A DNA stretch of 37,115 nt from Bryobacterales bacterium (GTDB lineage Bacteria; Acidobacteriota; Terriglobia; Bryobacterales; Bryobacteraceae), in the NCBI GenBank assembly GCA_947467395.1, contig CANIIC010000019.1, positions 1 to 37,115 on the forward strand, given 5' to 3'. Both the position numbers and the translations under genes were made by a program. Below the pieces are notes generated by a model, which was not told where the DNA came from, searched no databases, and saw only the letters and a list, made by a program, of their open reading frames with translations. Each line of letters opens with the position of its first letter. Positions within the stretch are counted from its first letter, which is position 1. Positions 1-37,115 of the stretch are shown piece after piece.

Positions 1-2613
1 GCTGAGACGAAGGTTCAGGTTGACGAAATCGAAACCTACCCCGGCATTGCGGTTGATGAACGCTCCGTTGATCGCGGGACGGGCGGCGGTCCCCTGCACA
101 GTATTGGTGCCGGTCGTGATATTGAACGGCAGAGCTGAGTAGTATTGCAGCATCGTGCTCAAAGTAAAACCATTGGTCAGCCACTGGAGAGCCGTGTTCG
201 GACGTGCCAGGGAACTGTGCACGCTGCCATCGAACACAAAGCGGTGGCGCTGGTCGTCGTCAGATCGGCCATAGTCGCGCCAGAGGTTGAAGTGATCGAT
301 CGGCTGACTGAAGAAGAACTCACCGACGTTGTTCAGCGCCTTCGAATACGAGTAAGAGATCCGGAAACTGCCCCAGCGCGACGGGCGCTGCAAGTAAGAC
401 ACGTGGAGCGCGTCGTAGTGCGAATCGCCCAAGGAAGAGTAGCGGCTGTTATTCGCGTAAGCGGAGTTCGGACGGCACCCATTATTGGCTCCCACAGCCG
501 CGCAGGTAGGTACATTCTGATTCTGCGCCACGATCAGGTGCAGACCCCGCAGATGCTGGTAGCCAACGCTGACGGTCGCGTTGCGCCCGAGCTGCTGTTC
601 GATTTCGAGGCTACCTTGCTGAGAGTAGGCGTTCTGCAGGTTCGACTGCATAGTGGTGAAGTTGAACAACACGCCCGGCTGCAGAGAGCCCGAGGCAAGG
701 ATGCGGGGGAAAGACGGGGCACCGGTCTGCGTCGGCGATAGCTGCACGTTCACCTGGTTGATTTGCGCGACGTCGGTGGTGTTGCCTGCCGACAGCAGCG
801 CATTCGCCACCGCTCGCAGGGGCACGCGATCGTAGAACATGCCATAGCTGCCACGCACGACCAGCTTGCGCGACTGGAATGGGGTCCAGGCGAAGCCCCC
901 ACGCGGAGACAGGTTATTGGTGTCGGGGGAGATCGTCTTCACCCACTGCAGATCGTAGCGGAGTCCAAGATTCAGCGTAAATCGCGGATGCAGTTTCCAT
1001 TCATCCTGGACGTAAAAGCCGAGGTTCGGATTGGTTTGGCTGACCGTGGGATTCCCGAAGGTCTGCGTAAAACCTTGGTTGTTGTAGGTCCCACTTAGGA
1101 AGTTCGCGAGCGATGCAAACGTGTAGCTGCCCCGACTGGTGCGCGGGAAGAAGATCTGGTCGTCGTTATAGAGGAAGCTGGTTCCGAAGCGCAGAGAATG
1201 TGCGCCGACCAGATAAGACAGGTTGTCAACCACCTCATACAACGTGTTCAAGCGGCCGACAGGCGAACTGGACAAGCGACCGAAGTTCGCCACTCCAGAG
1301 ATACTGACTTGCGGCCCCAATTCATCGCTAGGTGCGGCCAGCAGATTGCTGTGAGTGATCTGCCCGCGCGTCTCATTCAACAGGCGTGGCGAGATCGTCC
1401 ACACGTTGCTGGCAGCGACGGTGTGATCGTTGTTGTCCAGATGCGACGACGCCGAGGCGGCGTTCAAGGCTCCGGCCCCGCGCTGATTCCTGGAGTTCAC
1501 ACTGTAGGTGTTGTAGCGAAGCGTGAACTGATCGCGGCTATAGAACTGATGATCGAGCTTGCCCAGGTAGTTCCAGTAGTGCACCGGGTTCGAATAGAGG
1601 CCAGTGGAAATCCGCGCGCCCTGGTAGCCCACCGCATCCAGACGAGCATTGATGGCCGCGACATTGGCCGGCGCAATCGTGATGAGTCCGGACTGGTTCA
1701 GGATGCGCTGCTCAAAATTTTGAAAAAAGAACGTGCGATCGGTTTTGATGGGCCCGCCCAGGCTGGCTCCGTATTGCGCCTGGGTCAGCGGTAACACCGT
1801 GTGCGAAAGCGAATTTGTCGCATTCCAATGACTGCTGCGAAAGTAACCGTAGAGATCGCCGTGAAACGCGTTGGTCCCGCTCTTGGTGACGATGTTCAGG
1901 TAGCCGCCCAGCGCTCTCCCGAATTCGGCTTGGCCGCCGCTGGTGACTACCTGAAACTCGTTGACAACATCCACACCATAGAATCCGCCGGAGAGCCCGG
2001 CGGCATCATCATTCGCGGACAGACCGTCCACGATGAAGTTGTTCGAGAAATTCCGCTGGCTGCCCACCGAAATTCCCTGCCCCGGCACCGCCGACGTCTC
2101 GGCAAACACCTGATTACTGCCCGTGTTCGTCGGCGACACACCGGGAACCAGCAGGGCGATATCCAGAAAGCTGCGCCCATTGAGCGGCAGGTCCCGAATT
2201 TCCGCTTGCGGAACCGTGCCCGCAATCTGAGTTCGCGCGGTCTCTAGAACTCCCGCCTCGGTGACCAGCACACGCTCACCTGCGGCCTCCACATCAAGCT
2301 CCATCGGCAAGTCGAAAGCCGACCCGATGGTTAGCGTCACCTCTCGGGTGGCCGGAGCGAAACCGGGTTGTGTGACTTGAACCTGGTAAGGCCCCAGTCG
2401 CAGATACGGAAAACGAAAGCGCCCTTCGCCGTCTGTTGCGGCGTTACTCGAAAGGTTCGTGTCCGTCTGCCGGACGCTGACCTGCGCACCCTGAACTACG
2501 GCTCCGCTACGATCCGTAATGCTACCGCTGATACGGCCCAGATAGACGCTTTCTTGGCCGAAAGCGAGAGCACTCAGGAACCAGAAACAGGCCGTTCGGC
2601 GCAGAACCCACAT
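1..2613 (-). CDS. TonB-dependent receptor with carboxypeptidase-regulatory-like domain (C-terminus cut by window edge)
   Basis: The reading frame is open from the ATG at 2613 to base 1 (871 codons), so the 3' end lies outside the window. A signal peptide (MWVLRRTACFWFLSALAFGQ) is followed by an Ig-like carboxypeptidase-regulatory domain (about residues 24-105, with GSITDRSGAVVQGAQVSV), then a plug-like region (about 110-230, with FIVDGLSANDD and LPLNGRSF) and long beta-barrel sequence rich in aromatic and Asn/Gly strands. GGGAAG lies 7 nt before the ATG. Such Oar/SusC-like acidobacterial proteins are outer-membrane channels; the substrate cannot be read from sequence. It follows the small cytochrome gene by 69 nt and may be the last gene of the upstream operon, though a 7-bp hairpin lies between. 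The family call is firm; whether transport is TonB-driven is inference. Confidence 0.9.
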   Translation of the reverse strand, partial: MWVLRRTACFWFLSALAFGQESVYLGRISGSITDRSGAVVQGAQVSVRQTDTNLSSNAATDGEGRFRFPYLRLGPYQVQVTQPGFAPATREVTLTIGSAFDLPMELDVEAAGERVLVTEAGVLETARTQIAGTVPQAEIRDLPLNGRSFLDIALLVPGVSPTNTGSNQVFAETSAVPGQGISVGSQRNFSNNFIVDGLSANDDAAGLSGGFYGVDVVNEFQVVTSGGQAEFGRALGGYLNIVTKSGTNAFHGDLYGYFRSSHWNATNSLSHTVLPLTQAQYGASLGGPIKTDRTFFFQNFEQRILNQSGLITIAPANVAAINARLDAVGYQGARISTGLYSNPVHYWNYLGKLDHQFYSRDQFTLRYNTYSVNSRNQRGAGALNAASASSHLDNNDHTVAASNVWTISPRLLNETRGQITHSNLLAAPSDELGPQVSISGVANFGRLSSSPVGRLNTLYEVVDNLSYLVGAHSLRFGTSFLYNDDQIFFPRTSRGSYTFASLANFLSGTYNNQGFTQTFGNPTVSQTNPNLGFYVQDEWKLHPRFTLNLGLRYDLQWVKTISPDTNNLSPRGGFAWTPFQSRKLVVRGSYGMFYDRVPLRAVANALLSAGNTTDVAQINQVNVQLSPTQTGAPSFPRILASGSLQPGVLFNFTTMQSNLQNAYSQQGSLEIEQQLGRNATVSVGYQHLRGLHLIVAQNQNVPTCAAVGANNGCRPNSAYANNSRYSSLGDSHYDALHVSYLQRPSRWGSFRISYSYSKALNNVGEFFFSQPIDHFNLWRDYGRSDDDQRHRFVFDGSVHSSLARPNTALQWLTNGFTLSTMLQYYSALPFNITTGTNTVQGTAARPAINGAFINRNAGVGFDFVNLNLRLS

Positions 2614-2655
2614 AATTGACTTCCCAAGTATGCGGGTCAGTGGGCGATTTGGGAA

Positions 2656-2672
2656 TGCGACATGTTGTCGCA
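2656..2672 (-). terminator. Short perfect hairpin between cytochrome gene and TonB receptor
   Basis: TGCGACA, a 3-nt loop, then TGTCGCA form a perfect 7-bp stem starting 10 nt beyond the stop of the cytochrome gene. No T-run follows on the minus strand, so it may be a weak or Rho-assisted terminator, or an mRNA processing/stability hairpin separating the receptor from the upstream operon. Confidence 0.35.
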
Positions 2673-2682
2673 GCCAAAGGTT

Positions 2683-3447
2683 CTACGGCTGGCACTGCGG
2701 GCCGATGTCGGCGGGCAAGGTTTCCAAGGAAAAGACGTTGATGCGCTGGCTCGCGGCTTGTCCGCCAAGCGTCCCTTTGACTTGCACTTTGCGGCCGATC
2801 AGGGCAACCAGATCAGACTCCTTGCGGTCTTCATCGGCATTAGGCAGTCGATAGGTGGCGGCGCCCAGGGCAAGTTGGCGGGACCAGGCAAGCTCTGACT
2901 CGTAGCTCTCCGAGCCATCATGAACGCGCGGAGTTTCGCCGACTCTCGTGAGTGACCAGTCGCTACCACTACGGGCAAGGCAGCCAACGGCGCGGATGGT
3001 CGAGGACGGTGGCAGTTCGCGAGCCCCGCCCGCTTCGACGAACAGGATCGTATCGAGGTCGGCCTTGGTCAGGTCTTTGGGTCCAGCGGGAAAATCGTTG
3101 GCGGCCAGGACGTAGGTGAGGATATCGAGGTAGCGCTGTTCAGGCAGCGTGCCCTTGAGGTTCTGCGGCGGCATCCATGCCTGAATGTGATGGAACAGAT
3201 TCCCGAGGTAGCCTTCGCGCCAATTCTCAGTGAACGTGCTGGTGCGAAGCGGGGGCGCGCCTCCGGTGCCGTTCAGATCGGCCTGGTGACAGCGTGCGCA
3301 ATTGCGATTGTAGGCGTCCTCACCACGAGTAGCCTGCTCCTGCGAGTAAACGCCATCCAGCGTGGTGCGCGTGGCGAAGGCTTGGCTGGTGACGGCTGCG
3401 GCCGCCAGCAGGAGCGCAACGCCGACACATTTACTTACAGGTGTCAC
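2683..3447 (-). CDS. Secreted c-type cytochrome with unknown C-terminal domain (copy 1)
   Basis: A 254-residue protein with a signal peptide (to about residue 26) and one class I cytochrome c domain. The haem site is C50-C53-H54 (NCARCH) and the likely axial Met is M92 in AWMPPQ. After about residue 135 comes a domain of about 115 residues containing AVGCLARSGSDW, LALGAATYRL and GRKVQVKG, ending in Cys. It is shared with the next gene upstream and I cannot name it; its short strand-rich pattern could be an OB-like fold (inference). The start is GTG, with GGAG 7 nt upstream, and overlaps the preceding gene by 17 nt, so the two are probably translationally coupled. Likely role: periplasmic electron carrier for the envelope redox proteins of this operon. 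Confidence 0.88.
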   Translation of the reverse strand: MTPVSKCVGVALLLAAAAVTSQAFATRTTLDGVYSQEQATRGEDAYNRNCARCHQADLNGTGGAPPLRTSTFTENWREGYLGNLFHHIQAWMPPQNLKGTLPEQRYLDILTYVLAANDFPAGPKDLTKADLDTILFVEAGGARELPPSSTIRAVGCLARSGSDWSLTRVGETPRVHDGSESYESELAWSRQLALGAATYRLPNADEDRKESDLVALIGRKVQVKGTLGGQAASQRINVFSLETLPADIGPQCQP

Positions 3448-4150
3448 CGACAGACTCCAGGGATTGTACGCTCAAGCGGAACGGACTGACGACCTTGGTC
3501 AGCACGCCCTTCACTTGGACTTTGTGATTCGTCATCTTGGCTGCGGGAAAATCTTCGGCGTTGCCCAGCGTGTAGCTGGCGGAACCGAGTGCAACGGCCC
3601 TCGATGCCGCAAGCTCCTCCGGCGTGGTTTCATCGCCGACGCGGACTCGCAGCGGGCTTGTCGCCGAGGACAGCGTCCAGGCATCGCCGGAACCCGCGAG
3701 GCAACCCACGGCACTGACCAGCGCGTTCGCGGGCAAAGGCTTGGGTCCATCGGGGCCGACAAACTGAACGTCGCGCAGTTTCTCCGGTGTGAGGGGAAGA
3801 GTGCTGTGCGGGTAGCCGTTGGCCTGCAGCAGATATGCGGTGAGGTTGATGTACTGCGCTTCGGTGAGCGTACCGGGCTTGTCACCCGGCATGTTCGCGT
3901 GAATGAAGTTATAGAGGAAACTGAGGGGCGCGTCGCGCCAGCGATCGATGAATTCCGAGCCTTTAGGCGGGTTGGCCTCAGGCTCGGCACCTTCATGGCA
4001 GGCGGCGCAGATGGCTTCGTACTGCTCTGAGCCTGCCTGCGCCTGTGCTTCCGTATAGACGCCGTCGAGCACCGTCGCCTGTTTTGTTTGCGACTGGCCT
4101 GCGAAGGCCAAAAACAACACGAGCGAGGAACAACTGACGGCGAGCTTCAT
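3431..4150 (-). CDS. Secreted c-type cytochrome with unknown C-terminal domain (copy 2)
   Basis: A 239-residue paralogue of the following cytochrome, with the same layout. It has a signal peptide (MKLAVSCSSLVLFLAFAGQ), a haem site C48-C51-H52 (ICAACH), a likely axial Met M87 in ANMPGD, and the same C-terminal domain (AVGCLAGSGDAW, VALGSASYTL, NHKVQVKG, final Cys-Lys). The shared N-terminal LDGVY(S/T)(Q/E) element just before the haem domain shows that the pair arose by duplication. The ATG at 4150 is 10 nt after the ankyrin stop, and only a poor ribosome site is visible, as expected for coupled translation. It is predicted to be a periplasmic single-haem electron carrier; the partner is unknown. 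Confidence 0.88.
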   Translation of the reverse strand: MKLAVSCSSLVLFLAFAGQSQTKQATVLDGVYTEAQAQAGSEQYEAICAACHEGAEPEANPPKGSEFIDRWRDAPLSFLYNFIHANMPGDKPGTLTEAQYINLTAYLLQANGYPHSTLPLTPEKLRDVQFVGPDGPKPLPANALVSAVGCLAGSGDAWTLSSATSPLRVRVGDETTPEELAASRAVALGSASYTLGNAEDFPAAKMTNHKVQVKGVLTKVVSPFRLSVQSLESVGDTCK

Positions 4151-4160
4151 CGGATGACGG

Positions 4161-5819
4161 CTACTGCTTTTTAGCGTTGCCGCCCTTGGTACGGCTCAGG
4201 CCGACGGCTTCGAGGCCATGTTCAGTCATCAGCTTCGAGATCAGCGCCACGGCTTCTTCGTGATAGATGGCCGACTGCATGCCGATCTGGATGCCGGTGG
4301 CCCAGTCGAGCGCGGTGTTGCCCGGGCCGCCCTTGCGTTCGTACTGCGTCTCGCGATGGCTGCGAATGGCGAGATCGCCGCCCTTGGACACCAGGTACTC
4401 GATGCCCTTCAGGAAGTTCTTGTGGGCAGCACCGTGCAGCGCGGTGACGCCATCGACGTTGACGGCATTGACGTTCGCGCCCAGGTCGATCAGCATCTTC
4501 ATGCCTTCGAGCGAATCGGCTTCGGGACCGAAGTCCTTCGTGAAGCCGTCCGCGTAACCGACGCCCGAGAGCGCCATCAGAGCGGTGGTCTTGTCGGTGG
4601 TCGCGATGTTCGGATCGGCGCCATTTGCCAGCAGAAGCTTCATCACCGGCAGGTCCGCGCAGAACGCCGCGCGCAGGAACGCGGTTGCTCCGGCTTCACG
4701 CAGCCATGTCGCCGCGATGCCGTTGTGGACTTCCGTATTGCCGCGGATGCGCGCGTTCAAATCGACCTTGTGATCCACCATGAACTGAATCGCGCGGAAC
4801 AGGCCAGCCTGATCCACACGCGGATTCGGCATGGTGCCCTTTTCCATGGTGCGGGCCTTGACGGTCAGATAGAGCGGGGTCCAGCCTTGCGCATTGGCCA
4901 GGTTCACATCGGCACCGCGGTCGAGCAGGAAGTTGATCGTCTCCGCGTTGCCGTTCATGGCGGCGACGATGAGAGCGGTGTTGCCATTGGCCGACTGCTG
5001 ATTGATAGGAGCGCCGGCATCGAGCAGCGCCTTCATCGATTCGAGAGCGCCCTCGCGCGTGGCGAGGATCAGAGCTGTGAGACCGCCGTTGCCGCCTGCG
5101 GGAGGACGGGCGAACGCATCCGGATCGTCGTCATCCAGAGGAGCCGGCTTCGGCGCAGCCGCCGCCGGAGCAGCAGCCGGAGCCGCCTTGCCCTTGGATT
5201 CCGCAGCGGGAGCAGCCTTCGCGCGGGCCGCACCACGACCAGCAGCAGGCGCCGCGACAGACGTCTTCGCGTCCACCTTCGCGCCGCGCGCGATCAACAG
5301 CTTCAACACTTCCGGATGGTCCTGTTCGGCGGCCCACAACAGGGCCGTCGAACCGCGTAATTTTTCGGTCGCTTCCAACTGCGCGCCCTTATCGAGCAGC
5401 GCGCGGACGGCCTCGACGTTGCCGGAACGGGCGGCGAACATCAGCGGTGTTTCGTTTTGAGAGAGGACCGTCTGGTTGGGATCGGCTCCCCCAGCCAGCA
5501 GTTTCTGAACCATCGCCGCATTGCCGCTTTCGGCCGCCAGATACAGCGGGGTCGCGTTCAAGCGCGTCGCGGCCTTGGTATCCGCACCGGCCTTCAGCAG
5601 AAGGTCGACTGCTTCGGCGTTGTCATGGTATACCGCCCAATGCAGCGCGGTGCTGCCATCGGCCTGTGCGGCGTTTACGTCCGCCTTCTTCGCGATCAAC
5701 GCTTTGACGGTGTTGAAGTCACGAGTAGCGGCCGCATCGGCCAGCGGGCTGCCTTCGAAGGCTAGTAGGGGCAGCAACACGCACGTCAGTGCGACGCCTC
5801 CCAACAGAAACTTTTTCAT
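4161..5819 (-). CDS. Secreted ankyrin-repeat protein
   Basis: A 552-residue protein with a signal peptide (MKKFLLGGVALTCVLLPLLAF). Ankyrin repeats (STALHWAV, TPLYLAAESGN, TPLMFAARSGN, TALLWAAEQDH) occupy about residues 25-180. An Ala/Pro/Lys-rich linker of about 55 residues with an acidic LDDDDPDAF tail follows, then a second ankyrin block (about 240-500). The ATG at 5819 is chosen over an in-frame GTG at 5825, because GAGGA lies 8 nt before the ATG but only 2 nt before the GTG. Ankyrin repeats bind proteins; export suggests a periplasmic scaffold for the DUF1592/DUF1552/cytochrome proteins encoded beside it (inference). A second secreted ankyrin gene sits next to another DUF1592-type gene at the right end of the window. 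Confidence 0.9.
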   Translation of the reverse strand: MKKFLLGGVALTCVLLPLLAFEGSPLADAAATRDFNTVKALIAKKADVNAAQADGSTALHWAVYHDNAEAVDLLLKAGADTKAATRLNATPLYLAAESGNAAMVQKLLAGGADPNQTVLSQNETPLMFAARSGNVEAVRALLDKGAQLEATEKLRGSTALLWAAEQDHPEVLKLLIARGAKVDAKTSVAAPAAGRGAARAKAAPAAESKGKAAPAAAPAAAAPKPAPLDDDDPDAFARPPAGGNGGLTALILATREGALESMKALLDAGAPINQQSANGNTALIVAAMNGNAETINFLLDRGADVNLANAQGWTPLYLTVKARTMEKGTMPNPRVDQAGLFRAIQFMVDHKVDLNARIRGNTEVHNGIAATWLREAGATAFLRAAFCADLPVMKLLLANGADPNIATTDKTTALMALSGVGYADGFTKDFGPEADSLEGMKMLIDLGANVNAVNVDGVTALHGAAHKNFLKGIEYLVSKGGDLAIRSHRETQYERKGGPGNTALDWATGIQIGMQSAIYHEEAVALISKLMTEHGLEAVGLSRTKGGNAKKQ

Positions 5820-5848
5820 GAACACGATCCTCTTTGCGTTGCTTAGAA

Positions 5849-7201
5849 CTAGCCGATGGACACGGGCCGCGTGCTGTCACCGATCTTCTCGGTCTGTATG
5901 TCGTACATGTGCAGCAACGACAACAGCAGGTTGGAGGTGGGGCCCTCCGCGTAGACGTTCAGCTTGGGCTTGTGACGGCCGGACGCTCCGCCCAGCATCA
6001 GCGAACCGCAGTTCACGTGGCTGTGCTGATTGCCGTTGCCCATGTTGCTGGTCCAGAACAGCAGCGAATGATCCAGCAGGTTGCCGTCGCCGTCCGGAGT
6101 TTCCTTCATCTTCTTGGCAAAGCCAGCGAAGGTCTTCATCCAGTAACGGTTGATCTTGGCCCAGTCTTCGCGCCGCTTGTCGTCTTCGCCGTGATGCGAC
6201 GCACCGTGGTTGGCAGTGTTGGTGCCGGCTTCCGGGTACGACGTGGCGCTTTCGTCGCGGCAGAACATCATGGCCGAGACGCGCGTGATATCAGCCTGGA
6301 AGGCCAGATGTTGAATGTCCCACACCAGCTTGATGTGCTCGTCGATGGACGGAGGCGCGCCGAAGGGCATCTCCATTCCGGGAACCGACGTGCCGGCCTT
6401 AGCGGCCAACTGCAGGCGGCGTTCGATTTCGCGAACGTTCTCCAGGTAGTCGTCCAAGCGGGCGCGGTCGCCCTTAGGCAGTTCGCGCTTCATGTCCGCG
6501 ATCTTGTTGGTGACGCCGTCCAGGATGCTGACGGCGGCCTTCTTGCGGGCCAGACGCATTTCCGGGGTGGCTCCGTCGCCAACCAACCGCTCGAACATGA
6601 TCATCGGGTTGATTTCATGCGGCAGCGGACGGTTCGGCGCGGACCAGGAGATGGAGTTCGTGTAGGCGCAGCTGTAACCCCAGCCGCAAACGCCGGTCGC
6701 GGAGCCCGGATCTTCAATACCGATCTGCATGGAGGGCAGCACGGTCTCCTGACCGTACTTCTGCGCGATCAACTGATCGACGCTGGTGCCGCACCAGATG
6801 TCCGGACCGCCGGTCTTCTTCGGAGGAGCGCCCGTGAGCGCCGCCGCCGCGCGAGCATGGTCGCCGCCGCTGGTGCCGGGAGGCGGCATGGACGCCGTGC
6901 TGTCGAGACCCGCGCAGATCGTCAGCTGATCCTGGTACGCTTCGAGCGGCTTGTGAATGAAGCCGAGGCCCGTATTGAAGCCTTCGGTGGCTGGACGTTC
7001 GGCAAGCCGGTTATCCGCCCAGTAGGTCGGCGACCAGCCGTGGGCGGAGAAGATGCCCATGAAGCGGGGAGCCGCGTTGGCCGCGGTCTTGGCGATCGGC
7101 GTCTGCGCCGGCACCATGGAATCCAGGAACGGGAGGGCCAGCGAAACTCCAGCGGCTCTCAACATCGCGCGGCGTGACAGGTACTTTTTCGTAACGTACA
7201 T
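5849..7201 (-). CDS. DUF1552 family Tat-exported protein
   Basis: A 450-residue protein with an N-terminal twin-arginine motif (SRRAMLRAAG followed by a hydrophobic stretch), so it is probably exported folded with a cofactor or metal. The body matches DUF1552: conserved blocks include FMGIFSAHGW, a His-rich TANHGASHHGEDD and FWTSNMGNGNQHSHVNCG. DUF1552 genes typically sit directly beside DUF1592-type cytochromes, as here (24 nt from the upstream gene); the reaction is not established. The ATG at 7201 is preferred over an upstream in-frame TTG at 7213, because GGAGAG lies just before the ATG and would be inside the longer version. The His-rich blocks suggest metal binding (inference). Confidence 0.9.
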   Translation of the reverse strand: MYVTKKYLSRRAMLRAAGVSLALPFLDSMVPAQTPIAKTAANAAPRFMGIFSAHGWSPTYWADNRLAERPATEGFNTGLGFIHKPLEAYQDQLTICAGLDSTASMPPPGTSGGDHARAAAALTGAPPKKTGGPDIWCGTSVDQLIAQKYGQETVLPSMQIGIEDPGSATGVCGWGYSCAYTNSISWSAPNRPLPHEINPMIMFERLVGDGATPEMRLARKKAAVSILDGVTNKIADMKRELPKGDRARLDDYLENVREIERRLQLAAKAGTSVPGMEMPFGAPPSIDEHIKLVWDIQHLAFQADITRVSAMMFCRDESATSYPEAGTNTANHGASHHGEDDKRREDWAKINRYWMKTFAGFAKKMKETPDGDGNLLDHSLLFWTSNMGNGNQHSHVNCGSLMLGGASGRHKPKLNVYAEGPTSNLLLSLLHMYDIQTEKIGDSTRPVSIG

Positions 7202-7225
7202 GGGTCTCTCCAATTAACAATTCTA

Positions 7226-9679
7226 CTAGCGGCTAGCGACCTGCGTGGTCGCCTCGGCGCGATTCATCTGGAACGGCTGGCTTTCAACAATGCCCAGGAT
7301 CAACTCTGAGAAGCGGTTGCCCTTGGCGGCAGCACGCGCAACCACACCGCGTGCGACAGGAATATCGGCCGGTTCAATGCCCCGGGCCAAAGCGTACACC
7401 ATCAAGCGCTCTGTCAGCGCCTGAACAAAACGCGGCGAGTAGCGCATCAACTGCTTGCGCAATTCCGCGCTGCCGTCGAACTTGCCACCGTCCACTAACT
7501 GGCCGGTGAAGTCGAGCTTGATCGGTCCATCCGACGTGCGATAGCGGCCGATGGCGTCGAAGTTCTCCATGGCGAAGCCCATCGGGTCCATCATCTTGTG
7601 GCAGGACGCGCAGGACGGATTCGCACGATGCTGTTCCATCTGGTCGCGCATGGTCTGGATCTGCACGGCACCGGCGTTGGAGTCCGACTTTAAAGCCGGA
7701 ACATTTGGCGGAGGCGTGGGCGGCTGCATCCCGAATACGTTGATCAGGATCCACTTGCCGCGCTGCACCGGCGAAGTGCGGTTGGCGTAAGATGTCGCGG
7801 TGAGAATCGCACCCTTGCCCAGCAAACCGCGGCGGATATCGAACTCCGGCCCCAACTGGACCTTACGGAAGCGGCTGCCGGAAATGTTCGGGATTCCATA
7901 GTGGCGCGCCAGACGATCGTTGACGAAGGTATAGTCGGCGTCGAGGAACTCCACCACATTGCGGTTCTCTTTGAGGATGCTTTCAAAGAACATCTCAGCT
8001 TCAGTCTTGAAGGCCTGACGCAGGTTGTCATCGAAGTCCGGGTAGAGATCACCGATCGGCGCGAACCCATTCAGGTTGCGAAGCTGCAGCCACTGGCCGG
8101 CGAAGTTCACCGTGAAGTTGTGCGACTTGGGGTCGGCCAGCAGACGCGATACCTGCGCCGAGAGATTCGCGCGGAGCTTGCCTTGCGTCGCCAGGTTGAT
8201 CAGTTCCGAATCCGGCGGAGCGCTCCACAGGAAGAAGGACAGGCGCGAGGCCAGTTCCAGTTCATTCACGCGGTAAGGCTGGCTGGGCTTCACATTGGCC
8301 GGAACCTTCTCGGTGCGGTAGATGAATTCAGGATCGGACAGCACCATCTGGAGGGCTCGCTCGATGCCGTCTTCAAAATCACCATCGTTTTTGCCTGCCT
8401 GATACAGGTTCAGCAGGCGTTCCAGATCGGTTCCGTTGGACGGACGGCGAAACGCGCGCGTCGACAACGAAGAGAGGATCTTCTTCGCGCAGGGCAGTTC
8501 GTCGGCGGCGTTGGCCGGCTTGCAGACCAGGATCTTGTCACGGCTGGGGCTGCTGCCCGCACGCTTGCCTTCAAAGGGACCGGCCACGCTGACCGAGTTG
8601 ACGTGGGTGAAGAAGTTGAAGCCTTGAACGCCTTGCGTCAGAGACGTGCGTTCCCAGTGCTTATTGAAATCGTCGTTCGGAATCGCCGTCTTGGAGATGA
8701 AGGCGGCTTCCACCACGTGCGGGCCAGCCGTGACGTGGACTTTGGTCGGATGACGATCCGCCGCGGTACCACCGCCCTGCGGCGTGTCCTTCTGGAGGTC
8801 GTAGAGGCGAACGCGCTTGCCGTCCAGCGACATGTCCACGAACTCGCCTGCCAGCTGCCCGACCACGCCGCCGGCATTTGCGCGGACCAGCGTGAAGTCG
8901 AATTGATAGTCGCCGTCGGCCGGGAAATAGTGGGTGACCTTCAGCCCGCCGCGCGAGCCGAACATCATCCCGTCCATGCGGTTCACCTGCGAATAGTCGG
9001 AAGGAGCCAGGTAGACCTTCTGTTGAATGTCGGTGCCATGGCCCAGTGCAGCCCGGCTAATCTTGGCAGCGGCGGCAACGTAGGCTTCCACCAGCGCGGG
9101 AGAAGAGGTCAGCGCGCCGGCGTTGTTGTCGAAGCCGAACACGGCGTCGTCGACAGGCAGCAGTGCAGCCGGATCCACCTCTACTAAAGTCAGGTCGCGG
9201 ACAGCGTTCGCGTACTCACTGCGATTCAGGCGATGCACGCCCGGCGGCGTCAGGTTCGGATTCGCCGCAGCAACCCGGTCCAGTTCGCGCTCCATGGCCC
9301 CAGCCATGGAATCAAATGTCTTGGCATCGGGCCGCGGCATGCCGACCGGAGGCATCATGCCGGCGCGCAGTTTGGTGACCAGCTTCTCGCCGAGTTCAGC
9401 GTTCTGCCCGATCTTCGTCAGGTCCACATGGGCCAAGCTCAGACTCCCGGCCTTGGCGGTGTCGTTGTGACAGCCCACACAGTAGCGCGTCATGGTAGCG
9501 TTGTGCGCCGCCAGATCCGCACTCGCGGAGGCCTTCCCCTTGGCGGTCGTGGCCTTGGCCGTTGTAGCCGTGGCTTTGGCCGGAGTAACCGTGGCTTTGT
9601 TGCTCGATTGAGCCCACAGAACCGACCCAACTGTAAGCGTGGCGGCGGAGGCCGCTACTAAGGATAAAGTCCGTTTCAT
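7226..9679 (-). CDS. DUF1592/DUF1588/DUF1595-type multidomain c-type cytochrome (PSD family)
   Basis: An 817-residue secreted protein. In order: signal peptide (to about residue 23), Ala/Thr/Lys low-complexity linker (about 25-55), an N-terminal haem site C67-C70-H71 (YCVGCHND), a DUF1587-like segment (VHRLNRSEYANAVRDL), a beta-rich carbohydrate-module-like insert, then the DUF1595/1592/1588/1585 region. The last contains a second haem motif, PSCASCHKMMDPMGFAMENF, near residue 690. The ATG at 9679 has GGAA 5 nt upstream; an in-frame extension upstream lacks a signal peptide and is rejected. These proteins are common in Planctomycetes, Verrucomicrobia and Acidobacteria, are predicted periplasmic redox enzymes or carriers, and lack an established substrate. 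It is the first gene of the operon. Confidence 0.92.
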   Translation of the reverse strand: MKRTLSLVAASAATLTVGSVLWAQSSNKATVTPAKATATTAKATTAKGKASASADLAAHNATMTRYCVGCHNDTAKAGSLSLAHVDLTKIGQNAELGEKLVTKLRAGMMPPVGMPRPDAKTFDSMAGAMERELDRVAAANPNLTPPGVHRLNRSEYANAVRDLTLVEVDPAALLPVDDAVFGFDNNAGALTSSPALVEAYVAAAAKISRAALGHGTDIQQKVYLAPSDYSQVNRMDGMMFGSRGGLKVTHYFPADGDYQFDFTLVRANAGGVVGQLAGEFVDMSLDGKRVRLYDLQKDTPQGGGTAADRHPTKVHVTAGPHVVEAAFISKTAIPNDDFNKHWERTSLTQGVQGFNFFTHVNSVSVAGPFEGKRAGSSPSRDKILVCKPANAADELPCAKKILSSLSTRAFRRPSNGTDLERLLNLYQAGKNDGDFEDGIERALQMVLSDPEFIYRTEKVPANVKPSQPYRVNELELASRLSFFLWSAPPDSELINLATQGKLRANLSAQVSRLLADPKSHNFTVNFAGQWLQLRNLNGFAPIGDLYPDFDDNLRQAFKTEAEMFFESILKENRNVVEFLDADYTFVNDRLARHYGIPNISGSRFRKVQLGPEFDIRRGLLGKGAILTATSYANRTSPVQRGKWILINVFGMQPPTPPPNVPALKSDSNAGAVQIQTMRDQMEQHRANPSCASCHKMMDPMGFAMENFDAIGRYRTSDGPIKLDFTGQLVDGGKFDGSAELRKQLMRYSPRFVQALTERLMVYALARGIEPADIPVARGVVARAAAKGNRFSELILGIVESQPFQMNRAEATTQVASR
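9536..9602 (-). repeat. Imperfect short tandem repeat encoding the Ala/Thr/Lys linker of the DUF1592 protein
   Basis: The plus strand shows repeats around GTGGCCTTGGCC and CCGTGGCTTTG, encoding an AKATATTAKATTAKGK-like linker between the signal peptide and the first haem domain. Such a tract could change length by slippage and would keep the cytochrome head away from its anchor. Confidence 0.5.
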
Positions 9680-10370
9680 TCTTCCGTTCCGGTTTGACTC
9701 AAAATTGACAGAATTTGGGCCTCTGTTAGTGTGCACTCCCGAAACGTCGGCGTCAAGCCCAACGCGCTGATTCGGTAGGACTTCCGAATGGCACAGAGGG
9801 CCCCCATTGCCGACCATCTGAGTCCGAGATTGCGACTAGGACGCACGAAGCCCCAAGAGTGTTCCGGGTTTCTCTGCTCCCTTCGCGTGGACAGCGGTCC
9901 TGAGTAACGGGACGATTCTGAGTAAGCGCCCATCCTCTGGTCCTAGATGGTGATACCGAGAGGGAAACCTCCGCCCTAGGGAACCCGCAAACTTTAGGAC
10001 TATGCAGTTCTAAAAAGCAACCCCTACACCGACACCCACAACCCCGCCAAATCAACGCAACGGCGAGCAGTACCCACCCCGGTCAGCCCAATCACCGACA
10101 CGCCAAACGCGGGCGATCTGGATATCTCTAGGGTTCTGCAGTTAGCGCATCCGCACCAGCGGAAAATCGCATGAACGTTCGCTGGTTCAGTACTTTACGC
10201 GTGCATGGCCAGTAATTAACCTGCGTTTGGGGCAAGACAAATCTTACACACTCATAGCCGCCCCTCTTAAATCGGAGATACAATTTTGAACTCCTTAAAT
10301 TAGCAGTCTTTTTGAGAAGCCCCACGACTGGTAGCCTGCTGCGTACTCCTGGTGCCTACCTCTGATGTTG
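9680..10370. other. Intergenic region upstream of the DUF1592 operon
   Basis: About 690 bp with no convincing gene: the open frames here are short, unlike any protein family, and lack good ribosome sites. It must contain the promoter of the leftward operon starting at 9679, but I see no strong sigma-70 pair; TTGACG at 9751-9756 (minus strand) lacks a good partner box. The rightmost part borders a decayed gene. Confidence 0.5.
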
Positions 10371-10379
10371 CAGCAGGCT
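10333..10379. repeat. 10-bp perfect inverted repeat at the left edge of the decayed gene
   Basis: AGCCTGCTGC (10333-10342) and GCAGCAGGCT (10370-10379) are perfect inverted copies separated by 27 nt. They lie exactly where recognisable DNRLRE sequence begins, so this could be a scar of rearrangement, an old regulatory hairpin, or chance. Confidence 0.4.
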
Positions 10380-11200
10380 TCACGTCCGCCGACGCTTATG
10401 TCGCGGAACAGACCGGAAACGGAAACGCTGCAGGGTGAACTTAGAGGCCGACAGCAAACTGCTGATTGGCGACGGAAAGACCTCGCTGGTGCGGTTCGAC
10501 CTGGCCGCGCTGCCTGCCAACATGCTCCCCCGGTGACAAACACCTAGTTGGAAAAGCGACGTAACGCTCAACACGCGGCCGTCGAGCGACTCGGCGATGT
10601 GGCAGAGGGCGGTCCAGAAGGCCGATGCTTTCTATTCCGTGGACGTGACGACGCAGGTCCAGCAGTGGCTGAGCGGGCAGAACGACAGGTTGCAATTGAC
10701 GTCGGTAGACGGAAGCTTTTCGCTCGACGCCAAGGAAAGCCAGCGCAATGTCGTATACCTGGAGATCGTGATCGATTCGGCAACGGTGTCGAAGTCGGCC
10801 GCAAGCCGTAGCGCGGACGAAATCGCCGCTGCTGACCGGAAAGGCGATAAGGGTGACAAGGGCGACCGTGGTGAGGCCGGCAGTCCCGGTGCTCAGGGTC
10901 CGCAGGGCGAGCGTGATCAGTCGGGCATCCTGATGGTCTACGACATCTACGGACAGGCCAACCCGACCACTCACCTGGCGACCGGCGCACTGAAGCTGCA
11001 CGAAGGTAAGGCGGTGGTGAATTTGATGTACCAGTCGCGCTTCTCCAGCACAACCAGCTTCGTCTGCACCACGAATCAGGTCAGCGGGCATGAAGCTCTC
11101 CGCGTCGAGAACTCCAACGAGATCGGCTACGAAGCCGAACCCCAAACTCCGCACAAAGTTAGATTCCGATTTCAGACGAGGGAATCCGTAAGCGGTTCCC
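10372..11200 (+). pseudogene. Decayed DNRLRE-domain / collagen-like surface protein gene
   Basis: Pieces of one protein are spread over several frames. SADAYVAEQTGNGNAAG ends in a stop near 10434. LEADSKLLIGDGKTSLVRFD plus LAALPAN continues in another frame and stops near 10536. KSDVTLNTRPSS and then ADAFYSVDVTTQVQQWLSGQ, a G-x-y collagen-like run (KGDKGDKGDRGEAGSPGAQG) and a C-terminal domain (about 10920-11200) follow in a third. This is the usual order of acidobacterial DNRLRE-collagen proteins. Conserved segments between the fragments are missing, indicating internal deletion plus frameshifts. No signal peptide or start codon survives. An intact shorter protein from about 10597 is possible, but it would lack export signals and half the fold. 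Confidence 0.75.
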
Positions 11201-11472
11201 TCGCAGAGGCTCATGACAGGCAAATCCTCACGGTTGTAACGTGGATCGAAGCAGGCCGCACAACTGGCGGAACGGGCAAGAGGGAAGGGTCTGAGCCCGG
11301 ACACCATCTACGCATGAGAAGCGAAGTTCGGCGGCCTGGAGTCAAACAGCTCCACAACGGTCTCGATTCCGAGTTCGGACAGCAGCGGCAAACAGCCCCG
11401 CTACTTAGATTGCAGACTTAGGTGAGATGGTGGGCGCAGGATGGGGGCAGGTCATGCCCAACGATGCTTCAG
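11201..11472. other. Short intergenic region after the decayed gene
   Basis: The frame of the decayed gene runs on to 11421, but the sequence no longer looks like protein of that family. Apart from a small inverted repeat at 11177-11203 on its left edge I see nothing functional. The leftward SBP-like gene ends at 11473, and no clear terminator is visible. Confidence 0.4.
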
Positions 11473-12267
11473 CTACTGACGCACCAGCGCCGAGATCCCG
11501 CCCTTGTAGTAAGACTCGGAGAACAGTACAGACTTCTTGCGCTCCTCGGTGATCGTGATACAGGCACCGATGAGGTCGACCTTGCCCGCAATCAGTGCTG
11601 GAATGAGGGCGCCGAAATCCAACTGGACGATCTCGAGGCGCTTGTTGAGCCGTGCCGCGACCCGAGCGGCCAATTCAACATCTAAACCAACCACCGCCCG
11701 TGTCCCGTCCACGAACGAGAATGGCTCCGTTACAGGCGCGGTGCCGAAACGCAGTACACCAGCGCTCCCATCGGCCGCTAAAATCGCGGGCATGGGGCCA
11801 GGGGCTCCCTGTTTCGGCAACCAGCGATCCAGCATCTGCTCGTAGCGGCCGTCAGCTCGCGCGTCGCGAACCACTCCGTCGATGGCCTCCTTGATCGTCA
11901 CATCTCCCAGTCTCATGGCGAACCCGTATTCGTCGACCGTGATGGGGGTAGGCAGGACAGTCAAGCCGGGGTTCTTGCCGGCGATATTGCGGAGGATCGG
12001 CTCATCATAGGCCGCAGCATCGGCTTTACCGGCTTTTACTGCCATCGCGGCATCCAGCACGGAATTAAAGTATTGAAACTTCGCATCCGGAAATTTCGAA
12101 GATACCAGCTTGTCGGCAACCGTCCCGGTCGGCACGGCGAACTCCTTACCGCTTAGCTGCTCCAGGGTTGTGATCGTGATCCGCTGACCACAGGACGCAA
12201 CCAATAGTGCACAGAGCAGGAGGCCTGCTAAAGAAAAAATAGAGTACAAACGTGTCTTGCGGAACAT
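11473..12267 (-). CDS. Lipoprotein with circularly permuted SBP_bac_3 (amino-acid-binding) domain
   Basis: A 264-residue lipoprotein (lipobox LLVASC, lipid Cys C26). The two lobes of a family 3 solute-binding protein are present in swapped order. Residues about 35-152 match the normally C-terminal lobe (LSGKEFAVPTGT, AMAVKAGKADAAAYDE, then a DGRYEQMLDRWL end). Residues about 168-264 match the normally N-terminal lobe (VLRFGTAPVTEPFSFV, GLDVELA, FGALIPALIAGKVDLI, TEERKKSVLFSESYY). The Arg of TEERKK aligns with the ligand-carboxylate Arg of HisJ-type proteins. The ATG at 12267 (GAGGT upstream) is preferred over one at 12306, which lacks a ribosome site. It follows the STAS-kinase gene by 75 nt, so the two are probably cotranscribed. 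Likely role: periplasmic amino-acid capture or sensing with the transporter encoded divergently. Confidence 0.88.
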   Translation of the reverse strand: MFRKTRLYSIFSLAGLLLCALLVASCGQRITITTLEQLSGKEFAVPTGTVADKLVSSKFPDAKFQYFNSVLDAAMAVKAGKADAAAYDEPILRNIAGKNPGLTVLPTPITVDEYGFAMRLGDVTIKEAIDGVVRDARADGRYEQMLDRWLPKQGAPGPMPAILAADGSAGVLRFGTAPVTEPFSFVDGTRAVVGLDVELAARVAARLNKRLEIVQLDFGALIPALIAGKVDLIGACITITEERKKSVLFSESYYKGGISALVRQ

Positions 12268-12342
12268 TCGGGCAACCTCGTCGTGAGAATAGCAGGATCG
12301 GTTCATTCAGCCGCTAGGTCTTCAAGCTGCGGCACGGCCACC

Positions 12343-13479
12343 TCACTCTTCTCTCATCCTCGGCAAAATTGTATCCTGCAGCATGCGGATAGAGGCAGCT
12401 CGCAGTAGGGGCAAGAAGGTAATCGAGAAGATAAGCCGCAAAGAGGCTAAGAAGTAACGGTTGTTCCTGAACAAGTCGTGCTCTTCCTCGCTTCGGTCCG
12501 CGAAGTAATGTTTTTCGAAACAATTCCAAAACTCGAGCCCTACGTCCGCGGGTATCCGCGTTGCAAGCATGCTTATGCCGAGTTCTGGTAACCCGTAAAT
12601 AAAGTAGAGCAATCCAATGTCAAACAGGTAGCTTCCGATGGAAAAATCGCCCATGTCGATAATCACGGGCTCACCTTTGCGGATCATGACGTTGCTTGTG
12701 TGTAAGTCGAAATGAACGCAGGTGGCTGCATCCGGGAGGGTCTCAAGTTTGTCCGCAAGAAGTTGAATATCCGAGTCGGCGAGGTAGCCTTGCATCTTTT
12801 GCAAATAGCCCCGGAAGCTAGTTTTGAGGTTGGGAAGAACTGATGGATCTCCCTCGGCTGCATGAATGGTCTTGGCGATGTCTGAAAGCGTCTTGGCATA
12901 GCGGTCTACGTTGCTGACGTCGTTTCGGATGAGGCCACTTAAAAGTTCGGCGTCTAACATTTCATAGACAATTCCACTACGGGAGCCACACGCTACGAGG
13001 TCGTACGAAATTGCCGTTGGGATACCCATCACAAACGCTGCGCGTGCGTACTGTTTTTCACGCTCGGCAGTCTCTTGATCCACACCCTCTCGGTACAGTT
13101 TGACCACAGTCTCTGGATCGAGACGATAACATTCCCCACAGACGCCTGCTGACAGCAATTCGACACCGTCTATAGAAATCTCACGCAGCTTCTTCTTGAT
13201 GGTGATGATTTGGGAGAGACCAGTCAGGTCGAATATGCTGACGATCTCCGGTGGGACATTCGCCGCGAGCATGCTCCCCTGCGCTTGGAGCATGCTCTTG
13301 TGCGCCATCAGTACTGTCCGGATACCGGCGCTGGACAAGTAAGTGCAATTCCGGAAATCCAGGATGAGGTGGCGCACACCTTCCAGCTTCAGCTGATCTT
13401 CGACCAAAACTGTAGTCTCCGCATTTAGCTTGGGAGGTAGTATGAACGTAAACGCGCCCGCAGATTGCTCGAAGGACAT
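12343..13479 (-). CDS. STAS domain fused to aminoglycoside-phosphotransferase-like kinase
   Basis: A 378-residue cytoplasmic fusion. Residues 1-105 form an anti-anti-sigma-type STAS domain (HLILDFRNCTYLSSAGIRTV); S50, in the position after the usual Asp, is the probable phospho-acceptor. Residues about 110-378 resemble APH/choline-kinase folds: K127 in VVKLYR, the catalytic loop H256-F-D258-LHTSN263 and the metal-binding D275 in VIIDMGD are all present, so it should be an active kinase. It resembles the paralogous family TIGR02172, whose substrate is unknown. The ATG at 13479 (GAGAG upstream) begins directly at the STAS domain. The adjacent lipoprotein gene and the divergent ABC importer suggest it regulates or responds to that transporter. 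Confidence 0.88.
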   Translation of the reverse strand: MSFEQSAGAFTFILPPKLNAETTVLVEDQLKLEGVRHLILDFRNCTYLSSAGIRTVLMAHKSMLQAQGSMLAANVPPEIVSIFDLTGLSQIITIKKKLREISIDGVELLSAGVCGECYRLDPETVVKLYREGVDQETAEREKQYARAAFVMGIPTAISYDLVACGSRSGIVYEMLDAELLSGLIRNDVSNVDRYAKTLSDIAKTIHAAEGDPSVLPNLKTSFRGYLQKMQGYLADSDIQLLADKLETLPDAATCVHFDLHTSNVMIRKGEPVIIDMGDFSIGSYLFDIGLLYFIYGLPELGISMLATRIPADVGLEFWNCFEKHYFADRSEEEHDLFRNNRYFLASLRLIFSITFLPLLRAASIRMLQDTILPRMREE

Positions 13480-14001
13480 TTTGAAGATTCTCTCTAAGGT
13501 TGGGGAAACGGTTGCTTTCAAATGGACTCGGCGTGGCAACCTGCCGGTCTTCAGAGTACACGGGATTGTTTCGGATCGACTCCAACCGTAAGGATTTAAC
13601 AGTTCCTCTCCTGCCGCGGCGAATCCGTGCTTCCGACGCGCCGGGAAGCCACTAGCTGGCTGTACCGAGCAGCCAGATCACGCGCAAATCTGCTTGTCCC
13701 GATCAAAATCGGTTAACCGTCAGCCCTCCTTGCTTTTGGGTTCTTCAGTTGACGAAACCAACGTCTGGATGGTCCCCTCTAATAGGCCGCTCGGTGTCGT
13801 ACGGCCGCATCGCTGATGGGGAACAGTTGTTCGGCCGGACTGTTTTGTGCGCAAATCAATGGCCCGCCGGAGTGCTCCACGCCGGCGGAATCGATTAATA
13901 CCGGCCAGTCGATTGCTCGAGTCATCCGGCTAGGTAGTAACCTGGGTACCGAGAGCAGGCCGTTTCTGCATTCAGATTCACGGGAAAGAGAGTTTAGACA
14001 A
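13480..14001. promoter_or_regulatory. Divergent intergenic region between STAS-kinase and SBP-permease genes
   Basis: About 520 bp holding the promoters of both directions. No protein-coding frame is convincing. A perfect 10-bp palindrome CGGTTAACCG at 13710-13719 lies roughly mid-region and overlaps a second small inverted repeat (CCGAT/ATCGG, 13699-13712), making it a candidate operator. I could not identify confident -35/-10 pairs. Confidence 0.4.
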
Positions 14002-17000
14002 ATGCTCATGATGAAACGATTCAAGTCGGCTCTTCCCACGTGCGGTTTGTTGCTGGCGCTGACCTCCTGTGCCACTGCCCCGAATGCAGCCATTACGACA
14101 CTCGCCAGCGCCGAGCACGCCAAAATCGGCGTCATGACAGGATCCACCGGTGAAGTGTTCGCAAAGCAACGCTTCCCTGAAGCTCAGCTGAAGAGCTTCG
14201 ATGACATCATGGACGCGGTAGCGGCCATGAAAGCCGGTCAGCTGGATGGTCTCATCACCGCCACTTCGAGTGCGATTCAGATCGGCAAAACAAATCCGGA
14301 TCTCGGAATGTTGTCGGATGTCCTCACCCACGAGGATACGGCTATAGGCCTTCGCAAGGGTAATGATCAACTACTAGCATCCATCAATGAGATCATCGCC
14401 AGCCTCAAGAAGGACGGCACATTCGAGGATATGAAACGACGATGGTTCAAGCCCGACCTAAGCCCCTACGAAGAGCCTAGTATTGACATCCCATCCGAAG
14501 GGGAGCCTCTTCGCGTGGGGGTGAGTGCTACGCGCGAGCCATTCAACTTCGTCGACAAGGACGGCCGCGTCACCGGACATGATGGAGAACTAGCCCGGAT
14601 CTTTGCAAATCGGATGCATCGCCCTCTGGAATTCCTAAATATGAAGTTCTCGGCGCTCATCCCCGCGCTGCAATCTGGCAAGGTTGACCTGATTGTGACG
14701 GGCATGTCCGCCACAGAGGAGCGGAAGAAGTTCATCAATTTCTCCGAGCCGTATTTTGCCAATTCCCAGGTTCTGATGGTGAAGAGATCTGGCGACGCCC
14801 CGTCGGGCAATCCTGTACAACGCGATGAACTTTCGAGTCTTCCGCAGGTTGAGGGGAAGATTATTGCAGTCTTGTCAGGCTCAGCTGGGGATTTGGCGGC
14901 ACGTAGACACTTCCCCAAGGCCAACTTTCAGCCAATGGCCGCATCTGCTGATGCCGCGATCGCTGTCAAGACACGGAAGGTAGATGCATTTGTCTACGAC
15001 AAAAGTGTGCTTCTGAATATTGCCGCGAAGAATCCTGACCTTGTAATTTTAGAGGAACCCGTAGATAAGCTTGAGGTCGCCGCGGCGATCCGTAAAGAGA
15101 ATACCTCCTTACTGGCAGACATCAATGGTGTGCTGGAGGAACTCAAGAGCCGAGGCGCCCTAGAGCAGTTGCGGAAGAAATGGGTAGACTCGAACTACAC
15201 AGTTCCACCCAGGAAAGCCGCAAAAACGCAGACATCCGCCAAGGGGGTTCTGCGAATGGGAACGGCTGCTACGATTGAGCCATTTTCCTTTCAGGAAAAC
15301 GGAACTCTGACCGGTCTCGATATTGAACTGGCCGAGATGATTGGAGAGCGCCTCGGCAAGTCTGTCGAGTTGGTGGATATGAACTTCGAAGCGCTGATTC
15401 CGGCGCTGCAATCCAACAAGATCGACTTCGCCCTTTCGAATTTTAACGTCACGGAAGAGCGTAAGAAGCTGGTCCTTTTCTCGTCCCCATACATCAGCAA
15501 TGACATCTCCGCTTTGGTCCGGAAGTCGTCCCAATCCGCATCCACTGGGGACCCAGGGACTGCTTCCAGTGACGGGCACTCCAAATTGGTGTCTACCGCA
15601 GATCTTAAGGACAAGAAGATCGGCGTGCTGTTAGGTTCAGCGCATGATGCGTGGGCCGGCAAAAACTACCCCAATGCGACCATCCTGCAATACCGAACAT
15701 CGGCCGACGTGACTCTTGCCGTAAAAACGGGTAAGGTCGACGCGGCTATTTTTGACGAGGTGCCTCTTCGCGATGTGCTTCGCGACGATCCTTCGCTGGG
15801 AATGCTCGGAGAATCGTTATTTTCCTTCACCGTCGGAGCTGGATTCAATCGGGAAGCGACGGCGCTGTTGCAGCAGTTCAACGCCTTCCTCGCGGATATC
15901 AAGAGGAATGGAGTCTATGCCGAGATGGTCACGCGCTGGATCGAAAAACGGCAGAGCAGCATGCCCGCTTTCGATCAGACGAAAACAAGTGGATCGTTAG
16001 TTGTAGGCGTCACCGGCGGCGGCGCCCCCTTCAGCTTCGTCCAGGACAATCAGCTGATTGGATTTGACATCGAACTGGTCAAGCGCTTTGGCGCTTCGAT
16101 CGGCAAAGAAGTCAGGCTGTCGGACATGGAGTTCGGCAGTCTCATTGCAGCTGTGGCGACCAAGAAAGTCGATCTGATCGCTGCCTCGATTTACATCACG
16201 GAAGAACGAAAGAAGCAGATCAACTTCTCAGATCCGTACTACGAAATGGGCAATCGCGTGTTCGCTCTGAAAAGCAACATTGCGGCCTACTCCAACCAAA
16301 CAACGGCCCGCCCGGTCAAAGCATCTTTCCTTACTTCTTTGGCGAGCAGCTTCCGAAGCAATATTCTCGACGAGAATCGCTACTTGCTGCTTCTGGACGG
16401 CCTAAAGACTACGGTGATCCTGTCTATTCTGTCTACCGTATTTGGAACGGTGTTGGGTTCTGTGATCTGCTTCCTCCGGATGTCCTCATCACCCTGGTTA
16501 AATGTTCCGGCTCGGCTTTACATCACAATTCTTCGCGGCATGCCAGTCTTGGTGCTACTGATGCTGATCTTCTACGTGGTCTTTGCCTCGGTGGATATCA
16601 GTCCAATCCTCGTAGCAGTCATCGCATTTGGCATGAACTTTGGCGCCTACGCGTCTGAGATCTTCCGGACTGGCATTGAGGGTATCGACAAAGGCCAGAC
16701 CGAAGCAGGCATCGCAATGGGCTTCACCCCAGTGCAATCCTTCCTCTACATTGTCTTGCCGCAGACTGTCCAGCGCATCCTGCCTGTCTACAAGGGAGAG
16801 TTCATCTCGCTAGTCAAGATGACTTCTATCGTCGGCTACATCGCGGTACAGGACTTGACGAAGGCGAGCGACATTATTCGGAGCCGCACTTTTGATGCGT
16901 TCTTCCCCTTGATCATGGTGTCGGTGTTGTATTTCGCCATCTCCTGGATTCTCATGCAATTCCTTCAATACATAGAGCGCCAGACCGACCCAAAGTATAA

Positions 17001-17025
17001 GCGCAAGCAGAGAGGTGCAGCATGA
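14002..17025 (+). CDS. Amino-acid ABC transporter: three SBP_bac_3 equivalents in permuted lobe order fused to permease
   Basis: A 1007-residue lipoprotein-permease (lipobox ALTSC, C23). Six half-domains follow the signal: C-lobe (about 35-150), N-lobe (168-263), C-lobe (283-398), N-lobe (413-508), C-lobe (528-650), N-lobe (663-758). Each N-lobe carries TEERKK with PY after it and each C-lobe a (K/R)VDA-like motif, except that the first C-lobe reads QLDGLI. The chain then enters a HisM/GlnP-type permease: membrane segments about 801-825, 839-862, 869-888 and 967-988, with the EAA coupling loop at 901-921 ([20 protein letters not shown]). The ATG at 14002 has AGAGAG 9 nt upstream; the longer in-frame start lacks a lipoprotein signal. 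The stop codon overlaps the ATPase start by 4 nt. Known relatives (such as GlnPH-type fusions) join complete SBPs to the permease; beginning with a C-lobe and ending with an N-lobe is unusual. Confidence 0.92.
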
Positions 17026-18116
17026 TCAAAGTCGAACATCTTTCAAAAACTTTCGGCGAGTTGACGGTGCTCAAAGACATCAGCACCGAGATCAAGAAAG
17101 GCGAAGTTGTCTCGATCATTGGGCCTTCAGGCACCGGCAAGAGCACGTTCCTTCGCTGTCTCAATCTTTTGGAAGAGCCAACAAACGGGTCCATCCACAT
17201 TGATGGCGTAAACGTACTGGAGAATCGGGCTGATATCCCGAAGCTTCGACAACGCATGAACATGGTGTTTCAGTCTTTCAACCTGTTCTCACATCTCTCG
17301 GTTCTTGAGAATCTCACCCTGGGGCCAATCAAGCTGCGCGCCATGAATCCAAAGGAAGCCGCATCAAGATCAATGGAACTGCTCCGTCTGGTGGGCCTCG
17401 CCGAAAAAGCCAACAACTACCCGGACGAACTTTCCGGCGGCCAAAAACAACGCGTGGCCATAGCCCGTTGTCTGGCGATGGAACCGGAGATTATTTTGTT
17501 CGACGAACCCACGTCAGCTTTGGATCCGACGATGGTGAGCGAGGTCCTCTCCGTAATTCGCCGCTTGGCTCGCGAAGGCATGACCATGGCGATCGTGACC
17601 CATGAAATGGACTTCGCGCGAGACGTATCCAGCCGGGTGTTCTACATGGATGAGGGCGGAATCTACGAAGAGGGACCGCCGCAGCAGATCTTTGAGAATC
17701 CGCTGCGGCCTCGAACCAAAGCGTTTATCCACCGGATTCGCAGTTACACCACGCGGGTCCAATCACCTGACTACGATCTTTACGGCATCAACGCCGAAGT
17801 AGAGGGCTTTTGCGAGAAACAGATGTTCCCGGCTTCCCTCCGGCAAAACATATTGCTCTTCGTCGAGGAATTGCTGACTCTATATCGCCCCCATCTGACC
17901 GCTGCGCAGTTGGACCTCACCGTGGCATTCTCAGAAAAGTCAGATCGGCTTCAATTAGTGTGCGAGACACAGCCCGCACTCCCTAATCCTCTTGAAAATG
18001 AAGATGGAGATCTCGGTGCGATGATTTTGCGGAATATGAGCGAACGTGTGACCTATCTTCGGGACGCAGGCAAAAGCACTTTGGAACTCACGCTTCGTCC
18101 GCCGACAGATCAGTAA
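17022..18116 (+). CDS. Polar amino-acid ABC transporter ATPase with C-terminal RsbW-like (degenerate HATPase) domain
   Basis: A 364-residue protein. Residues 1-245 are a complete GlnQ/HisP-type ATPase: Walker [10 protein letters not shown] (34-42), Q-loop Q84, signature LSGGQ (137-141), Walker B ILFDEP with E162, H-loop H194. Normal family members end near here. Residues about 250-360 instead resemble anti-sigma-factor kinases of the RsbW/SpoIIAB type: [15 protein letters not shown] aligns with the N-box helix and [20 protein letters not shown] with the C-terminal LGL-helix-strand. The N-box Asn appears replaced by Leu and no DxGxG box is visible, so kinase activity is doubtful while STAS binding remains possible. 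It is translationally coupled to the permease gene (4-nt overlap), and a STAS gene follows 55 nt later. The ATPase call is certain; the tail is a pattern-based inference. Confidence 0.93.
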
Positions 18117-18171
18117 CGAATCTTACGGAGTAGAGTCTCCCGCAGTAAAGGTTGGGGAAAGGAAGAAACAA

Positions 18172-18510
18172 TTGGTAAATAGTCGTGTGGTCGACGGCAT
18201 AGCGGTCTTAGAACTAGTTGGGAGGGTGGTGCTCGGAGCAAGTGTCAATGCTTTCCGCGAATCTTTAAGTCTTCTGCATGAAAGAGGGCAACACAAGATC
18301 GTGCTTGTTCTCATTCAAGCCCCATTCATCGACAGCGCGGGGCTTGGCGTGATTGTCGATGGATACAACCAATGCGTGGCCGCAGGTGGGACTCTAAAAC
18401 TTGTGCAGCCGAGCACTCAGGTGCTGAGAGTGTTGGCGGTTGCCGGCCTCGACCGACTTTTGGAAAGCTACGTTCATGAGAGGGACGCTATCGCCAGCTT
18501 TCGGGCTTAG
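18172..18510 (+). CDS. STAS domain protein (anti-anti-sigma factor-like)
   Basis: A 112-residue single STAS domain with the canonical phospho-acceptor motif FIDSAGLGV (D54, S55) in the usual place, so it can probably cycle between phosphorylated and free forms. The start is TTG at 18172, with GGAAAGGAAG just upstream; no in-frame ATG is available before the domain begins. It lies 55 nt behind the ABC ATPase carrying an RsbW-like tail, so it is probably cotranscribed and is the obvious candidate partner for that tail. It is distinct from the STAS protein at the end of the chemosensory operon, which has SSAGLR instead. Confidence 0.9.
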   Translation: MVNSRVVDGIAVLELVGRVVLGASVNAFRESLSLLHERGQHKIVLVLIQAPFIDSAGLGVIVDGYNQCVAAGGTLKLVQPSTQVLRVLAVAGLDRLLESYVHERDAIASFRA

Positions 18511-18515
18511 ATCAC

Positions 18516-19421
18516 CTAAGCGGACTCCAGCTGAAACGTCAGCATCTGCGGAACTTGCGCTTGCCGCCATGACCGAAAGTCTCTTGGGCGATTCGGGAGA
18601 TCATCGGCAATCATAACCGGCAGGGATACAGGCAAAGGATCGACATCGAACGGGTACGGATTCAGGGCAATTCTCCTCCCACCTAATGGTGTCACCCGGA
18701 TGGTGACGCGATCCGCCCAACTCTGCCTTGGCACGTCCTGCAAATTGTATTCGTCTTGGCCCAATCCTTTTGTTTGGCCATCGCGGGCCGAAATCAGGTT
18801 TGATGAGAGTGCGAGTGACATGCCGTCACACAATTGGAGCAGCCGCACGTGCGGGGATAGTGATTCCGGGTCGAGCCAATCAGAGGTGCTAGGATCTGAC
18901 CTCAGTCGTGATGTCCACTGACTTTGTTGCTGCTCGAGTTCCCGCAGAAACGCTTGTGGTGCGTCTTGGCTACCGGGATACAGTATCTCAGGGGGCGTTT
19001 TCCAAAAGAGTGGGTGGGTGAACGCGGGATTCGGTTGCGACAGGATGCGGACGGCATACAACCAGTAGGCGTGGCTACTAATCACCAGATTCACGTAGGG
19101 ATTCTCGGGGAAGCGACTTAACCCAAGTCGCCATCTGTTCATTCCCGCCTGTTGATCTTTCAGAACATCGGCTAGGCCGAGGGGGAGCGCGTCCAGATGG
19201 TCTAAGTCTGGGCTGGCTTCCCATTCCCACCAACCGTTATCATGCTGCGCAACGGCAAACACGATTTCCGCGCGAAGCCGTTCCGGATCTGGGACGTTGG
19301 TGTAATAACCAGGCACGCTAAAAGTCTGGTTGCCCCAATGTGCCGCCAAGTAGCCGGCCAGTTGGCCATGGTCTGGCTGGGTGACGAGCCAAACTCTTCC
19401 GTCTGTGTGAGTTTTGAGCAT
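18516..19421 (-). CDS. DUF3891 family protein
   Basis: A 301-residue cytoplasmic protein with no signal or membrane segment. It shows the DUF3891 pattern: QPDHGQLAGYLAAHWG near the start (H18), AQHDNGWWEWE (H60-D61), and SSHAYWLYA (H117). The spaced His/Asp residues resemble HD-type metal-dependent phosphohydrolases, but the activity is not established. The ATG at 19421 is chosen because it begins exactly at the family's N-terminus; no good ribosome site is visible there, so an upstream in-frame start as far as 19514 cannot be excluded. It converges with the STAS gene, the two stops being 5 nt apart. Confidence 0.8.
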   Translation of the reverse strand: MLKTHTDGRVWLVTQPDHGQLAGYLAAHWGNQTFSVPGYYTNVPDPERLRAEIVFAVAQHDNGWWEWEASPDLDHLDALPLGLADVLKDQQAGMNRWRLGLSRFPENPYVNLVISSHAYWLYAVRILSQPNPAFTHPLFWKTPPEILYPGSQDAPQAFLRELEQQQSQWTSRLRSDPSTSDWLDPESLSPHVRLLQLCDGMSLALSSNLISARDGQTKGLGQDEYNLQDVPRQSWADRVTIRVTPLGGRRIALNPYPFDVDPLPVSLPVMIADDLPNRPRDFRSWRQAQVPQMLTFQLESA

Positions 19422-19526
19422 AGAGATTCTAATACTAAAGCTAATCCAAGAACGCGGCTGGAATTCGCCTTTCGTGACGGGGACATAGTCGGGGTTTGGT
19501 AATCGGGAAGGCAAACGTTGCGTGCT

Positions 19527-19739
19527 CTACCCGGGATGCAGCCTGATGACGACGAGCTGTGTTTTGGCCGCGCTCTCGTTCCGGGCTAGGTGGACTTCAC
19601 CTGGCATGACGAGCAGGGACTGTCCAGGCTCGAGGGCTTGCTTCCTTTGAAGCAGGGCGGTGTTGATGGGTAGGATTCTGGAACAGAACCTACACCCTTT
19701 CCCTAAACCTCGCAATAGAGCCAGAGGAGGGGCCGTCAT
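19527..19739 (-). pseudogene. Possible remnant of a cupin-domain protein
   Basis: A 70-codon open frame whose last 35 residues (LEPGQSLLVMPGEVHLARN followed by ESAAKTQLVVIRLHPG) look like the final strands of a cupin barrel, including the pGxxH element. The first half does not match and the metal-binding N-terminal motif is missing, so this is probably the 3' stub of a lost gene. It could also be a small intact protein of unknown role. Confidence 0.4.
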
Positions 19740-19879
19740 AGTACACCAATTCGTAGTGCACTGTAGACCTCAATGGCTGCCAAATCCACCAGCAAGCGCC
19801 CAGGGGAGATGTCGCGCGAGTGCACATTAACCGATAAGAGATTTAGGGAGGGGGGCGGCATGATAGCGTGGGAACCTGA
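19740..19879. other. Intergenic region before the TonB-domain gene
   Basis: Non-coding. Two GTGCAC sites are present (inside the AGTGCACT palindrome at 19755-19762, and at 19820-19825), which could be operator half-sites for the gene starting at 19880, but two six-base sites are weak evidence. No clear promoter boxes were identified. Confidence 0.3.
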
Positions 19880-20275
19880 ATGGTTTTAAATCTCCATATT
19901 TTGCATCGCGGGTCTCAGAGGCTTGCACGACTGGTAACGCTGGCCGCCTGCATTCTTCTGCAAGCGCATCTCGCCTATGGGCAAGGCGCCGAGCCGGTGC
20001 GTGTTGGTGGTGATATTAAGCCTCCTCGCAAAGTCAAGGACGCAAAGCCTGTTTATCCCGACGAGGCGCGCAGAGAGAAGAAGCAGGGGACTGTCATTCT
20101 CGAAGTGGTCATCGGGGCGGACGGGAAAGTATCTTCCGCTAAAGTTGTCCGATCGCTGCCGGCCCTTGATAGGGCAGCTATTGAGGCAGTGCAGCAGTGG
20201 CAGTACGCGCCGACGATTATTGGAGGCCGCCCGACACCGGTCATCATGACCGTGGCATTGAACTTTGCGTTGTGA
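19880..20275 (+). CDS. Small secreted/anchored TonB C-terminal domain protein
   Basis: A 131-residue protein with a hydrophobic N-terminal signal or anchor (about residues 16-35, ending AYGQG) followed almost at once by a TonB C-terminal domain: PVYPDEARREKKQGTVILEV, then VIGADGKVSSAKVVRSLP and AAIEAVQQWQYAP. The long Pro-rich spacer that lets classical TonB span the periplasm is absent, and no ExbB/ExbD genes are near. Such short acidobacterial proteins are usually annotated as energy transducer TonB; whether this one energises a receptor or does something else is open. It is followed 75 nt later by the chemoreceptor gene on the same strand. Confidence 0.85.
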   Translation: MVLNLHILHRGSQRLARLVTLAACILLQAHLAYGQGAEPVRVGGDIKPPRKVKDAKPVYPDEARREKKQGTVILEVVIGADGKVSSAKVVRSLPALDRAAIEAVQQWQYAPTIIGGRPTPVIMTVALNFAL

Positions 20276-20289
20276 CGTCTGCTGTAGAG

Positions 20290-20320
20290 TTGCACAAGAT
20301 GGATTTGCTTCCACGATAGT
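20290..20320 (+). promoter_or_regulatory. Possible weak promoter upstream of the chemosensory operon
   Basis: TTGCAC at 20290-20295 and GATAGT at 20315-20320 with a 19-bp spacer lie 30 nt before the MCP start. The match is partial (4 of 6 in the -10) and the spacer long, so this is only a candidate; the operon may also be read from the TonB-domain gene. Confidence 0.25.
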
Positions 20321-20350
20321 GCTTCAGTGAATCCTCGAGGATCATCAAAT

Positions 20351-22051
20351 ATGCTTAGTTCCCTCTCAAAGTGGCGGCCAGGTACCATTCGGACCCGTAT
20401 CATTCTCCTCATCTTGGTGGGTAGCGTGGTGAGTTTGGGTGTCGGCTATGAAGGATTGCTACAGGCGGAGCGTAGTAGCGCTCAGTTCCAGAACATCTTC
20501 GAACAACGTGTCGTATCCACGGGTTACTTGAAAGATGTTCAGACTGCCTACAACGTCCAAATTGTCAGCGCAATGATCAAGTATGCCGATGGCCTATCGT
20601 CAGCTTCAGATGCCCTGACAACAGTCGAAGGAGCGGATGCGAGCATTTCCGAAATCTGGCCCAAGTTTGCTTCTCGCCAGACTGCGGAGGTCGACAAGCA
20701 GCTGGTGGATATTGCGCAGTCCCTTCGGACCGAGGTAGACGGAAATGTAGAGACCCTCAAGACTCTGCTGAAGAAGTCGGACCGGCCTGGGGTCCGCAAG
20801 TTCCTCGACGAAACCTGGTACCCATCCGCGGATCCTTTTGCGGATCAACTGACACAGTTGTACCAAACGCAGCAGAGCGAGGCTCGCAATGACTTTGAAG
20901 ATCTGACGGCGGCTTATGCGAACGGCCGTTCGCTTCAGATGTCGATTATCGGAGTTGGATTAGCCCTTTCCCTGTTTCTAGGATGGACAGTCGTCCGCAC
21001 AGTTACACGCTCGCTGAGTGGTGTGCGCCGACAGTTGCACGAATTGGCTGGGGGCGGCGGCGACTTGACACGACGACTGCCTACGGGAACGGATGAAGTT
21101 GGACTGATTGCAGAAGAGGTCAACCAACTGATGGACAAACTGCTGACGCTCGTTCGGCGAGTTCAGGAGTCAGGAATTCAAGTAACCTCGTCGGCCACTC
21201 AATTGTCGTCGTCTTCGAAAGAACTTGAGTCCACACTGGGCGAACAAGTGACTTCGACTAACGAAGTAGTATCGTCGGCAAAACAGATTTCAGCGACGGC
21301 GCAGACCTTAGTAAAGACGATGACGGAAGTCGCGTCTCTGTCGCATGATCTGGCGGAGTCTGCGGGACAGGGGCAAACCGGGTTAGCGCGAATGAGCGCA
21401 ACGATGGAAAAGATGGAAGCCGCCTCCGCCGCCATCGCCCAAAAACTCGCAGCGATCAACTCAAAGGTGAACAACATCACCAGTGTTGTCACAACGATTA
21501 ACAAAGTTGCGGACCAGACTAACCTGTTGTCTCTGAATGCGGCAATTGAGGCCGCTAAGGCAGGTGAGTTCGGACAGGGCTTCGCCGTGGTGGCCCGCGA
21601 AATTCGGCGTCTCGCGGACCAGACTGCAGTGGCGACGTTGGATATCGAGCAGATGGTCAAGGAGATGCAATCTTCCGTGTCTTCCGGGGTGATGGGCATG
21701 GAGAAGTTTGCCCAGGAAGTACAGGGAACAGTTCGAGAAGTCAGCGAAATCAGTGGCCAGATTGGCCGCATCATTGAGCAAGTCCAAGGACTCGGGCCGC
21801 GTTTTGAGTCTGTAAATGAAGGAATGGAATCGCAGTCGATCGGGGCCCATCAAATTTCGGAAGCAATGGTTCAGTTGAGCGATGCTACCGTAGCGACGGC
21901 GGAATCGCAGCGTGAGGCCGCACGCGTCATTCAGGTCTTGGAGCAGGCCGCCCGGGTCCTGCATCGGGAGGTATCTTTGTTCCGGGTATCTGAAGTCAGT
22001 TCTGGCGTCCCACTGGCAGGGGATAATGACACTGCCCAAGTCCAGGCTTAA
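20351..22051 (+). CDS. Methyl-accepting chemotaxis protein, WspA-like
   Basis: A 566-residue transmembrane chemoreceptor: TM1 (about 17-35), a helical periplasmic sensor of about 160 residues resembling a four-helix bundle, TM2 (about 196-217), a HAMP domain (218-265) and a long cytoplasmic signalling hairpin with the conserved tip at about 380-425 ([19 protein letters not shown]). The ATG at 20351, with GAGGA upstream, is preferred over an in-frame GTG at 20327. It is the first gene of a run whose order matches the Pseudomonas wsp operon (wspA-F), so it probably senses a surface- or envelope-related cue rather than steering flagella; no flagellar genes are in the window. Overlaps the CheW gene by 26 nt. 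Confidence 0.93.
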
Positions 22052-22523
22052 AGTTGTGACTTCAGGAATCCTCACAGGGCTGATCTTTGAAGCCGGCAGA
22101 CAGCGGTATGGTCTGGACGTTGAAGACATTCTTGAAGTCGTTCCAGCCGTGCGGTTGAGGACTCTGCCGGGACTCCCCAACTACGTCGCCGGGATTTTCA
22201 GTTATCGGGGAGAACTTGTTCCAGTTCTGGACTTGAGTATGATGCTGAGCGGCGTCGCCGTTACGGAACACTTCAGCACGCGCATTGTACTGGTTCGTTA
22301 CTCAATCGACGGTAAGGATCCACAAACCTTGGGATTGCTGGTGGAACGTGCGTCTCAAGGCCTAGTCGAGAATCGCGGTGAACTGTTGTCTTCTGGAATT
22401 GTGAGCCCCCAAGCACCCTATCTTGGGAAATTCGCTGCAGAGGGAAACTCGATCGTTCAATTCATCAATGTGCATCAGTTGATTCCGGAGAACCTACGTG
22501 GACTACTCTTCGTCGAGCAATGA
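22026..22523 (+). CDS. CheW-like coupling protein, WspB-like
   Basis: A 165-residue protein that is essentially one CheW domain ([20 protein letters not shown], then [20 protein letters not shown]). It couples the receptor to the CheA kinase. The start ATG lies inside the end of the MCP gene, with AGGGGA just upstream; an in-frame extension further back is rejected because it runs through MCP coding sequence. It also overlaps the next gene by 26 nt, so translation through the operon is tightly coupled. It occupies the position of wspB in the wsp gene order. Confidence 0.9.
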
Positions 22524-23727
22524 TCACATCGCGATGGCTGATCTGCGCGAACTGCTCGCGTCGAGAATTGGCTTCGACTCCGACGTTCTTGGATCGACAT
22601 TCCTGAGCTCCATTGTCAGCCGGTGTCAAGCACAGGCAGGCATGTCTAATGTCGGAGAATTTGTTCGTGCTGCGGCTGAAGGCGGCGAGTGGTGGCACCT
22701 GTTACTCGACACAGTGGTCGTTTCGGAAACTTGGTTTTTTAGGGATGCGCCCATGTTTTCGGAACTGGTTGAGCGCGTGCGCGCCTCCGTGGAAACATTC
22801 GACTCCCGGGCAACTCGCATCTTTAGCTGTCCCTGTGCCACCGGCGAAGAACCCTTCTCGGTGGCCATGGCTTTGTCTGCTGCCGGCATCGCCCCTAAAG
22901 CGTTTACGATTGAGGCCGCAGATGTTAGCCCGAGGCTGATCCGGACAGCGCAACAGGGGTTCTTCTCCGCCCGTTCGTTTCGGGAAGTGAAGGATCGAGA
23001 TTTAAATCCTTATTTCGACCCCCAAAATGATCACGGCCGGCTACGATTGGCAGCCCCGTATCGGGAGATGGTACAGTTTCGGATCTTGAATCTGGCGGCC
23101 GCCCCGCAATTACCCATGTTCGACATCATCTTGTGTCGCAACTTGCTGATCTACCTTCATGATGGAGCTCGAAGATCCGTGATGGAGACCTTGCAGAACT
23201 CGCTTGCCCCGGGTGGGGTGTTATTCGTTGGACACGCGGAAGCGTCGATTGCGCTGGAATGCGGGTTACGACCCGCTGGAGACCCTCGGGCGTTTGGATT
23301 TGTGCGCCCAGACCGGTTGCAACCCGCAGCGCGGCCAGAACGAAAAGGGCTGCCGCCTCTCGTGCGCGATCGCGTTGTCCGGCCAATCGAAACAAGCAGC
23401 GGCAGGCGCGCTGTGCCTACGCTTCAAGAGATTCGGAACCTGGGTGATCGTGGGGCTGTCGCCGAGGCGATACGCGCTTGTCGGCAGTATCTTCATTGCT
23501 CTCCCGACTCTGTGGATGGGCACTTCTTGCTGGGCGTGTTACTCAGCGCGCAGGGCGACAAGGGAAGTGCGGAAAGTGCCCTGCGGCGGGCGCTCTACCT
23601 GGACCCCAACCATCCGGCGGCACTGGAACACCTAGCGTTTTCGGAAGATGCCAAAGGCGATAGCAAGAGTGCCATAAGGCTTCGCGCACGGATCCGGCGA
23701 GGAGAGCGAGAGAGGGCGGAGGCATGA
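22498..23727 (+). CDS. CheR-type MCP methyltransferase with C-terminal TPRs, WspC-like
   Basis: A 409-residue protein. The CheR methyltransferase part (about 15-275) has ETWFFRD (77-83), the SAM-binding SCPCATGEEPFSVAM (from 110) and FDIILCRNLLIYL. The C-terminal TPR-like helices (about 310-405, with HFLLGVLLSAQGDKGSAESA) match the CheR-TPR layout of WspC and FrzF. It methylates receptor glutamates for adaptation. The GTG start at 22498 has GGAG 7 nt upstream, whereas the ATG at 22534 has no ribosome site. The catalytic loop reads CPCATGEE, a small departure from the usual CSTGEE. Overlaps both neighbouring genes. Confidence 0.93.
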   Translation: MDYSSSSNDHIAMADLRELLASRIGFDSDVLGSTFLSSIVSRCQAQAGMSNVGEFVRAAAEGGEWWHLLLDTVVVSETWFFRDAPMFSELVERVRASVETFDSRATRIFSCPCATGEEPFSVAMALSAAGIAPKAFTIEAADVSPRLIRTAQQGFFSARSFREVKDRDLNPYFDPQNDHGRLRLAAPYREMVQFRILNLAAAPQLPMFDIILCRNLLIYLHDGARRSVMETLQNSLAPGGVLFVGHAEASIALECGLRPAGDPRAFGFVRPDRLQPAARPERKGLPPLVRDRVVRPIETSSGRRAVPTLQEIRNLGDRGAVAEAIRACRQYLHCSPDSVDGHFLLGVLLSAQGDKGSAESALRRALYLDPNHPAALEHLAFSEDAKGDSKSAIRLRARIRRGERERAEA

Positions 23728-24389
23728 CAGAACCAGGAGTAGACACGGCCCAGTTCCAGCGCTGCTGGGCTCAAATCGGGGTCTGGGGAGATAGTTCTTG
23801 TCAGGAGTTATCAAGGTTCATTCATTGCCGGAACTGTTCGGTGTACAGTGCCGGAACAGAAGAGTTGCTTGCCCGGAAAGCGTCTCCCGATTATCTGGAC
23901 ATGTGGTCGCAGTTGCTGGCCAAAGAGAAAGATTTAGGACCAGCATCGGGTCAGTCATACGTGATCTTTCGCGTTGGGGGGTCGTGGCTGGCCATCCGGG
24001 CGATTGTTCTCCGAGAGATCGCCCCGCCGGCGGTCATTCGTTCCTTGCCGCATCGCCGGTCAGAGTTGCTTTTGGGTTTAACCGCCGTGCGCGGTGAGAT
24101 CTACCTTTGCGCTTCGTTGCATTTGTTGATCGGGGAACCACCGCCCGCAACCTCGGATTCGGGTACGCGTTTCCTGGTCGCTGCCCATGAAGGAGCCAAT
24201 TGGATCTTCCCGGTGGACGAAGTGAGCGGGATTGAAGACTTCCCGGATATCGCGATGGAGCCACTACCGGCAACTCTGGCCCATACCGGAAACATTTACA
24301 CGCGAGGGATCGTGAAGGCCGCAGAGCGCCCAGTCGGATTGGTGGATGAAGCATTGGTCTTTAGGGCATTGGAACGGAAGATCACGTGA
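23724..24389 (+). CDS. CheW-like coupling protein with N-terminal Cys motif, WspD-like
   Basis: A 221-residue protein. The N-terminus has four Cys in a compact pattern: C14, C26, C35, C38 (CWAQIGVWGDSSC, then HCRNCSVYSAG). From what I recall of WspD-type CheW proteins, this N-terminal signature is characteristic and supports the Wsp assignment; it could bind a metal or Fe-S cluster or form disulfides. A CheW domain follows (about 78-215, with YVIFRVGGSWLAIRA and LLGLTAVRGEIYLCASLHLL). Start and stop overlap the neighbours by 4 nt each (ATGA and GTGA arrangements), typical of one translationally coupled operon. Confidence 0.9.
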   Translation: MTEPGVDTAQFQRCWAQIGVWGDSSCQELSRFIHCRNCSVYSAGTEELLARKASPDYLDMWSQLLAKEKDLGPASGQSYVIFRVGGSWLAIRAIVLREIAPPAVIRSLPHRRSELLLGLTAVRGEIYLCASLHLLIGEPPPATSDSGTRFLVAAHEGANWIFPVDEVSGIEDFPDIAMEPLPATLAHTGNIYTRGIVKAAERPVGLVDEALVFRALERKIT

Positions 24390-27130
24390 GCGATCTGGGA
24401 AAGTTTTCCATGTGGGACCTGTTCCGGGGCGAGGTAGAGTCCCAGATGCAGGTTTACACCGACGGCCTTCTGGCAATTGAGGGAGGCGCGGATCCGCAAT
24501 CGCATCTGGCCGGGACGATGCGGGCCGCGCACTCGATTAAGGGCGCTGCGCGCATTGTCCAGCTGGATATCGGGGTGCGGCTTGCCCACGTGATGGAGGA
24601 CTGTCTTGTGGCAGCGCAGGGTGGGGAGCTCACCTTGGACGCTGCAGCCATCGACGTTCTTCTCGCTGCGGGTGACTTGTTAGCCCAGCTCGCGGCAGTG
24701 GATGAATCCGCCGTGAGCGGATGGCTGGAAGGACAGGGGCCTCGCATTGAAGATGTGATTGTGCGGCTGGTCCAAGTACGCAGCGGGAGTTTGAAGAACC
24801 CGAGTGCACCTGTTGTGGCACCGCCTCCTGGAAGCCGTTCTGAGTCAACGGCATCACTCGGCAGTTTTTCCATGTGGGATCTGTTCCGGGGCGAAGTAGA
24901 GTCTCAGATGCAGGTTTACACTGACGGGTTGCTCGCCATTGAAGGGGGTGCCGAACCGCAGGCACATCTGGCCGCCACGATGCGGGCAGCGCACTCGATT
25001 AAGGGTGCCGCCCGCATCGTCCAGTTAGACATCGGCGTGCAGTTAGCACATGTGATGGAGGACTGTCTGGTCGCAGCCCAGGAAGGTAGTCTGGGATTGA
25101 AGGCTTCGGGAATAGACGTCCTTCTCGCGGCCGGGGACCTTCTGGCCAAGCTCGCTGCGGTTGATGAATCTGCGGTGACGCAATGGCTTCAGGAAAACGA
25201 CTCCGCCATCCAAGCGTTGATCTCCCAATTGGAACAGGTTCGGGCCGGGACCTGGACGGGGCCAGTTGCGGCGACGCCCTCGGTCGTCGCTGTGCCCGCA
25301 TCCGGGCCGGCCATCAGTCAGCCACCCACTCAGGAAGCTACGAGCGGTGGGCTCGCGGTCCCGAGCAAGGCCCCGATTTCCCGAGCGACCGATTCGCAAG
25401 ATCGCAGCCTCAAAATTGGCGCGCAGGCACTGAATCGGGTCATGGCACTGGCTGGCGAATCCCTTGTGCAGAGTCGGTGGTTCGAGCCTTTTGGCGGATC
25501 GCTGCTGGCCTTGAAGCGGCTGCAGCACGAAATTAGTGAAAGCTTGGATCTCTTAGAAACCGCTCTGGCAGACGCCTCGGAAGAATGGGCCGACTCCGTT
25601 ACAGCCACCCGGACAAAGCTGGAAGCGATGCGCCAACTCACGGTGGAGTGTCACCTGAATCTCGAAACATTCGGATTGCGGTCTTCCAGCCTCTCTGATC
25701 GACTCTATCGAGAAGTTGTGTCGACGCGCATGCGGCCCTTCGGCGATGGCGTCGAGGGATTTCCGCGGCTTGTGCGCGATGTGGCTCGACAATTAGGGAA
25801 GCAAGCTCAGATCGAAATCCTCGGACGCGAAACCAAAGTCGACCGCGAGATCCTGGATCGACTGGAAGCGCCCTTAAATCACATCATTCGCAACTGCCTG
25901 GATCATGGCCTAGAGTCTCCAGAGGGTCGCGTGGCAGCTGGTAAGCCTGCGGTCGGGACGATCCGAGTGGAAGCCCGGCACCGCGCCGGACTCTTTGTTC
26001 TCACAGTCTCCGATGACGGCCGCGGGGTAGATACGGAGCGATTGCGTGTCAAGGTAGTCGAGCGCGGATTGGCAACAGCCGCAATGGCTGCCAATTTCTC
26101 CGAAGCCGAATTGATCGAGTTTCTGTTCCTCCCCGGTTTTTCCACTGCGGCGCAAGTAACCGATATTTCAGGTCGTGGCGTTGGTTTGGATGCAGTTCAG
26201 GACATGGCGAAGTCGGTAGGCGGCTCCGTTCGCATGACTTCCCGACTCGGCAAGGGCATTGCACTGACGCTTGAACTGCCCCTCACGCTTTCAGTGGTGA
26301 GGACGCTCGTAACGGAAATTGGGGGAGAGCCATTTGCGTTCCCCTTGACTAGAATTGCGAAGACAGTCCAGTTGGCCTACAACGATTTGGTATCGCTGGA
26401 GGGCCAGCAGTATTTCACTTTGGATGGCGAACGAATCGGGGTGGTTCCGGCACATGACTTGTTAGGACTCGCTGCCAAACCAGCGTTTGGAGATGAAATT
26501 CCGGTTGTGCTGCTGGGGGAGCGGACTGAGCGGTATGGATTGGCGGTGGACCGCTTTCAGGGAGAACACGATATGGTTGTTCGACCGCTGGATCCCCGCT
26601 TGGGCAAGGTTCAGGACATCAGCGCCTCGGCCGTCATGGATGATGGTTCTCCGGTGCTCATCCTCGATGTGGAAGACTTGATTCGCTCGATCGCAACGGA
26701 GCTTCAAGGGGGACGGTTGCGTGGATTGGGTCGCGCAAAACTATCTGAGGCCAAGCGCAAGAGAATTCTGATCGTAGAGGACTCGATCACTGTTCGCGAA
26801 GTTGAGCGTGCCTTGCTGAAGAATAATGGCTACGAAGTTGACGTGGCCGTGGATGGCATCGACGGGTGGAACGCATTGCGTTCCGGCGAGTACGATCTGG
26901 TTGTGAGCGACGTGGATATGCCTCGCATGACAGGTTTAGAACTCGTGGCTCTGATTAAAGCTGACATTCGATTGCAGTCGACGCCCGTTATCATCGTTTC
27001 TTACAAAGACCGGGAAGAAGATCGCCTCCGTGGACTGGATGCCGGGGCAGACCGGTATATGACCAAGAGTAGTTTCCATGACCAGACACTACTCAATGCA
27101 GTATTCGAGTTGATTGGTGCGCCTGAGTGA
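24386..27130 (+). CDS. Hybrid CheA histidine kinase with two Hpt domains and a receiver, WspE-like
   Basis: A 914-residue protein. Order: Hpt1 (about 5-135, phospho-His H49 in AAHSIKGAAR), Hpt2 (about 159-290, H203 in the same motif), a Pro/Ala linker, a dimerisation/kinase core (about 340-630: N-box N503 in HIIRNCLDHGLES, G1 DDGRG 543-547, G2 GRGVG 596-600), a CheW-like domain (about 635-770), and a receiver (793-914, phospho-acceptor D842, K894). The GTG start overlaps the preceding stop and has GGAAG just upstream. WspE has the same architecture but, as I know it, one Hpt. It should phosphorylate its own receiver, the CheB and the REC-PP2C protein encoded downstream. Confidence 0.94.
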   Translation: MSDLGKFSMWDLFRGEVESQMQVYTDGLLAIEGGADPQSHLAGTMRAAHSIKGAARIVQLDIGVRLAHVMEDCLVAAQGGELTLDAAAIDVLLAAGDLLAQLAAVDESAVSGWLEGQGPRIEDVIVRLVQVRSGSLKNPSAPVVAPPPGSRSESTASLGSFSMWDLFRGEVESQMQVYTDGLLAIEGGAEPQAHLAATMRAAHSIKGAARIVQLDIGVQLAHVMEDCLVAAQEGSLGLKASGIDVLLAAGDLLAKLAAVDESAVTQWLQENDSAIQALISQLEQVRAGTWTGPVAATPSVVAVPASGPAISQPPTQEATSGGLAVPSKAPISRATDSQDRSLKIGAQALNRVMALAGESLVQSRWFEPFGGSLLALKRLQHEISESLDLLETALADASEEWADSVTATRTKLEAMRQLTVECHLNLETFGLRSSSLSDRLYREVVSTRMRPFGDGVEGFPRLVRDVARQLGKQAQIEILGRETKVDREILDRLEAPLNHIIRNCLDHGLESPEGRVAAGKPAVGTIRVEARHRAGLFVLTVSDDGRGVDTERLRVKVVERGLATAAMAANFSEAELIEFLFLPGFSTAAQVTDISGRGVGLDAVQDMAKSVGGSVRMTSRLGKGIALTLELPLTLSVVRTLVTEIGGEPFAFPLTRIAKTVQLAYNDLVSLEGQQYFTLDGERIGVVPAHDLLGLAAKPAFGDEIPVVLLGERTERYGLAVDRFQGEHDMVVRPLDPRLGKVQDISASAVMDDGSPVLILDVEDLIRSIATELQGGRLRGLGRAKLSEAKRKRILIVEDSITVREVERALLKNNGYEVDVAVDGIDGWNALRSGEYDLVVSDVDMPRMTGLELVALIKADIRLQSTPVIIVSYKDREEDRLRGLDAGADRYMTKSSFHDQTLLNAVFELIGAPE
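24398..25255 (+). repeat. Tandem duplication of the Hpt-coding segment inside the CheA gene
   Basis: About 24398-24790 and 24860-25255 encode near-copies of one Hpt domain, offset by 462 bp (154 codons). Across the first 76 aligned residues I count about five differences, while the DNA differs at many third codon positions. The duplication is therefore not brand new, and both protein copies appear to be under constraint. Confidence 0.85.
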
Positions 27131-28176
27131 TGCGAATCGCAATCGTAAACGATGTACCCATGGCGGTCGAGGCCTTGCGCCGCGTGGTTACGAGCGTACC
27201 CGGTTATGAAGTAGCTTGGATTGCCGCCGACGGGGAGCAGGCAGTTCGACAATGCGCCCTGGACGTTCCAGATGTCGTACTGATGGACCTGATGATGCCG
27301 CGCATGGATGGGGCGGAAGCCACTCGTCGCATTATGCAAGAGTCCCCGTGCGCGATTCTGGTGGTAACGGCGACTGTCGAGGGGCACACAGGCAAGGTAT
27401 TCGAGGCGATGGGGTGGGGTGCGCTGGATGCAGTTGATACTCCAGTGCTGACAATGAGCGGGGATCCCTCCGGTGGGCGTCCCCTATTGAACAAGATTGC
27501 GATGCTCGGGAAACTGATCGGGCGAACTCGCAACGACCCTGGCGTGCAGGCCACCAAGCGGACCGCGGGGACTTGCAACGCGGGAGTGCCACTACTTGTG
27601 ATCGGGGCATCGACAGGGGGCCCGGCGGCGCTGGCTCAAATACTGCGAGGATTACCCCGTGATTTGCCCGCCGCGATCACGGTGGTGCAGCATGTCGACG
27701 AACAGTTCGCTCCGGGACTCGCGGCATGGATAAAGATCCAAACAGGACATGATGTTCTGACGATCCGTGCTGCGGATCGCCCCACGGTGGGACGCGTGCT
27801 GCTCGCATCAACCAATGACCATCTTGTTCTGACTCGGGCTGGGACCTACGGCTATACCCATGAGCCAGCTGACTTCTTTTACCGACCGTCGGTCGATGTA
27901 TTCTTCCAGTCTGCGGTAGAGACTTGGCCGGGCCCGATCGTAGGCGTACTGCTTACGGGTATGGGGGCGGACGGGGCTCAAGGGATGCTCAGGCTTAAAC
28001 AGGCGGGTTGGCACACCATTGCGCAGGATCAGAGCACCTGCGTGGTGTACGGGATGCCGAAGGCCGCAGTCAAATTGAACGCTGTTACTGAGGTCCTTCC
28101 TCTCGATGAGATTGCCCAGGCGATTATTCACGCCGTACACACGGCCGTCACGGCGAAAGACCGAAAACCTTCGTAG
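27130..28176 (+). CDS. CheB-type chemotaxis methylesterase / response regulator, WspF-like
   Basis: A 348-residue protein: receiver domain (about 1-120, phospho-acceptor D53 in VVLMDLMMP) and CheB methylesterase domain (about 153-340) with the catalytic triad S161 (GASTGGP), H188 (VVQHVD) and D281 (LTGMGADG) intact. It removes methyl groups from the receptor once phosphorylated; in wsp systems loss of this gene locks the pathway on. The ATG at 27130 overlaps the CheA stop by one base (TGATG); a GTG three bases earlier is an alternative. A 19-nt gap separates it from the next gene. Confidence 0.94.
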   Translation: MRIAIVNDVPMAVEALRRVVTSVPGYEVAWIAADGEQAVRQCALDVPDVVLMDLMMPRMDGAEATRRIMQESPCAILVVTATVEGHTGKVFEAMGWGALDAVDTPVLTMSGDPSGGRPLLNKIAMLGKLIGRTRNDPGVQATKRTAGTCNAGVPLLVIGASTGGPAALAQILRGLPRDLPAAITVVQHVDEQFAPGLAAWIKIQTGHDVLTIRAADRPTVGRVLLASTNDHLVLTRAGTYGYTHEPADFFYRPSVDVFFQSAVETWPGPIVGVLLTGMGADGAQGMLRLKQAGWHTIAQDQSTCVVYGMPKAAVKLNAVTEVLPLDEIAQAIIHAVHTAVTAKDRKPS

Positions 28177-28195
28177 AAAGAAATAGGAGTCGTCT

Positions 28196-29404
28196 ATGTC
28201 ACAGAATCCTCAAATTGCAACTCAAACCAATCAGGCAAACCGCCCGCACCCGATCCGAGTGCTGCTCGTCGACGATCAGGCCATGATTGGTGAAGCGGTG
28301 CGACGCATGCTTGTATCAGAAACCGATATCGACTTCTTGTACTGCGGCGACCCGACGAAAGCCATGCAGGTGGCAGCAGATTACCAGCCGACTGTGATTC
28401 TTCAGGATCTGGTGATGCCTGAAATCGACGGACTGACCATGCTTCGCTACTATCGCGCCAATCCTGTCACTCGAGACATTCCCACGATCGTTCTTTCGAC
28501 GAAGGAAGATCCGAAGGTGAAGGCAGAGGCGTTTACCCTTGGGGCAAGCGACTATCTCGTCAAGCTGCCAGACCCGATTGAACTGACGGCCCGCGTTCGA
28601 CTCCATTCACGTGGGTATATCGCCCAATTGGAGAGGAATGAAGCGTATGCGGCGCTGAAGGTGAGCGAAGAGCGACTAGCAGAAGAACTTGCTGAAGCAG
28701 CGCGATACTTGACTTCATTGCTACCGGCTCCGTTGAGAGGGGCTGTATCGACGGATTGGCAGTTTATTCCATCTGCCGAACTGGGCGGCGATACATTTGG
28801 TTACTCGTGGCTGGATGATGAACACTTCGCGATGTACGTCTTGGACGTTTGTGGCCACGGACTGAAGGCGGCTCTGCTGTCCATCTCCGCGATGAATGTA
28901 CTGCGCAACCAGACGCTGCCTGCAACCGATTTCCGGTCACCTGGCTCCGTGCTGTCCGGAATGAATGAGGCGTTTCAAATGACGCGCCACAACAATATGT
29001 ATTTCACGATTTGGTATGGGGTGTTCAATCGGAGAACGAGAGCGCTTAGTTTTGCCAACGCAGGCCACCCCTCGGCGTTGCTGAGGCAGGGGGATTCTTC
29101 GGAAACGGCGACGCTTACGGAACTCTCCAATCCGGGAATTCTGCTGGGGGCTTTCCCCGGCATCAAGTACGAAGAACGTGTCACGACCCTGCCGGCATTC
29201 AGCCAGCTCTACTTTTACAGTGACGGTGTTTTCGAAGTGACCCGGCCTGACGAAACGATGATGACTTTTGAGGAATTCATAGAAGTCATGGCGGCCGCGC
29301 CCCGCGATGGTACAGCGGTTTCGTATGCCATCGATAAGATCCGTGAAGTGAGAGGACCGCGGAGTTTTGAAGATGATGTATCTATGGTGGAAGTAACGCT
29401 CTAG
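28196..29404 (+). CDS. WspR-type receiver fused to SpoIIE/RsbU-type PP2C phosphatase
   Basis: A 402-residue response regulator. The receiver (about 20-140: D26-D27, phospho-acceptor D71 in ILQDLVMPEIDGL, K123 in SDYLVKLPDPIEL) closely resembles the WspR receiver as I recall it, including DDQAMIGEAVRR and RDIPTIVLSTKE. A coiled-coil-like linker (about 145-172) follows. Where WspR has GGDEF there is a PP2C/SpoIIE phosphatase (about 175-402) with metal-binding Asp residues in LGGD (D199), LDVCGHG (D217) and the terminal FEDD (D393/D394). Such enzymes dephosphorylate STAS proteins; one is encoded 37 nt downstream. Prediction: CheA phosphorylation of D71 tunes phosphatase activity. No GGDEF domain occurs in the window. 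Confidence 0.94.
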   Translation: MSQNPQIATQTNQANRPHPIRVLLVDDQAMIGEAVRRMLVSETDIDFLYCGDPTKAMQVAADYQPTVILQDLVMPEIDGLTMLRYYRANPVTRDIPTIVLSTKEDPKVKAEAFTLGASDYLVKLPDPIELTARVRLHSRGYIAQLERNEAYAALKVSEERLAEELAEAARYLTSLLPAPLRGAVSTDWQFIPSAELGGDTFGYSWLDDEHFAMYVLDVCGHGLKAALLSISAMNVLRNQTLPATDFRSPGSVLSGMNEAFQMTRHNNMYFTIWYGVFNRRTRALSFANAGHPSALLRQGDSSETATLTELSNPGILLGAFPGIKYEERVTTLPAFSQLYFYSDGVFEVTRPDETMMTFEEFIEVMAAAPRDGTAVSYAIDKIREVRGPRSFEDDVSMVEVTL

Positions 29405-29441
29405 TCCAGAAGTATCTGAGCTATTTTGATTTGGAGTCAAT

Positions 29442-29768
29442 ATGGAACTACTACAGGAAATTCACGGGGAGACTACGGTGGTCTCTATCTCTGGTCGCTT
29501 AGATGGCATTACCTGCGCGGATGCCGAAAAAACCCTGGCGAGTGCGGTTTCGACGGCAGGGGGAGGGCTCGTCCTCAATCTATCCGAGCTGACGTATGTA
29601 TCGAGTGCGGGCCTACGAGTTGTACTGATGACCGCCAAACAGCTCCAGGCGGCACAGAAGACTTTTGCGGTCTGTGGGTTGAAGTCGCCGGTCAAGGATG
29701 TCTTTGAGATCAGCGGTTTCTACAAGATCTTCCGGATCACAGAAAGTGTAACTCAAGCTTTGGGCTAG
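29442..29768 (+). CDS. STAS domain anti-anti-sigma factor, partner of the REC-PP2C protein
   Basis: A 108-residue single STAS domain (VVSISGRLDGITCADAEK, then LVLNLSELTYVSSAGLRV). S55, in the position after the usual Asp, is the likely phosphorylated residue and the probable substrate of the phosphatase encoded just upstream. A GGAG site precedes the ATG. The YVSSAGLRVVLM segment is close to YLSSAGIRTVLM of the STAS-kinase fusion at 12343-13479, suggesting related partners. There is no stand-alone RsbW-type kinase next to it, so its cognate kinase is either elsewhere in the genome or one of the fused domains in this window. Confidence 0.92.
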   Translation: MELLQEIHGETTVVSISGRLDGITCADAEKTLASAVSTAGGGLVLNLSELTYVSSAGLRVVLMTAKQLQAAQKTFAVCGLKSPVKDVFEISGFYKIFRITESVTQALG

Positions 29769-29998
29769 AGGAAGCGATCCTTCGAGCTGTAGGTGTCCAC
29801 CATCGACCTGCTCCCCGCGCTCCGCCCGAAGTTCGCGTCACTTTCGGACGAAGGAAGGCAGAAGTAATTCCCAAGCAGAGGCTCAGCGGCGATCATTTTT
29901 GATCGTGGTGAAGCGGATGGGAGCAGGCTGCGTGGATTCATCCGGTATCCCCAAATACCAAGCACACCATAGCCGGAATCGGCGTCCGAGTTACTGCG
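29769..29998. other. Intergenic region between convergent STAS gene and ankyrin remnant
   Basis: No gene. It contains a small hairpin, CGATCA-TTTT-TGATCG, at 29890-29905 with no T-tract after it, a weak candidate terminator for the chemosensory operon. From about 29931 the sequence belongs to the 360-bp repeat shared with 34226-34585. Confidence 0.4.
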
Positions 29999-30290
29999 TT
30001 ATTCCACCGCGATCCCGCGGGCGGTCATCGCCTTTTTCAAGATTTCTGCGGCCACCGGGTTCTCTTTTTTGCCGTTCGCAATGTACAAACCGCCCGTCAC
30101 CATCAAGGGGGTCCATCCCAGTTGGTTCTTGGCGTTCAACACCGCGCCTTGCGAGATCAGGTACTCCATGATCGAAGGTTGATTGCAGATCGCAGCGCCA
30201 TGCAACGGGGTCATTTGATTGAACCGCATGTCCCCGACGGAGAGATTGAGCAGATCCTCAATGTTGTCTGGATAACGCAGCAGGGTGTCC
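29931..30290. repeat. Direct repeat, copy A (about 360 bp), flanking the TonB receptor gene
   Basis: This segment aligns base for base, with scattered substitutions and a constant offset of 4295 bp, to 34226-34585. It covers the last 96 codons of an ankyrin gene and about 65 bp beyond its stop. The match stops abruptly near 30290. The two copies lie in the same orientation on either side of the TonB receptor gene. Confidence 0.85.
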
Positions 30291-30385
30291 GGGGAAGGAT
30301 GCAGCTGAAGGCGAAGCGAGTGTAGCGACACGTCGCTCTGTAGGAGGGATGGTGGAGCGACACCCTCATCATGGTGCCGCCCCAC
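29999..30385 (-). pseudogene. Truncated ankyrin gene remnant (duplicate of the 3' end of 34294-35877)
   Basis: The last 96 residues (from DTLLRYPDNIEDLLNLSVGD to ARGIAVE) are nearly the same as the end of the intact ankyrin protein to the right, with roughly nine substitutions. The 32 codons before that are unrelated, with no signal peptide or repeats, and begin at an ATG just after the TonB receptor stop (9 nt apart). It is most likely a non-functional stub left by a duplication or recombination. Translation as a small cytoplasmic protein cannot be excluded, since the frame stays open. Confidence 0.8.
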
Positions 30386-30393
30386 CGTTGGGG

Positions 30394-33300
30394 TTAGAAC
30401 GTAATGCGAGCGATCAGCGTGCCGGCGCGGGAACCGCTAGTGCCGCTGGTCGGCAGAATCGTTCCAAAGCCACCGCTATACAAGCCGGCAAACGCGCCAG
30501 AAGTAAACTTCTGTTGCGTCGCAGCGTAGGAGATATTCGTCCCGGCCGCTCCAACCACAACCGGCTGCGGCAGGCGCGTCCGGTTGAACGCGTTCTGGAA
30601 TTCCGCACGGATGTGGAGGGTGACCTTCTCCTTGATCCGGAAATTCCGGCTCAGGTTCAGGTTTTCCAACGGTTGACGAATGCCGCGGAACTGGCGGATC
30701 GTCGTCTGCTGCGCGCCCCACTGGCCGTTCGGGATGTTTTCCCACGCAGCCGGGTTCAGCACAACGTTCTTGGTCGGGTCGAAGCAATGGCAGTTGATGT
30801 CGATCGGATCCGTGTGCTGGACACCGTCGTAATCAACCCAATTTGTCGAATACAGGCTCTGGCCATTCCACTGCGCATTGCCTGGACCGCGGCCCAGCCA
30901 CTGGCTGATCGGCTGGCTGCCCTGGTTCGTAGGACGGCCGAGGATCGGAGCGCTCTGATACTGGAAGAACCAGCCCAAGCCCCAGTCGCCCAGAACGTAG
31001 GACACGATCGGATTCGACAGGCCCTTGATGCCGGACCTTCGCAGCTTCGGCACCTGATATTCAGCGCTCATTCGGATCTGCTGCGGGATGTCGGTCGCTT
31101 GGAGGTCTTTACCCATTTTGCGGTTAAAGACGTCTGAGGAGTTCATCAATTCCAGCGCTTTGGAAGCAGTGTAGTTGAAGTTGAACGACAGGCCGTGGCT
31201 CATACGCTGAATAACGCTCAACTGGAGAGCGTCGTACCAGGTGTTGCCCAACGGAGCCTGCGACGGAGCGATGACCGTGTTGTACTGCGGGAATGGCAAC
31301 AGAGCCTGACGCACAGTTTGACCGGTGGAGAAATTTGCGTACGGGAAGGTGGTAACACCCTTCGTCGCCAGCGCGCTGCGGTCCGCTGTGGTCAGAGCGG
31401 AGATCTGCTTCGCGAGCAGCGTGCCATCGGCCGCGCTGTTCAGAGAGAAGCCGTAGCCTGTCAGGGCTTGCTGAGACAGGACGTTGAGCGGGGCCAAGTT
31501 GGGAGCCGACCACCATCCGCCGCGGTTCGCGACGTAGGTGGCTTCCACGACCAGGTTCCGGTTCAGTTCGCGCTGCAGACCGATGGACCACTGCTGCTGG
31601 CGGCCCGGGCGGCCAGCGTTCGGATCGAGCAGCGTCGGCGCCGCGACAACGGCTCCGTTGGGCTGGCCGGCATCAGCGGCGAAGTTCGGGAACTGCGGCT
31701 GCACCTGCAGCGGGATCCCGTCTTTGAACTGACCGATGGTCTGACCGAAGCCCGGCGTACCGGCAACGGCGCTGTTGACGGCAGTGCCACTGGCGTTCAG
31801 GACTGCGGAGTAGACCACACCGTAGCCGCCACGAAGGACGGTCTTGGAGTTGATCTGGTAGGCAAAGCCGAGGCGCGGACCGACCGCGTATGGATAGTTC
31901 GAAGCGAAGTTGCATCCGCAGGTTGCCTCGTAGATGTTGCCACCCGGGTGACCACCGGCGGCGGGGTTCGCCACAGACGAGCCGAAGCTGCCGTAACGTC
32001 CGTACTGCTCGCGGGCGTAGGTGCCGTAATCCCAACGCAGACCGTAGTCGAGCGTGAATTTACGGGTGACCTTCCAGGTATCCTGGGCAAACAGCGCCCA
32101 CTGGCTGCGCGAAGTGCCGGCCACCAGCGGAACAGCCAGCGTGGACCCGGAGAGGCCGCCCAACATGAAGCTGGCAAGTTCAAAGCCAGTGGCGCCCTGC
32201 GACAGCACGCGACCTTGCAGCGCCGTTTGGAGCGTGGCGTTGGTGTTAAAGACGTAGTTGCCAGTCGTGTTGCCGAATGTACGCACCGGATACTTCTCCA
32301 GGCGGTATTCGGAACCGAACTTGAAGCTGTGGTTATTCTTCACCCAGGTGAGGTTGACCACGCCCGACGGACGCCGTTCAAATTGGCTGCCCTGCCCGGC
32401 TTGCGGACCCAGGGCGGTGAGGCCACCGAGCGCGACGGAGTTCGCCGTGGTCAGTAGCGGGAACTGCCGGTCGATCCCGCGATTCGGCAAGCCCAACAAG
32501 GACTGCTGATTCACCGGACCAAGCGTGTCCAGGTAAGGCGCATGGTCATCGAAGTTCCAGGCAAACCAGCCGGCGCCAACGTGCAGCAGGACCGTGGGCG
32601 TGATGGTGTGATCGTAGTTCACGCGCATGCTGGTCGATTTGATGAACGAACCGCGAGCGGCCGTAATCGGCTCAGGCAGACCTTCCATGTTGCCGTTGGG
32701 GAAGCTGTAGGGCGCATTTAGGCCGTTGAACTGGTAGTAGCCCGAGAGGCGACCTTTGGAACCGATGGTCTGATCGATCTTGAGCGAGGGCAGATCTGAG
32801 CGGCGCTTCGCGCGCCAGGCGCGCTGGAAGTTATCGCCCAACTGCCCCTTGGCCGCGTTCGGACCTTCGGGCAGCGGAACCAGCTTCAAAACGTTCGCGG
32901 ACACGGGGTCGAAGCGTGAAACGGGAATGAGGTTCCCCGCGAATGCGGAGCGCATCTGAACAGCCTGGCCAGCAGTACAGTTGGATCCGGTCGCTGGGCA
33001 GATGACGCTTCGATCCGTCGTCGGATCGAAGAGCGTGCGGTCAAGCACCGTGGCGCCGAGGGGATCGATGTAGTTCGCCGTACCTTCACGCAGCAGACGA
33101 TTGGCGTTCGCGGTCCACAAGCCGCTGAAGTCGCCACTCCGGTACGCTGCGGTCGGCACCGTGGCGACGGTGGAGGAGATGTTCAGTTTTTCGCGGAACT
33201 GTTCGAAGCTCCAGAAGAAGAAGGTCTTGTTCTTGCCGTTGTAGAGTTTCGGGATGTTCACGGGACCGCCGAAGGTCATGCCGTAATCGTGACGCTTGGT

Positions 33301-34128
33301 GGCGTTACGCAAGCCCGTGTAGGGCTGGTAGGCGTTGAGCGCTTCGTTGGCGGCGTAGTCGTAGACGCTGCCGTGGTAGTTATTCGTGCCGGAGCGCATG
33401 GTCGCGTTGAAGATACCGCCACCGGCGGTTCCGAACTCGGCCGCATAATTTGAGGTCTGGACGGCGACTTCTTCGACCGCGTCCACCGAGGGCTGGGATT
33501 GCGCCGTGAACGACCGGAACCCGCCGGTGTTGCCGGAGGTCTGACCTTCCACACGGAACTGCACCGTGCCGTTGGGGTTGCCGTTCACAACCATCTGGCT
33601 GTTGTTCGTGTAGCTGACACCGGGAATCATCTGCGCCAGCGAATAGGGGTCACGGAATCCGACGGTGTTTGTCGAGCCCGTGCCACCAAGCACGAGAACC
33701 GGCAAGTTCTTCATCGCGGACATAGTGACGTTGTGCGTCAAACCACCGGTCTCGGTTTTGAGCAGTGTGGCTTCGGCCGTGACGGTGACGGATTCGCCCG
33801 CCGAACCGACCTCCAGCGACACATCGATGCGCAGCGTCTGTGCAGCCGCTAGCGCCAAGTTCACGCGGTTGTACGTCTTGAATCCGGCGGCAGACACGGC
33901 AAGATCGTAGGTACCAACCGGCAGCTGCGGAGCAACATAATTCCCCGTTGCCGTGCTGGCAGAACTGAATACGATCCCGGTGCCTGTATTCGTGATGCGG
34001 ACCTCAGCATCGGCCAAAACGGCGCCACTTGGATCGGTAACGGTGCCCGTAATCGTGCCATTGGCGCCTTGGCCGAACGCCAGCATCGCGGTAAACGCCG
34101 CGTATACACCTATTTGAAAGATCTTCAT
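30394..34128 (-). CDS. TonB-dependent receptor with carboxypeptidase-regulatory-like domain
   Basis: A 1244-residue outer-membrane protein. Signal peptide (MKIFQIGVYAAFTAMLAFGQ), an Ig-like carboxypeptidase-regulatory domain (about 22-105, with TITGTVTDPSGAVLADAEVR), a plug-like region (about 125-240, with SLAQMIPGVSY and FRVEGQTSG), then a beta-barrel to the end. It finishes ARITF, with the C-terminal Phe expected for Bam-assembled barrels. The ATG at 34128 has GAGGGG upstream and is preferred over an in-frame start at 34155, which would bury the signal peptide. It resembles the receptor at the left end in layout but is much longer. A promoter is visible upstream. It lies between an intact and a truncated copy of an ankyrin gene. 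Substrate unknown; these proteins often import oligosaccharides or peptides. Confidence 0.92.
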   Translation of the reverse strand: MKIFQIGVYAAFTAMLAFGQGANGTITGTVTDPSGAVLADAEVRITNTGTGIVFSSASTATGNYVAPQLPVGTYDLAVSAAGFKTYNRVNLALAAAQTLRIDVSLEVGSAGESVTVTAEATLLKTETGGLTHNVTMSAMKNLPVLVLGGTGSTNTVGFRDPYSLAQMIPGVSYTNNSQMVVNGNPNGTVQFRVEGQTSGNTGGFRSFTAQSQPSVDAVEEVAVQTSNYAAEFGTAGGGIFNATMRSGTNNYHGSVYDYAANEALNAYQPYTGLRNATKRHDYGMTFGGPVNIPKLYNGKNKTFFFWSFEQFREKLNISSTVATVPTAAYRSGDFSGLWTANANRLLREGTANYIDPLGATVLDRTLFDPTTDRSVICPATGSNCTAGQAVQMRSAFAGNLIPVSRFDPVSANVLKLVPLPEGPNAAKGQLGDNFQRAWRAKRRSDLPSLKIDQTIGSKGRLSGYYQFNGLNAPYSFPNGNMEGLPEPITAARGSFIKSTSMRVNYDHTITPTVLLHVGAGWFAWNFDDHAPYLDTLGPVNQQSLLGLPNRGIDRQFPLLTTANSVALGGLTALGPQAGQGSQFERRPSGVVNLTWVKNNHSFKFGSEYRLEKYPVRTFGNTTGNYVFNTNATLQTALQGRVLSQGATGFELASFMLGGLSGSTLAVPLVAGTSRSQWALFAQDTWKVTRKFTLDYGLRWDYGTYAREQYGRYGSFGSSVANPAAGGHPGGNIYEATCGCNFASNYPYAVGPRLGFAYQINSKTVLRGGYGVVYSAVLNASGTAVNSAVAGTPGFGQTIGQFKDGIPLQVQPQFPNFAADAGQPNGAVVAAPTLLDPNAGRPGRQQQWSIGLQRELNRNLVVEATYVANRGGWWSAPNLAPLNVLSQQALTGYGFSLNSAADGTLLAKQISALTTADRSALATKGVTTFPYANFSTGQTVRQALLPFPQYNTVIAPSQAPLGNTWYDALQLSVIQRMSHGLSFNFNYTASKALELMNSSDVFNRKMGKDLQATDIPQQIRMSAEYQVPKLRRSGIKGLSNPIVSYVLGDWGLGWFFQYQSAPILGRPTNQGSQPISQWLGRGPGNAQWNGQSLYSTNWVDYDGVQHTDPIDINCHCFDPTKNVVLNPAAWENIPNGQWGAQQTTIRQFRGIRQPLENLNLSRNFRIKEKVTLHIRAEFQNAFNRTRLPQPVVVGAAGTNISYAATQQKFTSGAFAGLYSGGFGTILPTSGTSGSRAGTLIARITF

Positions 34129-34171
34129 TATGCCCCTCAACACTCTGATTTCCACCGGGAAAGCTTGTAAG

Positions 34172-34201
34172 ACTCTACCCCGCTAAAAGCGGGGGTGTCA
34201 A
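34172..34201 (-). promoter_or_regulatory. Promoter of the TonB receptor with a palindrome filling the spacer
   Basis: Read on the minus strand: TTGACA (34201-34196), an 18-bp spacer, then TAGAGT (34177-34172), about 44 nt before the ATG at 34128. Within the spacer, CCCCGCT and AGCGGGG form a perfect 7-bp inverted repeat around a 3-nt centre (34178-34194). A perfect -35 makes the promoter credible; the palindrome in the spacer is where a repressor or a MerR-type activator would bind. The palindrome alone could be read as a terminator stem, but no T-tract follows on either strand. Confidence 0.6.
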
Positions 34202-34211
34202 GCAATTAGCG

Positions 34212-34251
34212 ACTTTGGGATACAGCATGGATTCACCAGGTATCCCAAAGT
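34212..34251 (-). terminator. 12-bp perfect inverted repeat after the ankyrin gene
   Basis: ACTTTGGGATAC (34212-34223) and GTATCCCAAAGT (34240-34251) are perfect inverted copies with a 16-nt loop, 42 nt past the ankyrin stop at 34294. The strong stem suits a transcription terminator or mRNA 3' stabiliser, though there is no T-run. In the truncated ankyrin copy at about 29930-29955 the structure is lost. Confidence 0.5.
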
Positions 34252-34585
34252 GCTAAGCACATCATGGCCGGAATCGGCGTCCGGATTGTTGCGTTATTCC
34301 ACCGCGATACCGCGGGCGGCCATCGCCTTTTTCAAGATCTCGGCAACCGCCGGAGCCTCTTTCTTGCCGTTGGCGATGTAGATACCCCCAGTGATCATCA
34401 GCGGGGTCCATCCCAGTTGGTTTTTGGCGTTCAGCACCGCACCTTGAGAAATCAGGTACTCCACGATGGACGGTTGATTGCCGATCGCCGCGCCATGGAG
34501 CGGAGTCATTTGATTGAATCGCATGTCCCCGACGGAGAGATTGAGCAGATCCTGTATATTGTCCGGGTAGCGCAGCAGGGTATCC
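34226..34585. repeat. Direct repeat, copy B (about 360 bp)
   Basis: This is the intact-gene copy of the repeat also found at 29931-30290; it covers the 3' end of the ankyrin gene and part of its downstream hairpin region. The offset is 4295 bp, same orientation. Confidence 0.85.
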
Positions 34586-35877
34586 TGCGGTGTGCCGATC
34601 ATCGTGTAGGTTCCGAAGTTCGTTCGCCCGTTGATGTCATTTCCCAACTGGTGAGCGAACTTCACGGCTTCCAGGCGCTCCTCTTCCGGAACACCTGAAT
34701 ACGGGCCTGCGGTTTCGCCTTCGTAATAGTCCAGGCACGCCGCAGCCATCAACGGGGTGATGCCGTGTTTCGTCGGACGCTTGGGGTCGGCACCAAACTG
34801 AGCCAACAGGCGCATCATCGCGATATCCCCATTCCGGGCCGCCAGATAGAACGGAGTGGCGCCCTCATACGAGAGATAGTGCCGCCCAATCTGCAACAGC
34901 GGAGGATTGCGGGACAAGCCGCCCCCCGGCGCAAAACGACCCTCTTTCAACGTCACTAGCGCGTTCGGATCAGCCCCTTTTTCCAGCAGTTTCTTGGCGA
35001 TGTCCAGATGCTTCAGCCGCCCGCTGGGTGTTGCTACGGGCTGCGGATCCAGGCCATTCATCGCAAAATCGGGAGGTGCGCCGGGTTTGTGCAGCCAAAT
35101 GACCACATGCAGGGGATGCCCACGCGGATCGACATGATTTGGATCGGCGCCTTTGTCGAGCAGCAGCGCAGCGAGGTCGAAGTCCGCATTCAACACCGCC
35201 ATGTTCAGGGCTGCGGTCCCGTCCGGCAGGGCGTCGTTCACATTTGCGCCGTGTTCCAATAGGAACTTCGCGGTCTCAAGCCTGTTATTCCGCACTGCAA
35301 ACAAAAGTGGCGTGAGGCCCGCTTTCGACTTTGCCTTGAGATCTGCACCGAACTCCATCAACAATTCCGCGGCGCTGGTATTTCCTTCGCCTGCGGCAAA
35401 CATCAGCGGAGTTTGACCACGGAACTCCTCGGCGGTGTTGTGTTTCGCTCCTGCAGCCAGCAAAGCACGAACAACCTCTGTTCTTCCGTTGCGCGCTGCC
35501 GTCATGAGCGCAGTCTGGCCCTCTTCGGAAACCGAGTCCGGGTTCGCTCCGCCCTTCAATAAGCGCGCCACCACGGTCGCATTCCCGTTCTGGGCCGCGA
35601 GCGTCAACGGGACCACCTTGTAGCGAGATGCCAGATTGGGATTCGCCCCCGCAGCCAACAATACATCCACCATCGCAGCGTCGTCCCGATGGATGGCCCA
35701 ATGGAGCGCCGTTGAGCCTTCTGCGTCCATGGAATTCACGTCAGCGCCCTCGGCCAATCGTGCCCGCAGCGCGCTGGCGTCACCCGCCTGCGCAGTTTGG
35801 ACCAATCGAGCATCGTTGGCGCCCCAGGCCAGGGAGGCCAGCATTATCGTTAAGCTGAGATTCAGGACTACCCTCAC
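34294..35877 (-). CDS. Secreted ankyrin-repeat protein
   Basis: A 527-residue protein with a signal peptide (MRVVLNLSLTIMLASLAWGA) and ankyrin repeats over most of its length (STALHWAIHRDD, VPLTLAAQNGN, TALMTAARNGR, TPLMFAAGEGN, TPLLFAVRNNR). Then comes a divergent segment (about 285-460) and a final repeat pair (TPLHGAAIGNQPS, TPLMITGGIYIANG). The GTG at 35877 is chosen because AAGGAG lies 8 nt upstream and the signal peptide starts there. Same family as the ankyrin gene at 4161-5819 and likewise next to a DUF1592-type gene, here divergent. Likely role: periplasmic protein-binding scaffold (inference). Its 3' end was duplicated to 29999-30290. Confidence 0.9.
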   Translation of the reverse strand: MRVVLNLSLTIMLASLAWGANDARLVQTAQAGDASALRARLAEGADVNSMDAEGSTALHWAIHRDDAAMVDVLLAAGANPNLASRYKVVPLTLAAQNGNATVVARLLKGGANPDSVSEEGQTALMTAARNGRTEVVRALLAAGAKHNTAEEFRGQTPLMFAAGEGNTSAAELLMEFGADLKAKSKAGLTPLLFAVRNNRLETAKFLLEHGANVNDALPDGTAALNMAVLNADFDLAALLLDKGADPNHVDPRGHPLHVVIWLHKPGAPPDFAMNGLDPQPVATPSGRLKHLDIAKKLLEKGADPNALVTLKEGRFAPGGGLSRNPPLLQIGRHYLSYEGATPFYLAARNGDIAMMRLLAQFGADPKRPTKHGITPLMAAACLDYYEGETAGPYSGVPEEERLEAVKFAHQLGNDINGRTNFGTYTMIGTPQDTLLRYPDNIQDLLNLSVGDMRFNQMTPLHGAAIGNQPSIVEYLISQGAVLNAKNQLGWTPLMITGGIYIANGKKEAPAVAEILKKAMAARGIAVE

Positions 35878-35948
35878 GGTTGTCACTCCTTCACTTCTCT
35901 TGGCTTTCGCTGTATACTCATCACGGTCTAGCTGTATACAAGAACGCA
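35878..35948. promoter_or_regulatory. Divergent promoter region with two CTGTATAC direct repeats
   Basis: The 71-bp gap between the divergent ankyrin and DUF1592-type genes holds CTGTATAC at 35910-35917 and CTGTATACA at 35932-35940. They are 22 bp apart start to start, about two helical turns, so a protein could bind both on one face. Each contains the palindrome GTATAC. They may be operators controlling both genes, or in part -10-like boxes. Confidence 0.45.
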
Positions 35949-37115
35949 ATGTCGAGCATAACATCACGTAAGAATATTTTGGGAGCGGCCAGTTTCGTCG
36001 CACTGAGCCTCGTTGCCCTGCGCGCTCCATCGCAGACTCCTTCTGAAGCGGCCGACGCTCAGGCCACGATCAATCGGTATTGCGTGGGCTGTCACAGTCA
36101 GCAGTTGAAGACCGCCGGCCTCGTTCTCAACCCCGCCGGTGCGACCCACCCTGGTGATGATGCCGAAACATGGGAAAAGGTGCTGCGCCGCCTGCGTGCC
36201 GGCACCATGCCGCCTCCCGGTTCTCCGCGACCCGATGCCGGCTTGTATGCCAAGACTTCCGCCTATTTCGAACGCGAACTCGAAGCGTTCTCAGCGACAC
36301 ATCCGAATCCCGGAATCCTGCCGGTGGTGCACCGCCTGAGCCGCACGGAATACCAGAACGCGATCCGCGACTTGCTGGACCTGCCGACGCTGCCTAAAGA
36401 GCTCGATTACTCGACACTGCTTCCCGGCGACAACGTCAGCAGCGGCTTCGACAACCTGGCCGATACGCTCTTCATGTCGCCGGGCACGACCGAACGGTAT
36501 GTCGCCGCCGCACGTAAAATTGCGAGGGTTGCCGTCGGCGATCCTTCCATCGAAGCGCTGGTGAATACTCACCTAACGCCCCTGCGCCAACCCCAGGACA
36601 GTCGCAATGAGAATCTCCCCTTCGGAACGCGCGGCGGTGCGGCGCTCCAGGGCTATTTCCCGCTAACGGGTGAATACGAGATCCGCGTCCAAACCACCGG
36701 CTCCACTCGCGACGAACATCGCCTGGAAATTTCCATTGATGGCGAAGCCAAACAGACTCAGCGGATTGCCTCCAACGCTCGTTCTGAGGAGTTCGAAGTC
36801 GAAGCCGGCGACGTCTGGAGATTCCGCTTCCCGGTCACTGCGGGACCGCACAAGGTCGGTGCGACGTTTATCGAACGCAGTGAGGCATTGCCGGAAGGCC
36901 CGCTTCGTCCTCCTGCCCGCAGCCGCGGCCTGCTACCCAGCGTGGTCGGCGTGACGATCACCGGCCCGTTTAACCCAACGGGGCCGGGCGATACGCCGAG
37001 CCGTCGACGCATCTTTGTTTGCCGTCCGGCGACTGCGGCAGAAGAATCGGGCTGCGCAGACAAGATTCTCACGACGATGGTTCGCCGCGCATATCGTCGA
37101 AATGTGACCGCCGCC
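35949..37115 (+). CDS. DUF1592/PSD-type multidomain c-type cytochrome (C-terminus cut by window edge)
   Basis: The frame is open from the ATG at 35949 to the end of the window (389 codons), so the gene continues outside. It has a signal peptide (about 1-29, ending APSQT), a haem site C45-C48-H49 (YCVGCHSQ), a MPPPG element, and a DUF1587-like segment (VVHRLSRTEYQNAIRDLLDL, then NVSSGFDNLADTL). A beta-rich insert follows (EISIDGEA, FRFPVTAGPHKV), then the start of the DUF1595 region (RRIFVCRPATAAEESGCADK). The layout matches the 817-residue protein at 7226-9679, but sequence is clearly diverged and the low-complexity linker is absent. No good ribosome site is visible at the ATG. Predicted periplasmic redox protein; a DUF1552 partner is expected just beyond the window. 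Confidence 0.9.
   Translation, partial: MSSITSRKNILGAASFVALSLVALRAPSQTPSEAADAQATINRYCVGCHSQQLKTAGLVLNPAGATHPGDDAETWEKVLRRLRAGTMPPPGSPRPDAGLYAKTSAYFERELEAFSATHPNPGILPVVHRLSRTEYQNAIRDLLDLPTLPKELDYSTLLPGDNVSSGFDNLADTLFMSPGTTERYVAAARKIARVAVGDPSIEALVNTHLTPLRQPQDSRNENLPFGTRGGAALQGYFPLTGEYEIRVQTTGSTRDEHRLEISIDGEAKQTQRIASNARSEEFEVEAGDVWRFRFPVTAGPHKVGATFIERSEALPEGPLRPPARSRGLLPSVVGVTITGPFNPTGPGDTPSRRRIFVCRPATAAEESGCADKILTTMVRRAYRRNVTAA

What the first reader, a model, noticed from the sequence alone, without database searches (positions are those of the whole stretch)
17022..18116. ABC importer ATPase carrying an RsbW-like, apparently kinase-dead C-terminal domain
After a normal GlnQ-type ATPase, about 110 extra residues match the ends of the anti-sigma kinase fold (helix with EELLT, then [19 protein letters not shown]), but the N-box Asn and a DxGxG box are not visible. 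A STAS gene follows directly. This suggests that STAS binding to the tail gates transport, i.e. partner switching acting on a transporter instead of a sigma factor.
Basis: partly seen in the sequence, partly recalled or inferred. Interest (0 to 1): 0.85.

Follow-up and report, generated by a model that had tools for sequence, protein, structure and literature searches.

The report
Importer ATPase with dead anti-sigma-kinase tail
A bacterial amino-acid importer carries, on its motor protein, a disabled copy of the kinase that normally switches sigma factors, and relatives of this importer are encoded together with the rest of that switch, which suggests that the switch turns a transporter rather than a gene programme on or off.

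Summary
ORF 17022-18116(+) is a GlnQ-type ABC ATPase plus a 124-residue tail. AlphaFold2 folds the tail confidently (pLDDT 92.5); its closest solved folds are UsfX, RsbW and SpoIIAB. Across 91 homologous tails the N-box Asn is kept in 6 and the DxGxG Asp in 1. The ATP lid is 11-19 residues, against 25 in 10 neighbouring kinases. The Glu that touches the STAS serine in RsbV-RsbW (PMC7340262) is kept in 87. The tail is therefore an RsbW-derived pseudokinase.

The tail profile matches 33 of 296 sampled genomes of one relative's phylum. STAS genes lie in the held flanks of 31 of 91 loci. In 7 of 32 replicate loci an SpoIIE phosphatase, the ATPase+tail, a STAS and an intact RsbW-like kinase share one strand with a permease; no sigma70 gene was found near these operons.

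Best reading: partner switching acting on an importer, with unphosphorylated STAS docking on the tail. Binding and gating are inferred. The one linked model was inconclusive, 60 of 91 loci show no local STAS, and the window's adjacent STAS is atypical.

The parts
17022..18116 (+). ABC importer ATPase (GlnQ/polar amino acid type) with C-terminal RsbW-like pseudokinase domain, 364 aa
17022..17741 (+). nucleotide-binding domain, residues 1-240; Walker [10 protein letters not shown], signature LSGGQ, Walker B ILFDEP and H-loop THE visible, so the motor itself looks active
   Evidence: sequence; ABC_tran; motif names from general knowledge
17742..18113 (+). pseudokinase tail, residues 241-364, RsbW/SpoIIAB fold
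   Evidence: AF2 pLDDT 92.5, pTM 0.84; Foldseek and VIA-align; hhalign
17868..17870 (+). Glu283 (tail residue 43), aligned with the catalytic/STAS-contacting Glu of RsbW-type kinases; kept in 87 of 91 tails
   Evidence: RsbW Glu49-RsbV Ser56 contact from PMC7340262 (passages); that Glu49 is the Glu of this motif is recalled
17880..17882 (+). Leu287 (tail residue 47) in place of the N-box Asn
18172..18510 (+). single-domain STAS protein, 112 aa, with the Ser of the phosphosite motif (IDSAG) but without the GRLD-type Asp
   Evidence: searches (PF01740 E 2e-15; TIGR00377 above cut-off), alignment
13816..17025 (+). four SBP_bac_3 domains fused to a permease (1069-aa ORF; the real start is probably near 14002, before a lipoprotein-like signal); overlaps the ATPase start by 4 nt
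   Evidence: start site is my reading of the sequence
28196..29404 (+). response regulator-SpoIIE phosphatase, possible distal partner
   Evidence: partnership is inference
29442..29768 (+). canonical single-domain STAS (GRLD, YVSSAG), possible distal partner
   Evidence: partnership is inference
12343..13539 (-). STAS fused to APH-type kinase, divergent from the transporter; possible partner
   Evidence: partnership is inference

Best explanation
The ATPase of a polar-amino-acid-type importer has acquired an RsbW-derived domain that has lost the elements for binding ATP and phosphorylating, but keeps the fold, and the Glu, that RsbW uses to hold an unphosphorylated STAS protein. The proposed cycle has four steps. 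(1) An intact RsbW-like kinase phosphorylates the Ser of a small STAS protein. (2) A membrane dCache-HAMP-SpoIIE phosphatase, or a response-regulator-SpoIIE phosphatase, removes the phosphate when it senses a signal. (3) Unphosphorylated STAS docks on the pseudokinase tails of the ATPase dimer. (4) Docking changes the activity or assembly of the importer. This is partner switching with a transporter in the place of the sigma factor. Shown by computation: the domain identity, the loss of ATP-binding elements, the retained Glu, the recurrent gene linkage with intact STAS, kinase and phosphatase, and no sigma70 gene nearby in the 8 genomes whose hits were listed in full. Inferred: STAS binding, its dependence on phosphorylation, and the direction (activation or inhibition) of its effect on transport.
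For: Fold: tail model pLDDT 92.5, pTM 0.84. Closest chains: UsfX 8ih8_C Z 13.3 (2.5 A, 116 aligned), RsbW 6m37_C Z 12.3 (2.5 A, 110) and SpoIIAB 1th8_A Z 11.8 (3.0 A, 118); best Foldseek E 2.4e-5. Motifs in 91 tails: Glu 87, Asn 6, Asp 1, lid 11-19 residues; in 10 kinase domains of these loci Glu, Asn and Asp are present in 10 of 10 and the lid is 25 residues in all 10. Linkage, first set of 59 loci: STAS within the held flanks in 21, HATPase in 12, SpoIIE in 11, all three in 8. 11 STAS genes start within 1 kb 3' of the ATPase where about 0.08 are expected (density from 113 STAS hits in 74 Mb of 21 genomes). Linkage, replicate set of 32 loci: STAS within 100 nt downstream on the same strand in 9 (one by an ORF call that overlaps the ATPase end), a kinase with intact motifs directly after it in 8, SpoIIE upstream on the same strand as well in 7. 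Clearest example L121: NMT1, dCache-HAMP-SpoIIE, (SBP)3-permease, ATPase/tail, STAS, kinase on one strand. In the 8 genomes of these operons none of 28 sigma70_r2 hits is near: no hit on the operon contig, or over 240 kb away on it. Precedent: the STAS protein MlaB binds the ABC ATPase MlaF, and phosphomimetic MlaB Thr52Glu reduces binding (PMC7367683, passages).
Against: No interaction was shown. The linked tail-STAS model (L052, stop read through) has pTM 0.57 with a poorly predicted STAS half. STAS and tail distances correlate only weakly once ATPase distance is removed (24 pairs, partial r 0.19; 509 of 5000 permutations as high). 60 of 91 loci have no STAS gene in the flanks held, 21 of them in fetched 20-kb stretches, so the partner must often be elsewhere or absent. 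In the window there is no local kinase, the phosphatase is 10 kb away in a chemotaxis-like cluster, and the adjacent STAS lacks the Asp of GRLD. L056 has a sigma gene 1.2 kb from its ATPase, and in four further loci one lies 10-20 kb away on the contig. The loci within each set are related, so the counts are not independent. Several operon contigs are short (16-34 kb), which limits how far 'no sigma nearby' reaches.
Confidence: 0.68

Rival explanations
1. The tail is only a structural or dimerisation domain. RsbW-type domains dimerise through beta-1 and alpha-1, so the degenerate domain may clamp the two ATPase subunits, like the regulatory domains of MalK or MetN (recalled), without any STAS partner.
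For: The only two invariant columns of the 57-row tail alignment (D12, F23) lie in or next to the first helix, and beta-1/alpha-1 is the RsbW dimer interface in PMC7340262 (passages). 60 of 91 loci have no STAS gene in the held flanks.
Against: The STAS-contacting Glu is kept in 87 of 91 tails although the Asn and Asp of the ATP site are lost.
Confidence: 0.15
2. The importer is the sensor, not the target: its transport state exposes or hides the tails, which soak up or release unphosphorylated STAS, and the output is some other STAS partner.
For: The tail is part of a ligand-driven machine with several substrate-binding domains. The module has its own intact kinase that could read free STAS.
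Against: No sigma70 gene is encoded near the operon in the 8 genomes with full lists; other kinds of target were not searched for. The phosphatases examined carry their own sensor or receiver domains, so a second input is not needed.
Confidence: 0.1
3. The linkage is functional but indirect: the partner switch controls something else, and the tail is a relic of a fused kinase that once phosphorylated STAS.
For: Tails of a few lineages keep the Asn (6 of 91) and one keeps both Asn and Asp (L154), so the domain may have degraded from a kinase state.
Against: A relic should keep decaying. Instead the tail is found as a whole domain in loci of several phyla with a largely uniform pattern of losses and a kept Glu.
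Confidence: 0.07

Closest known systems
RsbU-RsbV-RsbW / SpoIIE-SpoIIAA-SpoIIAB partner switching
   Same: Same three component families (PP2C phosphatase, STAS with phosphosite Ser, HATPase_c_2 kinase), encoded together in some relatives; the tail has the RsbW fold
   Different: No sigma70 gene found near the operons; a second, degenerate RsbW domain is fused to an ABC ATPase
MlaF-MlaB (MlaFEDB)
   Same: A STAS protein bound to an ABC ATPase that has a C-terminal extension; phosphomimetic change in MlaB weakens binding (PMC7367683, passages)
   Different: Lipid transporter; the extension is about 25 residues and mostly extended, not a folded domain; MlaB binds the ATPase domain; that paper reports no experimental evidence of MlaB phosphorylation
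GlnPQ-type polar amino acid importers with substrate-binding domains fused to the permease
   Same: SBP_bac_3 domains fused to BPD_transp_1 permease plus GlnQ-like ATPase
   Different: Known members have no HATPase_c_2 tail (recalled, not from a call)
SypA-SypE, RbaV and HmpV non-canonical STAS switches
   Same: Partner-switching components whose STAS protein acts downstream or on an unknown target (PMC10120452, abstract and passages)
   Different: No transporter target mentioned in the passages seen

Membership tests
RsbW/SpoIIAB anti-sigma serine kinase | RsbW-type GHKL fold | tested here: met
   PF13581 near full length but below its cut-off
RsbW/SpoIIAB anti-sigma serine kinase | N-box Asn (Mg-ATP) | tested here: not met
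   Leu in the window; Asn in 6 of 91 tails
RsbW/SpoIIAB anti-sigma serine kinase | Asp of DxGxG (adenine) | tested here: not met
   Thr in the window; Asp in 1 of 91 tails
RsbW/SpoIIAB anti-sigma serine kinase | ATP lid with GGLG-type glycines | tested here: not met
   11-19 residues in 91 tails against 25 in 10 of 10 kinase domains
RsbW/SpoIIAB anti-sigma serine kinase | Glu that contacts the STAS phosphosite Ser | tested here: met
   87 of 91 tails; contact from PMC7340262 (passages)
RsbW/SpoIIAB anti-sigma serine kinase | Binds a STAS antagonist | tested here: inconclusive
   linked model pTM 0.57, STAS half poorly predicted; correlation test 509 of 5000 permutations
RsbW/SpoIIAB anti-sigma serine kinase | Sigma factor partner encoded nearby | tested here: not met
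   window contig: no listed sigma70_r2 hit (list cut near E 1e-10); none near the operon in 8 of 8 genomes with full lists; but 1 of the 13 genomes (L056) has one at 1.2 kb
Partner-switching system | STAS with phosphosite Ser, PP2C phosphatase and HATPase_c_2 kinase encoded together | tested here: met
   met for relatives: 8 of 59 loci and 7 of 32 loci; not met as a compact operon in the window itself
MlaFB-like STAS-regulated ABC ATPase | MlaF/MCE-type transporter | tested here: not met
   best NCBIfam models of the ATPase are GlnQ, TcyN, EhuA and its permease partner is SBP_bac_3-BPD_transp_1
MetN-type NIL/ACT regulatory tail | NIL/ACT domain match | tested here: inconclusive
   the only Pfam matches of the tail up to E 10 are HATPase_c_2 and, at E 0.1, HlyD_D23; no NIL or ACT among the fold matches listed, which does not exclude it
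Polar amino acid importer (GlnQ type) | GlnQ-like ATPase with SBP_bac_3 and permease partner | tested here: met
   ATPase below the equivalog cut-offs, so the substrate is not assigned

The most novel reading that the evidence does not exclude
A phylum-crossing class of ABC importers is a direct effector of Ser/Thr partner switching through a pseudokinase receptor on its ATPase, and information flows both ways: STAS docking gates transport, while the transport cycle exposes or hides the tails and so sets the free STAS pool, making the importer receptor and effector at once.
Probability: 0.2. Interest if true: 0.92.

Novelty: new variant of a known kind. Interest (0 to 1): 0.82.

Why it matters
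Partner switching is best known as a way to free sigma factors. Here its parts recur in one operon with an importer whose motor carries a disabled copy of the switch's kinase. If binding is confirmed, this would be a post-translational on/off control of nutrient uptake by Ser phosphorylation. It would also bear on the question left open in the MlaFB paper (PMC7367683, passages) of whether a STAS protein regulates an ABC ATPase through phosphorylation, and it would suggest a partner for STAS, SpoIIE and RsbW-like genes that lie beside no sigma factor. The operons are compact, and some relatives are named cultured strains (Rhodocyclus purpureus L041, Azonexus hydrophilus L057), so the idea is directly testable.

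Tried and rejected
ACT/NIL-like or other unrelated tail: not supported by the Pfam scan or the fold comparison, though absence from those lists does not exclude it. Direct sequence search of the PDB with the tail alone and with the tail profile (three chance-level hits, no RsbW) did not find the RsbW structures; only the profile-profile and fold comparisons do. One stand-alone kinase (L041) also found no PDB sequence at E 0.001. Plasmid search with the tail: no match. Among 100 relatives of the window's genome only one other genome matched, weakly and in 139-residue frames, so the tail is not a feature of the window's genus.

Linked co-fold: the neighbouring STAS of L052 is in frame with the ATPase after a TAG, so tail and STAS were modelled as one chain with TAG read as Gln. 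A first mixed alignment (A3) put tail halves on the STAS and was discarded. Subsets were tested and only one STAS homologue could be kept (A4). Result: tail half good, STAS half poor, pTM 0.57, inconclusive.

Co-inheritance of STAS and tail (24 pairs; L067 dropped because its ATPase is truncated): not significant.

Tree: the four GlnQ outgroup rows have saturated branches (7 to 10 changes per column, probably read on the wrong strand), so no rooting is used. I use only the finding that the STAS-near label needs at least 6 changes on starred branches.

Rows dropped before counts: from 37 fetched stretches, L119, L126 and L141 (the contigs of L045, L049 and L055), L151 (second copy of the L125 operon in one genome) and L153 (no tail ORF over 250 aa) were dropped, leaving 32. 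L070 and L071 were left out of A2 but are in the 59 and 91 counts. The first-set SpoIIE count of 11 includes a 119-aa hit in L069 and the window's own gene 10 kb away.

Literature: searches for partner switching, STAS or anti-sigma terms together with ABC transporters; from the listings (titles and starts of abstracts) no paper describes an RsbW-like domain on an ABC ATPase. Only PMC7367683, PMC7340262 and PMC10120452 were opened, by passages. Subscription papers and preprints are not covered.

Full report
What is there. The ORF at 17022-18116 (+) encodes 364 residues. Residues 1-240 are a GlnQ-type ABC ATPase (ABC_tran E 2e-37; GlnQ, TcyN and EhuA are the best NCBIfam models, all below their cut-offs), with Walker A, signature, Walker B and H-loop readable in the sequence. 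It overlaps by 4 nt a gene for four SBP_bac_3 domains fused to a permease (13816-17025). Residues 241-364 are an extra domain. A STAS gene follows after 55 nt (18172-18510).

Identity of the tail. Alone, the window tail matches HATPase_c_2 over nearly the whole profile but below the curated cut-off (E 8e-4, 19.9 bits against 27.4). The tail is in the window's genome once. Among 101 genomes (own and relatives) the only other match is weak and in 139-residue frames, so it is absent from the window's sampled genus-mates. Among 396 genomes of the phylum, own included, 3 match, the other two being ATPases with the tail (L012, L013). The contigs of those two have the lengths, and the tails the sequences, of two records titled uncultured Acidobacteria (L014, L017), so the window's phylum is probably Acidobacteriota. 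An alignment of three tails then found 58 loci in genome contigs by a two-pattern scan that is far from exhaustive. Their record titles name Acidobacteria, Bacteroidetes/Bacteroidales, Gemmatimonadetes, Chlorobiaceae, Ignavibacteriales, Verrucomicrobia, Proteobacteria (including Geobacter and Deltaproteobacteria) and Bacillota.

A profile-profile comparison of the 59 tails (51 kept by the program) with 10 kinase domains from the same loci (nine stand-alone proteins and the C-terminal domain of the L064 SpoIIE fusion) gives probability 99.0, E 7.1e-18 for this one comparison, over 118 columns. A search of 13 genomes with the tail profile gives, besides the ATPases, 138-159-residue HATPase frames (own genome C20, E 3.8e-11). 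AlphaFold2 on the window tail with 57 sequences gives pLDDT 92.5 and pTM 0.84, with elements strand-helix-helix-strand-strand-helix-strand-strand. The best solved matches are UsfX (8ih8_C, Z 13.3, 2.5 A, 116 aligned), RsbW (6m37_C, Z 12.3, 2.5 A, 110) and SpoIIAB (1th8_A, Z 11.8, 3.0 A, 118); SiaB and the RsbW domain of Rv1364c are tied with these, and histidine kinases follow at Z about 7 (Foldseek).

Why it is called kinase-dead. In 91 tails (59 of the first set, 32 of the replicate set) the Glu of the N-box motif is kept in 87, the Asn four residues on in 6 (L053, L059, L062, L068, L069, L154) and the DxGxG Asp in 1 (L154). The stretch between the DxG glycine and the G2 region is 11-19 residues. 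In the 10 kinase domains the Glu, Asn and Asp are present in 10 of 10 and the stretch is 25 residues in all 10. In the RsbV-RsbW crystal structure Glu49 of RsbW contacts Ser56 of RsbV, the phosphorylated residue, and helices 1-3 of RsbW contact RsbV (PMC7340262, passages); that Glu49 is the N-box Glu is recalled. So the tails lost the ATP-handling parts and kept a residue that touches the partner's serine. No assay was run; 'dead' rests on motifs.

Neighbourhood, first set. A permease match occurs in 57 of 59 loci (window plus L014-L071); the other two, L058 and L067, begin inside the ATPase. The permease gene normally precedes the ATPase but follows it in L060 and L061. STAS genes occur in the held flanks of 21, HATPase kinases in 12, SpoIIE phosphatases in 11, any of these in 22 and all three in 8; flanks are up to 10 kb and several contigs are short. 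Eleven STAS genes start within 1 kb 3' of the ATPase (9 on the same strand), where about 0.08 are expected from the density of STAS domains in 21 of these genomes (113 in 74 Mb). The loci are not independent, but on the tree the STAS-near label needs at least 6 changes on starred branches. Examples: an intact HATPase_c_2 kinase (E 9e-24), a PDC-HAMP-SpoIIE phosphatase and an NMT1 binding protein in Rhodocyclus purpureus (L041); a response-regulator-SpoIIE in L037; a SpoIIE-HATPase fusion in L064.

Replicate set. The tail profile at E 1e-12 matched 3 of 396 genomes of the window's phylum and 33 of 296 of the phylum of L036, a Bacteroidales record; one of those 33 has its match in a 144-residue frame and may be a stand-alone domain. 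I fetched 37 stretches (34 from that search, three from the genome of L056) and kept 32 (drops listed under Tried and rejected); a permease match occurs in 32 of 32. In 9 of 32 a STAS gene lies within 100 nt downstream on the same strand (L135 by an ORF call that overlaps the ATPase end); in 8 a kinase with intact motifs follows it directly; in 7 (L118, L120, L121, L124, L125, L147, L148) an SpoIIE phosphatase is also upstream on the same strand. In L121 one strand reads NMT1, dCache-HAMP-SpoIIE, three SBP domains plus permease, ATPase+tail, STAS, kinase, with the kinase starting on the base after the STAS stop. In L147-L149 the permease match lies 3' of the ATPase instead. The STAS proteins of the 10 replicate loci that have one carry G(R/K)(L/M)D and YISS(A/S/V)G, and the 8 kinases EEA(F/V)(V/I)N, D.G and GGLG.

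Sigma factors. The 8 genomes of these operons have 28 sigma70_r2 hits in all; none is on the operon contig except in genome G585 (and, for the second locus L135, G520), where the nearest is over 240 kb away. Several of the operon contigs are only 16-34 kb long. In an earlier list of 13 genomes, cut near E 1e-10, only L056 has a sigma gene within 10 kb of the ATPase (1.2 kb); L024, L031, L037 and L040 have one 10-20 kb away.

Results against. 60 of 91 loci show no STAS in the held flanks, including L045, L049 and L055 (Chlorobiaceae/Chlorobiales titles) and many replicate loci with similar 361-363-residue ATPases. The window itself lacks a local kinase; its SpoIIE and a canonical STAS lie 10 kb downstream at the end of a chemotaxis-type cluster, and the two strong kinases of the genome lie on other contigs (C14, C20). 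Its adjacent STAS has the phosphosite Ser but not the Asp of GRLD, which 26 of the 28 aligned STAS domains have. The linked tail-STAS model was inconclusive, and a co-inheritance test was not significant (24 pairs, partial r 0.19, 509 of 5000 permutations).

Mechanism proposed. The intact kinase keeps STAS phosphorylated; a signal through SpoIIE dephosphorylates it; free STAS docks on the tails of the ATPase dimer and changes the importer's activity. MlaFB is the nearest experimental precedent for a STAS protein on an ABC ATPase, and there a phosphomimetic change weakened binding (PMC7367683, passages). Whether docking activates or inhibits is open. Rivals are a dimerisation clamp, the importer as sensor, and a relic.

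Novelty. Each part is known; the combination was not seen in the listings of six searches of the held library, which covers open-access PMC papers only. STAS switches with reversed order or unknown targets are described in PMC10120452 (passages). I rate it a new variant of partner switching.

Noticed in passing
window 12343-13539 (-): STAS domain fused to an APH-fold kinase (TIGR02172-like, below its cut-off), divergently placed from the transporter; in L037 a 730-aa STAS-TCAD9/APH protein also sits in a partner-switch cluster.
   Followed up: partly
window 20327-29768: Chemosensory cluster (MCP, CheR, CheW, CheA-receiver hybrid, CheB) ending in receiver-SpoIIE and a canonical STAS, as if chemotaxis-type signalling drove a partner switch.
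   Followed up: no
window 11473-12306 (-): A 277-aa SBP_bac_3 protein whose second binding-domain match stops at profile position 91 of 132; looks like a truncated tandem SBP.
   Followed up: no
window 13816-14002: The first 62 residues of the SBP-permease ORF do not look like a protein start; a lipoprotein-like signal (LLLALTSC) suggests the true start near 14002.
   Followed up: no
L024:2263-6289, L031:16066-20092: A second kind of ABC importer (ABC_sub_bind, BPD_transp_2; Pfam run on L024 only) encoded with a 406-417-aa protein of STAS plus about 300 residues without a Pfam match; possibly another STAS-transporter link.
   Followed up: partly
L154: One tail paralogue in the L056 genome keeps both the N-box Asn and the DxG Asp, a possible intermediate on the way to the pseudokinase.
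   Followed up: no
L041:3499-10417: Two divergent copies of the permease-ATPase/tail pair lie side by side in Rhodocyclus purpureus.
   Followed up: no
L118, L124, L125: Two separate same-strand ORFs with permease matches (508 aa and about 1000 aa) precede the ATPase, so the importer may use two different fused subunits.
   Followed up: no
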